Part shown: positions 1-64,000 of the stretch, one piece after another
Numbering within the stretch: position 1 is the stretch's first letter
Layout of the letters: each line of letters opens with the position of its first letter
DNA from: Haloarcula pelagica
Lineage (GTDB): Archaea > Halobacteriota > Halobacteria > Halobacteriales > Haloarculaceae
NCBI RefSeq assembly: GCF_030127105.1
Contig: NZ_CP126163.1
Coordinates: 1 to 64,000, forward strand
Direction: 5' to 3'
Length of the DNA stretch: 64,000 nt
Translations under genes and position numbers: made by a program
Notes under the pieces: generated by a model
The model's input: only the letters and a program-made list of their open reading frames with translations
The model's database searches: none
What the model was told of the DNA's origin: nothing

Positions 1-100
1 TTTCCGATACAGTTTCAACGTAGTGGAAACGCTCTGAGATACTGTATCAACTTGTCTTTTGAGACGCTACGACAGCTCTCGCAGGTCAGCGATGACTCCA
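1..100 (-). pseudogene. IS1595-type transposase, C-terminal fragment
   Basis: Read on the minus strand this stretch encodes a piece matching the C-terminus of the IS1595-type transposases further along (KDKL..YLRAF), with an internal stop. It runs off the window start. The middle and N-terminus of what looks like the same copy resume at about 1535, so the IS110-type element between them appears to have inserted into it. Non-functional. Confidence 0.6.
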
Positions 101-220
101 TGAGAATCCCGTTGAAACCACTGGAGCGTGAAGTGCGAAATGGAGTTACGAAGGTCGCCACGTCAACCGCGCACCAAAGCGCGTGCAGGTGACAGACCTT
201 GGATGCGAAGGAACAGGAGA

Positions 221-262
221 ATTGGGATCGCAGCTTGGCTGACCGTGGTCGGCCAAGGCTGC
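221..262 (+). ncRNA. Hairpin in IS110 left end, candidate bridge-RNA segment
   Basis: ATTGGG is followed by a long stem-loop (about 230-262, arms GCAGCTTGGCTGACC and GGTCGGCCAAGGCTGC, 2-nt loop, one bulge), then AAGCCC, ending about 55 nt before the transposase start. The second copy has the same flanks around a stem of different sequence (17970-18019). Conserved position with changed but still pairing arms suggests selection on structure. IS110-group bridge RNAs are known to lie upstream of the transposase; assigning this hairpin to one is inference. Confidence 0.35.
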
Positions 263-315
263 AAGCCCGGAGCGATGTCGTTCCGCTTCACGCATTCAGG
301 ACTCCAGAGGACACC

Positions 316-1331
316 ATGACCGCAACCACTGATCACTACTTGGGCATTGACCTCCACAAACGCAAAGCGCAAGTCGCTGTCCTCGATGACGAAGGCGAAG
401 TCGTTGAAGAGGTCCGCGTCGCCAACGCGGACCTCGGCGGAATCGCACAGAAGTACGCTGGAAGTAGTGCTGCACTCGAAGCGGGAAGCAATTACTTCAC
501 GATTTACGACAGGCTTGATGAAGAGTTGGATGTGACGCTCGCCAATCCGGCCAAGGCCGATTGGCTCGAAGACCAGAAACAGAAGAACGATCGGAAGGGC
601 GTCAAAAACCTCGCGCGGTATCTGCGGTTGGGCGAAGTGCCCGAAAGCTACGTCCCACCTGAAGAATGCCGGCGCTACCGCGCTTGCGCGCGGTCGTAAG
701 TTGGTAGAGAAGCGTTCAGACTTCAAAAACGAGGTCAACTCACTGCTTGATCAGAACGGCGTCACCTACGACGGGTCGTTGTGGAGCGATCAAGGGCGTG
801 AGTTCCTCCGCGAACTCATGCTCGACGATGCGTCGGAGTTGTTGTTGGAGCAGTGGTTGGAAGCAATCGATGAGTTCACCGTGAAGATCAAGCGGATGCA
901 GCGGCGGATCGAAGAGGTAGCGGCTGAGGTAGATGAGCTGAATACGTTGATGTCTGCGCCTGGTATAGCGGCATTTTCTGGCTTGATGATCTACAGCGAG
1001 ATCGGTGAAGTAAAGCGGTTTGACCGCGCGGCTGAAGTGGTGAGTCATGCCGGGTTAGACCCAGTAATCCGCGAGTCTGGCGACTCGCGGAGAGAACCAG
1101 ATCAGCAAGGAAGGAAACGGCTACTTGCGATGGATCCTGGTCCAGTGCGCGAACACCGCGGTTCATAACGCGAAGGACCCGTACTTGAGTCAGTTCTACT
1201 GGCGGTTACGCAACAAGCGAAATAAACCGCACAAGGTAGCAATCGTGGCAACAGCGCGGAAGCTGTTATTGGCGTTGTTCAATATGCTCAGGAAGAACGA
1301 ACCGTGCGACCCACCGGAGGTGAGCGCCTGA
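316..1331 (+). pseudogene. IS110-family transposase (frameshifted)
   Basis: The N-terminal DEDD domain begins at the ATG at 316 (YLGIDLHKRKAQVAV) and runs to about 695. The frame then moves (RKLVEKRSD onward), and it moves again near 1090-1125 into the C-terminal transposase_20 part (RWILVQCANTAVH) ending at 1331. Joined, the pieces make a protein of normal IS110 length. The first shift is one base and falls in a GC-rich palindrome (ACCGCGC..GCGCGGT). The N-domain also carries a 10-bp hairpin at 409-435 whose arms covary with the other copy. Two shifts make this copy non-functional unless they are sequence errors. Confidence 0.85.
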
Positions 1332-1350
1332 GAGACGCTCCGCGTCTCTC
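1330..1350 (+). terminator. Hairpin on the IS110 transposase stop codon
   Basis: GAGAGACGC and GCGTCTCTC form a perfect 9-bp stem with a 3-nt loop, starting inside the TGA stop and followed by a short T run. The second IS110 copy has an unrelated but even longer hairpin at exactly the same place. A terminator or an RNA-processing element is plausible. Confidence 0.4.
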
Positions 1351-1534
1351 TTTGGGCAGGCCAGCGCACGATGAGCAACTGGTGTGTCGTGTGAAGATGC
1401 CCCCGCACGGCGGATGTGGCAGTGACTGATTCGACTGCTTGCTATGGGTTTTCACTCTCAGTGAGAGGCGAGCAACAGGACCGCCAGAAAATCTAAGAAC
1501 ATCGACGTGGTTTGTTCAGATAGCGGGATTCTCA

Positions 1535-2232
1535 GCGATGTTGACGTCCACCTCGTCGTCAGCACATTCACCGTCACCGTAGACGACGTATTCGTGGTCG
1601 AGTCTGTCGCCTTCGTCGAGTGGTTCGTACGCTCGAAAGCGGTCGGTATAGGCCGTGGGCGACTCTTTTCGGCGGTCGGACAGCAGGAGTCAAATCGTCG
1701 ATTCGTCTGCCGCTTTCGCTGGGATCACGTATCGCTATTTAGTGCCGCGATCTGCCAGAATGAACACGGGTGGCTTGTCGCCGCCAGAAATACACCCGCG
1801 CATGGACAGGCCAAGCGAGCGTGACAGTGGTCGCGCTCGCAGCCTTTCTTCCCGGCAAAGACGTACACTTCGTCGATTTCGACCGGATCGACCGGATCAA
1901 GGAAGGCGCATCAAGGCTCTGGTAAAGCGCTCGATGCGCTGGTACATCATTCTGTGTGTCACACCAATCCCGCACTGTAGTTGGTGGAGATTCGTATCAA
2001 ACCAAAGGAAGACGTAAATTGAGACCAGCTACCGCCGCAGCGCGACCTTCGAATGAGTGAAAATCGTGCCCGTCTCGTCGTTGAACGTGCGGCCGCAATT
2101 CTTACAGAGATACCGCTGAAACTTTTGGTTGCTACCGTTTCTGACCGTCCGGTCAGAACGGCAGCGAGGACAGGTAACACCGTCACGCTGAGCGACCTGC
2201 TCTAACAGGTCCGGAGACCGATTCCGATCCAA
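1535..2232 (-). pseudogene. IS1595-type transposase, N-terminal and central part (degenerate)
   Basis: Reading leftward from 2232 there is an N-terminal zinc ribbon (CPRCRSD..CKNCGRTFND) typical of IS1595/ISXO2-like transposases. A degraded DDE core with several stops and shifts follows, recognisable by comparison with the copy at 6253-6720 (KPPVF, RYVIPAKAADEST, YTDRFRAY, EYVVYGDGE). The reading stops near 1535 where the IS110-type element begins; the C-terminus appears at 1-100. Clearly decayed. Confidence 0.75.
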
Positions 2233-2419
2233 ACACTTATATTAGCGTCATTCGTGCCGAGCACCGCTGACGCGATGCGCTTGTTTTTTGACTCCATAAT
2301 GGCCGCTCAGAAGTATCAAAAATCTCATACGGATGAGCGATTCTTAAAGAGAGCCTTACGCTGTGGTTGTCTGTTAATGACTATATACTCATGTGACAGC
2401 TAAGCAGTGGATATAGTCA

Positions 2420-3477
2420 ATGAGGATACTCAACCTGCCTGATGGGATGCTAGTGTTCGCTCTCGTCGTTAGTATGATCATCTCCGTACTATCTGCTGTA
2501 ATTCTACCGGCGGGTGCAGTAGCTGCTCCCGCGACTGCAAGTAGCAATATCGATTTACAGCACAGTGACAGCGCCAGTGGAGGGCTTGGCGGCCCACCGT
2601 ACACAGAGACAATTGTAGTCCATACAGTTGGAGAGAGTACATTTAGGTTTGGTGGAGACACTGGTCGGCGGCTAATAGTTCAGGAAGCAACAACCAACCG
2701 GACTGTAGCTATACGCCCAGTAAACAGCAGCGTAGCTTGGAACATAGAGCAAGTGTATATAAACGCTGCACGGATTCACCAAGACATGGGATTTGACTCA
2801 ACACCAAATATGAGTATATTAGTAAAATCTCAACCTTATAGTGTAGATATTGGCGTAATTGCTAATGGTGACCTGAAATGTTTGAGGACACGACGTTTTC
2901 GGCATACAGAGTGAAGCTTGTTGACAGCAGTGGTAAGACTCTTGCGACTACGGACGCAAAAATACATGGAGTACAATACAATTTTTCTGAGGATATAGAC
3001 TCTTCTATCAACTCAATTGAATATAATAAATCCGCGATAGCAATTCCGAAAGATGGGAGGATACCTCCTGGTTGGACCGCTGAATTAGTCCAAGTGACAG
3101 CACATAACGAGAAATACACGACTAAGGCAAGTCACAGTCCGAGAAGTGAATACTTCATATTTAATATTTCTAACTCCGAATTTGAAAGAGATACGTACTT
3201 TGATGTTAATATATACACATCCAGTCGAAAATCCGCAGGGAATTTGGCCGTGAGCTTGTATCTGCTTAAAATTACGGAGGACAATATTGTAGATGGTCCA
3301 GTAGGTAGCCCTACAGAATCAACGATTCCTAATCGGTATGACCTGGATGGTGATGGACAAATTACTATCACAGACATACAAAAGATTATAATTATACTAA
3401 ATTCTGGAAAACATCTAGATGGAAAGCCAGTTACAGTTAACGATGTGCTTAATATGATTATACTCTATAATTTATAA
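2420..3477 (+). pseudogene. Exported dockerin-type domain protein (one frameshift)
   Basis: The N-terminus has a hydrophobic signal segment (residues about 10-35) ending in Ala-rich AGAVAAP, so the product would be secreted or surface bound. A low-complexity extracellular region follows. The first frame ends at 2914; the second opens at 2872 and carries on the same kind of sequence to 3477. One extra base near 2873 would join them. The C-terminus carries a dockerin-like calcium loop (DLDGDGQITITDIQ) and a second helix-type half (VTVNDVLNMIILYNL). In haloarchaea such domains occur on large exported proteins of mostly unknown role. The gene is AT-rich compared with its surroundings, consistent with transfer. 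The break could be sequence error. Confidence 0.6.
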
Positions 3478-4059
3478 GTCAGCTATCGATTTGAATAGAT
3501 ACTGTGTCTCAGTCATAGTGGCTTATAGAGCGGTTGTATGTTCGAGACAGCGAATATACGACTCTCACGGAACTGTCGATACAAACCCAGCACCCGTACG
3601 GCATCGCCGAGCAGGCGCTTCGTTGTCGAATGTGAAGTTTCGGTCATTCAGTGTTCAGAGGCGTACTGTACTCCAACAAGTCAGCCCGGTCTAAGTCGAG
3701 TTCGTCACGAATTTGACTATACGCCCTGCCGATTCGGTGTTTTGCGGTAACTGTGGCTTCTTCGAGCCGAAAACAGTGTATAGCAACGTGTTTCCAGTAG
3801 CTGAACCCACCGCTAGCAGGGTCCCCGCGTGCTTCCTCAACATTTGTTCACCTATGTACCGACACTAGCTAATAGAGTTGAGGAGATCGACTTCCGTGGA
3901 CAGAATTGATTTCTTGGTGTCGTCCCTCTATTCGTGATATGAGTCGATTAGATCACTATTCAACACTTCGAAACAATTTATTTGCTAAGAATAGATGATA
4001 TATTTTATCTCTAAGTCTAATATTTTACTACTGCAACCCCAAATTTGATAGATACTTTC
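3478..4059. other. Intergenic stretch, AT-rich, no gene seen
   Basis: Open frames here are short and lack recognisable motifs. The last 100 bases are very AT-rich. I see no IS end, RNA gene or promoter that I can defend. Confidence 0.5.
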
Positions 4060-4745
4060 ACTCACATGACGATCGTTGTTATTGAACCAGTGGATAGTTT
4101 GAACGACTTCTTTGAGTGCTTCTTGACCGGGTTGCGTAGGATCTGTCGGTGGAACTGGAACGTTCTGAGATACGGTGTCAGCTTATTTTTGGAGACTCCT
4201 CGGTCTGGCGAAAGCCACGCGTCGCTAGCGCTACGGTGGTTCTCGCAAGTGTTGGCGTGTACGTTTCCATCCACCTATTCGCCCCCTCTGTGAACGACTT
4301 CTTCTCGCTAGTAGTTCTCGCTGTCTTCCAGTGGATTGTACGCTCGAAATCCGTCAGTGTAAGTAGTCAGCTCTTCCACCGTGCGGTCGTTGAGGTGGAG
4401 CTGAACGGTTTATTCGTCAGCGGATTTTGCTGGGACGACGTGTCGCTGATCGCTGCCGCAATCAACAAGTGTGAACATCGGTGCTTGTCCTCATTATGGT
4501 TTCTGCTACCGCGTATTGCGGCTTTCAGCCCCGCAGTGATCTAAACCTCGTTGACTTCGATTGGGCCAACAGGGTTGATGGCTGGCGCATCGAGTAGTTC
4601 TCCAGAACGCTCGACGCCCCGCCGTAATGACCGGTACGAAACGATGAGTTCAGCGTTGGAATGTAAATATTGATGAATCGAAGGAATAAATAAAACGCGA
4701 ACAAGAACATGTTGAGGCCGATATTCGCGTTAGGGTTTAACCCAG
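4060..4745 (-). pseudogene. IS1595-type transposase remnant
   Basis: The minus strand gives the C-terminal block (HANTCENH, WLSPDRGVSKNKLTPYLRTFQ) at 4062-4274. A broken central DDE part follows, then an N-terminal helical block (FAFYLFLRFINIYI) near 4690, all aligning with the copies at 1535-2232 and 6253-6720. The zinc ribbon is missing: at about 4745 the sequence switches to an ISH3-type fragment. Many shifts; dead. Confidence 0.65.
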
Positions 4746-5135
4746 CTATTGACGTTGAGGAATCGGTCAAGCCAGCCGGCGGCGAAACTGAGCGTGTGTG
4801 TCAGATTGAGGAACTCGCATAGGCGTAGAACACCGCATTTTAACGCTTTCCCTCTGAGTGAAAGGGGCCAACTGTCTCGTCCTCATCACCGTAGTAGGGC
4901 CGCAGGTAGTGGTCGTCGCAGACTCCACCTGCTCGGGAAGAACCTTTAGAACACCTCTTTGTTGGAGTGTGTTCCCAACCTGTTCAACCGACGTTAGGTC
5001 GAACTTCTCGCGGAGGTTGTACAGAATTGTTTTTTCATGGGGAGAGCTTTCACTGGTCTCACAGAGTTCAGATACCGAAGTCCTCAGTTTCGATTTCTGT
5101 ATTATCGCTGAGACCGAGGTCAACTTCTTAATCAA
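4746..5135 (-). pseudogene. ISH3-type transposase, N-terminal fragment
   Basis: On the minus strand the segment TSVSELCETSESSPH..TILYNLREKFDL..LPEQVE matches the N-terminal half of ISH3-group (IS4 superfamily) DDE transposases. After one shift it continues as DDHYLRPYYGDEDE, which contains the first catalytic-region motif of that group, then FHSEGKR and FYAYAS. The remaining two thirds of the gene are absent; the fragment abuts the IS1595 remnant. Confidence 0.65.
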
Positions 5136-5171
5136 GCGTATTGACGAGGAAATTAAGAAGTTAGTTCTTGT

Positions 5172-5900
5172 GGCACTGTCTAGTTGAGCGAGTTTGAGAA
5201 GCGAGAAGGCCGTAGCGAGAAGTGTCCATGCAACTCGCAGACCTCCTCAGCGAAACGTTAGATAAGGATAGTCAAGACGTTTGGGAGAACGAGCGTACCC
5301 CGACACCCGTCTGGCGGTTCGGGGTGCGTCTCCACTCGGCGGGGCTGTCGATCAGGGAAACAGCCGCTATCTTACACCTGCTGGGTATCGATCGTTCCCA
5401 CGGTGCGGTCTGGAGCTGGGTTCATACGTTGCCTGAAGCACAGAGCGACCCGCCGACGGCGTCGCCGTCGTGGGTCGCAGTCGATGAGAAACAAATCGAG
5501 GTTGACAGCGAAAAAAGTGGCTCTACGCTGCTGTCGACACAGAGTCAAAATTACTGCTCGAAATCGACGTGTTCAGCCGCCGCGGGGTCAGTCCCGCGGC
5601 GGCGTTCCTATCGACTCACTCAGAAACACGATGTCGCGATTCAGTGTTTCTCGTCGATGCTGGCGGCTATCTGACTGCCCTCTCACACCACGATCTGAGC
5701 TGTCGGCTCGACTACCGTATCGAAAAGTGGTTCCAGACTGCAACCATGCGAATCGATCGCTTTCACTCGTTTTGGCGGGGCAGTCAATCCAGCGCGAAAC
5801 AGTGGTTACGACGCTTCAGACACCACTACAACCACGAACGGCCAAACCAAGCACTCGACGGCAAAACGCTAGGTGAGGTCATTCAGAACTAGATAGTGCC
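5172..5900 (+). mobile_element. IS6-family element
   Basis: Inverted terminal repeats GGCACTGTCTAGTT (5172-5185) and its complement with one mismatch (5887-5900) bound a 729-bp element holding one transposase gene. The size and short repeats are usual for haloarchaeal IS6 members. The flanking 8-mers do not match, so no target duplication is visible. The right repeat overlaps the transposase stop codon. Confidence 0.75.
5228..5892 (+). pseudogene. IS6-family DDE transposase (frameshifted)
   Basis: An N-terminal helix-turn-helix region (RFGVRLHSAGLSIRETA, HGAVWSWVH) leads to the first catalytic Asp block (WVAVDEKQIEVD). The frame then shifts in an A6 run at about 5515 and continues as LYAAVDTESKLLLEIDVFSRRG, VFLVDAGG and RIDRFHSFWRG to NHERPNQALDGKT. 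The two frames together give about 220 residues, the normal IS6 length. Compared with the usual family sequence a few residues seem to be missing before IEKWFQT. A perfect 11-bp hairpin lies in the middle (5576-5603), and another imperfect one at 5445-5478. Confidence 0.8.
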
Positions 5901-6252
5901 GAATCTACAGAAACAAGAGACAGATGACAATAGCTATTAGTCCAGAGAGTGATATCCTTTTGGCGGCACTGCTTGAGGAGCGCGCTCAAAAGCGGTCCAC
6001 TGGCCACCTTTGCACCGCAACCCGGGGCGCGCCCGCCGCCTTCGACCGAGACATAGATCAGGACTCCCTGAGCTAAACGTTCTTGATGCTCGACACCTAA
6101 GTGGCAGGCAGTTATGAGGAGGAAGATTTAGACCAAAGCGATCTTTACAGGTTTCTCGGCAGTACTTTGACCGGTGGAACACAAGGACCTCGGGGTCCCG
6201 ATACTCTCTGTGATTTCGGGTGCAAAAAATTGAGTCGCTCATGTGAAGCACG
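5901..6252. other. Spacer between IS6 and an IS1595 remnant
   Basis: A minus-strand open frame covers most of it but shows no motif, signal or family resemblance. I treat it as non-coding debris between mobile elements. Confidence 0.4.
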
Positions 6253-6720
6253 TTGTTGGTGAATCAGAGGACGGTTCGAACGATTTCTTTGAGAGCGTCT
6301 CGACCTGGTTCGCGTAGGATTCGTCGGCGGAGCTGGAACGCTCTGAGATACGGTGTGAGCTTGTCTTTGGCGATGCCTCGGTGGGGCGAGAGCCACCGTC
6401 GTGTCAGCGACGCGTGGCTCTCGCAGCCGTTGACGTGTACCTCGCCATCAGCGTATTCACCGTCGCCGTCGACGACGTATTCGCGGTCGAACGCGTCGTC
6501 GTCCTCTAGCGAGTCATAGGCCCGAAATCCGTCCGTATAGACGGTCAACGACTCCTGTTCGTGGTCGGCAAGCAGGAGTCGGACGGTCGATTCCTCAGCG
6601 GATTTCGCTGGCACGACATACCGGTCGTCCGACCCGCAATCAACCAGCGTGAACACCGGCGGCTTGTCACCAGCGTACGATCCTCAACCACGCGTGGACA
6701 GCCCACGCGTCGCTGTAATG
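6253..6720 (-). pseudogene. IS1595-type transposase, C-terminal two thirds
   Basis: This is the best preserved of the IS1595 relatives here. From 6656 leftward: MFTLVDCGSDDRYVVPAKSA, VYTDGFRAYDSL, HVNGCESHASLTRRWLSPHRG, then YLRAFQLRRRILREPG, ending near 6264. This covers two of the DDE carboxylates and the C-terminal helix. The N-terminal zinc ribbon is cut off near 6720, where an IS630-type fragment begins. Truncated and non-functional on its own. Confidence 0.75.
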
Positions 6721-6760
6721 AGTGAGGAATCTTTTGTGGGGTCGGTCCGATGTGCTGGCG

Positions 6761-6935
6761 ATGGGACGCGAGCGACGCAAAGAGATCAAGCGTCACATCT
6801 CAGAGGAGAAGCTCAACGAGCTTCTCCGCGACGCCGACAAACACAGGATTCGGCGTCTCGGGTTCGTGAAGAATTTCTACCAAGGCGACACGATTGCCGA
6901 AGCTACCGACCGGGAAGCTCGGTCGGCAGCCACCG
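6761..6935 (+). pseudogene. IS630-type transposase, N-terminal fragment
   Basis: The ATG at 6761 opens MGRERRKEIKRHISEEKL..RRLGFVKNFYQGDTIAEATDRE, the helix-turn-helix start of haloarchaeal IS630 transposases. Family resemblance stops around GRSAATG, where the sequence becomes an IS5-type transposase in another frame. A perfect 10-bp hairpin (GGAGAAGCTC, loop AAC) lies at 6805-6827. Confidence 0.6.
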
Positions 6936-7665
6936 GCCGCCGAGTGGGCGATGCTTGCACTCCAAGCCATTCGTATCGAACTCGGGAAGTCCTACCGCCA
7001 GACAATCGACCTTCTAAGCGAGATGCCCGAAATCCTTGAAGAACTCCGTCTTACGCGGCTTCCTCACTTCACCGCTCTCCGTGACTGGTTCGAGAACATC
7101 CCGATGGAAACCTACCGAGCGTTTCTCGGCGCATCAGCCGAGAAACGCTCTGGTCACGCCGCAATCGACACAACTGGCTTCGACCGTGACCAGCCCTCGC
7201 GCCACTACGCTCAGCGAGCGCATTACCGTGTTCGCTCGCTGAAAGTCACTGCCCTCGTAGACGTGAAAAACGCTGTACGTCTCCGATGTTCACTGCACGA
7301 CCACGAAGAAACACGACGCCAAGATCGGCCCACAGGTCGCTCGGCGCAATGCCGAGGACCTGCGGTCACTGGCTGCTGACCGCGCCTATGATTGAAAACC
7401 GTTCCGGGACGAACTCCGTGAAGATGGCATTCGCCCGCTGGTCAAACACCGCATCTACTCGTCGCTGGATCTTGCGCGCAACGCCCTGATGAGCCGTCTC
7501 TGGTACAATCGCCGCTGGATGGTTGAAACCGTCTCCTCCTCGATCAAGTGCACGCTCGGCTCCGCCGTGCGTGCGCGAGCTGGCACCTCGAATTCCGGGA
7601 AATGGTCCTCAAATGCGCAGTCTACAATCTTCGTCGAGCAGTCAGATACCCAGCAAATTAACCGC
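6900..7665 (+). pseudogene. IS5-family DDE transposase (5'-truncated, frameshifted)
   Basis: LGRQPPAAEWAMLALQ, YRQTIDLLSEMPEI and HFTALRDWFENIP give the N-terminal part. The catalytic core starts with AAIDTTGFDRDQPSRHY and VTALVDV. A shift near 7300 leads to KHDAKIGPQVARRNA and LAADRAYD with a stop, then FRDELREDGIRPL. The C-terminal YNRRWMVETV block carries the catalytic Glu, and further shifts end at AVYNLRRAVRYP. Several lesions, so dead. A perfect 14-bp hairpin (GAGCGTTTCTCGGC arms, 6-nt loop) lies at 7117-7150 and an imperfect one near 7325-7355. Confidence 0.75.
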
Positions 7666-7862
7666 TGTTACTCGGTTTCTGCTCGCTGGCTGAGTGAGTG
7701 AACCCGCCGAAATCAAGCTCCGTATAGCGATCCTACGAAGTACTAATATTTAACAACGGCCTGATACGTATAATCCATTACTTACTTATTGACAGGCAAT
7801 GAATGGATATATGTCTTCTTGTATCCCAAGGAGACACGTTGTGAGTGTGCCAACATTCGCTA

Positions 7863-7891
7863 CCAGAAAGCACATCCTCTGTGCTTTCTGG
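7863..7891 (-). repeat. Perfect 11-bp hairpin downstream of tnpB
   Basis: CCAGAAAGCAC and its complement flank a 7-nt loop, about 55 bp beyond the tnpB stop on the minus strand. IS200/IS605 right ends carry such hairpins, which are recognised by TnpA and form part of the omega RNA that guides TnpB. That role is inferred from position. Confidence 0.45.
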
Positions 7892-7946
7892 CGTCCACTT
7901 TCCGCTACTATTCGACTTGATAGTTCAGAAACACGTCCCTCGTGAA

Positions 7947-8745
7947 CTACCTCGACCGATCCGCGCTGACGCGCTCGTTGAGGACGGGGCTTCCTGCTTC
8001 CACGACGCACTTTGCAGACACAGAGGTGTCCACAGGGAGCGCAGTCTCTACAGGCGTTCGTTTGGAGTGTCCCACTCCTACATCTTGTAGACCGCGAGAA
8101 CGGATGTTCCACGCCGCGTTTGCGTCCCTGTCTGCCCCGAACCCACAGGTAGGACAGGAATGTTCATAGACCCATAGCGGCTTCTCCGTCGAGACGTCGC
8201 ACGCCGCGCACTTTTCGTCGTCCCTCTCGGGTTGACCGCGACGAAGTGCGTACCCTCGTAGTCGCACTTGTATTCGAGCAACGAGAGGAACGTTCGCCAC
8301 GCTGCCGATGCCATGTTGCGACTGTTCGACGATGATTCGAGCATCCCCTTCATCTTCAAGTCTTCAACCGCCACGAAGTCGTACTCCCGAGCGTAGTACG
8401 CCGAGAGCTGTGCAAGAAGTCGCGGCGCTTCCGCCGAAGGTCGGTGTGACACTCCACTATGCACCGCCGTTGCTTCTCGTAGTTGTTCGACCCGTGCTGT
8501 TTGCGCGAGAGCTTCCGTTGCTCGCGCTCCAAGCGGTCGCGTTCGTCCGAGAGGTCGAGCGATCCGACCGCCATGCCGTCGGTGTTGTGGACGTACTTAC
8601 GAATCGCCACGTCGATGCCGACGCACTTCTCGGGCGGCTCGCGGTCCATTTCGATGCCGAAGGTGGCGAATCACTGAGCCGTGGCGACGCCACCGGACGC
8701 CGGTTGACTTCCTCCACGGCTTCACAGTAGTTGCCGATTCAAATT
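7947..8745 (-). pseudogene. tnpB: IS200/IS605-type TnpB (frameshifted remnant)
   Basis: Reading leftward: CVGIDVAIRKYVHNTDG (RuvC Asp region), ERDRLEREQRKLSRKQHGSNNYEKQRR, then shifted YYAREYDFVAVEDLKMKGM with the RuvC Glu, FLSLLEYKCDYEGTHFVAVNP, and finally the zinc ribbon CAACDVS..CPTCGFGADRDANAAWN with the last Asp. The N-terminus is missing. TnpB is an RNA-guided nuclease ancestral to Cas12; the guide overlaps its 3' end. No TnpA is present next to it, and the frame is broken at least twice, so it is a relic. Confidence 0.8.
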
Positions 8746-8939
8746 GCGGTGTGTTCTCTGAGGTATGACGAGATTGTTGAAATCCGGCTTGAGCCGGTTG
8801 TTTGAGCAGTGATTCGAGTAGGCGGTGAGCGAGGAGATGGGAAATTCATGGCGACTGTCAGTCTCGCCAGTACAGAGGGGCGTGCTGACCCAAGCGCTCG
8901 CCTGGGTCTGCCGCCCCGACGAGGCTTATCCGTACGTCA

Positions 8940-10088
8940 CTGGCCCGAGGAAGAACCGAAACGTCGCCGTTGAAACTGCTGGTCGAGTCTTCACCCGACG
9001 TTGCTCCGAAAGTAGCAGACACACCACGATCCAGAGATTGTACAGCGTCACAGCGAACAAAAGTAGAACAACCGCACCGCAAACACCGGCGACGTAGTCC
9101 GGGGCAGAAACTCACCGATCTTCCGGTAGGACGTTTCGATTCCCCAGCGACGCCGATACGCTTGTGCGAGTGGCACCGCTTCATCTACCGTCCTCGGTTG
9201 ATTCGTGATCAGACACAGCGAGTCGTCGTCCCGCGAGTGGTGCGGGACGACGACGAGCGTCACCGGTACACGCATCGTCGGGGACTGCTTTCTGACCAGC
9301 TCGTAGTCGGTGACGAATTTCTCTTCATCGTGTTCGGCAAGAACGCGCTTGATCCCCGGCGTTTTGGGTGCGCGCATGACGAACTCTACACCGAGATCGG
9401 CGAGTTCGTCGACTAACTCGACCCGATAGAGGCCACGATCACAGTAGATGCGGGTGATCGAGACGGCCTGACGCGCCGTCTCGATCACCTCGCGGATCGC
9501 CTCAATCAGAGACGGTGTATCGGTCCGAGCAACGTGTTCGGACGCGAGCGTGAACCGCGCTGCCGGTGACACAATGCACAGTGTCACGAAGACGTAGGCG
9601 AGATTTGTCCCGTGGTCAGAGTTGATTCGTGACACCATCGGTGTCTGCTTCGAGCCGTAATAGAGCCACTCATGGAGGTCTACCGCAACTTCTGCGGTGT
9701 TGGGAAGGCGATGTGCTTTGCGTGTCTGCGTGATGACCTGATCGCGGACGCCATCGAACTGAGCGTCGATGGTGTCCGCTTCCATCTGCCCGAAGTTGTA
9801 CAGGAGTGACTTCGCTGGCGGACTCCGGTCTTCGAGGTCGAGATCGTCACCTCTGGCAAGTTGGAGGTGCCTAGCACTGGTGTTGGTGAACCCTCGTTCG
9901 AACCCACTCCGAGTGAGGACTCTGGCGAAGTCCTCACTCGGATAGGTACCATTGACCTTCACCCCGAAGTCCAAGGACGGATAGAGAAGCGATCTTGCGG
10001 CACGGCAGACCTGCCGTGCCTCGGCGGTATCGACCATACTTGTCGTACGGTGCCACCGGAGAAATCGGTCTCTCAGCCACTTCGGCAA
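8940..10088 (-). pseudogene. IS4-type DDE transposase (one frameshift)
   Basis: The main frame runs 10088 to 9048: RDRFLRWHRTTSMVDTAEA, VKVNGTYPSEDFARVLTRS, AVDLHEWLYYGSK, ITRIYCDRGLYRVELV, and the C-terminal YRRRWGIETSYRKIGEF block with the catalytic Glu. At about 9060 one T seems missing from a T run; restoring it continues LFAVTLYNLWIVVCLLLSEQ. The N-terminus may start further upstream, in another frame. Perfect hairpins of 10 to 15 bp occur at 9222-9254, 9453-9489, 9908-9942 and 9999-10020. It cuts the C-terminal end of the next minus-strand gene. Confidence 0.75.
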
Positions 10089-10122
10089 CTACTGTGAAGG
10101 GGTGGGCTTCCGCAGCTTTCTG

Positions 10123-10860
10123 TCACTCGACTACGACGGCGTCGTGCAACCGGGTGACGGCGGTCAGAACCGGGAACGTCCAGGGCTGATCGGCATAGAG
10201 GTGCATACAAAGCGAACGGCCGTCGACCGGTGACGGGGAGATCCGACTGTGGATCACCGACTGTCGGTCCCGGACGATCTCGTCGAGTCGGACTTCGAAT
10301 TCCTCTTTGTACCAGTCCTGGATGATCACGTCGTCGAGGGATTCGACGATCTCTTTGATGGCACTGCCAGCTGTCGCGAGCGCGGTGGCTTCCTCGTCGA
10401 GCACGTCGGCGTAGGCAGTCCGATCGTCGATCGCGCAATCGACGGCGGTCAGCAGGGCCGAGCGTTGGTGTGGCGTGACCGTGCTCGTGGATGAGTCGAC
10501 TACTGCCGCGGTGAAGTCGCCAAGTTCGGCGAGCATGTGCTCTGACAGCGACTCGCCGTAGACCGCCTCGTAGTGTGGGACACTCATCACGGTCGATTCG
10601 AAGGCATCGGCCAGGCGCTCAACCTGATTGAGACAGTCATCACCGCTGACCACGGACCGCTGTCGGTTCGATGGCGTCGCCGTGGCGGGACGGAGGTCAG
10701 AGACGGCTGTCCTGAACGATTCGAAGGCCGATCGCTCGGCGGCGACCTCCTCGCGCTCCCGGGAGACTCTGCTCTGTGCGTCCGATATCGGCTCTACAAC
10801 GTGGTGTCTGAAGATCCTGAGATACTGCCGTGGGCCGCCGGGGAGGGTAGTCTGGACCAT
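10123..10860 (-). CDS. Coiled-coil haloarchaeal protein, DUF7260-like
   Basis: About 245 residues from the Met at 10860 (an earlier Met lies at 10923). The N-terminal VEPISDAQSRVSREREEVAAERSAF is a charged helix. Several acidic helices follow, with alternating DF, ADVLDEEATAL and VESLDDVIIQDWY segments. There is no signal peptide or catalytic motif. I recognise the general shape of a widespread haloarchaeal family I believe is DUF7260, of unknown function. The reading ends abruptly after TAVTRLHDAVVVE, right where the IS4-type element begins, so the C-terminus has probably been replaced. A regulatory or signalling role has been suggested only by context elsewhere; nothing here proves it. Confidence 0.55.
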   Translation of the reverse strand: MVQTTLPGGPRQYLRIFRHHVVEPISDAQSRVSREREEVAAERSAFESFRTAVSDLRPATATPSNRQRSVVSGDDCLNQVERLADAFESTVMSVPHYEAVYGESLSEHMLAELGDFTAAVVDSSTSTVTPHQRSALLTAVDCAIDDRTAYADVLDEEATALATAGSAIKEIVESLDDVIIQDWYKEEFEVRLDEIVRDRQSVIHSRISPSPVDGRSLCMHLYADQPWTFPVLTAVTRLHDAVVVE

Positions 10861-11115
10861 GTTATGATATGTAATTCTATATGACAAAGATGTTTGTTTC
10901 AGATACCTTCCGTTTTTCACCATATTATAGAGATAGAACTACATAATAGGTCGCTTTATCTGGATTGAGGCGCTAAGCCCTCTCCTCACCGAGCGCCGAA
11001 GGCACGAGCAGGGGGATACAGCGCCGCACGGTTCTCATATACTCTCCGGTTGTAGGCCTACAGGCCCACGCAATCGTAATATTTTTTTAGGGTAGCATGA
11101 TATCTACTGAACCCA

Positions 11116-11519
11116 ATGGAATACGACCTCGATTCGGGAGCGCACTCAACGTACTCCCTGCATTACCACCTGATACTCACCACGAAGTATCGGCGTGGAG
11201 CGCTAACCGAGGAGCGAACCCAATTTATTCGCGGAATCATCAGCGAGTTCACGGACAACTACGGTGTCGAACTGACGAACCTCGACGGCGAGGATGATCA
11301 CGTACACAACCTCTTCCGAGCGAAGCCGCCACAGACCTCGTGAAGTTCATCAACACGGTCAAGGGCGCGACCGCCCGCCGTATTCGCAATGAGTACGCGG
11401 ACGAACTGAAGACCGAACTGTGGAGCGACTCGTTCTGGAACGATTCGTACTGTCTCATCTCGACGGGGCAGGTGTCGCTGGATGTGCTGAAACAGTACGT
11501 CGAAGACCAACGCGAGTAG
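11116..11519 (+). pseudogene. tnpA: TnpA, Y1 HUH transposase of IS200/IS605 (one frameshift)
   Basis: MEYDLDSGAHSTYSLHYHLI and the HUH motif in DGEDDHVHNLF identify a single-strand transposase. At about 11330 one base is lost; the other frame continues TDLVKFINTVKGATARRIRNE to LDVLKQYVEDQRE, which includes the catalytic Tyr. Joined, the protein has the usual length of about 135 residues. HUH TnpA cuts and joins single-stranded ends at hairpins such as the one upstream. Confidence 0.8.
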
Positions 11520-12227
11520 AGGCCTATGTACTACGCCTACAAGTACCGTCTCAAGCCGTCCGACGCCCACTGTGAGGAGTTGGACCGCCACCGAGATATT
11601 TGTATGCAACTGTATAACCACACGCTCTACCACCTCAACGAGTATCAAGATGAACAGACGAACTGCCGTCGATAACTACCCTGCGGTCGGAACTCCCCGA
11701 CCTCAAGGAGTGGTGGAACGACCTCTCTGACGTGTACTCGAAGGTTTTCCAAACCGTCGTAGAACGGCTGTTCGACAACCTCAACGGCCTCTCCAAGCTC
11801 AAGGAGAACGGCTACGGCGTCGGTTAACTCAGTGGAAGCCGCCACGAGAGTTCCGTAGTTTCACGCACAGCCAGTCTGGCTTCAAGCTCGATAAGAAGAG
11901 CGGTCAGACCATGCTATCACTCTCAAAACTCGGTGACATCCCGATACGGCACCACCGTTTCATCCCCGACGACGCGAATCTCAAGCAGGTCACGGTCAAG
12001 AAGGGACCAACGGTCGAGCGGTTCGCCACCTTCGGCATCGAAATGGACCGCGAGCCGCCCGAGAATCCCGAGAAGTGAGCGGCATCGACGTAGGGATTCG
12101 TAAGTACGTCCACAACACCGACGGAACCGCCGTAGGGTCGCGCTCGACCTCTCGGATGAACGCGACCGCTTGGAGCGCGAGCAACGGAAGCTCTCGCGTA
12201 AACAGCACGGGTCGAACAACTACGAGA

Positions 12228-12632
12228 GATGGTGTTATAGAAGTATTCACACACTATAATAGATTTTCCTGACCGTTATAGAACGTTACTGCTTAGAAAG
12301 TCGTGCATTTGGTGCACGGTATGTTAAAATACTCAAAGAGTGCCCTTTCGTTTCCGAATTATGATTTTTCTCACTCGCTCAACGTGGTTTGACTCAGATT
12401 GAACGAACGCTGTGAGGATGGCCTCGACGATCTCGGAGCCAACCGCTCCGAGATCGTCACACTCATCGACCAGTTCGTCCACCTCTCGTACAATTTTCTC
12501 GTCAGCAGCGACTCCGAATGTCTCTTTCGCCATAGCTACGACAAGCTAAAAATAGTATACACCAAGTGTACGGCGCTTTCAATTCGTTAGAGGTAATTCA
12601 GCAAACCATGAGAAATCTTCTATGACACCCTC
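12228..12632. mobile_element. 405-bp mini-element with 16-bp terminal repeats
   Basis: The ends GATGGTGTTATAGAAG and (complement of right end) GAGGGTGTCATAGAAG match at 14 of 16 positions. Both sides carry the 6-mer ACGAGA (12222-12227, 12633-12638), which is single in the intact tnpB copy at 8 kb, so it is a target duplication. Inside are one small minus-strand gene and a hairpin (CGTGCA, loop TTTGG). There is no transposase, so it must have moved in trans. I do not recognise the parent IS. Confidence 0.75.
12333..12533 (-). CDS. 66-residue protein inside the mini-element, ribbon-helix-helix-like
   Basis: It opens MAKETFGVAADEKIVREVDE, with GSEIVEAILTAFVQSESNH in the middle and a basic tail RKIIIRKRKG. 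A short strand, a helix and a second helix with S-E-I-V resemble ribbon-helix-helix DNA-binding proteins; this is a shape argument only. The start lies about 100 bp from the right terminal repeat. A hairpin (CGTGCA stem, 12303-12319) follows the gene and could end its transcript. The gene contains a perfect 14-bp inverted repeat at 12426-12458 (GACGATCTCGGAGC arms). The frame is intact although everything around it is broken, which suggests a recent insertion or selection on the product. Confidence 0.6.
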   Translation of the reverse strand: MAKETFGVAADEKIVREVDELVDECDDLGAVGSEIVEAILTAFVQSESNHVERVRKIIIRKRKGTL

Positions 12633-12936
12633 ACGAGAAGCAACGGCGGTGCATAGTGGAGTGTCACACCGACCTTCGGCGGAAGCGCCGCGACTTCTTG
12701 CACTCTCGGCGTACTACGCTCGGGAATACGACCTCGTAGCGGTCGAAGACCTGAACGTGAAGGAGATGATGGATCGCCATCGAATAGTCGCAACACTGCG
12801 TCTACCGCGTGGCGAACGTTCCTCTCGTTGCTCGAATACAAGTGCGAGCGTGAAGGAACGTACTTCGTCGCGGTCAACCCGAGAGGGACGACCAAGGAGT
12901 GCGCGTCGTGCGGCGTTTCGACCGACAAGCCATTGT

Positions 12937-14364
12937 CGGTACTTCCCATCGTTCCTGATTGCTGACTCAATTTCTGGAGGGAAACGAGCGAGATCGGAGT
13001 GACCGATTCATGGGTCGAACAAGGACGGCGTTCTCACAGCAGTTAGAGCGCCGTCAGTCCAGACAAGAGGCGAAGCTGTCGCTCACGGACAGGGCTGCTA
13101 CTGGACGCGGGCAGCTTCAGCCCGCGTCCAGCTGGCTGTATGTCGCCGAGATGCCGACACCGTTGGTTGGCGCTTCCCACTTCCGGCCCAACCTGTCGTC
13201 GAGAGCATGGTCAATCCACTCGCGGAATACTTCGAAGCGGAACCAGACAGGGAGTGCTCGCCCGCCGCGCCGCGGCGGGGCGAGCACGCCCCATCGCACG
13301 ATCAGCCAGAGATTCCGCAGGAGGAAGCTCACGAAAACGAACAACAACCACACGGTTGGATCAGTCGTACTCGTCCGCGCACGTGCTTCGCGCATCGTTC
13401 AGAAGACTGTCTCAATCGCTGAACGTTTCTCGTAGAGGGCTTCGACTTCCTTGGGCGTGCGATCGGTCAGATCGCACGCCACGCAGGCCCGGACGAGCAA
13501 CCCGTGCTTGCCTCAGTTGCCCTGTTGATAGGAAACACAGACCGCGAGCGGGAAGCGCAGTTCCCGCTCGCTTCCTTCATACATCACGCACTCCGTCCAG
13601 TAGGAAACCGTCGTGTCCAGTTTCTCGGCCATCTGTTTCCCACGGCGGATGATCGGGAGAGCGACTGGTGCTGTGGCATCCAGTCGCTCGATCGAAGAGC
13701 CGTCGTAGAATCCACGGTCAGCAAGGAGTCCAGCCACGTCGAATGGAAGGACTGCGACGTGGTCGGGCAGTCGCTCGACCGCGTCGCTTTTGGGTTCATC
13801 ACTGCGGACGGGAGTGACTGCGACGGCAAGCGGTTTCGCCCGACAGAGGACGAATCCAGCGAGGTAGCGATGGCACTGAGAGGTGCCATCGCGGGGTTTC
13901 GTGTGGCAAAGTTCGCCAGCCTCAGCGTGTGGACAGCCGTGGTAGTGGATATCGACGAAGTCGAGGCAGATGATCCTCGGGCCGGGGCCGAGGATCATCG
14001 CCGCCTGCTGGGCGAAGAGGTCGTTAACGACGGTTTCGAGTTCGTTAGGTGGGACGGTGTGAAGCTGAGCGAGTGTGTAGTCGTCGGAATACGTTCCACG
14101 AGTGGTGTCGGTGACAGCCTTGATGGATTTTTGATCGACAGCGGCTTGCAGGAGTGTCTGCCGGATGATCCCGGAGTCGAAGCCGCAGCCTTCGACTCCG
14201 GGGATCGGTATCTCGGCGAGGAGACTCTCCGCTAAGGTTTCAACATCTGAAGCCGTAAGGACAGTGTCTGGATGGTAGAGGCAATTCACAACACCCATCC
14301 AGACGCTCTCTACGAATCTAACCCCATCAGTCTTGACTAACTCCTGACTCGATGAGAACTACCG
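12937..14364 (-). mobile_element. 1428-bp IS with 5-bp target duplication
   Basis: The ends CGGTACTTCCCATCG and (complement of right end) CGGTAGTTCTCATCG are inverted repeats with two mismatches. The 5-mer ATTGT is present on both sides (12932-12936, 14365-14369) and once in the reconstructed tnpB. The single minus-strand transposase gene is related to the ISH3/ISH6 type. A fragment of the same kind of end occurs at 16023-16060. A perfect 12-bp hairpin at 13101-13131 sits at the transposase stop codon. Confidence 0.8.
13117..14298 (-). pseudogene. DDE transposase of the ISH3/ISH6 type (frameshifted)
   Basis: The frame from 14298 gives GVVNCLYHPDTVLT, DQKSIKAVTDTTRGTYSDDYT, IICLDFVDIHYHGCPHAE (first catalytic Asp region) and LLADRGFYDGSSIERL (second), down to VCVSYQQGN and a stop at 13513. 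The continuation GKHGLLVRACVACDLTDRTPKEVEALYEKRSAIETVF, with the catalytic Glu, is in frame after that stop. One shift then leads to MREARARTSTTDPTVWLLFVFVSFLLRNLWLIVRW, ending at 13117. The order of motifs matches ISH3-like enzymes, but the N-terminus differs, so the family is not firm. Five perfect inverted repeats of 10 to 12 bp lie within the gene. Confidence 0.7.
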
Positions 14365-14561
14365 ATTGTGGGTCGGTGAACACTCCTGCCCCGGCTGCGG
14401 GTTCGAGGCGGACAGGGACGTGAACGCGGCGTGGAACATCCGTTCTGGCGGTCCACAAGATGTAGGAGTGGGACACTCCGAACGAACGCCTGTAGAGACT
14501 GCGCTCCCTATGGACACCTCCGTGTCTGCAAAGTGCGTCGTGGAAGCAGGAAACCCAACCC

Positions 14562-15660
14562 TCAAGGAGCGAACAGCGTCAGCCGTGAGGGAGTAGGGGA
14601 GGGTAGTTCACTCGAGAGCTTGGTGGTACGGTTTTTGTGCGATAGTTGCACGGATTTCAGCAATCGCGTCACGGCCGGCGGTACTGCCGCCTCCACCACA
14701 GCGAGTACTTCCCGCCGCGATATCTTCACACCAGACTCGGTGAGCGCGTCCTCAGGACGGGCGTTGAGTTCCCTGATGGTTCCCACACTCAGCAAATACG
14801 GAACGGACCACGCGGCGATCGTATTCCCGTGCGTGAGTGGCATCGCCTCGATGTACGCTTGGGCGTCATCGAGGAACGTCTCAGCGTGAGAGGCAGTCCG
14901 TTCGACGACCTTCGCTGCTGATTTTCGGTTACTGGGACAGAGGAGATCACCTTGGTCGATCCCTTCGTCAGCGAGCCACTCGGCGGGGAGGTAGACGTTG
15001 TTTTCCTCTGTGTAATCGTCGTACACGTCTTTCGAAACGTTCACCAGCTTGCAAGAGGAGTCCAAACTCGTCCGCTGTGTCGTACAGCTTTCGAGGGCGT
15101 TTCTGAGAGACGCTCCCTCGCGTGAGGAGATTCGTAATAAGCCTGCCGACGGTACCAGCAGCGTAGTAACAGTATTGTTCGAGTTCGGAGCGATCGTTGA
15201 TACGGAGTCCACCAGTGTCTGCGTAGCGCTCAACAAACATTGACATTCCGTTAACCATCTCCCGGACCAGCGGAACAACGGCCGTCTGTACGGATTCTGG
15301 TTGGTTGGTGAACGTCGCCCAAAGCGTCGGTAACTGAGCGACGACAGACCAGTCGGCGTTGCGGTCGGCTGACGGTGGCAACCAGCTGTCGACAGCTGCC
15401 CGGAACTCCTTCATCGTCCCGTTGCTGGAGGGATCGAGCGCGGCGTCGAACGTTTGGAGGAGATCCACCTGCGATTCAGGTGAGATATGACCGGCGTCTT
15501 CAATGGTATCAGCAACCCGACATAGAAGATACCCCAAGCAGATCTGCGAAGACATTGGCTCTTCCAGTATGTCGACGGTCAAGGCAAAGGTACGTGAGAC
15601 GCCCTGTACTGCTTCGTGACACCACGCGATATTTGACTCAGGAGATGGAGCAGGCACCAT
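14562..15660 (-). pseudogene. Squalene/phytoene synthase-like protein (frameshifted)
   Basis: The N-terminal frame (15660 to about 15045) has SRTFALTVDILEEPMSS, the first Asp-rich motif LCRVADTIED, and GMSMFVERYAD. The second frame, opening with LVNVSKDVYDDYTEENNVYLP, carries the second Asp-rich motif and the rest. Head-to-head condensation of prenyl diphosphates (farnesyl for squalene, geranylgeranyl for phytoene) uses these two motifs to hold Mg2+; the DTIED form favours squalene synthase. Removing one G near 15046 rejoins the frames. The last residues run into the IS605 right end, so the C-terminus is altered. In haloarchaea this enzyme feeds squalene and, in part, carotenoid membranes. 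Confidence 0.75.
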
Positions 15661-15669
15661 TTCGGGATC

Positions 15670-15918
15670 CTATAGTGTAGTGAGGAAATGTATACAGAAC
15701 AGAAATCCAAATCCACCGGATACTGCCACCGAAATGGGCAGTACTGTTTTTTGTTGGGTACCGCATATATGATGCCCGGGATACAGGGCAACCAAGCCGA
15801 CAAGTGGAATAAACACGCGTGAGAGTCTCGCCGAGATCAAGTTGACGAGGATATAGAGATAGTTCTCTTCGTTCCACGCCCGTACCGTATTTCTCAACGA
15901 TTCTTGTAACTCATTCAT
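15670..15918 (-). CDS. Small membrane protein, unknown
   Basis: 82 residues: a charged N-terminal helix (MNELQESLRNTVRAWNEENYL) and two hydrophobic stretches (about residues 28-45 and 60-80). The stop is 9 bp before the start of the synthase pseudogene, so the two would be co-transcribed. I do not recognise a family. It may be the remaining N-terminal part of a longer membrane protein, since a second frame continues past the break. Confidence 0.35.
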   Translation of the reverse strand: MNELQESLRNTVRAWNEENYLYILVNLISARLSRVFIPLVGLVALYPGHHICGTQQKTVLPISVAVSGGFGFLFCIHFLTTL

Positions 15919-16022
15919 ATCAGATGAATGCCTAATATACGAATTCTTGTCGGATATTCAATTGGCGTGTTTAAATCATTTGGGATCTCTTGCTTAATGT
16001 CGTGCGAATCCGCTATATGGTA

Positions 16023-16140
16023 GCTCCTATCGTTTCTGACTGTTGATTCAATTTCTGGATTGACATGAACGGGAGCCGAACTCGAGGAAGGCGTTCCTTC
16101 GGGCGAATTCGACGATCTTGTTTCCCTGCTTTCGGACGTG
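16023..16140 (-). mobile_element. IS end fragment
   Basis: The stretch beginning TCCTATCGTTTCTGACTG and continuing through TTGATTCAATTTCTGGA closely follows the left end of the IS at 12937, so it is a terminal remnant of that family. The resemblance fades after about 45 bases. Confidence 0.45.
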
Positions 16141-16662
16141 CTAACGCGTTACTGTCGATTCACCGCCGTCTTCTTCGATATCGTCTTCATCTGGGATGAT
16201 CGGAACCCGTGCTTCCAGCGCGATGCCACGGTCAACGGCTTCTTGTGCAATACCCGTAGCTGCAGCAGTGAGCGTCCGTTTGGTTTGTTCGCTGAACTGC
16301 TTCCACGCATACGAGAGTGATTGCTGGGACGGTGCCTTCTCCAAATCGAGTGTCTTCAGGAGTGATGGTAGGTTTTCGAGACGATCTGCGACCTCGCTCT
16401 GGGCGAGGTCGTAGATCTCCCGATAGAGATACACCCGAGCCAACGGTTCAGTGCCGTTTGCGGATTTGTGTTGCTGGCGACTATCGGTGAGTCCGTCAAC
16501 TGGAATCGATACCTCTCCGAGAACACGCCAGAGATGATCCACTGTTTCACAGACTTCTCCAGCGTGATAGACGATCGCCCCCGCGAGCGCGGGGGCGTCG
16601 TCACCTGCCGACATCCGTTTTGAAGTCATCGTAGTTCTGGGCGCGGCGGCGAGCGGTTTCAA
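16141..16662 (-). pseudogene. DDE transposase, N-terminal fragment
   Basis: From the Met at 16629: TSKRMSAGDDAPALAGAIVY, ARVYLYREIYDLAQSEVADRL, then QSLSYAWKQFSEQTKRTLTAAA and DRGIALEARVP. This is the N-terminal helical part seen ahead of the DDE core in haloarchaeal IS4-like transposases, distantly like the intact genes at 31.6 and 50.0 kb. It ends after ESTVTR without any catalytic residue, joined to the IS end fragment. A perfect 10-bp hairpin (CGCCCCCGCG) lies at 16576-16597. Confidence 0.55.
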
Positions 16663-16915
16663 GTCCTCACATTAGTCGCAAAAACGACCGTTTCAGAATC
16701 TGACCGAACTCATAACTGTCTCGTCATACGGTACTGTCGCCCAACGAATCTATCAACAAGCTAGTGGTTGGTAGAATTTGAGATCCCGAAAAAGTGGACT
16801 TTCCCTTTGCACAGTAGTTGAGACTAGCTCTCTCAATGCATAGAGCCCAGGCCAGTTGCTCGACTTGCCGACAAGCCGTATGATACTCAGACCCCCCCGC
16901 GCACGAATTCAGCAG

Positions 16916-17650
16916 TTACACTGAGGAGAAGTACGACTGACCGAAGCGAAGCAGATCTCGGTCAAATTCGTCCGGGTCGTCGACTCGAAAGTGGAAGAGC
17001 TGATTTCGCATATCCCCGATTCCAAGCACTAGCTCGCGAATTACATCCTGTTGATCATCGAAGAGTGATTCGAATTCTGCCCAGTGAATCGAGATGAATT
17101 GGGCATAGTGTGCGTAACTACAGTGCTCGATCGACGCTGGCGTTGGCAGTGGGTGTTCCTCGTCGAACGTTTCGGCCAGCTGCTCCGACAGCGCATCACC
17201 GAACACCCGCGTGAAAATCTCGCGCAACTGCATCTCGATGGACTCGATCAACAGGAATGGCTCGAGCATCTGTTTCAGTCGCGTCAGGAGGTCGTAGTCG
17301 GTCAGAATCCGCCACTCGTCATCTCGATTTACCACGATGTACGTATACTCTGCGAGTGAATCGAATACGGCAAGAAGGTTCTCGTCTTCACTGATGGTGT
17401 GTGCATCTTCGACGGCCGCTCCGACCGAGATCTTGTCGAGCGTTTTGTGTCCGACCTCCAGCCGCTGGAATGCAAGGAGGGTCCGGACCACGGACCTGTA
17501 GGTGACAATCCCGACGAGTTCGCTGTCACGTTCGACACCAATCTGGGTGTAGCTGTTCTCGAACATCCGACGAAGCGCCGATTCGAGCCCGAGGTCATAT
17601 TTGACGGTCTGGAGGGTGTTCTCGATGGGCAGGTCAGCGATTGTGTACAT
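16916..17650 (-). CDS. CBS-pair protein fused to a HEPN-like domain
   Basis: 244 residues, soluble, intact. Residues 1-120 are two CBS motifs (TQIGVERDSELVGIVTYRSV and YIVVNRDDEWRILTDYDLL); CBS pairs bind adenine nucleotides and act as energy or ligand sensors. Residues 125-244 are helical and end with GDMRNQLFHFR. RNQLFH (215-220) fits the RX4-6H motif of HEPN domains, many of which are RNases of toxins and defence proteins. The pairing suggests a nucleotide-gated RNase or RNA-binding protein, which is inference. It has no obvious operon partner: the next gene on either side is an IS. Similar CBS proteins are known in haloarchaea, mostly annotated by the CBS part alone. Confidence 0.75.
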   Translation of the reverse strand: MYTIADLPIENTLQTVKYDLGLESALRRMFENSYTQIGVERDSELVGIVTYRSVVRTLLAFQRLEVGHKTLDKISVGAAVEDAHTISEDENLLAVFDSLAEYTYIVVNRDDEWRILTDYDLLTRLKQMLEPFLLIESIEMQLREIFTRVFGDALSEQLAETFDEEHPLPTPASIEHCSYAHYAQFISIHWAEFESLFDDQQDVIRELVLGIGDMRNQLFHFRVDDPDEFDRDLLRFGQSYFSSV

Positions 17651-17969
17651 GGATGCTCAGAAAGTTGGCCCGTAGCTAACTATGCGTTTCCGTCCGTATC
17701 CAATCGACCGCTGTGTCCACGTTCACTGGTGTTCGGTTAACCTCGAATCGACGGTTTTGTACGGTTTGAGCACGGCCGGCCCCACCGCGTACGCCCGACT
17801 CAGGCAATCTTGAACCACACAGAATACTACTGAGAGTGTTAACTGACTCGATGGAAATTCTGCTATCCCATGAGAGCGTGGAACAAGATATGGGACGCAA
17901 GAGACCGATCCGTGTTTCGTGCCGTCGAGCACGTTTAACTGACTGGTCTAAGTGCGTAAGAAGCCGAGG

Positions 17970-18019
17970 ATTGGGCGCTACAGCCCGGATGCCGCGGGGC
18001 GCGGCATCCGGGAAAGCCC
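17970..18019 (+). ncRNA. Hairpin in IS110 left end, candidate bridge-RNA segment
   Basis: ATTGGG, then a perfect 13-bp stem CCCGGATGCCGCG (17984-17996) with a GGG loop and the complement at 18000-18012, then AAAGCCC, ending about 50 nt before the transposase. Same place and flanks as the hairpin in copy A but with different arm sequence. Confidence 0.35.
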
Positions 18020-18068
18020 GCATAGGTGAATCTCTGTTCCATGCACTGGCGTCCCGGAGTGAGAATCA

Positions 18069-19065
18069 ATGTACCTTGGAATTGATGTTCACAAGCGGCA
18101 CGCACAGGTGGCAGTAATGGATGAAGACGGTGAGATTGTCGAAGAGGTTCGCGTCGAGAACGCGAACCTCGACGAACTCGCCCAGCGGTACGCTGGTGCC
18201 GAGGCCGTCATCGAAGCGACCACCAATTACTACCACATCCACGACACGCTGTCAGAGCATTTGGATGTGACTGTTGCTCACCCTGGGAAACTCTCGCTGA
18301 TCGCAAACGCGGACAAGAAGACTGATCGCGTCGACGCTAAAGAGTTGGCGCGGATGGGTCGGTTGAATTCAGTGCCGGAGAGTTACGTTCCGACCGACGA
18401 AATCAGGAAGCCCGCGCACGAGTGCGCGGGCGACAGAAACTGGTAGAGACTCGGACCGACTACGCCAACAAGATCCACGGATTGTTATCCGAACACGGGA
18501 TCACGCGTGAGATCAAGCCGCTGAGTGTATCGGGGCGAGAGTCCCTTCGGGACCTCTCGCTCCCGACGCCGTGGGACGAGTTGTTAGCGTCGTATCTCAC
18601 GATGATCGAGACACTGACCGAAGAGATCGAGCGACTCGAAGCTGCAATCGAAGAGCGCGCTGGGTCTCTGAAGGAGACCCGCTGCTGATGACGATTCCCG
18701 GCGTAAGCTACTATTCGGCCCTGATGATCTACGCCGAAGTCGGCGATATAGGGCGGTTTGATAGGGACAAAGAAGTCGTGAGTTACGCTGGATTGAACCC
18801 GGTGATCCGCGAGTCAGGCGACTCGCGGATCGAAGGTGGTATCTCGAAACGTGGATCCCGGCAGTTACGCTGGATCCTCGTCCAGTGTGCGCGCACAGCC
18901 GTCCATACCTGCAACGATGAGTATCTTAGTCGGTTCTACGACCGATTAGCGGGAAAGAAAGGATCGCAAAAAGCGATCGTCGCAACTGCTCGCAAGTTGC
19001 TGGTGTCTATCTTCCACATGCTCGACCGAAAGGAGGTGTATAACCCGCCAGGTGTGAGTGTCTGA
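18069..19065 (+). pseudogene. IS110-family transposase (two frameshifts)
   Basis: MYLGIDVHKRHAQVAVMDE and KKTDRVDAKELARMGRL give the N-terminal DEDD domain to about 18410. After one lost base the frame continues RGRQKLVETRTDYANKIHGLL. A second lost base near 18680 leads to LLMTIPGVSYYSALMIYAEVGD, YAGLNPVIRESGDSR and RWILVQCARTAV, ending at 19065. Each shift is exactly one base, and each lies in a perfect palindrome (GCCCGCGCAC/GTGCGCGGGC; GGGTCTC/GAGACCC). Better conserved than copy A. Confidence 0.85.
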
Positions 19066-19090
19066 CCGCCGCCGGTCCGGCGGCGGTCAG
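19062..19090 (+). terminator. 14-bp hairpin on the IS110 stop codon
   Basis: CTGACCGCCGCCGG and its exact complement are separated by one base and include the TGA stop. Copy A has a different hairpin at the same point. There is no T run, so the function may be RNA structure rather than simple termination. Confidence 0.45.
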
Positions 19091-19295
19091 TAGCCGGGTC
19101 GCAGGCCGCATCAGCCACAGCTACCGCACACGATGTCTCCCGCCTGCCACTGATTGAGATCAACATCAGCCTTTCGTCTGGTCATTTCCTAGATTTTGGG
19201 TCCAATCAGCGCACCGGTCCAAAATACTATGTCGTCAACGGTGGTTTGTTCAGGTAGCAGAATTTCCATAGGCGAACACGGACAATCCACGTTAT

Positions 19296-20464
19296 TCAGT
19301 AGTCCGAGAGATCTGATTGTTGGTGTGATTGTCTGCCAGTGAGCACGTACGGTGCAATAGTTCTAAAGAACTCTGCGAGGAGGACAAGCAGTATTGGGCC
19401 AAGAAAAATACCGTAGAAGCCGAATGCGATCGGTCCGAGTATATACGCAAACATCAGTAGGCCAATATGCGTCCGGTTGCCGCTCACATACGGGCGAATC
19501 AGAAAGTCAGGAATCGTATCGACGACTACGAACGCTAAAAGGAGAAACAGAATCACGAAGCCAAACGCGCTTGGCTGACCACTGGCGACGGCTGCAACCG
19601 CGAGAATCGCTCCGACGGGGAGATACACGATTTTCATCCCAACAACTGGAATTAAACTTCCTGCTCCTGTGAGTGCACCGACTAGGGGCGCAAATGGAAC
19701 TTTTACTGCTCCGGGTGCAACGAGATTATATCCAGAAAAGACAAGAATCCCGATAATTCCCGTCACAAATGCGTTCAGGATATTACCGAAGAGAATAGAA
19801 GACAGTTCATCGTCAACAGCTACTGCGTATGACTCGACAACGCCTGATTCATCAAAATTGTCGAGGAACCAGCCTACGAGCTGCGAACCATCGGTGAGTA
19901 AATAATACGTTCCGGCCAGAAGAATGAATCCATGGAGTGCTGCGTTTGCGATGAGGCCTACTGAATCAATCAGCGTAGTCACTATTCGTTCTGCCCACGT
20001 TTGAACTGCGGGATTGTTGAGAATCGCTGCAACCTCCTCAGGACTCATTGCAGTATGTCACTGATCTCTAACCCTACAAGTGGTGCCGGAAGTCCACTCC
20101 CTTGTGCCGACTGCAGTGCAGAGAGATATGCTGCACCAGGACCGTTCCCGCCGACGAAGCGCTGGATCTCGGGTACCACTAGCACAAGGGTATAGGTGAG
20201 CAAGAAGAGAAACGGCAGCAGGAAAACAGCAATCGTAGTCACTGCAAGCACCTGACGGCGATAGGGAAGGTAACGGCCTTGGAGTCGCGATGGAAGCGAG
20301 AAGTTATCGAGCTTTCGATAAATTGGGCGGCTTGCATAGTAGAGAAAAACCGTGAACACGAGCGTCGCCTGAAACTGAATTAAGACAAAAACGACAGCAA
20401 TCAGCAATCCTACCCCTCCTATTCCGAAAAGAATTCTTCGCCGTAGTCTTGCGTCGTAATTCAT
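19296..20464 (-). pseudogene. AI-2E family (PerM-type) transporter, split in two frames
   Basis: The N-terminal half (20464-20045, 139 aa) has three hydrophobic segments. The C-terminal half (20048-19296, 250 aa) has about five, with GALTGAGSLIPVVGMKIVYLP and FLIRPYVSGNRTHIGLLMFAYILGP, the hallmark C-terminal blocks of the family. Together they give about 389 residues, the normal length. The frames overlap as ATGA; one extra base would fuse them, so a one-base deletion is more likely than two real genes. Members export small molecules or act as Na+/H+ antiporters. Confidence 0.7.
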
Positions 20465-20734
20465 TCAGCTAATGATTACAACGGTATGGAAAAGGTATGT
20501 TGATATTGGAGTGCTGGCTTTCGCTCGTTAACCTACAATCGTGGTTGGCTCATTTATCGCCCAGAAGACAATGCGAAAAACATCATGACGCAATCGCCGT
20601 GAGAAACCAAGACGACATCTGAATTGTCGGCTGATCTGCTTGAACCCAGCGAGACACCGTCACGGAGGTTGTCTAATGTTTACAAAAAGAGCGATCACCA
20701 CCGACAATCAAAGAGGAAAAAGTAACCACGGGGG

Positions 20735-21010
20735 CTATCTGAAAAGACGACCAGCACGCCACTCCCACAGTGACTCAACTGATATCCAAACCAATATCCA
20801 GAGGGCGGTCAGGCCCACCACAAGAACTGTAGTTGAGAGCACCCCGAACGGTTCTACCGTTCTGAATAGGAGGGGTGTGAAAATGAGGATCAGGACTACA
20901 ACAGATCCCAATCCGGCGAGTGCACATACAAAGTGCTCAATCCGTGAAGGGGTGGATAGCTGATTGCTAGCTGGTCTTGCCTCCTGACTGACCGAGAATG
21001 GTTTGCTCAT
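20735..21010 (-). CDS. Small two-helix membrane protein
   Basis: 91 residues from the Met at 21010. Two hydrophobic helices (about 33-52 and 60-82) follow a polar start, with a basic Trp-rich tail (ESLWEWRAGRLFR) that should lie inside by the positive-inside rule. No family recognised; such small membrane proteins are common in haloarchaea. An isolated gene. Confidence 0.5.
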   Translation of the reverse strand: MSKPFSVSQEARPASNQLSTPSRIEHFVCALAGLGSVVVLILIFTPLLFRTVEPFGVLSTTVLVVGLTALWILVWISVESLWEWRAGRLFR

Positions 21011-21151
21011 ACATACCACCTTCTGAATAAAGCTTCGTGATTGTCATATAAAAAATCTTGGTAGCTATTCACACAGCCTGAGGATTCCTCCGCTTTCAGG
21101 CGGGGAGAGGATGTTACACCCCGTATATTATCATAGGAGACGTGCCAACGC

Positions 21152-22295
21152 TTGTGTCTATGCTCTCGTCCTTCCTTGTCCCGCTTCAATCGCACGGAAT
21201 TCACCGAAACAGTGGCAGTAGTCGCTGCAGCAGTCATCGTCGGTGCTGTGATCTGGTTCCTGGGAAAACGCCTGAGAACCCGACTTCGAACGGAGAACGC
21301 CGAAGTCGTCCGGGCGGGACCCCTCCTGGTTGTGGCAAGCGTCGCCGCCGTCGTCTTGGTGCTCCGATGGAATGCGGCTGGGACCGCACTCTCGGTCGTT
21401 GGTGTGCTTGAATTCGGTATCGAGGCTGGTGTCCGCCTCCTACTTACGATACTCCTGTTCGTCGCCGCGTACACCGTCACCCGTATCCTGAAGCGGTTCC
21501 TCCTCGGCAGTGGCAGCTCGAAACACCGCGTCACGTCCGACCACCAGCGTCGGGTCAGCTACTACGTCACTCAAGTCGTGATCTACGTTTTCGCCGTATT
21601 CGGAACGTTCTCACTGTGGGGTGTCCAGCTAAGCGATCTTCTGCTAGGAGCCGGCGTCCTGGGTATCGTGCTGGGGTTTGCGGCCCAGGAGACGCTCGGA
21701 TCGATCCTCGCGGGGTTTATCCTCATGCTCTCGCGCCCGTTCGCCATCGGGGACTGGGTCCGAATCGGCGATCACGAGGGATTCATCACCGAGATCACCA
21801 TCAACAACGTCCGCCTCCGTAATCTCGACGGCGAACACGTTGTGCTCCCGAACGAAGCCGTGAACAATCGAACGATCATCAATCGCAGTATCGAAGGAAA
21901 ACTTCGGCTCCGGGTCGAAGTCGGGATCGATTACGACGTTGATCCCGACCATGCCGAAGCTGTCGCTCTGGACGCACTCACGGAACTCGAGGAGATCATG
22001 ACTCAGCCCGCCCCGCAAGTACTCCCGGCTCGATTCGACGATTCAGCCGTGATACTCGAACTGCGATTCTGGGTCGACAAAACCGACTCCACAACGGAAA
22101 TGGCGAGCCACGCAAGTCGTCATCCACAATGTCAAGGCCGCGTTCCGACGGGAGGGAATCAAGATCCCGTTCCCGCAACGTGAACTCATGGGGAGGAAAG
22201 AGACCGGTGGCTTTCGAGTCGTTGACGACGAGCTGAGCGGCCAACCTGAGGTGGATTCATACCCGCCGACCTCATCGACAGATCGATCCGAGTGA
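21152..22295 (+). pseudogene. MscS-type mechanosensitive channel (frameshift near the 3' end)
   Basis: Four hydrophobic segments lead to the MscS pore helix and beta domain: GVLGIVLGFAAQETLGSILAGF, then PFAIGDWVRIGDHEGFITEI and LPNEAVNNRTIINRS. At about 22100 one base is lost; the correct continuation is KWRATQVVIHNVKAAFRREGIKIPFPQREL, the family's closing motif, ending at 22295. The start is unclear: TTG at 21152 fits the frame, while GTG at 21142 after GGAGA is in another frame. MscS channels release solutes on hypo-osmotic shock, vital for halophiles. The lesion affects only the last 65 or so residues. Confidence 0.75.
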
Positions 22296-22466
22296 GCAGG
22301 AGCAGCGTCTCTTCCTTGATCACCTACTTCCTTCAAGTCGCAACGGACACAGGAGACGGCTATAACACGGGAACGATTAGTGAAGCCGATAGCGACAACA
22401 AACTCGACACAGAACCAAAATTCCGAGTGTTACCACAGCCGAAAGAATGGGTCGCGCGAGATCCGG

Positions 22467-22637
22467 ATGGATGATCCGGACATCGTACGAGGGCTCCTGC
22501 AGTCGCTGCTGTTCGTCACGCAAGCCAGGGATACGCCTGTCGTCCAGACTAAGAGCTACGATGAGGTTGAAGAGGCACTGATCGACACGATCGTCTCAGG
22601 ATTGTTCGCAGATGAATCGATGTCATCTAGTGTCTGA
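22467..22637 (+). CDS. Short hypothetical protein
   Basis: 56 residues from the Met at 22467, acidic and without cysteines, beginning MDDPDIVRGLLQSLLFV. No motif recognised. It may be a gene fragment; the call rests only on amphipathic helical content and acidic composition typical of real haloarchaeal genes. Confidence 0.3.
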   Translation: MDDPDIVRGLLQSLLFVTQARDTPVVQTKSYDEVEEALIDTIVSGLFADESMSSSV

Positions 22638-22857
22638 TTCGGACACTCGTGGGTGAACGCTGAGCATTCGCCTACCGCTCTCAGTGGTTGACATCCTCCC
22701 CCCGCGAGCAGGTTCGCGGCGCGACGCTCCGAGACGAACGTCTTAATTGGGAACATCGCTCGTCGGGTGACGCCGTCGCGTCATCCTTGCCTGCTGTGAC
22801 TTCCAGCTACTACTGAGCATTGACCAACAATCCCCTACCCAAGAGCGCTCATAATTG

Positions 22858-23295
22858 TCACATCCCGCTTTGCTGTAACAGCATGACCGCAGCGAGTGCA
22901 GTAAAAATGTCTGGGAGAACAGTAAATAGGCCAATCCCAGTCGGCTCGACGCCAAAAACAACCCACACGATCGGATTTGCCCAAATAGCATACAGAAATA
23001 GCGAGACGTTGATGAGAAGCAACGTCCGCGTGAACGGGTTAGGAAGACGCCGATAAATGCGGAAATACGTTACTGCCACTCCGAGAAGAATCGCTGCGGT
23101 GAAGATCGAGACGAACACTTTTGTTAGGATAAACAGACTTCGAATAAGATGTTCTCCCGAGAACGGTTGCTCTAAGAGCATCCAGACAAGGAGCGTCACT
23201 CCGAGTGCGACACTCGCCGCTATAGTGACTAATAGAACCGTTCGCCGGGTCGTCTCTGTCTCATCAAATTTCATCTGTATGCTACTCCCGCTCAT
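22858..23295 (-). CDS. Membrane protein following a winged-helix regulator, DUF7521-like
   Basis: 145 residues, four hydrophobic helices, with TYFRIYRRLPNPFTRTLLLI between the second and third. The start overlaps the end of the upstream regulator by 14 bp, so they are translated together. In haloarchaea an ArsR-like regulator is often followed by a small membrane protein of the type called DUF7521, and the R-x-YRR region fits that; function unknown. It may report membrane or envelope state to the regulator, which is speculation. Confidence 0.6.
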   Translation of the reverse strand: MSGSSIQMKFDETETTRRTVLLVTIAASVALGVTLLVWMLLEQPFSGEHLIRSLFILTKVFVSIFTAAILLGVAVTYFRIYRRLPNPFTRTLLLINVSLFLYAIWANPIVWVVFGVEPTGIGLFTVLPDIFTALAAVMLLQQSGM

Positions 23296-23644
23296 TCTGT
23301 GTCTCTCCGTCTGATTCCATGTTCGCACCTGCCCCTGGTGATGATGATTCAGTCGGTAATAGTTCGGCCATATCTGCTTTCCGAGCTACTTGCTCGAGGA
23401 TGTCCAGATTCTCTTTCATCTGATCAGTTAGAAAATAAGTCATTCCGTATCCGTCGCCCATCGTGGTTAATACCCCGTTCTCACAGAGCAGGTCAAGATG
23501 ATGGCGGGTAGTTTTGTAGTCTAACTCTAAGCTCTCCGAAAGCTGATTTGCGTTCATCGGTGTCTCGTGGAGTGTGAGGATGATGCGAAGGCGATTCCGG
23601 CCACCTCGTGAACCACCAATCAACCACCAGAGAACCCGACGCAT
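23282..23644 (-). CDS. Winged-helix (ArsR-like) transcription regulator
   Basis: 120 residues from the Met at 23644 (an earlier in-frame Met lies at 23773). RRVLWWLIGGSRGGRNRLRI and LHETPMNANQLSESLELDYK are the start of a winged helix; TTRHHLDLLCENGVLTT is the recognition helix and wing. The acidic C-terminal tail is disordered. This is the standard haloarchaeal one-domain repressor fold. It overlaps the membrane protein gene after it. Target unknown. Confidence 0.7.
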   Translation of the reverse strand: MRRVLWWLIGGSRGGRNRLRIILTLHETPMNANQLSESLELDYKTTRHHLDLLCENGVLTTMGDGYGMTYFLTDQMKENLDILEQVARKADMAELLPTESSSPGAGANMESDGETQNERE

Positions 23645-23872
23645 CTGTGTGCGACTACAACCGGGAATATAAAAATATGAGTGGATTGAATCTGTAGGAT
23701 ATACGAGGACCGATTGGGATAATCGGTCGCTCATGGGAGGTTGCGCCAGCAGGGAATCAGTTCTGTCAACCACAGGATACCCATTCTACTGTGATTGTAC
23801 TATGCTCCAGCAGCTATCACTCCAAGGCCCGCGGATAAGATTATTTGCCGAATTTTACCACACGTACAGACA

Positions 23873-24056
23873 GACTTGAGCCAGAATTGCACCCAAATTC
23901 ATCCAGACTGCGTGAGATCGATTCGCTCGGTAAACAGAAATCTGAAATCTATGTCAGAAAGCGGTGGTGTGGAGTCAAGTTCGGTTACTGGTTCGCGACT
24001 CTATCTGAATTTGGGTGTAATTGTGCGTCGATCTGGTCTGACTTCTGGCTCAAGTC
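23873..24056. repeat. Long imperfect inverted repeat
   Basis: The arm at 23873-23901 (GACTTGAGCCAG to CAAATTCA) pairs with TGAATTTGGGTG..AATT at 24006-24022 and CTGGCTCAAGTC at 24045-24056, the second arm being split by about 22 extra bases. The centre is about 100 bp. It lies between two unrelated genes and could be a mini-element remnant or a transcript hairpin. Confidence 0.5.
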
Positions 24057-24181
24057 CGGCAAAAGAGTAACCCCGAGTAAATACTTCCTACGAGTGTAAT
24101 GTCAAAATCCGTCTCTGGTGAGCGCTACAATACACGATATTTACCACACAGCTATGTTTCTACCATTACTTCTTGGAAATA

Positions 24182-25714
24182 ATGAATCGAGGCAATAGTA
24201 TGACTACCGGCCGCTCCCGCTTAGAACTGGTGGCTTCGCTCATGATACTCTTGATGCTGGTGATCAGCGTATTCGCACTCACTACCCCCGTCGCATCTGC
24301 CCAGTCGAGTGGGACTGCAATCGCGATCTCAAATGTCACTACAAGCACTCAGACGTCAACCGCGGGAGAGCCGTTCTCACTCCGGGTCACGATCTCGAAC
24401 TATCCCAATAGCCAACGGACAGCGAATCTTAATGATCTCGTCGTTGAGGTTGATGGCAATCGAGAACACATAGTAAATGGACTCGGTCAATTGACGCCTG
24501 GGTCACAGATGACTGTATCCGTCCCAGTGACAATCAATGACCCCGGACAGAAAACTATCAGTCTCAAACTGTATGGGAGTACCTCTGGAACGGTAATTAA
24601 CGTCCAGTCTCAATACGTCGTGGACGTGCGCGAGCCACAACGCCCGAGTTTGGGGATTGCTGTCACTGAACCCAAGACTGGTGACACGGGAGGTGTCACG
24701 GTTTCTAATCCGGTCGTCGGAGCGACACGGCAGGTGAACGTAACTGTCGCCAATGGGAACACAGAACCACTCCGTAACGTCCAATTGCGTCTGGACGGTG
24801 ATGCGGATATCAAAAATTCCCGACGGATTAGTGCTTCAATCGCGTCCGGAGACCAAACCAGCCACACGTATCGGGTGAAGTTCTTCCGGTCCGGACAGCA
24901 ATCACTCAACGCGACACTTACATATGATACTCCGTCCGGAAAGACACGGACGGTGTCTCAAGTTGACACCGTCAACGTTGATGCGGCGACGAGTGATGTG
25001 ACACTGGATGTTTCCAATCAGATTCGTAATGATTCATCGGTCATCCTTACAGAACTCCATCAGTTCGGCAACGTAGAACTCGAGGACGTACAGATCCGTG
25101 CAGTGAATGATGGAAGCACTGTTGCCAGAGTCCCTATCTCAAACGTTCCGGGAGATGGATCCCGAAATGTCGCTCTGGATGATAACGATATTCCAGCCGG
25201 CAACATCACGATTGTGGCAACGTTCACCGCCGGGACAGATCGACAGACCATCCAACAGAGTCTCCGGTACTCAAAATATTCTCCAGCGCCAACCTCTGCG
25301 ATTGCACTAACCGATGTTGGAATCACCCGGAGCGGGGGAACGTTGACCATCGAGGGTGAGGCAGCGAACGTCGGCACCGCACAGGTGAATTCGGTTCTGA
25401 TCAGTGCTGCTAACACGGATGCCGTAACGCCCGTTTGGCCGACAAAAGAATATTTCATTGACAACATCGACTCAAATGAGTTCGAAACGTTCGAAGCGAC
25501 GGTGAACGCCTCGTCGAATCTTGACCAGATCCCGATTCAAGTAGAGTACACCATCAACGGCCAGCGGGTGTCCAGCACGCTCCCCGTTGATATCGGCACC
25601 ATCGAATCTCAGTCAGACAGCAACCAAGAAGGTGGCTCCCCGCTGCTAGCAATCGGTCTCCTCGTGATCGTGGTAGTCGGGGCTGGGATCGGAGTGTATC
25701 GGTGGCGAAACTAA
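24182..25714 (+). CDS. Exported CARDB/COG1361-type protein with C-terminal anchor
   Basis: About 510 residues. A signal peptide (LVASLMILLMLVISVFAL, cleavage after PVASAQ) is followed by repeated Ig-like beta domains rich in N-glycosylation sites (SNVTTST, VNVTVANGN, NITIV), then a Ser/Gln-rich stalk (QSDSNQEGGS) and a C-terminal helix LLAIGLLVIVVVGAGIGVY with RWRN inside. The sequence fits COG1361 S-layer-like/CARDB proteins, which often sit beside ABC exporters in archaea and may bind substrate or support the complex. The ABC genes follow 73 bp later. A second possible start is the Met at 24200. Confidence 0.75.
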   Translation: MNRGNSMTTGRSRLELVASLMILLMLVISVFALTTPVASAQSSGTAIAISNVTTSTQTSTAGEPFSLRVTISNYPNSQRTANLNDLVVEVDGNREHIVNGLGQLTPGSQMTVSVPVTINDPGQKTISLKLYGSTSGTVINVQSQYVVDVREPQRPSLGIAVTEPKTGDTGGVTVSNPVVGATRQVNVTVANGNTEPLRNVQLRLDGDADIKNSRRISASIASGDQTSHTYRVKFFRSGQQSLNATLTYDTPSGKTRTVSQVDTVNVDAATSDVTLDVSNQIRNDSSVILTELHQFGNVELEDVQIRAVNDGSTVARVPISNVPGDGSRNVALDDNDIPAGNITIVATFTAGTDRQTIQQSLRYSKYSPAPTSAIALTDVGITRSGGTLTIEGEAANVGTAQVNSVLISAANTDAVTPVWPTKEYFIDNIDSNEFETFEATVNASSNLDQIPIQVEYTINGQRVSSTLPVDIGTIESQSDSNQEGGSPLLAIGLLVIVVVGAGIGVYRWRN

Positions 25715-25787
25715 TGAGCATCAACGATAGCTTGCCAGCTGGTCCGTTGAGTAGTCTGATAACTGCCTCATCAAGGATACTCAGATA

Positions 25788-26702
25788 ATGCCACCAGCAA
25801 TACAGATACACGACGTTACGAAGCGGTTCGGTTCCTTCACGGCCGTCGACCGTGTCGACTTACAGATCGAACAGGGCGAGGTGTTCGGGTTTCTCGGCCA
25901 CAACGGTGCCGGAAAGTCGACACTGATCAACATGCTTCTGGACCACATCCGTCCGACTGCGGGTGACCTAGAGGTGTTCGGCGCCGACTGTCAGACGGAC
26001 AGCGTCGAAGCGCGCAAGCACATGGGGATCCTTCCGGACGGGTATGGTGTGTACTCCGGTCTCACGGGCCGCCAGCACGTCCAGTTCGCAATGGAATCCA
26101 AGGGCGTCGACGGCGAACCACTCAACCTGCTCGACCGAGTCGGTATTACGGAGGCAGCCGACCGTGCTGCTGAGGGTTACTCAAAGGGGATGACACAGCG
26201 CATGGTGTTTGCAATGGCACTCGTTGGTGAGCCCGACCTCCTCATTCTTGACGAGCCGACGTCGGGACTTGACCCGGCGGGTGCACGGTCGATGCGTGAA
26301 ATCATCCTCGAAGAGAACGAGCGAGGGGCGACTGTCTTCTTCTCGAGTCACATCCTCGAACAGATCGAAGCGGTTGCCGATCGTGTCGGTATTATGCACC
26401 AGGGCCAGCTTGCAGCCGTCGACACGATCGGCGGGCTGCGAGATATGGCTGGCGGTGAGACGAGACTTCTCATTGCGACCAACAATCTCGAAGACACACA
26501 TATCGATGCGGTCGAAGCACTCGACGAGGTCGACAAAGCGGGGCTCACCGACGAGGGCCGGCTCGCGGTCACGTGTGCGAAGGGCGCAAAGATGGACGTA
26601 CTGCTTGCGTTGGACGAACAAGGCGTCGAGGTGCTCGACTTGACAACCGAAGAGGCATCGCTTGAGGACCTGTTCGTCGAATATACACGGAGAAGTGAAT
26701 GA
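25788..26702 (+). CDS. ABC transporter ATP-binding protein
   Basis: 304 residues. Walker A GHNGAGKST (37-45), signature YSKGMTQRM (about 134-142), Walker B LLILDEPTSGLDP (about 156-168) and H-loop SSHILEQ are all present. The C-terminal 80 residues follow the usual domain of ABC-2 export ATPases (CcmA/NosF-like). It powers the two permeases that follow; its stop overlaps the first permease start as ATGA. Substrate unknown; drug, lipid or copper-assembly export is typical of the class. Intact. Confidence 0.9.
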   Translation: MPPAIQIHDVTKRFGSFTAVDRVDLQIEQGEVFGFLGHNGAGKSTLINMLLDHIRPTAGDLEVFGADCQTDSVEARKHMGILPDGYGVYSGLTGRQHVQFAMESKGVDGEPLNLLDRVGITEAADRAAEGYSKGMTQRMVFAMALVGEPDLLILDEPTSGLDPAGARSMREIILEENERGATVFFSSHILEQIEAVADRVGIMHQGQLAAVDTIGGLRDMAGGETRLLIATNNLEDTHIDAVEALDEVDKAGLTDEGRLAVTCAKGAKMDVLLALDEQGVEVLDLTTEEASLEDLFVEYTRRSE

Positions 26703-27526
26703 CGAGATGGCTGACTGTGGCCCGGAAGGATATCCGCGGCCTGATAGGGAGCCGAACGGGGAAGGCCGGCATCGCGTTCGTTGTCTTGATCTTCGTGTTT
26801 GGCGGGTATATCGTTCCAACGACGGCGTCCGACCCGACGATGACTGACTACGATGGGTTCATTCGCGGGATCGCGTTGTTTCTCGTTCCCTTGTTCGGGC
26901 TGTTGCTTGGCTACCGTGCGGTAGTCGGAGAGCGAGCCGCGGGTCGCTTGACACTCACGTTGTCTTTCCCACATTCCCGAGCGGATATTGTGTTCGGCAA
27001 GATGATCGGACGTGGACTTGTCCTGTTCGTGACGATCACGGTCGGTGTTCTCGGTGGCGCCGCACTCATCGAGTATCCGTTCGGGAGCGTCGCGCTCGAC
27101 AGGCTCGTAAGCTATCTGGGCGCGACCCTCCTGTTTGGATTCGCGTTTCTTGCGGTTGGGATGGCGCTCTCGACACTGACCGCGTCGCTTCGCCGAGCGA
27201 CGGTTTTCACATTCGGGTTATTCTTCCTATTCGTCGTCGGATGGCCGCAGCTCACTGGGTTCTTTCTGCAAGGGCTGGAGTACCTGAACCTGGCAAGTGA
27301 CGAACTTCCCAATTGGGCCGTCTTTGTCCACGGCGCGGAGCCTAGCATGCTGTACAAACGCGTCTTGGACACATACGTGAGTCCGAACAAACTCACCAGC
27401 GGGGCGGCTCTCGGCTCCGCCGGGCCGTGGTATCTGCAGGGTGGACCGGCCGCCTGGCTGCTAGTAGGCTGGATTATCCTGCCGTCGATTGGAGGGTACC
27501 TCCAGTTCCGGAGGACGGACTTATGA
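26699..27526 (+). CDS. ABC-2 type permease 1
   Basis: 275 residues, six hydrophobic helices. The motif LLLGYRAVVGERAAGRLTLTLSFPHSR with a following VFGKMIGR is the cytosolic coupling region seen in NosY-type permeases. A large loop (ELPNWAVFVHGAEPS) lies between helices 5 and 6. It overlaps the ATPase before it and the second permease after it by 4 bp each, so the three are translationally coupled. Probably forms a heterodimer with permease 2. Confidence 0.85.
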   Translation: MTRWLTVARKDIRGLIGSRTGKAGIAFVVLIFVFGGYIVPTTASDPTMTDYDGFIRGIALFLVPLFGLLLGYRAVVGERAAGRLTLTLSFPHSRADIVFGKMIGRGLVLFVTITVGVLGGAALIEYPFGSVALDRLVSYLGATLLFGFAFLAVGMALSTLTASLRRATVFTFGLFFLFVVGWPQLTGFFLQGLEYLNLASDELPNWAVFVHGAEPSMLYKRVLDTYVSPNKLTSGAALGSAGPWYLQGGPAAWLLVGWIILPSIGGYLQFRRTDL

Positions 27527-28338
27527 GCTGGCAGGCGATCGCGCGAAACGATCTACGCAAAGCAATTCATGAGCGGGGGGCATGGGCACTCTTCGCTGGA
27601 TTCTTCCTTGGGTTTGGAGGGCTCGCAGCCTTGCTCGTCCAACTCGGTGATCCCGAGTTTGAGGGATATCTCGACCTTCTTGCACCTGGTGTTGGCCTGC
27701 TAGTTCCACTCGCAGGGATCATCCTCGGCTACGAGGCCATTATCGGCGAACGAGAATCGGGGACTGCTGTGCTGTCGCTATCCATGCCACACTCACGAGC
27801 GAGTCTTATCGTCGGCAAACTTGTTGGCAGAACGACGCTGCTCGCCGCTGTCATTGCAGTCGCTGCCCTCCTCGCCAGTGTTATTCTTCTGTATTTCTTC
27901 CCGTCATTCTCCGCGTCTCGTTTTGTTGGCTTCACAGCAATGTCAACCGTATATGGAACAACGTTCCTCTGGATCGCAGCCGCACTCTCGATGGCATTAT
28001 CAACGTCGCGTCGGGTGATCGCTGCGGCGTTCGGAGCGTACATCGGATTAACGCTCTTTTGGACCGCACTTGTCAATCTTACAGAAACAGTCCTCTTTCG
28101 CTTCCGTTCGACATCGGGAGAACCCGAAACGTGGGTCACGCTTGTGAGTTTTATAGGTCCGAATACATCGTTCAATTACGTGCTTGGAGAGGTACTTGAT
28201 GCCGGGGCCATTCCCGCTGCCGTTGTAGACTCGTCTGCGGACTTCGTGACACCAGCGGTGGCATTACTCGCTCTTGCAGGGTGGGCCGTACTTCCGGTGA
28301 TTGGCGGGTTCCTTTCGTTCCGCAAAGACGACCTCTGA
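27523..28338 (+). CDS. ABC-2 type permease 2
   Basis: 271 residues from the ATG at 27523, which overlaps the previous stop. It is a paralogue of permease 1 with the same layout: ILGYEAIIGERESGTAVLSLSMPHSR and LIVGKLVGR, six helices, then the closing GGFLSFRKDDL, which matches GGYLQFRRTDL of permease 1. Tandem, diverged permeases imply an obligate heterodimer. It ends the operon; the next gene converges from the other strand. Confidence 0.85.
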   Translation: MSWQAIARNDLRKAIHERGAWALFAGFFLGFGGLAALLVQLGDPEFEGYLDLLAPGVGLLVPLAGIILGYEAIIGERESGTAVLSLSMPHSRASLIVGKLVGRTTLLAAVIAVAALLASVILLYFFPSFSASRFVGFTAMSTVYGTTFLWIAAALSMALSTSRRVIAAAFGAYIGLTLFWTALVNLTETVLFRFRSTSGEPETWVTLVSFIGPNTSFNYVLGEVLDAGAIPAAVVDSSADFVTPAVALLALAGWAVLPVIGGFLSFRKDDL

Positions 28339-28535
28339 CATCTTCCTTTGGATTCAGGTGCAGGAATTCTGACCGTAGTGGGAATATTAGGGTTTAATCT
28401 ATCTGTTTGCCCGGTGCGAGACCCTCCGAGGTTTGATTGACGGGGACTAGAGCATCTGGGAGAGGACGATCGGAAGCGAGAGTATCACCAGCGGCTTCAG
28501 CAGCTCACTGTCGGTGACGTTGACATCGCGCGTGC

Positions 28536-29144
28536 TCACGCAGTACGCCTCAGTTCCGAGTCAATATACGAGGCCAGTGAGACGCGTGCTGCCGCGGCGG
28601 CGCTTTTGCGGTCTGTCGTCGCGCGCCCGTACATCGCGCCGTTGACCGTAGCTAGGATATGCTCCGCAACCCGCGACGGGTCGACATCACGGAAAGTGCC
28701 GTCGTTGATGCCGCGTTCGACGATGCTCCGGACGGTGGCTGCCAGTCGTTCATCGATCTGCGTGAATTGCTCGCGAAATACCTCGTTCGTCACGGCTTGG
28801 GAACGGAGGCCGACTAGAACCGCTTGGAGCTGTCGTTGCTCCTCGTCGGGCTGAAGCGGGAGGAGCTTCTCAATGACGTGCTTGAGATCCTCTGGCGGTT
28901 CGTCGCCTGTCTCTGTCTCGATCGTCTCTTCGAATCTATCGACGGCGAACTCGAGAAACGCGACCAGAAGGTCGTCTTTCGTGTCGTAGTGGTAGTAGAT
29001 AGCAGCCTTCGATTTATCGAGTTCGTCGGCGATTCGGGAAATCGACAGGTCGGCGTAACCGAACTTGAGTAGTGCTCGATAAGTGGCTTCCATAATCTCT
29101 TTTTCGGCGGTGCTCCAGTGCTGTTTGGGTGAATCAGAAGTCAT
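28536..29144 (-). CDS. TetR-family repressor
   Basis: 202 residues from the Met at 29144. N-terminal helix-turn-helix: ALLKFGYADLSISRIADEL and KAAIYYHYDTKDDLL, the most conserved TetR block. The C-terminal ligand-binding half is helical and acidic. It lies 2 bp after the membrane zinc-ribbon gene, so it is the second gene of an operon. A 14-bp operator-like palindrome precedes that operon and a near-identical one precedes the gene on the other side, fitting autoregulation plus control of the neighbour. The ABC operon converges on it and may also be a target. Confidence 0.85.
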   Translation of the reverse strand: MTSDSPKQHWSTAEKEIMEATYRALLKFGYADLSISRIADELDKSKAAIYYHYDTKDDLLVAFLEFAVDRFEETIETETGDEPPEDLKHVIEKLLPLQPDEEQRQLQAVLVGLRSQAVTNEVFREQFTQIDERLAATVRSIVERGINDGTFRDVDPSRVAEHILATVNGAMYGRATTDRKSAAAAARVSLASYIDSELRRTA

Positions 29145-29146
29145 AG

Positions 29147-29599
29147 TCAGTCTGATTGGTTCTCGTCGATCCGTTCCAGTTTGGAGACGTCGACAACGTT
29201 GAATTCGGCTGTACACCAGTGGCAGAATCCGAGATCGGGATCGACCGGCTTTCCGCAGGCAGGACAGGTTAGAGATTCATCAGCCTCTGTTGACCCGACA
29301 GTATTGTCTGCCTGGAATCTATCGGTTTGTCTTCTAACCTTCGCGATGAGATACGCGTCAAGGGCACTAGCGGCACTGATCAGGACTATCGGGAGAGTCG
29401 AGAATGGATCGGTTAGCGTACCCGAACTAAGCGCGGTTATCGTTGACTCGGGGACGAACAGAACTGAAGCAGCAACGATGAGTCCTAACCATCCAAGCGC
29501 TCTCAGCCAGCGCCGGAGGTAGAAGTGGCCAAGTCCGGTAACCATTGTCCCCAGAAGCGCAGCGAGTAGTGGATTGTTTCTGAGTGAGACTTGTCCCAT
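29147..29599 (-). CDS. Membrane protein with C-terminal zinc ribbon
   Basis: 150 residues. Three or four hydrophobic helices (LLAALLGTMVTGLGHFYL, LGWLGLIVAASVLFV, LPIVLISAASALDAYLI) are followed by a polar linker and a zinc ribbon CPACGKP..CHWCTAE. This architecture is common in haloarchaea (I believe DUF7575); function unknown. First gene of the TetR operon; the palindrome at 29607-29620 is just upstream of its start. Confidence 0.75.
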   Translation of the reverse strand: MGQVSLRNNPLLAALLGTMVTGLGHFYLRRWLRALGWLGLIVAASVLFVPESTITALSSGTLTDPFSTLPIVLISAASALDAYLIAKVRRQTDRFQADNTVGSTEADESLTCPACGKPVDPDLGFCHWCTAEFNVVDVSKLERIDENQSD

Positions 29600-29606
29600 A
29601 CTACTG

Positions 29607-29620
29607 ACTAAACGTTCAGT
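29607..29620. promoter_or_regulatory. Operator-like palindrome, site 1
   Basis: ACTAAACGTTCAGT is a 14-bp palindrome with one mismatched pair, 7 bp upstream of the first codon of the zinc-ribbon/TetR operon. It shares ten consecutive bases with site 2. Probable TetR binding site. Confidence 0.6.
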
Positions 29621-29804
29621 AGGTGTTAAACCCTTCGTCTAACTGGAAAAGGCCATTGCCAGAGGCATGATAAGATACACACTACATATCCGTATGAACT
29701 AGTTCTAAGCCGAATACTCGGTAGATAGCCAAATTATGGCTGAGGATATTGCCTGGTTCGAGGCGATCTACTCTAACGTGAGATGAGGGGAAAGATTGAT
29801 ACTT

Positions 29805-29818
29805 ACCGAACGTTCAGT
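29805..29818. promoter_or_regulatory. Operator-like palindrome, site 2
   Basis: ACCGAACGTTCAGT, again a 14-bp palindrome with one mismatch, 37 bp upstream of the HalOD1 gene start. The pair suggests the TetR protein controls both divergent transcripts. Confidence 0.55.
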
Positions 29819-29855
29819 TAGGGTTGTGGCGCGACCCGAAGCGCCCGAATACACA

Positions 29856-30182
29856 ATGACCGATGAATCTCGGCCCGCTGACGAATTGACAGCATCGTGG
29901 CACGGCCGCTACCTGGCTCGCTGGGGCAATGATACACCCCTCTACGAAGCCGTCACTGACGCCGTTTCGACTGTTACCGGCGATGCCCGTTCGGCAGTCG
30001 CCTCCCGCTATGATCGGGCGCATGCGTTCGCGCTCAGTCAGCTGTTCGGCGGAGCTGACGGAGCGTCGACGCCATCGACTGGGGTGGTCAAGTTCGTTCT
30101 CTCCGAGTGTGTCGTCTCGGTCCACAGCGACGGGCAACTCTCGGTCAGCCTCGCTGACCGTGAACGTAACGCGATTGACTAA
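29856..30182 (+). CDS. HalOD1 output-domain protein
   Basis: 108 residues from the Met at 29856. TPLYEAVTDAVSTVTG, a mid-domain helix ending in FGG, and STGVVKFVLSECVVSVHSDGQLSVSL follow the HalOD1 pattern: helix pair, then two beta strands with a conserved V-x-V-x2-D-G turn. HalOD1 domains are predicted output modules of haloarchaeal signalling, mostly unknown in action. The gene stands alone, divergent from the TetR operon, with the shared palindrome before it. Confidence 0.7.
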   Translation: MTDESRPADELTASWHGRYLARWGNDTPLYEAVTDAVSTVTGDARSAVASRYDRAHAFALSQLFGGADGASTPSTGVVKFVLSECVVSVHSDGQLSVSLADRERNAID

Positions 30183-30346
30183 TCACACACACACATGCAT
30201 AGACTCATCGCGAACAGCAGACCCGATACAGGATTGACGGCCGGACTCGATCGAACAATCGTCAACCGGAGACTGAATCGGGTTGATGAACCAGCCAGCC
30301 CCGAAACTGAGTATACTCCCGATACAATCTCTACAACATAATTCAC

Positions 30347-31251
30347 ATGCGACATTTTGGACTCAAAATACGGATGGCCGTCGTCGGTGCACTTCTCGCG
30401 GGGTTCTACCTCGTGGCCGTCGCCGCAGCGATGGTCGCGTTCGGCGAGGGCATCCTCCCGATTGCCATCGTCGGCAGCATCCTCTTGATCGGAATCCAGT
30501 ATAAAGTCGGCAAGTGGGCCGCGTTACGGAGTGTCGGGGCCGAAGACCTGCCTGAGACCCAATACGCAGAGATTCATCAGTTCGTTGAGCGCGTCTGTCG
30601 AGAGAAGAAGATGAAGAAACCGTCGTTGAAAATCGCCAGTATGGGCGTTCCGAATGCGTTCGCGGTCGGTCGCCGCGGAAACGGAACCGTGGTCATCTCT
30701 CAGGAACTCATTCAACTGCTTGACCGAAGCGAGCTCGAAGGCGTTATCGCCCACGAACTTGCCCACATCGACAATCGCGACGTCATCACGATGCAACTCA
30801 AGGCATCGCATCCATCGTCGCTATCGTTGCGCAGTACATCGTGTTGTTCACTGGCGAGAACGACCTCGCAGATTTCTTCCTCGCTGTCGTCGTCGGGAAC
30901 ATCGTCCAGTTCGTCGTGATGATCTTCGTGCTCGCGATTTCCCGGTACCGTGAATACGTCGCCGACGCCGACGCCAGGGATGTCATCGGGCAGGGCGAAC
31001 CACTCGCTCGCGCGCTTGAGAAAATTCATCAGGGCAACCAGCAGGCCCAACAGTCGGCTGGACGTGCCCAGCGCGGCCGTGGGTCGGCTAATCGGCGCGG
31101 CCGCGGGCGGGGGAGGCAGCGCTCCCGCAACGCGAACGTTGATCAGCAGGTGAGCGCACTCTGTATCTCCAGCTCTGACCGTGGCTTCCTCCAACAAATC
31201 GTCTCCACGCACCCGCCCATGGAGAAGCGTATCCAGCGGCTCCGCTCGTAG
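30347..31251 (+). pseudogene. htpX: HtpX-type M48 membrane metalloprotease (one frameshift)
   Basis: The N-terminal frame has two hydrophobic helices (residues 10-30, 36-52), then VPNAFAVGRRGNGTVVISQ and the zinc site HELAH (136-140) with IDNRDV. At about 30808 one base is lost; the true continuation is GIASIVAIVAQYIVLF, FLAVVVGNIVQFVVMIFVLAISRYREYVADADAR (third zinc ligand Glu region), ending with THPPMEKRIQRLRS at 31251. HtpX degrades misfolded membrane proteins under stress. As HtpX is well conserved in haloarchaea, sequence error is a real alternative. The next gene starts on the following base. Confidence 0.8.
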
Positions 31252-31494
31252 ATGCCCGGGGTCCGCGAACTCCTCGCAGTCGTTCTCGGCGTCCTGCTCG
31301 GCATTGTGTTGATTGTCGCCCCACAAACAGCACTCCGACTGTCCGTATTCGTTGGCCCGAACCGTCGACGTCGTGGTGACTACGGCACAGACAAGCACGA
31401 CTCGCTCTCCGACCAGTGGACGTGGCTCATTCGTGGACTCGGTGTCGTATGTCTCGCTATTGCGCTCTTTATCGCGTATCAAACGTATGCCTGA
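31252..31494 (+). CDS. Small membrane protein downstream of htpX
   Basis: 80 residues, two hydrophobic helices (about 6-30 and 58-78) with a basic, Arg-rich cytosolic loop (VGPNRRRRGDYG). It starts immediately after the htpX stop, so it is co-transcribed. No family recognised; a helper of the protease is possible but unproven. Confidence 0.6.
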   Translation: MPGVRELLAVVLGVLLGIVLIVAPQTALRLSVFVGPNRRRRGDYGTDKHDSLSDQWTWLIRGLGVVCLAIALFIAYQTYA

Positions 31495-31567
31495 CTGGTC
31501 CGCCAACACATCTCTATCTCTATAGCTCCAGAGAAACTCATCGATAAGAGATACTGAGGTAGTGAAA

Positions 31568-33244
31568 ATGACGGCAACCCCGGAGTCTCGTCGGGTAGTC
31601 TTCCGACGGATCGCAAGACGTTTGTATACTGATTGGCCGGCGTACGATTCGACACCGTTGTACGATCGGACGTCGCTTGCCGGTCTGGAATCGGACGTTC
31701 GTATCGTCTCTACAACGTGGTTCAGACACGATGATCATACCTCCGTCGAGCAGTTCGTCTGCTCGCTTCCATTGGCCTATGTTATCTTTGACGCTGAGGA
31801 TCGCTACGCCGGGCCCACACAATACGAGATGGACACTCTCTTTCGGATGTTCGTACTGAAAGAACTCCACAGCTGGGAGCACGAAACAGTTCTCGTCGAC
31901 TACCTAGAGAACCGTCCTGAACTCTGTGAGCAACTGGGTCTCGAAACGATTCCGGATCAGTCAACACTGTGGCGAAGCTGGCACGAGCGGTTCTCCGCTG
32001 ACCTCAGGGAGACAGTCGAGACAGCGGCTAGAACAATCCTCATCAAAGCCCAGAATGCGGGTGTCGCGGTTCCGCGTGAGCCAACACGAAAGCTCCGATA
32101 CCACGGGAACGAGTCTGGTGAGTCAGACCCGGACGATCAAACTACGTTGGAGCAGGCAGAGAAGATCACCGACCACGTCAGCCGCATCGTTTTCGCAGCG
32201 TTCTCGCTGGACCGAGGAAGGGGCTGTGAGATCCACGAGAACGCGTACTGGGACCTCCAGACGTATCTCGGACTCCGAGAGCGGTTGGCTGCGAACGAAG
32301 GGGCTCGCAGTTTCGTCTATGAGTCGTCCTGTGACCGAACCCCGATGGGACATGCCCACCGAGAGCATATTCGCGACCTCTCAATTTCAGAGATTCGTGA
32401 AATGTACCGACAGGCCGTGAATAGGCTCCTGAATGAGGTCGCGGAGACGGAGCAGTTCTTTCGAGGTGGAATCGTCGCGATCGACATCACCGAAGCCGAT
32501 CCGTTCACGGGCGACCGAACGGGCCACGAAGACGAGATCATCGGGACGAAAGAGCAGACCGACGAGTACGCCTATCAGTGGGCGACAGTCCAGTTGGTCG
32601 GGAACGCCGTCCCAATCGTGCTGGACGCGCGCCCGGTACGGAAAGGAGAGTCACGAAAGGAGATCGTCGAGGACCTGGTGGGTTCGGCTGAGGATCTCGT
32701 TCATGTCGATAACATCCTGATGGACCGGGAGTTCGATAGCCAACACGTTCTGGAGATGCTCAGCCAGCGCGGGCTTTCCTACGTCGTTCCGAAACGGATG
32801 CAGACCAGCGAGAAAGCGCAGGCGAAGCGATTGCTCCACCGTGATCAAGATCGATATGAGACTGACCGGAAGCTCCACCTTGGGAAGAACGAGTGGCACG
32901 AGACGACGCTAATCTACCGTCGGAAAGAGGACTCAGAGCACGACGATCATCGACAGTATTCGGTGTTTATGACGAATTGCGGGAGCGGACACCTTACGGA
33001 GTACGGCTACAGGTGGGAAATCGAAAGCGGCTATAGATCGATAAAGCGGTTCATGGCGGCGACGACGTCGAAGGATTTCGGGCTACGGTTCTTCTACTTC
33101 GCATTCGCCTGCCTATTGTACTCGATCTGGCGGGCTGTCGATCTGCTCGTGCAGGTTGAGTTGACTGGTGAGTACGAACATTCACCGATCGTAACAGCCG
33201 ACAACACGCTGACGCTGCTGAAGAAGGAGACTGGAATCGGGTAG
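31568..33244 (+). CDS. Full-length IS4-type DDE transposase, copy 1
   Basis: 558 residues, intact. The N-terminal part ends ETVETAARTILIKAQNAGVAV. The catalytic core follows: GGIVAIDITEADPFTGDRTG (first Asp), VHVDNILMDREFDSQHVLEML (second) and YGYRWEIESGYRSIKRFMA (Glu of the YREK-like motif), with FFYFAFACLLYSIWRAVDLL after it. This is a long haloarchaeal IS4-like type. A second copy at 50.0 kb is nearly the same and in the same direction. Similarity between the two continues about 190 bp past the stop and ends at TAGTCTCAACT (33421-33431), the likely right end. I see no shared sequence upstream of the start, so the left end is unresolved. Confidence 0.85.
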   Translation: MTATPESRRVVFRRIARRLYTDWPAYDSTPLYDRTSLAGLESDVRIVSTTWFRHDDHTSVEQFVCSLPLAYVIFDAEDRYAGPTQYEMDTLFRMFVLKELHSWEHETVLVDYLENRPELCEQLGLETIPDQSTLWRSWHERFSADLRETVETAARTILIKAQNAGVAVPREPTRKLRYHGNESGESDPDDQTTLEQAEKITDHVSRIVFAAFSLDRGRGCEIHENAYWDLQTYLGLRERLAANEGARSFVYESSCDRTPMGHAHREHIRDLSISEIREMYRQAVNRLLNEVAETEQFFRGGIVAIDITEADPFTGDRTGHEDEIIGTKEQTDEYAYQWATVQLVGNAVPIVLDARPVRKGESRKEIVEDLVGSAEDLVHVDNILMDREFDSQHVLEMLSQRGLSYVVPKRMQTSEKAQAKRLLHRDQDRYETDRKLHLGKNEWHETTLIYRRKEDSEHDDHRQYSVFMTNCGSGHLTEYGYRWEIESGYRSIKRFMAATTSKDFGLRFFYFAFACLLYSIWRAVDLLVQVELTGEYEHSPIVTADNTLTLLKKETGIG

Positions 33245-33684
33245 AGAGACACTCTGTCTGGGTTAGCGCGCTGTCTGAGTGGCTACACTATTGGACGTCT
33301 CGAAAATCTGCCCATACGGTTGGGAGTGTGACAATAATGGCTGCTTGGAGAGTGATCAGGAGCAGTTTTCGCTGACCGAATCGTCCAAATTCACGCATCA
33401 CAGCCCTGCTAAACCCGCTGTAGTCTCAACTTCCACAACCTCGGAGTTTGGCCCGGTGATGCGCGTCTTATTTTCACGAGAACTGGAGTGAATAAGCTCA
33501 CATCTGTCGATTCTCCACTGGAACAATACCCCACTTATCTTGCCGCTAGGCACGCATCAGACCCCTATCCTCCGAAACTGTGAACTTCCACGACGTCGTC
33601 AGAAGTTGAGACTAGTGGTCTCAATGCATATGGCATTCTGGCGTAGTTCATAAATAGTATGAAGACGTAGCTTGGGATAGAACG

Positions 33685-34053
33685 ATGGCTCGAATCACCG
33701 GCTCGTATCCAGACGATCTCGATCTCCTCATCGAGGGCGCTGTCGAGGCTGGTGTGTTCAGTGGCAAGAGCGATGCGTTGCGAGAGTTCGTGCGTGAATA
33801 CTTCGAGGACCACGAAAGCGAGCGTATTGCAGCTGCGGTCGCCCTCTACGAACGCGAGCGGATCACACTCGGTGATGCTGCGAGACTCGCTGCTGTCGAC
33901 CGCTGGACGATGCGTGACATCCTCCGTGAGCACGGTGTTGAACTCCGCCTCGGACTCGTCGACGAAGAAGACGCAGTCGACGAAGTAGAGGCGGCGAGCG
34001 AACTCGAATTCGGTGATGAAGACTCGTCTGATGAGGAGTCACGTGCCAAATGA
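33685..34053 (+). CDS. Antitoxin-like DNA-binding protein paired with a PIN toxin
   Basis: 122 residues. An N-terminal ribbon-helix-helix-like part (YPDDLDLLIEGAVEAGVFSG, KSDALREFVREYFEDH) is followed by a helix-turn-helix RITLGDAARLAAVDRWTMRDIL, as in UPF0175-type antitoxins, and an acidic, disordered C-tail that would bind the toxin. Its stop overlaps the PIN gene start as ATGA. Such antitoxins repress their own operon. A 27-bp motif shared with 16.8 kb lies upstream (33604-33630). Confidence 0.75.
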   Translation: MARITGSYPDDLDLLIEGAVEAGVFSGKSDALREFVREYFEDHESERIAAAVALYERERITLGDAARLAAVDRWTMRDILREHGVELRLGLVDEEDAVDEVEAASELEFGDEDSSDEESRAK

Positions 34054-34526
34054 CAGGTGACGATATTCCAGCGAACCCGAGCGTCCTGAACACGACCGTC
34101 CTCTCGAATTTCGCCTACATCGATCAGCTGTGGGTAGTTGCTGCCCTCGCTGGAATCTGTACGGTACCAGTCGTCCGTGAGGAGCTCGAACACGGCGTTG
34201 ATGACCATCCATATCTTCAGTCGGCACTCGATACACTCGACGACGAGATTCCAGTCGCGACGATTTCGGATACCGTCGCAAACAGAGAGGCGGTTGTCAG
34301 TGACCATCTCGATCCCGGTGAAGCACAGGCGTTTGCCTTGGCGGACGGTCGGCTACTGACCGACGACGGGGATGCCCGATCGTTTACGAAAGACCAGGGC
34401 GTGACCGTTGTCGGGTCGGTCGGGATGCTGTTGGCTGCGATCGAGGCTGAAAAGATTGATGAGCCAACTGCCGACGAGTGGCTGTCGACATGGATCGATG
34501 AAATGGGGTACTACGTGCCACACTAG
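34050..34526 (+). CDS. PIN-domain (VapC-like) ribonuclease toxin
   Basis: 158 residues. PIN fold with VLNTTVLSNFAYID at the start, the mid Glu in VVREELEHGVDD, and the C-terminal acidic cluster GEAQAFALADGRLLTDDGDAR. The usual first Asp of the active site appears as Asn14 (NTTVLSNF), which I also associate with this DUF3368-like subgroup, so activity cannot be judged. PIN toxins cut RNA and are kept in check by the antitoxin next door. Intact; lies just inside the right edge of the first transposase copy's flank, so it could help hold the island. Confidence 0.75.
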   Translation: MTGDDIPANPSVLNTTVLSNFAYIDQLWVVAALAGICTVPVVREELEHGVDDHPYLQSALDTLDDEIPVATISDTVANREAVVSDHLDPGEAQAFALADGRLLTDDGDARSFTKDQGVTVVGSVGMLLAAIEAEKIDEPTADEWLSTWIDEMGYYVPH

Positions 34527-34628
34527 TCGATTTCGGCATATCGGTGAGATACGCATACCGCCCCCTCCATAGCGGGTGTAGTCTCGATGCATGGACGACA
34601 GGGCGTGTCCGAGTACTGGCCATCCCTC

Positions 34629-36050
34629 CTATTGTGACATCACGAGCTCGAACCGCGCCCCGCCCTCAGACCCGTCTGTCACAGACACCGTCCACCCGTG
34701 AGCCTCTACGATCCGTTTTACGATGGTTAGTCCGAATCCGGTCCCCCCACTCGTCGAAGAATGGCCTGGTTCGAAAATCTCCTCGCGCCGATCTGCGGGG
34801 ATCCCGGACCCATCGTCTTCGACGTAGATAGTGTTCTCATCGACACGTCCGACACGAACGGTCACGTCCGTGCCGCCGTGTTCGATAGCGTTTCGGAACA
34901 GATTCTCGAACACGTGCCGTAATCGGTCGCGATCGCCCTGGAAGGTCATCTCATCGGTTATCTCGAGAGTCGCCGCGTCTGTGTCTACCGTTCCCCAGCA
35001 CTTCCCGACGAGATCGGTCAGACTGACCGACTCCGTTTCGTCTATGGTCTCGCCTTGCCGAGCGAGCGTCAACGTGTCCGCGATGATCGCCTCCATCCGG
35101 TCGAGTGCCCGCAGGAGTGGATCGAGGTGTTCGCTCTCCGTTTGTTCATCGAGGATCGTTGCGCGGCCCTGTGCGACGTTGAGCGGATTGCGCAGGTCGT
35201 GGGAGATGACACTCGCAAACTCGTCGAGACGCTCCTTTTGCCGACGAAGCTGTCGTTCCCGTTCGACGCGGTCGGTGACGTTCCGGGTAATTCCCACGAG
35301 ACGGGTTACGTCGCCGTCAGTGAGTACCGGCGCGAGATTCGTCTGCCAGATGCGTGCCTCCTCATCGATTTCTAGCTCTTCCTGATACGAGATCGGCTCA
35401 CGAGCTTTGACACACCGGTAATAGTTCGCTTCGAGTTCCGCTCCCTCTTGCTCACCGAATACATCACGAGGCGTTTCTCCCCGCACCTCTTCGGTCGTGA
35501 TTCCGGTTTGTCGCTCGTATGCCGGGCTAAGACGGTCGAACTCGAACGTAATGTCGTCGTCTGAAGCGTCGACATCGAGGAAGAAAATCGCGTCCTCTGC
35601 ATTGTTGAGGAGGGCCTCGTACTCTCCAGCCAGTTCGCGGAGTTCCCGTTCCTGTTCTTTCCGCTCAGTAATCTCCCGGCTGTTGAGTAGGATACCGTCG
35701 ATGACATCGTCTTCGAGCCGGTTCCGCATCGTGGCTTCGATCCAGCACCACGACCCGTCGGCGTGTTTGAATCGGACTTCGACGGTCTGGGGTTCGTCCG
35801 GGGTCTCCAGAACAGCTTCAACCGCGTCGGCGTTTTTTTCACGGTCGTCGGGGTGTACGTATTCGTATCCGGTGTTCCCGACTAACTCCTCGGGATTGTA
35901 GCCGAGCACTCGTGTGACGGCGGGGCTCACGTACGTCATCGTTCCGTCAGTGTCGATGATCGTGGCGATGTCGTTCGACTCTTCGACGAGCGTCCGATAC
36001 CGATCCGTCTGATTCTCGTTCCGAGTTTCCGATGTCTCAGTGTCTTCCAT
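34629..36050 (-). CDS. PAS-PAS sensor histidine kinase
   Basis: 473 residues, soluble. PAS 1 at about 18-130 (YVSPAVTRVLGYNPEELVGN, closing NSREITERKEQE) and PAS 2 at about 145-265. HisKA contains SHDLRNPLN with His284. The ATPase domain has FENLFRNAIEHGG (N box), DDGSGIPADRREEIFEPG (G1) and GTGFGLTIVKRIVEAHG (G2). No transmembrane helix, so it senses a cytosolic signal, redox or ligand bound by PAS. Its start is 3 bp downstream of the previous kinase's stop, so it is the last gene of the KaiC operon. No cognate receiver lies next to it. Confidence 0.9.
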   Translation of the reverse strand: MEDTETSETRNENQTDRYRTLVEESNDIATIIDTDGTMTYVSPAVTRVLGYNPEELVGNTGYEYVHPDDREKNADAVEAVLETPDEPQTVEVRFKHADGSWCWIEATMRNRLEDDVIDGILLNSREITERKEQERELRELAGEYEALLNNAEDAIFFLDVDASDDDITFEFDRLSPAYERQTGITTEEVRGETPRDVFGEQEGAELEANYYRCVKAREPISYQEELEIDEEARIWQTNLAPVLTDGDVTRLVGITRNVTDRVERERQLRRQKERLDEFASVISHDLRNPLNVAQGRATILDEQTESEHLDPLLRALDRMEAIIADTLTLARQGETIDETESVSLTDLVGKCWGTVDTDAATLEITDEMTFQGDRDRLRHVFENLFRNAIEHGGTDVTVRVGRVDENTIYVEDDGSGIPADRREEIFEPGHSSTSGGTGFGLTIVKRIVEAHGWTVSVTDGSEGGARFELVMSQ

Positions 36051-36053
36051 TGG

Positions 36054-38276
36054 TCAGTTGTGTTCAACAGGCGTTGCCTGAACGGACGAGTCGGTGGACA
36101 CCCGGGGAAGGCTCAATATGACTGCTGCTCCACGCGGTGAGTTGTTCACGAAGGTGACTTCGCCACCGTACAGCGAGACAGTCCAGTAGACGATCCAGAG
36201 CCCGAGTCCGCTGCCGTGCTGGAGCGGCGTTTCCTCGCCCTGATTGATCGTCTCCAGCTCCTGATCTGGAATCCCCGGTCCGTTATCCACAATTTCGATG
36301 TCGATCCACTCTGCAGACTGCTTTTTTTTGGATGGTCTGGTGGTAACCGTCACCTCGGGTTCGGGTTGGTCGTTGTGGACGACAGCATTATCCAGCAGTT
36401 CCTTCACTGCCAGCTTCAACCGGCTATCTGCTCGAACGTAGAGTGGGTCAGAACCATCAAGATCGAATGAAGTGGTCGAATACTCTTCAGAAACGGTGGT
36501 GACGATATCGCTAACTAACTCCGTCACATTGGTAGCAGTCTCAGCTGATACTTCCTTTTCGAACAATGAGCGCACAGTTTCGGCTTTGTCACCCAGCGAC
36601 TCCATGGCATCCGATCGTCTTTCGATCGCCCGCACGTGCGCCTGCGATTCGTCATCGCTCAGCGATTCGCGGAGTAGTTCGGCCCGGCCCTGAATCACGT
36701 TCATCCCGTTCTTGAGGTTGTGGCGCAAGACGCGATTGAGCACGTCGAGTTGCTGTTTGCGCAACCGTCGATTCGTCACGTCGGACTCGATCGTGACGAA
36801 GTGCGTGATCTCTCCGTCGTCGTTCGCTATGGGCGAGATCGTCTGGTCGACGTGATACAGCTCCCCGTTTTTGCGCTGATTGATGAGACTTGCATTCCAC
36901 TGCTCGCCCGAAAGGATCGTCTGCCACATCCGATCGTAGAACTCCTCGTCCTGTTTGCCTGATTTGATGATGCGGGGGGTTCGACCGACGGCTTCCTCAC
37001 GAGTATAGCCGGATCGGGATTCGAATTTCGGATTCACGTACTCGATAGTTCCTTCCCTGTCAGTGATGAAGACCGCATGTCCTGCGTTCTCGACGGCTTT
37101 TTTGAACAGCTGTAGGTCCATCTCGCGCTCTTTGCGCTCGGAGACGTCCTCCTGGAATCCGACGTAATTCTCGACGGTTCCGGCGTCGTCTCTCACCGGC
37201 GCGATACTGACGCGGTTCCAGAACTGACTGCCGTCCTTTCGGTAGTTCCGGAGTTCCACGGACACCGGCTCGTCCTTCTCAACCGCCGTCCGCATTTCGG
37301 CGACGGGTTCCTCTCGAGTCGCCTCACCCTGGAGAAACCGACAGTTGCGCCCGAGCGATTCCGATTCAGAATACCCCGTCAGCGCTTCAAATCCCTCGTT
37401 TACGTAGATCATCGGGTTGTCCTCTCGGTCGGGATCAGTAATGGTGATCCCGACGGGCGCTTTGTCCATCGCCTGGGACTTCAGTTCGAGCTCTCGTGCG
37501 TACGCTTTCCGGTCTGTCACGTCGCGTGCAGAGAGGATTACCGGTGACTGGTCGGAATCCTCGAGCGTCGCGGCCGACACCTCCAACTGTCGCTTTTCTC
37601 CATCCTTCGTCTGACATGTGAGGTCGTCGGTCGATCCCTGCCCCGCCTCCTGTACCTGCTGGAGAAAGGACCGAAACCGCTCTCGATCGTCGGCGTGGAT
37701 CGTCTCAGTCGGGGATACAGAGAGCAATTCGTCGCGCGAATATCCCACGAGGTAACACGCTGCCGGATTACACTCGGTGATCTCGTCGCCAGATGGAGCA
37801 ACAACGAAGATCGCGTCGTTCGTCGAATCGAACAGCCGCTGAAATCGAATCTGCACGTCCTCGTAGCGCGTGGACAACTCCACCGACTGCTCACGCCTCG
37901 CCAACAAATTCCCCACACGACGAAACAGGGTCGTCCGGTCGACGGGTGCAGCCACCACTTCGTCAATGAGCGGTGGGCCGTCGCCGTTCTGCTCTGACGG
38001 CAGCGGGACCGTTCCCCTTGACCCTTCCTGTTGGATCAACAGTACGGGCGTGAAGGTCGGATGGGCCTCTTTTTTGTGCTCGCGTAACGTCTCGCGGTAC
38101 GTCGGTACCATCTGTTCACCAACGAGATAACAATCGACGGGCTGGAGGGTGTCATCGACGATGACGTCGTACCGCTCGTCGAGAAATTCTTCGAGCGCTT
38201 CCCGGTCGTTGTCCCCGTGAATAAAGAGTTGTACCGTGTGTCGCTCACTCACTTCGCGACTCGACCGGTCGGTCAT
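36054..38276 (-). CDS. Multi-PAS histidine kinase with degenerate N-terminal receiver
   Basis: 740 residues. The first 130 resemble a receiver-like domain (LFIHGDNDREALEEFLDERY, VVAAPVDRTTLFRRVGNLL) that has lost the phospho-Asp pattern. Three PAS domains follow (about 150-260, 265-380, 385-500); the second has the LOV/PAS-like GRNCRFLQGEATREE, matching the GRNCRFLQG motif of flavin-binding LOV domains, whose Cys binds the flavin. A light or redox sensor is therefore possible. HisKA is of the haloarchaeal LRHNLKNGMN type (His519); the ATPase ends HGSGLGLWIVYWTVSLYGG. Its start overlaps the KaiC stop by 4 bp. Confidence 0.88.
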   Translation of the reverse strand: MTDRSSREVSERHTVQLFIHGDNDREALEEFLDERYDVIVDDTLQPVDCYLVGEQMVPTYRETLREHKKEAHPTFTPVLLIQQEGSRGTVPLPSEQNGDGPPLIDEVVAAPVDRTTLFRRVGNLLARREQSVELSTRYEDVQIRFQRLFDSTNDAIFVVAPSGDEITECNPAACYLVGYSRDELLSVSPTETIHADDRERFRSFLQQVQEAGQGSTDDLTCQTKDGEKRQLEVSAATLEDSDQSPVILSARDVTDRKAYARELELKSQAMDKAPVGITITDPDREDNPMIYVNEGFEALTGYSESESLGRNCRFLQGEATREEPVAEMRTAVEKDEPVSVELRNYRKDGSQFWNRVSIAPVRDDAGTVENYVGFQEDVSERKEREMDLQLFKKAVENAGHAVFITDREGTIEYVNPKFESRSGYTREEAVGRTPRIIKSGKQDEEFYDRMWQTILSGEQWNASLINQRKNGELYHVDQTISPIANDDGEITHFVTIESDVTNRRLRKQQLDVLNRVLRHNLKNGMNVIQGRAELLRESLSDDESQAHVRAIERRSDAMESLGDKAETVRSLFEKEVSAETATNVTELVSDIVTTVSEEYSTTSFDLDGSDPLYVRADSRLKLAVKELLDNAVVHNDQPEPEVTVTTRPSKKKQSAEWIDIEIVDNGPGIPDQELETINQGEETPLQHGSGLGLWIVYWTVSLYGGEVTFVNNSPRGAAVILSLPRVSTDSSVQATPVEHN

Positions 38277-39790
38277 GATTGGTCGGTTGTCTGTTGGTAC
38301 TCGTCTGGAACGCGATGCGTTGAACTACCCTGCATGATCCCTCGAACGGTCTCGAACGGTCCTTCGATAACCAGCCCCTCGCCGGACTCGATAGCAAACC
38401 GCTGGAACCGGCTGTCGAAATCACCGAGCCGTTTTTTTACAACGCCGATCGCTCGGTCCAGTTCGCCGTCGACCTCCACATACGTGAGAAACACGATGTT
38501 GTCCGCGATGTAGCTGGTGTTCGTACTCGTGGCTTCCGGGATGCCGGTGAGACGGTCCGCCTCGTCCGTGACGATGACCGCGATACCGCGATTTTTGAGT
38601 ATCCGGGTGAGACCGTGCAGCCGGCGAACGAGTCGCTGATCGCTGCCCTGGAGTGAGATCTTGTAGCCCGAGAGCCCGTCGATGAACACCGCGTCCGGTG
38701 CGTGCTCGTCGACCTGGTCGAGGACGTGCTGATCGAACTCCTCGGCCGAACGCACGAGCGGTTCGGTCTCTGTCAGCGCCAGTGATCCCTGCGTCTGCAT
38801 CTCCGAGATCGGGAGTCCGAGGGTTTCCGAACGATGGACGAACTGGTCGATAGACTCCTCGAAAAGGTATCCGAGTGCTGTCCCACCGTCTTCGACGATG
38901 CCCGAGAGTATCTGCGCACCGGTGGTCGATTTGCCGATGCCGGTCGGGCCGCTGATAAACGAGACGGTCCCGCGTTCGATTCCGCCACCGAGGAGACCGT
39001 CGAGGGATGCGTGTCCGGTAGAAACGAGTTCCGGATCGAACGTTCGGTTGTCGTGTTCCGGGATGGTCTGTGGGTAGACTTCGATCCCGTGCTCGCGGAT
39101 TTCGAGTCCGTGAGTGCCGTCTACCTGTCCGAGGCCACGGTGTTTCGGGACCGCGATCCGGCGTTCGTGCTCGTCGAGATACAGGTTGATGACGCCGTCG
39201 CTGAGCGATTCGAAATCGTCGTGCGTGCTTTCGCGAGTCCGTTCCCTGTCGAGTGTTCGCGTTGCGACTGTCGTCACCTGCCGGTCCCGGAGAAAGCGGA
39301 TGAGCGATTGCAAGCGCTTCCGGTACTGGTATTCGTCCCGTTCCACGTACTGGAGTTGTGTTATCGGGTCGATGAGAATCCGGGCCGGGTCGACATCCTC
39401 GATTACGTGTTTGATATCCTGCGTGAATTGCTCGGATTCGACTTCAGTTGCCTCGACCAGGTTGTAGGACTTGTCCTCGGCGAAAAAGTCCGTCCCGGGC
39501 CCGATGTCCAAAAACTCGGCGTCCCGAATGTCGACATCGAGTCGTGCTGCGTTGACGAGAATGTCGTGTCTGGACTCTTCGCCGTGGATGTAGACGACTG
39601 TCTCGTCGGCATCGAGTCCCGCTCGTAGGAAGTGCTGACCGAGAAGCGATTTCCCCGTTCCCGATGCGCCCTGGACGAGGTACGTACGGCCCCGGATATA
39701 CCCTCCGTTGAGCAGTTCGTCCAGCTCGGGGATACCCGACGCTACCAGCTTGATTTCCTCGTTCGTCGTGTCGCTGGAGTTATCAGGCAC
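38273..39790 (-). CDS. KaiC-like double RecA ATPase
   Basis: 505 residues with two RecA/KaiC domains: Walker A GASGTGKS (41-48), Walker B ARILIDPITQL (about 136-146), then a second Walker A GPTGIGKST (281-289) and Walker B DAVFIDGLSGY. Archaeal KaiC relatives act as signalling ATPases, often beside histidine kinases, rather than as clocks. It is the first gene of a three-gene operon with two PAS kinases and overlaps the next by 4 bp, so it probably works with them. The catalytic Glu pair (YIHGEESR and YLFEESID) is present in both domains. Intact. Confidence 0.9.
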   Translation of the reverse strand: MPDNSSDTTNEEIKLVASGIPELDELLNGGYIRGRTYLVQGASGTGKSLLGQHFLRAGLDADETVVYIHGEESRHDILVNAARLDVDIRDAEFLDIGPGTDFFAEDKSYNLVEATEVESEQFTQDIKHVIEDVDPARILIDPITQLQYVERDEYQYRKRLQSLIRFLRDRQVTTVATRTLDRERTRESTHDDFESLSDGVINLYLDEHERRIAVPKHRGLGQVDGTHGLEIREHGIEVYPQTIPEHDNRTFDPELVSTGHASLDGLLGGGIERGTVSFISGPTGIGKSTTGAQILSGIVEDGGTALGYLFEESIDQFVHRSETLGLPISEMQTQGSLALTETEPLVRSAEEFDQHVLDQVDEHAPDAVFIDGLSGYKISLQGSDQRLVRRLHGLTRILKNRGIAVIVTDEADRLTGIPEATSTNTSYIADNIVFLTYVEVDGELDRAIGVVKKRLGDFDSRFQRFAIESGEGLVIEGPFETVRGIMQGSSTHRVPDEYQQTTDQS

Positions 39791-39878
39791 CGTATATCAC
39801 GTCTTGTAAGCGGGAACCGAGAGATATAATTCGGAGGTCTAGATAACGGGACACCTGATAGATAGAATATATCTTCGC

Positions 39879-41684
39879 TCAGTGTGCGGTTTCGACGCCA
39901 GTGATCTCGAAGCGGGCACTGCTCGCCTCGCTGTCGGTCACGTGGATCTCCCAGCCGTGTGCCTCCACGATCTCCTTGACGATTGTGAGGCCGAATCCAG
40001 TGCCATCGTCAGCGGTCGAGTAGCCAGCCTCGAAAATATCGTCGTGGTCTTCGTCGGAGATTCCTGCTCCATCGTCCGCGACGTAGAACCCGTCAGCTAG
40101 CTCCCCGACGGTCACCGTTACCTCGCGGCCGCCGTGGTTGACGGCGTTCCTGAAGAGATTCTCGAACAACTGCTGAAGTCGGCTCCAGTCAGCCGATATC
40201 GTCTGGTCTGTTTCGACGGCGAGCGTTGCGTCCGCACCCGGCGTCGTCTGCCAACACTCCTCGGCCAGTTCCGACAGGGTGACCGGTTCCGTCGTTCCGA
40301 CTGCGTTCCCACTCTGGGCAAGCGTCAATAGATCATCGATGAGCGCCTGACAGCGATCGACTGCGTCACCCACTTCATCGAGGTGAGGGGAGTCACAATC
40401 GGCCTGTGCCAGTTCGAGGCGGCCCTGGGCAGTCATGAGCGGGTTTCGGAGGTCGTGGCTGACGATGCTTGCGAAATCCTCGAGACGGGCGTTTTGCCGT
40501 TCGAGTTCCCGTGTACGCTCTTTGCGCTCTGTGATATCTCGGAGTGTCCCGACTGACCCGTCGAACTCGTCACCTTCGTAGGGAAGGACACCCATGTGAT
40601 CCTCACAGACGATCGGGTCGCCGTCACATGGCTGGATCGTCACCTCGAATTGTACCGTCTCCGGACCGTCACTTGACAGCAACCGTCCCAGGTGGTGTTC
40701 CGCCCGTTCGACGGCATCCTCGTCCTTGATGAGTGACGGCGTGCTTCCGAGAATGGTTTCCCGGTCGTAGCCGACCAACTCGACGAGTTCATCGCTGACG
40801 TAGGTGAATCGTCCCTCCTCGTCGAGCACGTACACGGCGTCGGTCAAGGCCTCGATGATCGTCTTGTGCATTTCGAGTTCCTGCCGACGCTCCTTGCGGT
40901 CGGTGATATCGTGACCAGCACCACGGAGTTTTGTTACCCTCCCACCGGATTCTACGACCGGCGTGATCGTCATGTCTATCAGACGCTCGTCGCCGTCCCC
41001 TGGCTGAAGTCGCCACGTGTTGTGCTGTTCCTCGCCTGTCTCGAAGGCCCTGGTGAGTGTGTGCTGGATCTCTTCGCGGTCGTCCGGGTGGAACAGTGCT
41101 ATCCCCTCCTCGAGAGATATTTCGGTCTGATCAGGACGACCGATGATTCGCCGGGAGCCAGCCGTCAGCAAGATAGTCCCGCTCTCTCTGTCCAGCTCCC
41201 ACCCACCGGTGTCGCCGGCAAACTCCGTCAGTCGCATCAGTTGTTGCTGTCTGTCGACCCGCTGTGTCTCGCGTCGCGTCCGGACAGCATTGCGGATCCG
41301 GTTGGCCAGGAGTTCGTACTGCTCGGTGCCGGAGCCCTTCTGGAGATAGTCGGTGACGCCGGCGGAGATGGCGTCGCTGGCGATGGCCTCACTGCCCTTG
41401 CCGGTGAACAGGATGAACGGCAGGTCGGGATACCGCTCTCGGACAGCCCGGAAGAACTCGAGTCCGTTCATGCCGGGCATGTTGTAATCCGAGACGACAC
41501 AGTCGGGCGGGTGATCACGTATTCTTTCCAATCCTTCCTCGGCGCTGGTCGCTGTCTCGACAGTGAACTGGTCGTCCTCTCGTTCGAGGAACGTCGCGGT
41601 GAGATCAGCAAAATCGGACTCATCCTCGACGTGCAGAACCTCTATCAGTTCTACGGTCTCACTCTGGACTTGTGCCTCACTCAT
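39879..41684 (-). CDS. Receiver-PAS-PAS hybrid histidine kinase
   Basis: 601 residues. The receiver (about 12-130) has the acidic pocket EDES, phospho-acceptor Asp66 (VVSDYNMPG) and the Lys in LFTGKGSE. Two PAS domains follow (about 150-270 and 275-395), then HisKA SHDLRNPLM with His410, and the ATPase with NLFRNAVNHGG and GTGFGLTIVKEIVEAHGW. Closely like the kinase at 34.6 kb in its catalytic half. The start overlaps the CheW stop as ATGA, so the kinase is coupled to transducer and CheW translation. It may take phosphate from CheA elsewhere or feed the taxis pathway; no CheA or CheY lies in the window. Confidence 0.9.
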   Translation of the reverse strand: MSEAQVQSETVELIEVLHVEDESDFADLTATFLEREDDQFTVETATSAEEGLERIRDHPPDCVVSDYNMPGMNGLEFFRAVRERYPDLPFILFTGKGSEAIASDAISAGVTDYLQKGSGTEQYELLANRIRNAVRTRRETQRVDRQQQLMRLTEFAGDTGGWELDRESGTILLTAGSRRIIGRPDQTEISLEEGIALFHPDDREEIQHTLTRAFETGEEQHNTWRLQPGDGDERLIDMTITPVVESGGRVTKLRGAGHDITDRKERRQELEMHKTIIEALTDAVYVLDEEGRFTYVSDELVELVGYDRETILGSTPSLIKDEDAVERAEHHLGRLLSSDGPETVQFEVTIQPCDGDPIVCEDHMGVLPYEGDEFDGSVGTLRDITERKERTRELERQNARLEDFASIVSHDLRNPLMTAQGRLELAQADCDSPHLDEVGDAVDRCQALIDDLLTLAQSGNAVGTTEPVTLSELAEECWQTTPGADATLAVETDQTISADWSRLQQLFENLFRNAVNHGGREVTVTVGELADGFYVADDGAGISDEDHDDIFEAGYSTADDGTGFGLTIVKEIVEAHGWEIHVTDSEASSARFEITGVETAH

Positions 41685-42106
41685 GTTTCAGCCGAGATAG
41701 TTTCCGGATCGATCCAGACGATGTGTCCGTCTTCCCGGGTGACGAGGCCGTTGACCATTGCCTCGTCGACTGCTTCGACAGAGTCGGATTCGATCGTCAG
41801 GATCCGGCGCACGTCCGTTACCGCCCAGCCGGAACGCCCGCCAGTCGTCATTTCGGTATCGAAGACGATCATCCTGTCCTGGCTGATCCCGTTGTCTTCG
41901 TATCCGTCTTGCAAGAGTCTGGCACTCGGATCGATGACTCTCGTCGTCTCACCTCGGAGATCGATCGCTCCTTCGACGTGCGGAGGCGAGTCCGGGATCG
42001 AAGTCACATCTTTTTTCGAGCGACTGACGACCTCGGTGACGTACTCGATGTCGATACAGTACCGTTCCTCCCCGAGTGTGAACTCGAGGATTTGGTGTGA
42101 CGTCAT
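41681..42106 (-). CDS. cheW: CheW coupling protein
   Basis: 141 residues from the Met at 42106. HQILEFTLGEERYCIDIEYVTEVV and PHVEGAIDLRGETTRVIDP are the two conserved CheW blocks. CheW links transducer tips to the CheA kinase. It starts 4 bp after the transducer stop and overlaps the kinase downstream, so a dedicated transducer-CheW-kinase unit is formed. Haloarchaea often keep one main CheW with CheA and spare ones beside transducers; this is one of the latter. Confidence 0.92.
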   Translation of the reverse strand: MTSHQILEFTLGEERYCIDIEYVTEVVSRSKKDVTSIPDSPPHVEGAIDLRGETTRVIDPSARLLQDGYEDNGISQDRMIVFDTEMTTGGRSGWAVTDVRRILTIESDSVEAVDEAMVNGLVTREDGHIVWIDPETISAET

Positions 42107-42110
42107 GGGC

Positions 42111-44339
42111 TCACTTCTCCGCCTTGTGACCTGGCGTTTGATCCTCAGTATCAGACGTGTGGTGCCCGCCGTCGGCCGCGGCCGGCGATCCAGTTGTCGC
42201 CTCGACTGCTGTCCCAGCACCTGACCCGGTGTCGAAATCCGACACCTGGTCGTGCAGGTCTTCAGCGAGACCGGACAGTTGCTGGATGTTCTCCGAGGCT
42301 TCGGACAGGGAAGCGGTCTGTTCCTCGGTTGCGGCAGAGACGTTGCTCGCTTCGGCTGCAGTTTGCTGACTGACGCTGGAGACCTCGTCGACCATCGAAA
42401 CCACTTCCTCCGAGGAGGCCGCCTGGTCGTCGGTGGCGTCGCTGATTTCTCGGATACCGCTTTCGGCCTCCTGGACGGCGTTGGCGATCTCGTCGAACAT
42501 CTCGATGGCGTCCTCGATCGTATCAGACCCGCGTTGCACCTGATCGCTCATCTGCTGCATTCCCTCGACGGTATCCTCCGTCGTCGCCTGGACTTCTTCG
42601 ATGCGCTGTTCGATGTCGGCAGTCGCCTCGGCAGCCTCCTCTGCCAGGGATTTGATCTCGTTTGCCACGACCCCGAATCCTTCGCCCGCCTCGCCGGCAC
42701 GGGCAGCCTCAATGGAGGCGTTCAACGCGAGCATGTTCGTCTGCTCGGCGATCTCGGTGATCATCTCGACCACTTCGCCGATCTGGTCCATCTTCTCGTC
42801 GAGCGTTTCGACCTGCGTGGCTGCCTCGTCGGCCCGGGTTTCGATGGACTGGATCTCCTCGGTCGCCTCCGATGCGTACTCCCGTCCCGTCTCGCCACGC
42901 TCGACGGCCGTGCTGGCAGTCGAAGCCACCTCTTCGGCCGAGGAGGCTATCTCCTCGACGGTCGCCGACATGTCGTTCATTTCGCTTGCCACCTCCTGAA
43001 GGTTCTCGCTCTGCGTGTCCGCACCACGTGAGATCTCTTCGACGGACTCCGCGACCTGCTCGCTAGCTTGTTCGATCTCCTCCGAACTGCTCGCCACTTC
43101 CTCGCTCGAGTTCGCGACGTCGTCTGCGATCGCCTGGACGCGTTCGACGCTAGCGTTCAGCTGGCCGATTCCCTCCTCCAGATCACGTAATGCTGTTCCG
43201 AACGTCCCGGGATAGTCGGTGTCGATGGTCTGATCGAGCCGTCCGTCTTTGAGACCCTGGCTCACGGCCGATATCTGTGTGAAGCTTTCGGACAACTGGG
43301 TGGTCCCGGTCGCGAGGTCTTCCAGCACGTCGCCGTACTGCCCGGGTCGGTCGGCATCGATATTCTGATCAATGACGCCCTGCTGGAGGTCGTCACTCAC
43401 GCCCTGGATCGCCTCGAAACTCCCGGCAAGTTCGTCGGCACCCGCTTCGAGATTATCGATAGTCTCCCCGTATTGGCCCGGATAGTCGGCCTCGAACTCC
43501 CAGCCCAGGTCCCCCTGCCGTAAGCCACTGCTGGCGGTCCCGATCTGCGAGAATACTCCTCGGAGGTTCGTCTGCATCTCGGTAAACGCTTCGACCATCC
43601 GGCCGATTTCGTCGTCCTCGACGTGGTTGTCGACCTCGGCGCTGAGGTCGCCATCACTCATAGCCTGCGAGGCCTCGGAGAGTTGTTTGATCGGGGGGGT
43701 GATGCGGCTGGCGACGAAAAGACCGATGACGACGGCCGCGACGAACGCCCCGATAGTCAGTCCGATAATCATCAGGTGGCTATTGTTCGTCGTCGTCGCC
43801 GCCGACGCGACTGACGCTTCCATTTTCGCGTCGGCGTCTTCCTCGAAGCTGGTGGTGTCTTCGTCGAGTTCAGTGTAGACGCTGTCTAGCTCGTCCATCT
43901 GCTGGTTTGCCCGCTCCTCGTCTCCAGCCTCCATCGCGGCGATGATTTCCTCACCTTTGGTTTTCGCCTCTTCGTGTTCGGCTTTCATCTCCGAAAGCAA
44001 CTGCTGTTGCTCCTTGGTGAGGTCGTCACGTTCTGCCAGCGTCGTGTACCATTCTTCGAAGTCGGCCTGGGAGGCACGGAATTCTTCGGCTGCCTCCATC
44101 TCGCCCGTTAACACTTCGTGCAGTGCCAGCCGCTCCGATTCGAGGTCGTACTTCATCTCCATCGCTGCGTCTGCCTCGGCGACGTCGTCGTGGACGACGG
44201 ATTCGAGCTGGTTGTCCACAGTCGTGACACTCGTATATCCGACGAACCCTGTCACGGCCACGAGTACCGCCACGAGCACGAACGCCAGGATGAGCTTCGG
44301 CCGCAGGTCGAACCGATCCATTGTCACCTTCTCTAGCAT
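42111..44339 (-). CDS. Membrane-anchored methyl-accepting transducer (Htr type)
   Basis: 742 residues (736 from the Met at 44321). TM1 [20 protein letters not shown] (about 16-36) and TM2 near 190-212 ([20 protein letters not shown]) enclose a 150-residue helical extracellular sensor of the four-helix bundle type. A HAMP domain and two further HAMP-like repeats ([60 protein letters not shown]) lead to a long coiled coil. The signalling tip [19 protein letters not shown] is exact. Ligand unknown. First gene of the CheW operon; divergent from HemAT with a 33-bp inverted repeat between them. Confidence 0.92.
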
Positions 44340-44444
44340 GTGTCATCGTCTCTGGACTATCGCTATAATTAATGTCTCTAGATACCAGGATGAGTATCAC
44401 GGCTGAGAACCGACGACAGTCTGGTTCGCCAACTTCTCCATTCG

Positions 44445-44477
44445 AGGCGTTCTCGGGGCTCGCATCCGAGAACGCCT
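44445..44477. promoter_or_regulatory. 12-bp inverted repeat between two transducer genes
   Basis: AGGCGTTCTCGG, a 9-nt loop, and the exact complement lie in the 213-bp gap between the divergent Htr and HemAT genes, about 75 bp before the HemAT start. An operator for both promoters, or a transcript hairpin, would fit. Confidence 0.45.
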
Positions 44478-44552
44478 TCCGGGCCGCGCTCCTGAGAGTA
44501 TCCGGTTATCTAGATGAGGGACTTATCACCACATTCAGTCTACACTCACCCC

Positions 44553-46313
44553 ATGTCCGGTTCACCAGAGTATAGCCGGGACGATTTTGGACGGGGCGGT
44601 CTCAACGACCAGCTGGACGCGGACTCCTTAGTCGAGGAAATCGGCCTGGATAGGTCCGAAATCCGGTGGCGGAAGGATTTCATCGGTTTCACCGACGACG
44701 ATGTCCGTCGTCTTCGGACGTATCGAGATGACTTCGCGGACAACGCCGACCAGGTGGCCGAGGACTTCTACGACAATCTGACCGACCACGAGGAGACAGT
44801 CGAGGTCATCGGGCGGTCGCCCAAGAACGTCGAACAACTCAAGCGAACGCAATCGGCATATCTCACGACGCTCGTAGAGGGAGAGTACGGCACGGACTAC
44901 TTCCGTGACCGGGCCCGTATCGGCAAACTCCACGATATACTGGACATGCCGATGAAACACTACCTCGGCCAGTACGGAGTCTACTACGACCTCATCCTTC
45001 CGCTGGTGGGCGACCGCCTCGTCGCATCACTCACGGATCGTCTGACAGATACTGTCGCAGACAGAGGGATCGAGGCCGACTCTACCGAGGAAGAGGATGC
45101 ACTGAACCCCGGATCCGGCCTCTCGCGTCGCGCGATCGAAACAGCGGTCGAAGAAGAGGTTGACGACGCCGTGCAGGATATTCTTGCGCTTCTCCGAATC
45201 ATCAATCTCGACATGCAGGTCGTCACCGACACCTACATCCACTCCTACAGCCAGCAACTCGAAGAGGAGATCGAGCGCAACAAACAACTGATGGCCGAGG
45301 TCGAGGAAGACGTGAAACAACCGGTGAGTGACCTCCAGACGAGCGCCGAGGATGTCGCCGAGAGTTCCACGGCAATCAGCGACGCAGCGACCCAACAGTC
45401 CGAACGGGTGGACGAGATTTCGTCCGAGGTAGCGAACCTCTCGGCGACAATCGAAGAGGTCGCCTCAACGGCCGACCAGGTCGAGAGTGCGAGCGACCGA
45501 GCGGAAGCCCTCGCGGAAGACGGCAAGGAAGCCGCCGATACTGCTGCCGGGGTAATGGACGGTATCGGCGAGGCAGTCAACGACGTCGCGGACGATGTCA
45601 CCTCCTTACAGGACCGTGTCCAGCAGATAGACGAGTTCGTCGATGCGATCGACGAGATCGCAGAGCAGACGAACATGCTCGCGCTCAACGCGTCCATCGA
45701 GGCCGCCCGTGCCGGCGAAGCGGGCGAAGGATTCGGCGTCGTCGCAGACGAGATCAAGTCACTTGCCCAGGAATCACAGACCCACGCCAGCGACATCGAG
45801 ACGATGGTCGATGGCATCCAGACCGATACCGAGGAGACGGCAGCAAATATCGCCGACACCACCGAACAGGTCGACCGAGGCATCGAGCGAGTTCAGGACG
45901 CCATGGATAGCTTGACTGGAATTGTCGAGGCTGTCACCGAAACGGCGAACGGAATCAGCGAAGTCGCAGATGCGACCGACGACCAGGCGGCTGCCGCCGA
46001 AGAAATCGCGTCGATGGTCGACGAGGTAGTCGATCGGACCGACCGCGTCGCAGAGGAAATCGAGAGTTTGGCTGCGGCGAACGAGGAACAGGCGGCGATG
46101 GTCTCCGAAGTGGAGGAGTCAGTAACGCGTCTGTCTGGCGAACGCTCCGCGACTGACGGCGGGCGGGACACCGTCACCACGACTGGCCGCGATGAGGTTT
46201 CGATTCCAGATGATGTCCCCGACGACATACCGGACTTCGTGATCGAAACGCTCTCCGAGGAGCAACTACGAGAAGTGGCCATCGGGAACCGTGATCCGAT
46301 GGACCTGCTGTGA
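44553..46313 (+). CDS. hemAT: HemAT-type globin-coupled aerotaxis transducer
   Basis: 586 residues from the Met at 44553, soluble. Residues about 30-190 are a globin sensor: DFIGFTDDDVRRLRTYRDDF, then ARIGKLHDILDMPMKHYLGQYG with proximal His127, and a closing helix pair. Heme-bound O2 changes the signalling state. The rest is a transducer: helix bundle, then the exact tip [19 protein letters not shown], and no membrane segment. HemAT steers aerophobic swimming in Halobacterium. No Shine-Dalgarno sequence precedes the start; leaderless translation is usual here. Heads a plus-strand run with the DICT and Bat proteins. Confidence 0.92.
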   Translation: MSGSPEYSRDDFGRGGLNDQLDADSLVEEIGLDRSEIRWRKDFIGFTDDDVRRLRTYRDDFADNADQVAEDFYDNLTDHEETVEVIGRSPKNVEQLKRTQSAYLTTLVEGEYGTDYFRDRARIGKLHDILDMPMKHYLGQYGVYYDLILPLVGDRLVASLTDRLTDTVADRGIEADSTEEEDALNPGSGLSRRAIETAVEEEVDDAVQDILALLRIINLDMQVVTDTYIHSYSQQLEEEIERNKQLMAEVEEDVKQPVSDLQTSAEDVAESSTAISDAATQQSERVDEISSEVANLSATIEEVASTADQVESASDRAEALAEDGKEAADTAAGVMDGIGEAVNDVADDVTSLQDRVQQIDEFVDAIDEIAEQTNMLALNASIEAARAGEAGEGFGVVADEIKSLAQESQTHASDIETMVDGIQTDTEETAANIADTTEQVDRGIERVQDAMDSLTGIVEAVTETANGISEVADATDDQAAAAEEIASMVDEVVDRTDRVAEEIESLAAANEEQAAMVSEVEESVTRLSGERSATDGGRDTVTTTGRDEVSIPDDVPDDIPDFVIETLSEEQLREVAIGNRDPMDLL

Positions 46314-46400
46314 GGGGCGCTTCCGGCGGAAACAGGAACGTACCGACAGTGACAAACGCGGCACCAGACGCCGGAGATAGAAACGAGGGAGGAGTACTGG

Positions 46401-47177
46401 ATGGTCTCATATTCGGATGCGTCGATGGATCTGCGGGACAGTATCGAGCTTATCAGACACCGGGAGAAGGAACTCCGTCTGTTCAACGTCGATCCGACTG
46501 ACACGATACACGATGACCTCAGGACGTATTTCGAGACACTGAACGTGCGTATCACCGCCGGACGAACGGCTTCGGGATCTCCCGAAGACGTCGCAGTCCT
46601 CAGCAACACGTCCGAAGTGCTCGCTACCGTCGACGTAGCGACTCTCAGGGAGTTACTCGAGGACGTTCCCGCGGGGGACGGCAACCTCGGTATTGCCGAC
46701 GGCGAATACGAAGGGATCCTCCGGTATCTCAAGGAGACTACCTTCACATCCTACGACACCGAACAGTTGCTATTCGCGTCCCGAGAGATCGAAGACCGTG
46801 CCCGTCGGGTCGGCCAGGGTTCGATTCACGCGGGCTTCCAGCAGTGCTCGATCATGGCAGAACAGCAACCTGTCTACTCCGATCTCGCTCGTCGAGGTGT
46901 CTCCGTGCACGCCTACGGCGTTCCCGACGCCACGCCACCGGATCTCGGGTCTGCTCCCGTTCATGCGGTCTCGACCGACGAAATCGCCGAAACGTGGTTC
47001 GTCGTCTTCGACGGGGGTGGCGACGACACGCAGAAGAGTGCCCTACTCGCCCACCAACGCAACGAGAGCGCGTTTTACGGAATTTGGACATACGACCCGG
47101 GGTTCGTCGACCACATCCTCGAATATTTGAATCGGACGTACGACTCCCCGTCCGACGACGTGCCGTCCGCCCTCTGA
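46401..47177 (+). CDS. DICT sensory-domain protein
   Basis: 258 residues; a clear GGAGGAG lies 8 bases before the ATG at 46401, which fixes this start. The N-terminal half is alpha-beta with VAVLSNTSEVLATVDVATL. The characteristic block ETTFTSYDTEQLLFASREIEDRARRVG then leads to GSIHAGFQQCSIM and HAYGVPDA. The DICT domain is a predicted sensor found with two-component and cyclase proteins and, in haloarchaea, often alone beside Bat-like regulators. It probably reports to the regulator that follows. Intact. Confidence 0.75.
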   Translation: MVSYSDASMDLRDSIELIRHREKELRLFNVDPTDTIHDDLRTYFETLNVRITAGRTASGSPEDVAVLSNTSEVLATVDVATLRELLEDVPAGDGNLGIADGEYEGILRYLKETTFTSYDTEQLLFASREIEDRARRVGQGSIHAGFQQCSIMAEQQPVYSDLARRGVSVHAYGVPDATPPDLGSAPVHAVSTDEIAETWFVVFDGGGDDTQKSALLAHQRNESAFYGIWTYDPGFVDHILEYLNRTYDSPSDDVPSAL

Positions 47178-47323
47178 TGCCTGTAAATCGAGAGTTCATA
47201 CCGAAATCGGGCGTCTCGATACAGAAACTGACAAACACTCGGTTGGTGGTACTAGCGGAACGTTCTCATGATATGAAATCAGAAGAATGTTATTTATGCC
47301 TGGGTAACAGACAATGATGGAGA

Positions 47324-49771
47324 ATGGCAGAACAGAACCGGCAAAGAGGAGGTGAGGAATGGAAGAAGTCGAACCACGCCGAATCTGTCGAGACCGGTTC
47401 TGTTTCGTGGCGTGATACCTTCGTGTCCGAAGAGCCCATACAGGAAAGAGCTGGCACAGCTGACGATTCCTACGGGCTCGGAGAGTCGGAAGCCAGGCGA
47501 GAACTGCGAGCGCGGACGAAAGCACTGGAAGCACTCACACGGGCGAGTGACCTCTTCGTCGGTTTGTCCGCCCCTGTTGACGAGAGTGTCCGCACGCTCG
47601 TCACCGAACTTCCACAGTGGTTCCAGCAACCTGAAACGATCGAGGTCAGAATGCGAGTCGGTGGTGACTTGTTCGAAACCGACGGCTTCCAGCGGACCGG
47701 TGATCCTCTGACTGCGGAGGCCTGCACACGCACTGGCACGGCCGTCTCGATGACGGCCGTGTGCACGGACCAGCGACCCGACACCGGAGGGCGAGAGTGG
47801 CTCCCAGTAGAACGAGAACTGGTCGAGGCGCTCGTTTCACTCGTCAAAGAGGGGGTCGATCGATGGGAGATAGACAGTCTGAAGCGCGTATCCGATGGCG
47901 TTGCCGTACTCGACGGTGACCTCAACTACGCATACGTGAACCAGCAGGCTGCACAGCTTCTCGGTCAAGACAGCGAGGAATTGCGTGGTGAGCACGTCTG
48001 GGACGTTTTTCCCGAAGCGGCAGACACCATCGCCGAAGAGAAAATCCAGACGGCTCTCGACACGCAGTCGCCGACAACCTTCGAGCGATATAACGCCGAA
48101 AAAGAGCAGTGGGTCGAAGCCAGAGTCCATCCGAGCGACGACGGCGTCGTTATCGTCTTCTCAGAAATCACCGACACGAAGGTAGCCGAACGAGAACTGG
48201 ATCACGTTCTGGAAACGACTCCTGTGGGGATCGTCCTCCTTGACGCCGAGGGGGAAATCACTCGCGCGAACTCCCGTGCCGAAGAGTTACTTGGCCTGTC
48301 CAGACGCAAGATGGATCGAAAGAGGTACGACCACCCCGACTGGGATATCTGGGACGAGGCGGGCAACCCAATCCCACGCGAAGACCATCCGATCACGCGT
48401 GTCTTCGAAACCGGCGAGACTATTACGGGGTTCACCCACGGAATCACGCTTCCGGACGGCTCCGAACGGTGGCTGTCGAGTAACGTCGCCCCGATCAAAA
48501 CCGAGGACGGATCGATCGAGCAGATCATTGTTGCACTGGAAGATGTCACCGTTACCAAACGTCTCGAACAGCTCATCGAGACGTTCCATCCAGTTAACGA
48601 GATTCTCAACAGCGCAACCGCTGACGAGGAGACCAAACAGGCCATCTGTGAGTTGCTGACGGACACGCGGGAATACCAGTACGTACGGATCAGTGAGCAC
48701 ACCCCAGGCACAGCACCAAACGAATCAGATCTCCAGGAGGGGACAGGGGCTTTCGCTGCCAACGAGTCGGTGTCCCTTCCGATACAATCGCAGACAGAGG
48801 TCGCTCCGGCTGAGGTCGCTGTTGAAACAGGCGATGTACAGGTCGTTACGAGGAACCGAACCGACTCACGGTTTGACCGGTGGCGAGCATACACACTCGA
48901 CCAGGGGTTCCAGGGCGGAGCTATCGTTCCGCTTCAGCATAGGGGACGCGTCTACGATCTACTCGTCCTGTATACAGACCGTGGAGAGGCGTTCGGGAGC
49001 CGCGAGCAGACACTCCTGACGACGCTCGGCGAGCGGATTGGGCAAGTTCTTCACTCACTTGCGACAGAGCGCATTCTCCATGCCGACAAAGTGACCGAGC
49101 TCACGTTCGAGAGCACTGACTCGGCGTCGTTTTTCGTCTCCGCTTCCGAACAACTAGATTGTACGATCGATATCAGGGACACGATTCCGGCGTCGGATGA
49201 GATGCTCGTCCACTATGCGTCTGTTCAGAACGCTTCGTTGGATGCTATGGATGATATCGCGGAGAACGGAGATTGGGCCGCCCAGGTGCGACAGATCCAT
49301 CACACCGAGGACCTGCCAGGTGGAGAAGTCGAAATCGGACTGCACCGTCAGTCCCTGGTACAGACACTCATTACGGAGGGTGCAGTCGTCACGACGGATA
49401 CGGTAACTGACGGCCGGGCCGAGGTCGTCTGCGAAGTGCCTCTCGGTACCGATATTGGTTCGCTCGTGACGCGTGTCCAGGAGTCGTTCCCGGAAACGAC
49501 GTTGGTCTCAAAACGGGAATACACTCCCGCTGCGAAGTCAAATGCACACGCAGTCGATCGGATGCTGGGAGATATCTTCGAAACCGAACTCACGGACCGG
49601 CAACAACAGGTCCTTCGAGCGGCGATGTACGGCGGGTACTTCCAGTCGCCGCGACGAAGTACGGCAACCGAGATCGCCGACGCGCTCTCACTGACCCAAT
49701 CGACCTTCTCCTATCATCTGCGAAACGCGCAACAAACACTTTTTGAGCGACTATTCGACCGATTGCAGTGA
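47324..49771 (+). CDS. Bat-like regulator: PAS, PAS, GAF, HTH-10
   Basis: 815 residues, soluble. An N-terminal region of about 170 residues is followed by two PAS domains (about 185-285, LLGQDSEELRGEHVWDVF; about 290-405, RANSRAEELLGLSRRK), a GAF domain (about 430-590) and the bacterio-opsin activator coil domain. The C-terminal HTH-10 is ELTDRQQQVLRAAMYGGYF with SLTQSTFSYHLRNAQQ. Bat in Halobacterium senses O2 and light and switches on bacterio-opsin genes. Here no opsin gene is seen, so targets are unknown. Position next to HemAT and DICT suggests an oxygen- or light-linked response. A TATA-like TTATTTATG lies about 30 bases before the start. Confidence 0.88.
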   Translation: MAEQNRQRGGEEWKKSNHAESVETGSVSWRDTFVSEEPIQERAGTADDSYGLGESEARRELRARTKALEALTRASDLFVGLSAPVDESVRTLVTELPQWFQQPETIEVRMRVGGDLFETDGFQRTGDPLTAEACTRTGTAVSMTAVCTDQRPDTGGREWLPVERELVEALVSLVKEGVDRWEIDSLKRVSDGVAVLDGDLNYAYVNQQAAQLLGQDSEELRGEHVWDVFPEAADTIAEEKIQTALDTQSPTTFERYNAEKEQWVEARVHPSDDGVVIVFSEITDTKVAERELDHVLETTPVGIVLLDAEGEITRANSRAEELLGLSRRKMDRKRYDHPDWDIWDEAGNPIPREDHPITRVFETGETITGFTHGITLPDGSERWLSSNVAPIKTEDGSIEQIIVALEDVTVTKRLEQLIETFHPVNEILNSATADEETKQAICELLTDTREYQYVRISEHTPGTAPNESDLQEGTGAFAANESVSLPIQSQTEVAPAEVAVETGDVQVVTRNRTDSRFDRWRAYTLDQGFQGGAIVPLQHRGRVYDLLVLYTDRGEAFGSREQTLLTTLGERIGQVLHSLATERILHADKVTELTFESTDSASFFVSASEQLDCTIDIRDTIPASDEMLVHYASVQNASLDAMDDIAENGDWAAQVRQIHHTEDLPGGEVEIGLHRQSLVQTLITEGAVVTTDTVTDGRAEVVCEVPLGTDIGSLVTRVQESFPETTLVSKREYTPAAKSNAHAVDRMLGDIFETELTDRQQQVLRAAMYGGYFQSPRRSTATEIADALSLTQSTFSYHLRNAQQTLFERLFDRLQ

Positions 49772-50040
49772 TAATTATCATCTCCCTGGCTAGTATGCGA
49801 AAATCCCTGGAGAAGAATACCCGATTGTGCGTTGTCGGGGGCATCTGGAACACGTTCTCAGGGGATCTCGACGTTTGGCATCCAATTACACCCTGTGCTT
49901 TCTAGGGCCTATTCGAGTCTACGTTCTTCTTCCCCGATCAGGCCAGCGTCAACGAATCCGGCAGCAGGATATTCAACCTATGAGTCCGTGAGGTTAGTGG
50001 CACGATGGTGTTTTGAGCATGTCATGGTCAAAGGCTTCTA

Positions 50041-51717
50041 GTGACAACTTCTCGGGAGTCTCGATGTGTTGTCTTTCGACGGATCGCACGCCAGCCGCAC
50101 GTTGCGTGGCCAGTCTATGATACGACACCGTTGTACGATCGAACGTCGCTCGCTGGACTGGAATCCGATATCCGGTCAGTCTCAGAGACGTGGTTTGACC
50201 ACGATAGTCACGACTCCGTCGAGGAGTTCGTCTGTGCACTCCCGCTAGCCTACTTCAGGTTCGGTGCCCACGACCGGTATTCGGGGTCGACACGCTACCG
50301 GATGGACACTCTCTTTCGGGTATTCGTACTGAAGGAACTCCACGGATGGGAGCACGAAACAGCACTCGTCGACTACCTCGGGACCCGCCCTGAACTCTGC
50401 GAGCAACTGGGTTTCGAGACGATCCCGGACCAGTCGACACTGTGGCGAAGCTGGTACGAGCGGTTCACCCCTGACCTCCGAGAGACTGTCGAGACAGCGG
50501 CTCGAACGATTCTCATCAAAGCACAGAATGCAGGTGTCGCGGTTCCGCGTGAGCCGGCACGAAAGCTCCGATACCACGGGAACGAGTCTGGTGAGTCAGA
50601 CCCGAATGATCAAACTACGTTGGAGCAGGCAGAGAAGATCACCGGACACGTCAGCCGCATTGTGTTCCCGGCATTTTCGCTGGATCGTGGAGACGGCTGC
50701 GAGATCCACGAGAACGCGTACTGGGACTTACAGACATATCTCGGACTTCGCGAGCGGCTGGCTGCGAACGAAGGTGCTCGTAGTTTCCTCTACGAATCGA
50801 CTCGGGATCGGACCCCGCTGGGGCACGCCCATCGCGAGCAGATTCGCGATTTCTCGATTGAACAGGTGCGAGCGATGTACCAGCAGGCCATCACTCGGCT
50901 CCTAAACGAAGTTTCGGAGACAGAGCAGTTCTTTCGAGCCGGAATCGTCGCGATCGACATCACCGAGGACGACCCCTTTACCGGTGACCGCACCGGCCGC
51001 GAGGACGAGATAATCGGAACGAAGGAGAAGAGCGACGAGTACGCCTACCAGTGGGCAACGGTCCAGCTAGTCGGCAACGCTGTCCCACTCGTCCTTGATG
51101 CCCGCCCGGTACGGAAAGGCGAGTCACGAAAGGAGATCGTCGAGGACTTGCTGGATTCGGCTGAGGACCTTGTTCACGTCGATAACGTGCTGATGGACCG
51201 GGAGTTCGATAGCCAGCACGTCCTAGAGATGATCAGCCAGCGCGGCCTCTCCTACGTCGTGCCAAAGCGGATGCAGACCAGCGAGAAGGCTCAGGCGAAC
51301 CGATTGCTCCAGTGTGACCAGGACCGATACGAGACCGACCGGAAGCTCCACCTCGGGAAGAACGAATGGCACGAAACAACACTGATCTACCGGCGGAAAG
51401 AGGACTCCGAGCACGACGACCACCGGCAGTATTCGGTGTTCATGACGAACCGGGGGAGCGGACACCTTACGGAGTACGGCTACAGGTGGGAAATCGAAAG
51501 TGGCTATCGATCGATAAAGCGGTTCATGGCGGCGACGACGTCGAAGGATTTCGGGCTCCGGTTCTTTTACTTCGCATTCGCCTGCCTGTTGTACTCAATC
51601 TGGCGGGCTGTCGATCTGCTCGTACAGGTCGAATTGACTGGGGAGTACGAGCACTCACCGGTGATTACAGCGGACAACACGCTGACGCTGCTGAAGAAGG
51701 AGACTGGAATCGGGTAG
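50041..51717 (+). CDS. Full-length IS4-type DDE transposase, copy 2
   Basis: 558 residues, starting at GTG. Nearly the same protein as the gene at 31.6 kb, with scattered substitutions (for example DEDD-like region GIVAIDITEDDPFTGDRTG and MDREFDSQHVLEMI) and the same YGYRWEIESGYRSIKRF block. The shared nucleotide similarity runs on past the stop to TAGTCTCAACT (51894-51904) and stops there. Direct orientation relative to copy 1 makes the 16.6 kb between them a candidate composite unit. No 5' flank is shared. Intact and probably active or recently so. Confidence 0.85.
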   Translation: MTTSRESRCVVFRRIARQPHVAWPVYDTTPLYDRTSLAGLESDIRSVSETWFDHDSHDSVEEFVCALPLAYFRFGAHDRYSGSTRYRMDTLFRVFVLKELHGWEHETALVDYLGTRPELCEQLGFETIPDQSTLWRSWYERFTPDLRETVETAARTILIKAQNAGVAVPREPARKLRYHGNESGESDPNDQTTLEQAEKITGHVSRIVFPAFSLDRGDGCEIHENAYWDLQTYLGLRERLAANEGARSFLYESTRDRTPLGHAHREQIRDFSIEQVRAMYQQAITRLLNEVSETEQFFRAGIVAIDITEDDPFTGDRTGREDEIIGTKEKSDEYAYQWATVQLVGNAVPLVLDARPVRKGESRKEIVEDLLDSAEDLVHVDNVLMDREFDSQHVLEMISQRGLSYVVPKRMQTSEKAQANRLLQCDQDRYETDRKLHLGKNEWHETTLIYRRKEDSEHDDHRQYSVFMTNRGSGHLTEYGYRWEIESGYRSIKRFMAATTSKDFGLRFFYFAFACLLYSIWRAVDLLVQVELTGEYEHSPVITADNTLTLLKKETGIG

Positions 51718-52094
51718 TGAGGAACTCTATTCGGGTTAGCGTGCCGTCTGAGTGGCTACACTATTGGAAGTCTCGAAAATTCGCCCATACGATTGGGAGT
51801 ATGACAAGAATAGCCGCTTGGAGAGCCATCTGGGGCAGTTTCCGCTGACCGAATCGGTCAAATTCACGCATCACAGCCCTGCTAAACCCCTTGTAGTCTC
51901 AACTCCCAGACGTCGTAAATCCCTATAGCACTATACAGTTTATAATTCCGCAGATTGTGGTATTGGCCATGTAGAAGACTTGAAACTGGCAATCTGTGCT
52001 TTGACCAATACACTGCACATTAATGCTATAATGTGCTGTGGTTTTACGTTCCCCTGCGCCCTCGGGTCAGCCTACCCGATGCAGGGCAACAAGC

Positions 52095-52217
52095 CAGGGA
52101 TTCACGGTTATCGTTCCCGACACGGAACAGGGCGAGCGTGTCACCATCGAGATCGCTGATGTGACGGAGAATGTTGCCTTTGCCGAGGTTCTCGAGCGCG
52201 TGAGCTACTACGACTGA
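52095..52217 (+). pseudogene. TRAM-domain fragment
   Basis: An open stretch ending at 52217 encodes GFTVIVPDTEQGERVTIEI and ENVAFAEVLERVSYYD, the second half of a TRAM beta barrel. TRAM proteins bind RNA, and haloarchaea have several one-domain ones. The first half is missing; the region upstream is the flank of the second transposase copy, so an insertion or deletion may have removed it. The surroundings from 51905 hold no other gene; an 8-bp inverted repeat (GCACATTA) lies at about 52015-52036. Confidence 0.6.
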
Positions 52218-52399
52218 GCAGACTCATACACCGACAGTCGATCACGGAGTTTGATCTGGCGACAGAGAAAGAATACCGTACGGCGGTAGCCCCGGTGGGA
52301 TCGCTGTACATGGTCGACGATCTCCTCGGCGATGCTCTCGACGCACGGCCGAATCCCCGCGTGCCCTGCGGTTCACGGGGAGGGCCGGTGCCCCGTGGC

Positions 52400-53764
52400 T
52401 CAGAGTATCTCCTCGGCGGCGCGACGGCCGGAGCGGTAGGCCCCCTGGACGGTGGCCGGATACGCCCGGGAAGTAGCCTCGCCGGCGAAAAAGAGGCGGT
52501 CGCCCACGGGGGCGGCCAGTCTGTCGCGGTCCCGCGGCGCCGAGCCGGGCGGAAGGAAGGAGTAGGCCCCCCTGGCGTGCGGGTCCGCTGCCCAGCGGGT
52601 GACCAGCGCGTCCGTGGGTTTTGGCACGTCGTCGAAGACACGCCGGAGTGCCCGGACCATCGCTGCCGCCGTCGCGTCGTCGTCCAGCGCCTCAAGCGAC
52701 CGGGCGGCGCTACCGGCGTTGAACCCCACGAGCACGGGTTTACCGAGTGCGTTCGCGAGGTTGAGGAACTCGGCCCAGTGGCCCCGCCGGAGCGGGACGC
52801 GGTCGATGATGGTCCGGTCGGGCCAGAACTGGCGTGGGAACCGGAGCACGCACTTGTTCAGCAGGCCCATCCCGAGGCGGTCAATGGCTAGGCGCTTGCG
52901 ACGGGGGAGCCGCGGCGCGAACGTCACGGTGCCGGCCTGCAACACGCCCAGCGGGAGCGTGACAATCGCGCGGTCCCCATCGAACGACCCCCGGTCAGTC
53001 ACTACCGTCACGCCAGGGCCGCGTTCGATGCGGGACACCTCGTGGCCCAGCCGCACGTCGAGGTCGGTGGCCAGCGACCCGACCAGCCCGTCGTAGCCGT
53101 CCACCACCAGTTCGTCGCCGCCCCGGAGCGAAGCCCCCTCGTCCCAGTAGCGGGCCGACAGCGCCGTCACGTCCGCGCCGAACTCGTGCTCCAGTTCGAT
53201 GGTGAGGACGAACGCCAGGTGCCGACGCTCGACGGCAGAGAGGCGGGTCACGTCCACCTCGCGGGCGATACCAGACCAGAGCGAGTGGTCCGCCCCCCTG
53301 TCCCGAGCACGATGGGTCGCCGTCCGGACCGCCCGGAAGTAGTCGTAGGTCCGGTCAAGCGTGCGGTCAGAGAGCGGGGCCCCGTCGACCCCGTAGAAGA
53401 CGCTGTCATAGTAGTCGGTCGGCTGGCGGGCCAGGCCCGCTGTCTCAAGCAGCGGGACGAGCGGATTGCCCGCGACACCGTGGAGCCAGGAGGCCCCCAG
53501 GTCGACCGGCAAATCCCAGGAGCGGCTCGTCTGGATCCGCCCGCCAAGGCGGTCGCGGGCCTCGAAGACGGTGACCGAGCGCCCGGCGTCGGCCAGGCGG
53601 TGCGCCGCCGCCAGGCCGGCGATGCCGCCGCCCACGACGAGCACGTTCCCGGTGGCGTCACGCAGATCCCGGAGCGCCGACCTGGCGCCGCTGCAGCCAG
53701 CCAGCCCCGTCAGGGCCGCCGCGCCACCAGCCAGGGCAGCCCGCCGAGTCGCACGCGAGTCCAT
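52400..53764 (-). CDS. Flavin amine oxidase, Tat-exported lipoprotein
   Basis: 454 residues from the Met at 53764. A twin-arginine signal (SRATRRAALAGG) and lipobox LAGC predict folded export and lipid anchoring. The FAD site is LVVGGGIAGLAAAHRLADAG with the acidic FEARDRLGGRI; further blocks are DLGASWLHG, GDRAIVTLPLGVL and the closing FAGEATSRAYPATVQGAYRSG. This is the monoamine/polyamine oxidase (LSD1-like) superfamily; substrate unknown. The gene is clearly more GC-rich than both neighbours, hinting at separate origin. It lies alone between the TRAM fragment and the toxin-antitoxin pair. Confidence 0.85.
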   Translation of the reverse strand: MDSRATRRAALAGGAAALTGLAGCSGARSALRDLRDATGNVLVVGGGIAGLAAAHRLADAGRSVTVFEARDRLGGRIQTSRSWDLPVDLGASWLHGVAGNPLVPLLETAGLARQPTDYYDSVFYGVDGAPLSDRTLDRTYDYFRAVRTATHRARDRGADHSLWSGIAREVDVTRLSAVERRHLAFVLTIELEHEFGADVTALSARYWDEGASLRGGDELVVDGYDGLVGSLATDLDVRLGHEVSRIERGPGVTVVTDRGSFDGDRAIVTLPLGVLQAGTVTFAPRLPRRKRLAIDRLGMGLLNKCVLRFPRQFWPDRTIIDRVPLRRGHWAEFLNLANALGKPVLVGFNAGSAARSLEALDDDATAAAMVRALRRVFDDVPKPTDALVTRWAADPHARGAYSFLPPGSAPRDRDRLAAPVGDRLFFAGEATSRAYPATVQGAYRSGRRAAEEIL

Positions 53765-53957
53765 ATCCGTTCGGTTGGCCTGACGCCGCTTAGCCGTTGG
53801 GTCCCACACTCGACGCTGTCACCGGGAGATAGCGAGGGTGAGCAGCAAGGCCACCGTGCCGCCGGCCAGGAAAACAGGGAACGGATCTGAGTTTGTATAT
53901 TAAGAAGAGGAGCCAATACATATAATCTATTTATAGTAGTGGTTCGTGTGACGGCAC

Positions 53958-54653
53958 ATGAGCCACGAGACGGCAAACACAGATAATTCCGGGACATCTA
54001 TTTCGCTTTCAATACCCCCTTCAGATCCGGGTTTATTCAAGCACAAAGCGACAAGCGATATTCTCCTATTTTTAACCAATCACAGACTTAGTGACTTCTC
54101 GCTCCGAGAACTTGCAGCGCAGGTTGGCCATTCTCCCCAGTCGGTCCGGCGGGCAGTGGACGTTCTCAGTGCGAATGATCTGGTCGTCGAATCTCCCGAA
54201 AGCAACCAGCGACTCGTCCAGATTAACAGACAACGCCTATCTATCCCAGACGATCCGATCCTTCGGATTCCGCAAGTCGAGTATCACCAACCGGTCAAAG
54301 CCGCGGTCACGAAGCTTCGTGAGAATATTAGCGATGTCGTCGGTATCATTCTGTATGGGAGCGTTGCCAGGGGAGAGGCTGATAGGCGGAGCGATATCGA
54401 TCTCTGGGTGCTCACACGCTCCGGACGGGCTGAAAGCCAACGGGAAGCGAATGCCGTTGCCCGTGATCTCGAAGAGACAGAATTCGATGGAGACCGATAC
54501 GCCTACGACATCGATATTGAGGCTATCCAGGCGATTCCAGCCTATACAGAGGACATCCGGGAAATCATCGTCTCTGGAATTCCGGTCTACAAGACCAACG
54601 ACTTCCAAACGGTCGAAAATCTCCTCTTAGAGGAAGGTGGCGACGATGAGTAG
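53958..54653 (+). CDS. MNT-type nucleotidyltransferase with winged helix (antitoxin-like)
   Basis: 231 residues. A winged helix (about 30-95: FSLRELAAQVGHSPQSVRRAVDVL) is followed by a minimal nucleotidyltransferase with the exact motif GSVARGEADRRSDIDLW (134-150), catalytic Asp146 and Asp148. In MNT-HEPN systems the MNT antitoxin adds AMP to a Tyr of the HEPN toxin and silences it; the winged helix could add promoter control. Overlaps the HEPN-like gene by 8 bp. A neighbouring integrase suggests the pair travels with a mobile element. Confidence 0.82.
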   Translation: MSHETANTDNSGTSISLSIPPSDPGLFKHKATSDILLFLTNHRLSDFSLRELAAQVGHSPQSVRRAVDVLSANDLVVESPESNQRLVQINRQRLSIPDDPILRIPQVEYHQPVKAAVTKLRENISDVVGIILYGSVARGEADRRSDIDLWVLTRSGRAESQREANAVARDLEETEFDGDRYAYDIDIEAIQAIPAYTEDIREIIVSGIPVYKTNDFQTVENLLLEEGGDDE

Positions 54654-55155
54654 TGGTTCGGACCCCGCAGCTGTCCTCGAAGCACTCGAGCGTGCGCAGG
54701 ACGCCTTCGAAATGGTTGGACGCGGCCGAACGGAGTTTGAAGAAGGGATCAGCGCTGATGCAGACTGGGAGACACAGCTGACGAAAGCGTGTCGCCTTCT
54801 CGAAGTTGTCGACACACTCCAAGCACAGGACGGGTACTACACCGCTGTTATCGAGGTCTGTTTCGGAGCTATTGAACGCTCTATCGAGGCCTATGCTCTC
54901 TCGATGACGAACGATACGCTCCAAGATTTTCAGGATCACCAGTTCAGTTACCAGCGCGCCCATCAAATCGGACTCTTCGAGAAACAGACCGCAGAGGAAA
55001 TGAAAGACCTCTACAGCGAAAACCGGACAGAGAGTTACTACGGCGGTGGTCGGCCAACCGAAGAACAAGCAGAAGCAATGACCGAACTCGCCACTGCTGT
55101 CCATCAATTCGTGGTAGACCAGATTCGCGAGGGTGGAGTCTGTTTGTGTGACTGA
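54646..55155 (+). CDS. HEPN-like partner of the MNT protein
   Basis: 169 residues, all helical: AVLEALERAQDAFEMVGRG, TAVIEVCFGAIERSIEAYAL, HQIGLFEKQTAEEMKDLYSEN. The motif region reads R127-TES-Y131-Y132, so the usual HEPN His of RX4-6H is replaced by Tyr. This could be an inactive toxin, a relative using other residues, or a HEPN whose Tyr is the AMP target. I assign HEPN from helical layout and partner, so moderate confidence. Co-translated with the MNT gene. Confidence 0.65.
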   Translation: MSSGSDPAAVLEALERAQDAFEMVGRGRTEFEEGISADADWETQLTKACRLLEVVDTLQAQDGYYTAVIEVCFGAIERSIEAYALSMTNDTLQDFQDHQFSYQRAHQIGLFEKQTAEEMKDLYSENRTESYYGGGRPTEEQAEAMTELATAVHQFVVDQIREGGVCLCD

Positions 55156-55253
55156 CTGTCTGTAGCGTTCTGACCATATTCTCGAACTCTCCACCTACAC
55201 AAGACTAATGTGCAGTAGATTTACTAGCCCATCAGCACTCCTAAGAGCAAGGA

Positions 55254-56365
55254 ATGTCTGCTGACGCCCCTGGAAATTCACGTCGCCTTTCGGACGCACT
55301 CGACGAGTTTGTCGACGGAAAGAGCCCGAACTACGCTGCAAACCTCCAACGAGTCGTCGGGAAATGGATCGATTGGTGTGCCGATCGCGACGTCCACACG
55401 CTCGATGATGTGGAGGTCCAAACGATGGCCCGCTACGCCGACCACCTCACTCGTCGCGTCCGTGCTGGGCAGGCCGATGCCGACGACGGGATCGCAGCCT
55501 CTTCAGCCTGGACGTACTACAGCCAGATCTCCGCCTTCCTCTCGTGGGCGACGAAATGGGAATACATTCCCGAGAATCCCGCGAACAAGGGCCGGGCGAA
55601 AGACCAGTTGCCACCGAAGCCCTCGGGGAACGATCACGAGCGACAGTTCTGGCAACCAGAACAACGGCAGGCACTCATGAAGTACCTCGACGAGAGAGCC
55701 CGCAAAGCCATCCACACCGACGACGTCGACGCCTTCGAGCCAGTCCGTGATCGAGCGCTGGGGGCTGTCCTCGCGTACACTGGAGTTCGCGGCGCCGAAA
55801 TCCTCGCCGACCGGCACGACCCTCGTCGGACGGGCATCACCTGGGCCGACGTCGATCTCGGCGGCGGGACGATCACCGTCCTCGGAAAGAACCAGCAGGT
55901 CGAACCGACACCACTTCCCGCCCAGGCAGTGGAACCGCTGAGCCGTCTCCAGACGCTATTGTCGTCGCCGGATGGGGACTGCCCGTCTTCCCCTCGCGAC
56001 ACGCGCCGACGCTCTATGAGAACATCGAGACGGCGGGCTACGACCGGCCGGACGGCGACCCGTGGAAGTTCGTTGTCGACGAGGGTATCATGCCGCCGTC
56101 GCTCACAACGTCCGGGGTTCGGTCCCTACTGAAGCGCTGGACCGAGGAAGCGGATATCCCGGATCTCGACATCGACGCCGGCGAGTACCTCACCTTGCAC
56201 GGCGCTCGCCGTGGTGTCGGCGAGAAACTCTATCGCGAACGCGGGGCCGCAGCTGCACAGCGGACCCTTCGCCACGCTGATCCCTCGACCACCAGCCAAA
56301 TGTACTCCCATATCGAAGCGAGCGAACTCGCTGAAGACAACACTGACGTCTTCGACGACGAGTAA
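55254..56365 (+). pseudogene. Tyrosine recombinase/integrase (one frameshift)
   Basis: N-terminal SAM-like DNA-binding part (about 10-110: LQRVVGKWIDWCADRDVHTLDD). The catalytic domain begins with the first Arg in YTGVRGAEI (Arg179) and ITWADVDLGGGTITVLGKN. Near 55975 one base is lost; restoring it gives VFPSRHAPTLYENIETAGYDR, then LHGARRGVGEKLYRERG (HxxR), LRHADPSTTSQMYSHI with the catalytic Tyr, and an acidic end at 56365. Full length about 370 residues, normal for haloarchaeal element integrases. It lies at the left of the conjugation-like cluster; I did not find an attachment site or tRNA. Confidence 0.8.
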
Positions 56366-56589
56366 GCGGCCGTATCGGCTACGGTCAGCTACCCACCCTG
56401 TTTCGAGTGTTTCTCCAGGCGTATTTCACTCCGAAAATACTTAGGAAATTTACCACGAAATTCTCCGCTTCCACCCCACCCCGCCACAATTCAGGAATAC
56501 TATGTATTCCCTGAATTGTACCCAGTTAAATTTACACTAGTATCCTTGCATTTTTATACTAAGACGAGGGCAAGATATGGTGGACAGCG

Positions 56590-56754
56590 ATGGAACAGAA
56601 GATCATCCAGCTCCGGGACTACCAGAAACGGTACGAGGAACACACTGAGCGGTTCAACCTCTCAGGCTTCGTCCGCGAGAAGCTTGACGAAGAAGTGATC
56701 CCGGAGGACCAGATTCCCGAACAGCACCGCCCTGAAGCAACTTCTGGAGATTAA
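56590..56754 (+). CDS. 54-residue protein, possible ribbon-helix-helix
   Basis: MEQKIIQLRDYQKRYEEHTE, then RFNLSGFVREKLDEEV and an acidic tail. NLSGFVREKLDE resembles the second helix of ribbon-helix-helix repressors. It ends 2 bp before the next start, so it leads an operon of membrane and exported proteins. It could regulate transfer genes, as small such proteins do on plasmids; this is inference. Confidence 0.55.
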   Translation: MEQKIIQLRDYQKRYEEHTERFNLSGFVREKLDEEVIPEDQIPEQHRPEATSGD

Positions 56755-56756
56755 CG

Positions 56757-57245
56757 ATGACTGACGAGACTACTTCCGACGAGCCGTCCGACGAATCGTT
56801 CTTCGAAACACTGCGGTCGCGAGCCAAGACCCATGGTGAGGCGACGTTCAAGGACCCGTTTGCTCACCTCGCATCACAGGTTGGATTCCTGTGGTATATG
56901 CTGGGTCCAGGGGCCGCGCTGTATGTCATGCCAGTCCTGGCCGCGAACAATACCACCATCGGGAAGGTGTTCTGTGGAACGCCAGTCGAATCCGGAATCG
57001 GGCTGGTCTTTGGCGCGATCGCCGGACTCGGAGTCCCCGCAACGATGTTCTTCATGGGCCGGTCGGGACTGTCGTATATGCGAGCGAGCGGCAATCCGAA
57101 TAAAAAGAACAAGGCCCGGTCTGATCTGGTCCTGACCGGCGCCGGATTCGGGATTATCGTCCTGGCGGTTGTCGCCCCAGAGCTGGTGGACAAGGTTGGC
57201 AATACCATCGGCTTCGGCTTCTCGAGTTGCGTGATGCCGTACTAA
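56757..57245 (+). CDS. Membrane protein of the transfer-like cluster
   Basis: 162 residues. An acidic cytosolic start (DETTSDEPSDESFF) is followed by three or four hydrophobic helices (FLWYMLGPGAALYVMPV, GLVFGAIAGLGVPATMFFMG, GAGFGIIVLAVVAPEL) with the polar loop GNPNKKNKARSD. No family recognised. The gene order (small regulator, small membrane protein, big exported protein, lipoprotein, TrbL-like protein) resembles secretion or conjugation modules of haloarchaeal integrative elements. Confidence 0.6.
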   Translation: MTDETTSDEPSDESFFETLRSRAKTHGEATFKDPFAHLASQVGFLWYMLGPGAALYVMPVLAANNTTIGKVFCGTPVESGIGLVFGAIAGLGVPATMFFMGRSGLSYMRASGNPNKKNKARSDLVLTGAGFGIIVLAVVAPELVDKVGNTIGFGFSSCVMPY

Positions 57246-57268
57246 CGGACGACAGGTCTCCGCCTCCC

Positions 57269-59191
57269 ATGCCCGCCACACTCAGACTTGGTCTGCTGGT
57301 CCTCGCACTCGTTGGCATGACTGTGCCGGGCGCCGCTACCCCGGACGGTCATCCGGAGAGCGATGCAGCTGGGGCCAGCGAGCCTGCACCCCGACTGTCG
57401 GGGGGACTGCCACGGATCGACTGCTTCAACGGGTCGACGCCGACGTCGTCTCCGCCTGGGACGAAGCCACCCAGTCGGAGCCACACATTCGACGATACAA
57501 CGTTCCGAGTGTGGTGGTCTGGCGACCCCGATTACAAGAATGTCACCCTCAATCAGAGTGCCCTACAGAACACCTCAGCAGTATATGGGGCTCTCGCATG
57601 CAAGATGGACATCCGATTCCCGTATCCGCCAGATATCAGTCAGTGGAACAACATCGAGATGGGGCTATACAACGGAATGGGGCGGAACGTCTCAGTGTAC
57701 CCAAACCGGGCTAATACGAAGTCAAACGGCTCGATTAGGGATGCCTACATCGAAATCTTCCGTGTCACCCCGTCGACAGTTGTCCACCACGAAAACGGTA
57801 CGACGCAATATGTGCGTCCCAATGGCTCGGTGGAAGCGGTACTGAACTACCGGGTGGAACGCCCGGCAAAGGTGGTACGACCAAAGTTCGTGACAACATG
57901 GCGTGTCACTGATTCAGAGGTTGAAAATCTTGACCTGTGGGTGAACAATTCGACGGAGGACTCGTTAGCTGCGTCGACACACAAGCCGACGTTCGAGTTC
58001 AAGAAGATCAATGGGACATCGAAGTTGACCGTCAATGGCACGGTTAACGTCACCCTGCAGCGAAAGACTGTGTTCCATACAAACGGAACAGTCAGGCAAA
58101 GGAAGAGCACCGTATCGCAGTCGATCTCCGATAGTCGAGTGGTCAAGACACAGTTGCTTGGCCCATCGACGGTGTACGGCAAGGTTGGAGATCACCGCGA
58201 TAGTGCTGGTGCATCTGTCGCAGTCCCTCGGATGTGGCGCAGCATTGAGTTCTCCTCAACGGGCCAGCGTGTTCACAGCCGGTGGTTCTTCTATACACGG
58301 AGTCCAACCGGCTGGAAATACTGGACCAAATCGAAAAACCCAGCGACGAGTATCGGACCAAGTGGACCGACGTTCCATAAGATTCGCCCACTTCAGGTTC
58401 ATGCCATCCCTGCTGAAGATGGAGCCATTACCTCTGTTTATCGGGACAACCAAGGGGCTGATTCCTCGTTTACCGGGAGTCAGGGGAACTATACGCGGTT
58501 AACTGATGATTTCCGGGTCTCAAAAAACACGGGGCCGGATGCTTCTGGTGCCACTGTGTCGTCGTCTGTGAATCTGGCGGGAGTGAGTGAATATACCAGA
58601 TCCAAGCGGGTAGCAATCCGGGAAGCGGGCACCAGACTGGCGACCGACTATCAGGACATTCGGGTCACTGGGATTGTCCGAGGGAGTAAGCAAACTGCAA
58701 CGCTCTCAGCGTCTTCGGTCGTGCAAGTATACCCAGTGAATCTGACAGCAGAGTTAGCGAATCGGAATAAGACCCACACAAGCCTCAAAATTACCGCAAT
58801 ATCAGTCTCCGGAATCCCACAGAAACGGGGGACATTGGTGGTAAACAGCCGGCGGGCAAAGAGCCGTGTCAATCTGACGAGAGCCCACAACATAGGAAGA
58901 GCCAGCAATGGGCGTGTAATTGTCCATTTAGCACAACCACATGTCCGAGAGGTGAAAATGCGGTATATTCCCCGAGAGACGTGGTGGGAGCAGAATCGTC
59001 ACTACGGAAGTGGGGAAACAGCGATGTCTGAAACAAAGACGATTCAACGTATTGGGGGTGGATTTCCGGCCTTCAAGCACGCCATTGAGCTCGCAGTAGC
59101 AGTGATATTGATGTTTGGGCCGATGATCGCGATGCTGTACTTTGTTGATGTACTGACGAACGGACGACTCATTGGAGTGTATTCACAATGA
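57269..59191 (+). CDS. Large exported, membrane-anchored protein
   Basis: 640 residues from the Met at 57269. Signal peptide LRLGLLVLALVGMTVPGAAT; a long extracellular part rich in NxT/NxS sites (KNVTLNQSALQNTSAV, NGTVNVTLQRK); and one C-terminal helix (HAIELAVAVILMFGPMIAML) with a short tail ending GVYSQ. Beta-rich, no catalytic motif seen. A surface glycoprotein, perhaps for cell contact in transfer. Overlaps the next gene by 4 bp, so the operon is tight. Not recognised as a family. Confidence 0.6.
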   Translation: MPATLRLGLLVLALVGMTVPGAATPDGHPESDAAGASEPAPRLSGGLPRIDCFNGSTPTSSPPGTKPPSRSHTFDDTTFRVWWSGDPDYKNVTLNQSALQNTSAVYGALACKMDIRFPYPPDISQWNNIEMGLYNGMGRNVSVYPNRANTKSNGSIRDAYIEIFRVTPSTVVHHENGTTQYVRPNGSVEAVLNYRVERPAKVVRPKFVTTWRVTDSEVENLDLWVNNSTEDSLAASTHKPTFEFKKINGTSKLTVNGTVNVTLQRKTVFHTNGTVRQRKSTVSQSISDSRVVKTQLLGPSTVYGKVGDHRDSAGASVAVPRMWRSIEFSSTGQRVHSRWFFYTRSPTGWKYWTKSKNPATSIGPSGPTFHKIRPLQVHAIPAEDGAITSVYRDNQGADSSFTGSQGNYTRLTDDFRVSKNTGPDASGATVSSSVNLAGVSEYTRSKRVAIREAGTRLATDYQDIRVTGIVRGSKQTATLSASSVVQVYPVNLTAELANRNKTHTSLKITAISVSGIPQKRGTLVVNSRRAKSRVNLTRAHNIGRASNGRVIVHLAQPHVREVKMRYIPRETWWEQNRHYGSGETAMSETKTIQRIGGGFPAFKHAIELAVAVILMFGPMIAMLYFVDVLTNGRLIGVYSQ

Positions 59192-60096
59192 CTCAGAACA
59201 CGAATTCGCAGACCAACTCGCACATTGATCGACGAACAGTGCTCGGCCTGGTCGGGAGTGGGATGACCGCACTGGCTGGGTGTATCAGCGGTTCGAGCTC
59301 AACATCGGAGAACTCGACCTCGTCGGGGACAGAAGCAACACCGACACCCAAGCCTGGGGACGCAACACCGATCGAGTCCATCTCCTACACGTCAGGTTGG
59401 GAGGGAAGTACAGCTGTCCTATTTGCAGAGATTACACTTGCAGATGATGCAAGCATCAACAGAATTAATCTCATTAGCCAAGGAAAGCGTTTCTCCAAGG
59501 CCGATTTAGCCTCGGGAGAGACAAAAGCTCGGCTCAAACTCGCAGACGTAGGCCGTGGCAGGATGGCTGACTCAATCTCTCAGAGTGAAAATACGCTGGT
59601 ATTGATCGGTGAAAACAGTGAAACAGATGTTCCATTCACCTATCGACCGAATCTCCAGTTCAAACAAATTGTCAAACCAGACGACCATCCGAACCTTACC
59701 CCTCACGATGGATTCTCGGGTGAGCATTTGGGAGTTGTCATCGAAAACACTGGAACAAAGCCAGCACTCATTGAGTGGTATAACACGTACAATGACCCAG
59801 CGTATCATGCATCTGGTGGGGAGCAGAACGCACAGCGTTTCCCTGACAATCCGATTATTAAGGGGCAGTCGGAGTCCGTCTTGCCGCTGAAACGCTTCCT
59901 CTATCACCATTGGAATTGTCCGGACTTGGGCACAGATACCGAAGATGCCAAAGTCCGGATTTCGATGGCCTGTGCGGATGATATTACAATAAAATTCCCC
60001 CTCAAGTACAAACACGAGGGAACAAACAATTGCCGGCCGGTATTGACGGGTGAGGCCAGAACCGTCTCTCCAGGCACAACGCACAACGAACAGTGA
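59188..60096 (+). CDS. Tat-exported lipoprotein
   Basis: 302 residues. Twin-arginine signal (IDRRTVLGLVGSG) with lipobox LAGC at about residues 28-31, then a Ser/Thr/Glu linker and an extracellular domain with blocks such as YTSGWEGSTAVLFAEITL and GVVIENTGTKPALIEWYN, suggesting an Ig-like fold. Cysteines near the end (WNCPDLG, MACADD, NNCRP) could form disulfides. Role unknown; position says it is part of the same surface complex. Overlap ATGA with the preceding gene. Confidence 0.65.
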   Translation: MTQNTNSQTNSHIDRRTVLGLVGSGMTALAGCISGSSSTSENSTSSGTEATPTPKPGDATPIESISYTSGWEGSTAVLFAEITLADDASINRINLISQGKRFSKADLASGETKARLKLADVGRGRMADSISQSENTLVLIGENSETDVPFTYRPNLQFKQIVKPDDHPNLTPHDGFSGEHLGVVIENTGTKPALIEWYNTYNDPAYHASGGEQNAQRFPDNPIIKGQSESVLPLKRFLYHHWNCPDLGTDTEDAKVRISMACADDITIKFPLKYKHEGTNNCRPVLTGEARTVSPGTTHNEQ

Positions 60097-60108
60097 TGGG
60101 TGCTGCAT

Positions 60109-61078
60109 ATGTCAGGTAGCCCTGCAGTAGTCAAAGACGGCAACTCAACGGTCAGCGACGCTGGCCCTATCGCAACGGACTCTGACCAATCCTCGGTTGT
60201 CGAGGCTATCAAATCCGCTTCGAACAGTACGTCTTCCAGTGCTAGCATACCTAATGTACAAGCGAGTGGTCCGGCTCCGAACGTTAGCTTGCCGAACCCC
60301 CTGAATGCCACTGATCAAATTGGCCAACAATTCAAAAAAGCGATAAAAGGGTTTCTGTCTGATTCCGCTGAAGGGGGAACCGACCACGCCGCGAATTGGA
60401 GTACAGCGCTGAAAGACCCCATTATTGGCACTCCCGCACCAAGAGGTCCCCCTAATCCGGCAGTCGGTGGATCGAAGATTGATCTAGCTTTCACTACAGC
60501 GGTCAATCCACCTTGGGCGGGATTTATTGGAGATATTTATTGGGGCCTCTCTTGTGGGCTGGCGCTGGGTATCCTGTTCATCGTTGTAGCCTTCCTTGGA
60601 GTCCGGTACAAGTCGATTGATCCAATGGTGCGAAAGAAGCTCACGAGGAGGGTCTTCTTTGCCTTCATGGCGATATTCTTTTGGCTTCCGACTGCCTCCC
60701 TTGCGGGCCAGTTCTTTAATGAACTGGGCTTTGCGATAGTTAACTCTGCTCCACCAGGGAAAACCGCTGTAGTCTTTCTGGCAGGGGTGTTTCAAATAAG
60801 TAATACTATCGGATTTGAGGGGTTGATACTGATATTTATTTTGTCGATGTACGTTTGGATCAAATCAGTCTTGATATTCTTGGGACGGTGGATAGGGCTG
60901 ATTCTCTTGACATTGTTCATGCCGGTCGTCGGGGTATTCTGGGCCTTGGAGGTCTGGCCATTGAACCGGTTTTCCGGCCTAGCAAAGCAGATTGCAGGTG
61001 CATATCCTGGACTGTTAGTTGCCGGGATTCCACCAGCCATTCTGATTCGCCTTGCGCTGGAGGGAAACACCTGGGGAC
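60109..61078 (+). pseudogene. TrbL/VirB6-like membrane protein, N-terminal part (cut by ISH8)
   Basis: About 323 residues before the insertion. The first 120 are a polar, Ser/Pro/Asn-rich stretch. Six hydrophobic helices follow: DIYWGLSCGLALGILFIVVAFLGV, RVFFAFMAIFFWLPTASLA, GLILIFILSMYVWIKSVLIFLG and WIGLILLTLFMPVVGVFWAL among them. This layout is that of TrbL/VirB6 proteins, the polytopic inner components of type IV secretion. The frame reads LEGNTWG and then enters the IS; the correct continuation (LPPKFMVYVNLLILFLAAKS) resumes at 62479. Translation into the IS stops after GPLVFS. Confidence 0.7.
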
Positions 61079-62478
61079 CATTGGTCTTTAGTTAGGCCTC
61101 ACACCTCGGTTGCGTAGCGGTAGCGAGCGTCTCTTGTAAGATCGGTCGTTGCTGATGGATCTTCTGGGCATCTTCGATCAGTCGCTCCAGCAGTGGCGGT
61201 GGTGAGTAGCCGAGAAACTCACCGAGTTCATGGAGGATAACCTGGGCGTGCGACCGGAAGGTCGCCGCCCAGCGTTCCGGCGGAAACACGATCTCGTCGT
61301 CGGCTTGCTCGGTAACCAGATCCAACAGATCACGGCTCACTAACAGCGACAGCAACGCCGCGTACAGCAGAATTTCCACGATATACGTCTTGCTTGTGTC
61401 GAACTCATCCAGTTCATATTGCGTCTTCAGCTCACGAAACAGCAGTTCTACCTCCCACCGACAGCGATAGATCGTCGCAGATCTGCCGGCAGAAACTCCT
61501 CTCTCGGGAGATTCGTAATGTAGAGATGGTAGTCGTCGGCGTCCTCGTCACGGACGCCGACGACACGGAATGTCTTGCTATCGTATGATTGCGTGCCCGC
61601 GTACTCGCGTCGCTGAAACGTCGCTTCGACCTCGACATCAATGTACTCGCGGTAGAGATCGTCTACGACATTCTGGATCTTCTCCTTCCAAGGGAATGGC
61701 GTCGCCACGCCATTCCCGCAATTCCGCCGTTATCTCCGGGTTTGCGTTCGGTTTCAGCCGACTCACGAAGTAGCCGTCGTTCTCGTCAATCAGCGCAAAG
61801 CGGCGGTACTTGAAGTATGCCTGATCGAACAGCACCAACCGGTCTTCCAGCCACGATCCTGTGGAAAACTCGGTGCTGTCGTGTGTTTTCTCGTCAGTGA
61901 CGCTGAACCGATTAATTGTCTGGTCGGTGACGTTGTGGAGCAGGTGGAGCCGCGCTCCACCCTGCTCCCCTCGCCGTGGTTCGAACTCATCTGAGAGAAG
62001 CCGATGCAACCGCAGCACGGTTCCATCGGCGATCATCACGTCTTTGAATCGGTCGATATCGATGTCAACAGCGTCAGGAACAGCGACCTCGTCGATGCCG
62101 TGCTCGACGAGGTCGCGGAGGTACTCCGCAAAAGCTGGCGTCAACCGCTGATGGAATCCGCCGGGAGAGAGCGTCTCATCGGCAGTGGCGTTGTAGCTAC
62201 GCCGGAAGCCAGCAAGTGTTCGGCTCTCGCCTGCGGCGAAGCCGAACACGAATGACCACACGAGGGCGGGCATCTGCGCCTTTCTGTTTCGTTCGACTAC
62301 GCCGAGTTCCTCGGCGTGCTCTTCGAGGAACTCGGAGGGAAACAGTGTAGTGAGCCGACGCATGATTCTCGATGAGGAGGCTTTGGTGTGCACAGCCGTT
62401 GCCTCCTCATTCCTCTCGAAAAGAAGCCTCGATAAGCCGTCGCTGTCACGCGGTTTCTCGACTAACTAAAGACGGATG
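61079..62478 (-). mobile_element. ISH8-type element with 11-bp target duplication
   Basis: 1400 bp. The left end CATTGGTCTTTAGTTAG and the complement of the right end CATCCGTCTTTAGTTAG match at 15 of 17. The 11-mer CACCTGGGGAC is on both sides (61068-61078, 62479-62489). Length, ends and transposase all fit the ISH8 group of IS4. It split the TrbL-like gene. Confidence 0.9.
61092..62363 (-). pseudogene. ISH8-type DDE transposase (two frameshifts)
   Basis: Frame 1 from the Met at 62363: RRLTTLFPSEFLEEHAEELG, FGFAAGESRTLAGFRRSYN, the DDE motif in KDVMIADGTVLRLHRLL, and LVLFDQAYFKYRRFALIDEN. One base is lost near 61677; frame 2 gives EKIQNVVDDLYREYIDVEVE and YHLYITNLPREEFLPADL. Another is lost near 61482; the third part is IYRCRWEVELLFRELK with the catalytic Glu, then MEILLYAALLSLLVSRDLL, ending near 61092. 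Otherwise very close to known ISH8. Perfect hairpins of 11 and 12 bp lie at 61692-61717 and 62302-62335. Confidence 0.88.
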
Positions 62479-64000
62479 CACCTGGGGACTCCCGCCGAAA
62501 TTTATGGTCTACGTCAACCTCCTAATTCTGTTCTTGGCCGCCAAATCCCAGCGGATAATGGTTGAAAAGACTAGCTCCTATGCGACCAAAGGCGCGGACA
62601 TGTTCTCGGGGACAGCCAAGACCGGACTAGTCCTCGGAGCTACTGCAGTTGGAGGAACTGCCACTGGCTCGATGGTCTCGGCCGGCATGAAAGCCAAGGA
62701 GGGGAAGGCCGCCAGTATGGAGGCCTACCAGCTCCATCGGAGCCTCTCGTCGAAGCAGCCTCCGCAAGCTGAGTCTTCTACGGACGATGACTCTGAATCA
62801 GCCGAGACGCCACCGAGTAGTGGGAGTTCAGCTGACGCAGCGTCTAATGATGGCAGCTCGAATTCCAGTGACTCTGGGACTAGCGGGTCGTCAGAAGAGA
62901 GTGTCTCTGGTGGCAACCTCTGGGAGGATAACGAGAATATCGACTCGATGAAAGATCTCTTCCAGACTGATCGAAAGGACATCCCCACAGACGGGGCCGA
63001 CGGACCGTCGTCGCCTGACCCCTCGACCAACGGGATCGACGGTCCCAAGTCAGGTCAAACCGCGGACGCCGGGGGTGGGTCATCCCCCTCGAACGGTGAT
63101 TCGCCAACGGGATGGTACAGTATCACCAGCCACGGCGAGACACCAGATGGGGCGGCGATGGTCGATGCGTCACAGGACGACTATTCCCAGGGAGATCGTG
63201 TGGTGGTCGACAACGAAGACTTCGACTATGCGGAAAAACGCGCCATCGTCACTGACGCTGCCGACGGTGAACTTAAGGTCCACCCCGAGACGCGTGACCT
63301 GGACGAAAACATGACCGTCGATCCCGACGATGTCGTGATGTACGAGCACGGCCCGGAGGTCGACCGGACATTCAGCGAAGGCACTGCAGTCCGAATCACC
63401 GCTGACGACTTCGAAGGATCTGACGCCCGTGCGACCGTGACAAAACCGCCAGTGCCAGGAAAAGAAGCCACCGTACGGCCGGTCAATATGCCAGGGGAAG
63501 TGAAAGTCCCAGCCGAGAAGCTCGCTGCTTCCCCCACGGGTAGCACACCGCGGTCAATAGATAACAGCGATGTTGAACCCGTCGTCCCGCCAGGATGGGG
63601 CAAAGGTGGTACCCCTGACTCCGAGCCACCAACGGTAGAGCCTGAACCACTGCACTCCGGCGACTCCAGCGCCGACATGGAACCCGAACAACCGACTCCA
63701 GTAGGAGGCGTCAGTGCAGACTCCGATACCCAGGCCGAGTCCCCAACTGATACCTGGGGGTCGGAATCGGTTCCCGACAGACCGACAGACACTGGCGAGT
63801 CGGACTCACCTACGGTAGAGTCTGAACCCCTCCACTCCGGCGAGTCCGGCGCTGACATGGACCCCGAACCACTGCAGGGGTCCTCGACAAACAGTGGTGG
63901 CTCAGACCCAGTATCTGCTGATCCGCCACAACCAGGCGATGAGGTGCCGGATACCGACGGCGTCGACACACCTGGCCGCTCGCCCGCTGAGATTACAGAC
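62479..64000 (+). pseudogene. TrbL/VirB6-like protein, C-terminal part (runs off the window)
   Basis: The frame continues from the cut gene: TWGLPPKF, then the helix MVYVNLLILFLAAKSQRIMV, KTSSYATKGADMFSGTAKTG and GATAVGGTATGSMVSAGMK, a Gly/Ala stretch common after the last TrbL helix. Over 450 residues of acidic, Pro/Ser/Glu-rich tail follow, with no stop before the window end. The tail holds a repeat of about 20 residues (VEPEPLHSGDSSADMEPE and VESEPLHSGESGADMDPE, 165 bp apart). The first in-frame ATG after the insertion is at 62504, so a separate product is possible. The tail is unusual for TrbL. Confidence 0.65.

Follow-up and report, generated by a model that had tools for sequence, protein, structure and literature searches.

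Conserved strings of perfect hairpins in haloarchaeal transposase genes suggest a control layer on mobile DNA

Transposase genes and hairpins of the window

The window, a stretch of 64,000 nucleotides of Haloarcula pelagica DNA, contains genes and fragments of several IS families as well as an intact DDE transposase gene at 9.05 kb (Table 1). For identification of hairpins, the window was scanned for perfect inverted repeats with a stem of at least 9 bp and a loop of 2-12 nt. The scan revealed 39 stems of at least 9 bp, 33 of them of at least 10 bp. All 15 stems named in the initial annotation were present where it had placed them, mostly with the same length; those at 9908-9942 (14 bp) and 14170-14202 (13 bp) are each one pair longer. 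The stems not itemised there include those at 7211, 7863, 13454, 13659, 17984, 18144, 18410, 18804, 19062, 61532 and 62083.

Table 1. Transposase genes and hairpins of the window. Hairpins are given as stem (bp)/loop (nt).
Feature	Position	Strand	Remarks
IS110 transposase gene, frames broken	116..1325	+	406-aa ORF intact in second reading C3:215382-216596
Hairpin 11/5, IS110 gene	409..435	+	position perfect (at least 9) in 10/16 homologues, paired changes
Hairpin 10/4, IS110 gene	1068..1091	+	position perfect in 10/16 homologues (alignment column 966)
Hairpin 11/6, IS6 (ISH17-like) gene	5576..5603	+	same arms in Haloarcula pNG500 IS6 (L154:26315)
Hairpin 10/3, IS630-like fragment	6805..6827	+	IS630 label from initial annotation and plasmid match
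IS5 fragment	6938-7740 (match)		
Hairpin 14/6, IS5 fragment	7117..7150	+	
Hairpin 10/12, IS5 fragment	7211..7242	+	
Hairpin 12/5, just past IS5 match	7863..7891	not assigned	
Intact 346-aa DDE transposase (PF01609)	9051..10088	-	four hairpins
Hairpin 13/7, 346-aa transposase gene	9222..9254	-	
Hairpin 15/7, 346-aa transposase gene	9453..9489	-	
Hairpin 14/7, 346-aa transposase gene	9908..9942	-	position perfect (at least 9) in 11/13 homologues
Hairpin 10/2, 346-aa transposase gene	9999..10020	-	
Hairpin 14/5, outside ORFs of 100 aa	12426..12458		pNRC200 hairpins with same inner arm (L155:20927, 24911)
Broken ISH3 element	12930..14370	-	86% DNA identity to Haloarcula sp. GH36 stretch annotated ISH3 transposase
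ISH3 hairpin 12/7	13101..13131	-	perfect in 3/3 covered homologues (4th trimmed); paired C-G to T-A
ISH3 hairpin 11/5	13454..13480	-	perfect in 4/4 homologues; paired T-A to G-C
ISH3 hairpin 11/6	13544..13571	-	perfect in 3/4 homologues; shifted stem in 4th
ISH3 hairpin 10/11	13659..13689	-	at least 9 pairs in 3/4 homologues; paired G-C to A-T
ISH3 hairpin 10/6	13867..13892	-	perfect in 3/4 homologues
ISH3 hairpin 12/7	13969..13999	-	2/4 homologues perfect, one with single mismatch, lost in 4th
ISH3 hairpin 13/7	14170..14202	-	1/4 homologues perfect, 3/4 with one mismatch
Hairpin 13/3, just upstream of second IS110 gene	17984..18012	+	identical hairpin in Haloarcula pNG500 (L154:47818)
Second IS110 copy, broken	18051..19059	+	37-62% aa identity to first copy over three pieces
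Hairpin 11/5, second IS110 copy	18144..18170	+	T-A for C-G paired change vs 409-435
Hairpin 10/2, second IS110 copy	18410..18431	+	position perfect in 10/16 homologues
Hairpin 12/4, second IS110 copy	18804..18831	+	position perfect in 10/16 homologues
Hairpin 13/3, end of IS110 gene	19062..19090	+	stem scan
560-aa DDE transposase, control	31562..33244	+	no stem of at least 9
558-aa DDE transposase, control	50041..51717	+	no stem of at least 9
ISH8/IS4 transposase gene, frames broken (internal stops)	61095..62465	-	70% to pNRC200 ISH8B
ISH8 hairpin 13/7	61532..61564	-	position perfect in 5/7 ISH8 genes
ISH8 hairpin 11/4	61692..61717	-	position perfect in 7/7 ISH8 genes
ISH8 hairpin 13/8	62083..62116	-	position perfect in 5/7 ISH8 genes
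ISH8 hairpin 12/10	62302..62335	-	position perfect in 5/7 ISH8 genes

Family models were passed by the open IS110 reading C3:215382-216596 (NCBIfam IS110, 225.1 bits, cut-off 140), by 61641-62393 (IS4 family, 174.2 bits, cut-off 115) and by the ISH3 query gene C3:164231-165412 (380.8 bits, cut-off 225). The product of 9051-10088 stays under the ISH3 cut-off (119.9 bits vs 225) and is a remote ISH3 relative only. Positions 1-42847 of the window are repeated at the contig end with 99.84% identity and 40 gap openings, and assembly error is part of the old, broken look of the IS genes of the window. The initial annotation had linked the stems to old IS genes, which is unsupported, since intact elements carry stems too.

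Dinucleotide shuffles (20 replicates, stems of at least 9 bp, four stretches) gave 0.85 stems for 5-20 kb, where 24 were observed, 0.15 for 61-64 kb (4 observed), 0.25 for 0-5 kb (4 observed) and 1.75 for 20-61 kb (7 observed). For stems of at least 10 bp the shuffle expectation is about 0.65 over the four stretches, in line with the earlier estimate of fewer than one by chance. Hand-marked IS sequence of 14,988 bp holds 28 of the 39 stems and the remaining 49 kb the other 11. Synonymous-codon shuffles of the window genes (40 replicates), which retain protein and codon pool, gave 0.07 stems for the transposase at 9051-10088 and 0.17 for the ISH8-like gene, compared to 4 and 3 observed. Two long non-IS genes contain 2 stems each (0.07 and 0.20 expected) and three contain none. 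As had been suspected, the control transposases at 31.6 and 50.0 kb gave 0 stems each in the scan and in the comparison with synonymous shuffles. Stems of at least 9 bp (75 vs 74 expected) and at least 10 bp (20 vs 22) occur at chance level in the first 560 kb of the chromosome, with 300 stems of at least 8 bp vs 231 expected. Since IS copies elsewhere on the chromosome nevertheless carry stems, the hairpin trait travels with the IS.

Distribution over IS families and conservation of the stems

ISH3 genes contain 7.42 stems per gene vs 0.25 in the synonymous null, and all 33 have at least 3. The corresponding values are 4.12 vs 0.08 for IS110 (14 of 16 genes with at least 3 stems), 4.56 vs 0.10 for ISH8 (8 of 9), 4.0 vs 0.15 for ISH11 (2 of 2) and 2.07 vs 0.14 for the 9.05-kb family (13 of 28; remote relatives make up half of the 28). 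Stems far above the null were found in ISH28, ISH32 and ISH10 (IS66) as in ISH11. A similar hairpin set occurs in some Deinococcus ISs; most sampled methanogen, rhizobial, E. coli and actinobacterial ISs are without it. Scanning revealed no stems in the ISH7A/B transposases and no such hairpins in 4 TnpB genes (IS200/IS605).

In homologue alignments, ISs of other haloarchaea show hairpins at equivalent positions, with paired substitutions. The suggestion that the arms had become more perfect in the window copies did not hold; in most cases reference copies with 70-86% identity have equally perfect arms. The hairpins did not form in the window copies. As judged from the alignments, they belong to the inherited and conserved make-up of the haloarchaeal transposase genes of ISH3, ISH8/IS4, IS110 and the 9.05-kb family. 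Diversity at fourfold sites is threefold lower in ISH3 stems than outside (0.124 vs 0.373, p=2e-9), and it is also lower in stems of the 9.05-kb family (0.311 vs 0.511, p=5e-5), ISH8 (0.115 vs 0.292, p=0.002) and IS110 (0.416 vs 0.545, p=0.035). Between 3 and 24% divergence, ISH3 stem columns diverge 0.37-0.52 times as much as the remaining columns; at about 1%, the lowest bin, the ratio is 0.8. Above 24% it rises to 0.72-0.84, which counts against selection. The stem/non-stem ratio of heavily broken copies was 0.69 vs 0.51 (p=0.011, one copy removed). An earlier test, in which 12 of 70 copies were broken, gave 0.55 vs 0.48 and an identical Watson-Crick fraction of 0.820 in broken and intact copies, and copies with 1-2 lesions showed no stem relaxation. 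Stem relaxation in broken copies is weak, which also counts against selection. Among the options raised in the initial annotation, selection for transcript or single-strand structure is best supported, by the slower stems and the lower fourfold diversity. The constraint looks strand-symmetric and atypical of sense RNA. The data support a nucleotide-level selection that would maintain the hairpins over and above the protein code.

The mismatched cells of the aligned stems comprise 83 G-U and 78 A-C, and single mismatches are enriched 19.0-fold for G-U (26 cases) and 20.7-fold for A-C (20 cases). Since G-U mismatches are no commoner than A-C, the constraint looks strand-symmetric and may act on DNA, or on sense and antisense RNA together. 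A contrary sub-result is the count of 19 changes from G-U to Watson-Crick pairs and 60 from A-C. The folding gain over synonymous shuffles was -63 kcal/kb for sense and -58 for antisense (first 600 nt of 30 genes), and imperfect stems are likewise in excess.

Possible function and origin of the hairpins

The conserved hairpin strings suggest that mobile DNA is subject to a so far unrecognised level of control. Tentatively, and at slightly under an even chance, we regard them as a built-in brake on transposase production, a function that fits published data on H. salinarum. About three to ten perfect hairpins per gene would form locally in the mRNA, and likewise in the antisense transcript that is frequent for these genes. 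Ribosomes would stall and make little transposase from abundant mRNA. Transposition would then need helpers, e.g., the Sm-like protein SmAP1, possibly opening the hairpins. In the DNA, the inverted repeats may occasionally let the replicating strand switch template, by which the loop would flip. The H. salinarum study detected 4 of 33 mobilome proteins although mRNA levels were high, and 3 of these 4 are TnpB (PMC10134880); as the 4 scanned TnpB genes are stem-free, this counts for the brake. The same study describes ribosomes piling up at the 5' end of an ISH3 transcript and less transposition of the IS4 and ISH3 families upon SmAP1 deletion (PMC10134880). Antisense RNAs over transposases make up 58 of 846 asRNAs (PMC6523106). 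Two points in PMC10134880 count against the brake: the authors find SmAP1 binding consistent with low GC, and the fourth detected protein derives from ISH2, which is assigned to the ISH8 family and lies outside the scanned genes. Selection on sense RNA should tolerate G-U over A-C, and the absence of this difference also counts against the brake. The same applies to the stem-free genes at 31.6 and 50.0 kb and of ISH7A/B, which encode transposases as well. If selection holds, the hairpins would offer a direct handle on the puzzle of abundant transposase mRNA yet almost no protein in the H. salinarum atlas (PMC10134880), and on why SmAP1 promotes IS4 and ISH3 transposition.

Quasi-palindrome template switching had been considered from the start, and loop inversions are real traces of it, but no clear excess of paired changes is seen per branch. 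By strict count, ISH3 loops are inverted between identical arms at 6 of 23 hairpin positions, with 36 of 295 inverted loop pairs vs 13 of 928 between different hairpins. In the window ISH3 copy three hairpins show by eye a loop inverted in Haloplanus (13454..13480, 1 of 5 positions differing; 13659..13689, 1 of 13; 14170..14202, 1 of 7), and the strict count finds one. For IS110, ISH8 and the 9.05-kb family the strict count gave 0 inversions. Since relatives differ by loop inversion at several ISH3 positions, template switching acts on these hairpins; it is apparently too rare to maintain the stems. It is rather improbable that template switching, e.g., in gap repair after transposition, recopies arm onto arm so that the hairpins perfect themselves and need no function. 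The ISH3 inversions, found in broken copies as well (L167, L199, L270), agree with such a process, as do the strand-symmetric constraint, the equal Watson-Crick fraction in broken and intact copies and pairwise double/single ratios of up to about 2 times the slid controls in most divergence bins. Per branch, however, 24 paired changes compare with 7-26 in slid controls, which is not clearly higher, and 8 Watson-Crick to Watson-Crick double changes with 0-5 in controls. At about 1% divergence single mismatches accumulate and are not cleared, with 51 single and 0 double cases in pairs that are not independent. A rough estimate from one copy (L270) gives about 2 flips per hairpin per substitution per site, a rate far too low for the repair of some 24 stem sites. 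The stems also relax somewhat in heavily broken copies, imperfect stems are in excess too, and stems of at least 9 or 10 bp are not in excess over the first 560 kb of the chromosome. Paired changes did not dominate, as they would under a rapid co-conversion of the arms.

Haloarchaea and Deinococcus are polyploid, recombination-rich hosts. Hairpins folding in single-stranded IS DNA, on either strand, could block strand invasion or annealing between IS copies, and persistence there would be limited to IS variants without a part in ectopic recombination. We consider this unlikely, although the constraint looks strand-symmetric and Watson-Crick only, the stem excess does not extend beyond loops of about 20 nt, the stems are distributed along the genes (without spacing statistics) and, in a small host sample, the trait occurs in haloarchaeal and Deinococcus ISs and in few methanogen, rhizobial, E. 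coli or actinobacterial ones. Against it stand the hairpin-free DDE elements of the same hosts (ISH7A/B), the IS200/IS605 genes without hairpins and elements of about 600 aa listed with several copies in G137, which may be hairpin-free too. It is similarly doubtful that unrelated transposon families in both groups were convergently selected for Watson-Crick hairpins all along their coding DNA which make multicopy elements refractory to homologous recombination, acting on single-stranded DNA of either strand where shattered polyploid genomes are rebuilt. If true, synonymous sites of mobile DNA would hold a hidden anti-recombination code.

A classical structured RNA of the sense strand, riboswitch-like or a ncRNA within the gene, would fit the conserved positions and the covariation but is very improbable: a G-U tolerance above A-C was looked for and is absent, an Rfam scan of the window gave 0 matches at gathering threshold, and there are many separate short hairpins and no single fold. 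That amino-acid motifs, as raised in the initial annotation, or the codon bias of haloarchaea produce the stems as an artefact can practically be dismissed: null-model hairpins do share the codon register that real ones favour (103 of 135 vs 270 of 390), but synonymous shuffles yield almost no stems (0-0.5 where 2-10 were observed; 0.40 perfect 12-bp arms vs 71), so protein motifs are not the cause.

Relation to known systems

In enterobacteria, RNA structure acts at the ribosome-binding site or 5' end in the translation of IS10, IS200 and IS50 transposases. The hairpins resemble the IS10/IS200 control, in which mRNA structure or RNA binding limits transposase synthesis, but are spread through the coding sequence. 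Quasi-palindromes with perfect arms and short loops are hot spots of mutation by template switching, with loop inversion. The ISH3 hairpins share these arms, loops and inversions, whereas the IS hairpins are long-conserved sets that seem to be under nucleotide-level constraint. Template switching at quasi-palindromes is cited in PMC6649704. This paper describes coding palindromes in Nematomorpha mitochondria with repeats of at least 15 bp (mean 43 bp), at least 48 of them species-specific and four shared in position by all four species; imperfect repeats were not in excess according to the authors, and self-maintenance by template switching was argued (PMC6649704). Both cases are perfect inverted repeats in protein-coding genes with both arms coding and a discussed template-switching origin (PMC6649704). 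Unlike these palindromes, the IS arms measure 9-18 bp, positions are common to several genera, imperfect stems are in excess, inverted loops are visible and transposase genes are where the trait concentrates. The sotRNA families sot0042/sot2652 of IS200/IS605, which map close to the 3' end of TnpB-type genes, are likewise structured RNA within haloarchaeal IS genes (PMC8303175), but the 4 scanned TnpB genes are without the IS hairpins. If selection holds, synonymous sites of several unrelated transposase families would carry an extra nucleic-acid code, present in two distant extremophile groups and stable across genera. The ISH3 hairpins are also natural examples of loop inversion through template switching.

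Hairpins in the window and across the contigs

All 15 stems listed in the initial annotation were found in the window, which contains 39 perfect stems of at least 9 bp (loop 2-12 nt), 33 of these with at least 10 bp. The accompanying estimate that fewer than one should occur by chance agrees with dinucleotide shuffles, which give approximately 0.65 stems of at least 10 bp. The transposases at 31.6 kb and 50.0 kb were identified as DDE elements without hairpins, as already suspected. Slight excesses outside the insertion sequences (IS) were seen in two long genes. One further hairpin, together with its counterparts on pNRC200 of H. salinarum, perhaps represents an unannotated element (see table).

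The window covers positions 1-64000 of contig C3, one of four contigs in this genome. On C3, 75 stems of at least 10 bp were counted when the terminal repeat was considered once, versus 2.6 expected. The first 560 kb of the chromosome contain 20 versus 22 expected (at least 9 bp: 75 vs 74; at least 8 bp: 300 vs 231), the first 140 kb of contig C2 7 versus 4, and contig C4 11 versus 2. Two ISH8-type genes of 458 aa, one each on C1 and C2, have 4 stems each (expected 0.10) and two 254-aa DDE genes on C1 have 2 (0.03-0.07), while none was found in the DDE genes of 540 aa (C2) and 565 aa (C1). The hairpin trait tracks the IS and not the replicon.

Features of the window and of related records
Feature	Position	Observation
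End repeat of C3	1-42847; C3:215267-258123	99.84% identity, 14 mismatches, 40 gap openings
IS110 gene	116-1325	Broken at C3 start, open in second reading at C3 end
DDE transposase gene, 346 aa	9051-10088 (-)	Intact at C3 start, not open in second reading (opposite of the IS110 gene)
Hairpin, 14 bp	12426-12458	No ORF of 100 aa around it
Inner arm of the 14-bp hairpin	L155 (pNRC200):20927, 24911	Recurs within short hypothetical ORFs
Broken ISH3 element	12930-14370 (-)	Seven hairpins (13101-14202)
Two overlapping ORFs	14565-15669 (-)	Each matches part of squalene/phytoene synthase (PF00494)
CBS-domain and AI-2E transporter genes	16811-20000	Pieces with 91.7% identity to a Halorubrum sp. PV6 plasmid; AI-2E ORF appears truncated
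Long non-IS genes	36054-38273; 47324-49768	2 stems of at least 9 bp each (null 0.07 and 0.20)
IS cluster of Deinococcus MP1 (L160)	13.9-18.8 kb	17 of 20 stems of the record

Occurrence among IS families and hosts

Homologues were collected from 145 genomes belonging to the same class; 7.42 stems per gene were counted in ISH3 (33 genes; 0.25 after synonymous-codon shuffling), 4.12 in IS110 (16 genes; 0.08), 4.56 in ISH8 (9 genes; 0.10), 4.0 in ISH11 (2 genes; 0.15) and 2.07 in the family of the 346-aa transposase (28 genes, half of them remote relatives; 0.14); IS6, IS66, ISH28 and ISH32 stand outside this comparison. The latter transposase family is nearest to ISH3 in NCBIfam, below the cut-off. 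Protein motifs, proposed before as a possible cause, do not explain values of 2.07-7.42, since synonymous shuffles yield 0.08-0.25.

The stems occupy equal alignment positions between homologues. One ISH3 position is perfect in all 32 sequences and the other listed ones in 4-29 of 32. Positions present in at least three sequences were counted, leaving out a 26%-identity ISH3 hit, a duplicate and 14 remote relatives of the 346-aa gene, two remote ISH8 hits and the two ISH11 sequences. The broken ISH3 copy of the window was compared with copies in Haloarcula sp. GH36, Natrinema, Haloplanus and Haloarcula halobia (70-86% identity). Most of its seven hairpins recur in these copies, and three show paired changes; only that at 13454 is perfect in all four, some have disappeared or given way to a stem at a shifted place, and the one at 13101 is not covered in L270, the first 600 bases of this copy being trimmed. 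The idea that the arms became more perfect in this genome therefore does not hold. Such hairpins are not described in the literature covered (titles, abstract openings and some passages, with few subscription journals).

Three 50-kb stretches of pNRC200 (365 kb) were scanned (null 0.10-0.50 per gene). Stems were found in ISH3B (10), ISH27-2 (8), ISH32 (7), ISH8A (6), ISH8B, ISH8E, ISH11 and ISH10 (IS66; 5 each), ISH8 (4) and ISH28 (2), and none in ISH7A and ISH7B. One IS6 gene has a single stem, two TnpA and four TnpB genes have none. On Haloarcula pNG500, 33 of 34 stems fall outside the five listed IS genes; several stems share arms with IS110, ISH8 or ISH3 hairpins, at sites unnamed in the incomplete gene table.

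Among DDE genes taken as the best-scoring loci of a search, without random draw, those from genomes sharing only the phylum have on average 0.27 stems (n = 22; null 0.05), versus 3.12 from the same order or closer (n = 8, one with none; null 0.14). The synonymous nulls of loci L232 and L239 are doubtful, as the longest ORF taken lay on the strand opposite to the match. A DDE gene of 39% GC in a phylum-level relative has 4 stems of at least 9 bp (null 0.15), the sole such case among the 22. Small excesses were found in Salinibacter pSR35 (4 vs 1.7) and virus HF2 (6 vs 2.7).

In bacteria, one stem was counted across 11 IS genes of rhizobial pNGR234a, one in total across seven IS110 genes, and none in IS1, IS5 and IS30 of E. 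coli. In Deinococcus MP1 the stems are concentrated in one IS cluster, and an IS3 gene has none. Relatives of ISDra1 from four further Deinococcus records retain a stem at about nt 570, where paired changes are of the transversion type; in one record this stem is just 10 bp with a larger loop. Two Deinococcus IS630 relatives have stems in common in part only. A Deinococcus IS630 gene with stops in its annotated frame, whose synonymous null is therefore in a doubtful frame, was left out of the NCBIfam model comparison. Since the scan of genome contigs gave no relative of the Deinococcus transposase used as query, the spread among bacteria is judged from plasmid records plus a single E. coli stretch. 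Host sampling is small.

Constraint on the stems and possible function

At fourfold-degenerate third bases of ISH3, diversity is 0.124 within stems versus 0.373 outside. It is also lower within stems in ISH8, the 346-aa transposase family and, weakly, IS110. In a comparison of 70 ISH3 sequences, the divergence of stem columns is 0.37-0.52 times that of other columns at 3-24% divergence, 0.72-0.84 times above 24% and 0.8 times at about 1%, where 51 single and no paired changes were counted. Paired/single ratios are 1-2 times those of slid controls in most bins and higher in sparse low bins (positions present in at least five sequences; sequence pairs non-independent). Mismatch cells comprise 83 G-U, 78 A-C and 207 others versus 4853 Watson-Crick, and one-mismatch stems are enriched 19.0-, 20.7- and 32.6-fold, respectively. 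On the tree, 112 changes from Watson-Crick to G-U and 94 to A-C were found (slid controls 1.5-1.8 to 1); the reverse changes, 19 from G-U and 60 from A-C, would fit G-U tolerance if taken alone. The stem excess stops at a loop length of about 20 nt.

Evidence for selection from broken ISH3 copies is weak. In a first test (12 broken among 70 copies), the stem/other ratio was 0.55 versus 0.48 in intact copies, and the Watson-Crick fraction was 0.820 in both. In a larger test it was 0.51 in intact copies (n = 57), 0.52 with one or two lesions (n = 26) and 0.69 with at least three (n = 8, p = 0.011, recomputed from hand-copied counts), after post hoc removal of the poorly aligned copy of the window, in which 72 of 268 stem sites are changed; before, it was 0.82 (n = 9, p = 4e-6). 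From fourfold sites, divergence, mismatches, loop limit and broken copies taken together, the stems are read as probably under strand-symmetric selection at the nucleotide level, acting on DNA or on RNA of both strands (sense and antisense). Codon register was discarded as evidence, as the null shows the preference of the real stems (103/135 real, 270/390 null).

Inverted loops between identical arms are the expected trace of template switching during replication. In five ISH3 hairpins with inner arms identical between relatives, the loops are exact reverse complements: CTCGGT/ACCGAG (4 direct differences), ACAGCTG/CAGCTGT (7), CGGCTACGCCGC/GCGGCGTAGCCG (10), CGCCGAGGC/GCCTCGGCG (7) and CCGGC/GCCGG (3). 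A loop pair was scored as flip-like if it showed no more than one difference after reverse complementation but three or more in direct comparison. By this rule, 36 of the 295 pairs compared inside ISH3 hairpins are flip-like, spread over 6 of 23 hairpin positions, versus 13 of 928 pairs taken between hairpins; the same count gave none in the few testable pairs of IS110, ISH8 and the 346-aa transposase family. Three loops of the window's ISH3 are inverted save one base in Haloplanus, as judged by eye. These inversions suggest base pairing between the repeats at the DNA level in vivo. Rapid co-conversion of the arms would then be expected, but was not seen in the divergence-bin and tree counts. 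Loop flips, as roughly estimated from a single copy (L270), would be too rare to keep the stems perfect. An IS5-like inversion was rejected, its loop having just 3 nt after removal of closing pairs. In the ISH3 copy L167, which has one in-frame stop, a 12-nt loop is exactly inverted relative to its form in the 26 of 32 aligned ISH3 genes that have this perfect hairpin, all of which agree.

Folding of both sense and antisense transcripts may act as a brake on translation of the transposase. According to the H. salinarum atlas (PMC10134880), transposase mRNA is high and protein nearly absent. Of 33 mobilome proteins, 4 were detected: three are TnpB, and the fourth belongs to ISH2, a member of the ISH8 family. 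TnpB is the class without hairpins in the four genes scanned here; the scan did not include ISH2. The atlas further describes ribosomes piling up 5'-terminally on an ISH3 transcript and reduced transposition of IS4 and ISH3 without SmAP1, and its authors mention that SmAP1 has the potential to melt hairpins. PMC6523106 describes antisense RNAs overlying many transposases. A translational brake would account for most of these observations. The apparent strand symmetry of the constraint would also fit a less probable alternative, a role at the DNA level, for example blocking recombination between IS copies. Neither reading explains the DDE elements without hairpins (31.6 kb, 50.0 kb and ISH7).

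Probable assembly overlap and neighbouring features

The end repeat of C3 is most simply explained by a circular replicon whose overlapping ends were left untrimmed and contain indel errors. Next to the IS copies, the two overlapping ORFs are a split or frameshifted squalene/phytoene synthase gene, and the segment with the CBS-domain and AI-2E transporter genes, likewise adjoining ISs, has perhaps been exchanged.
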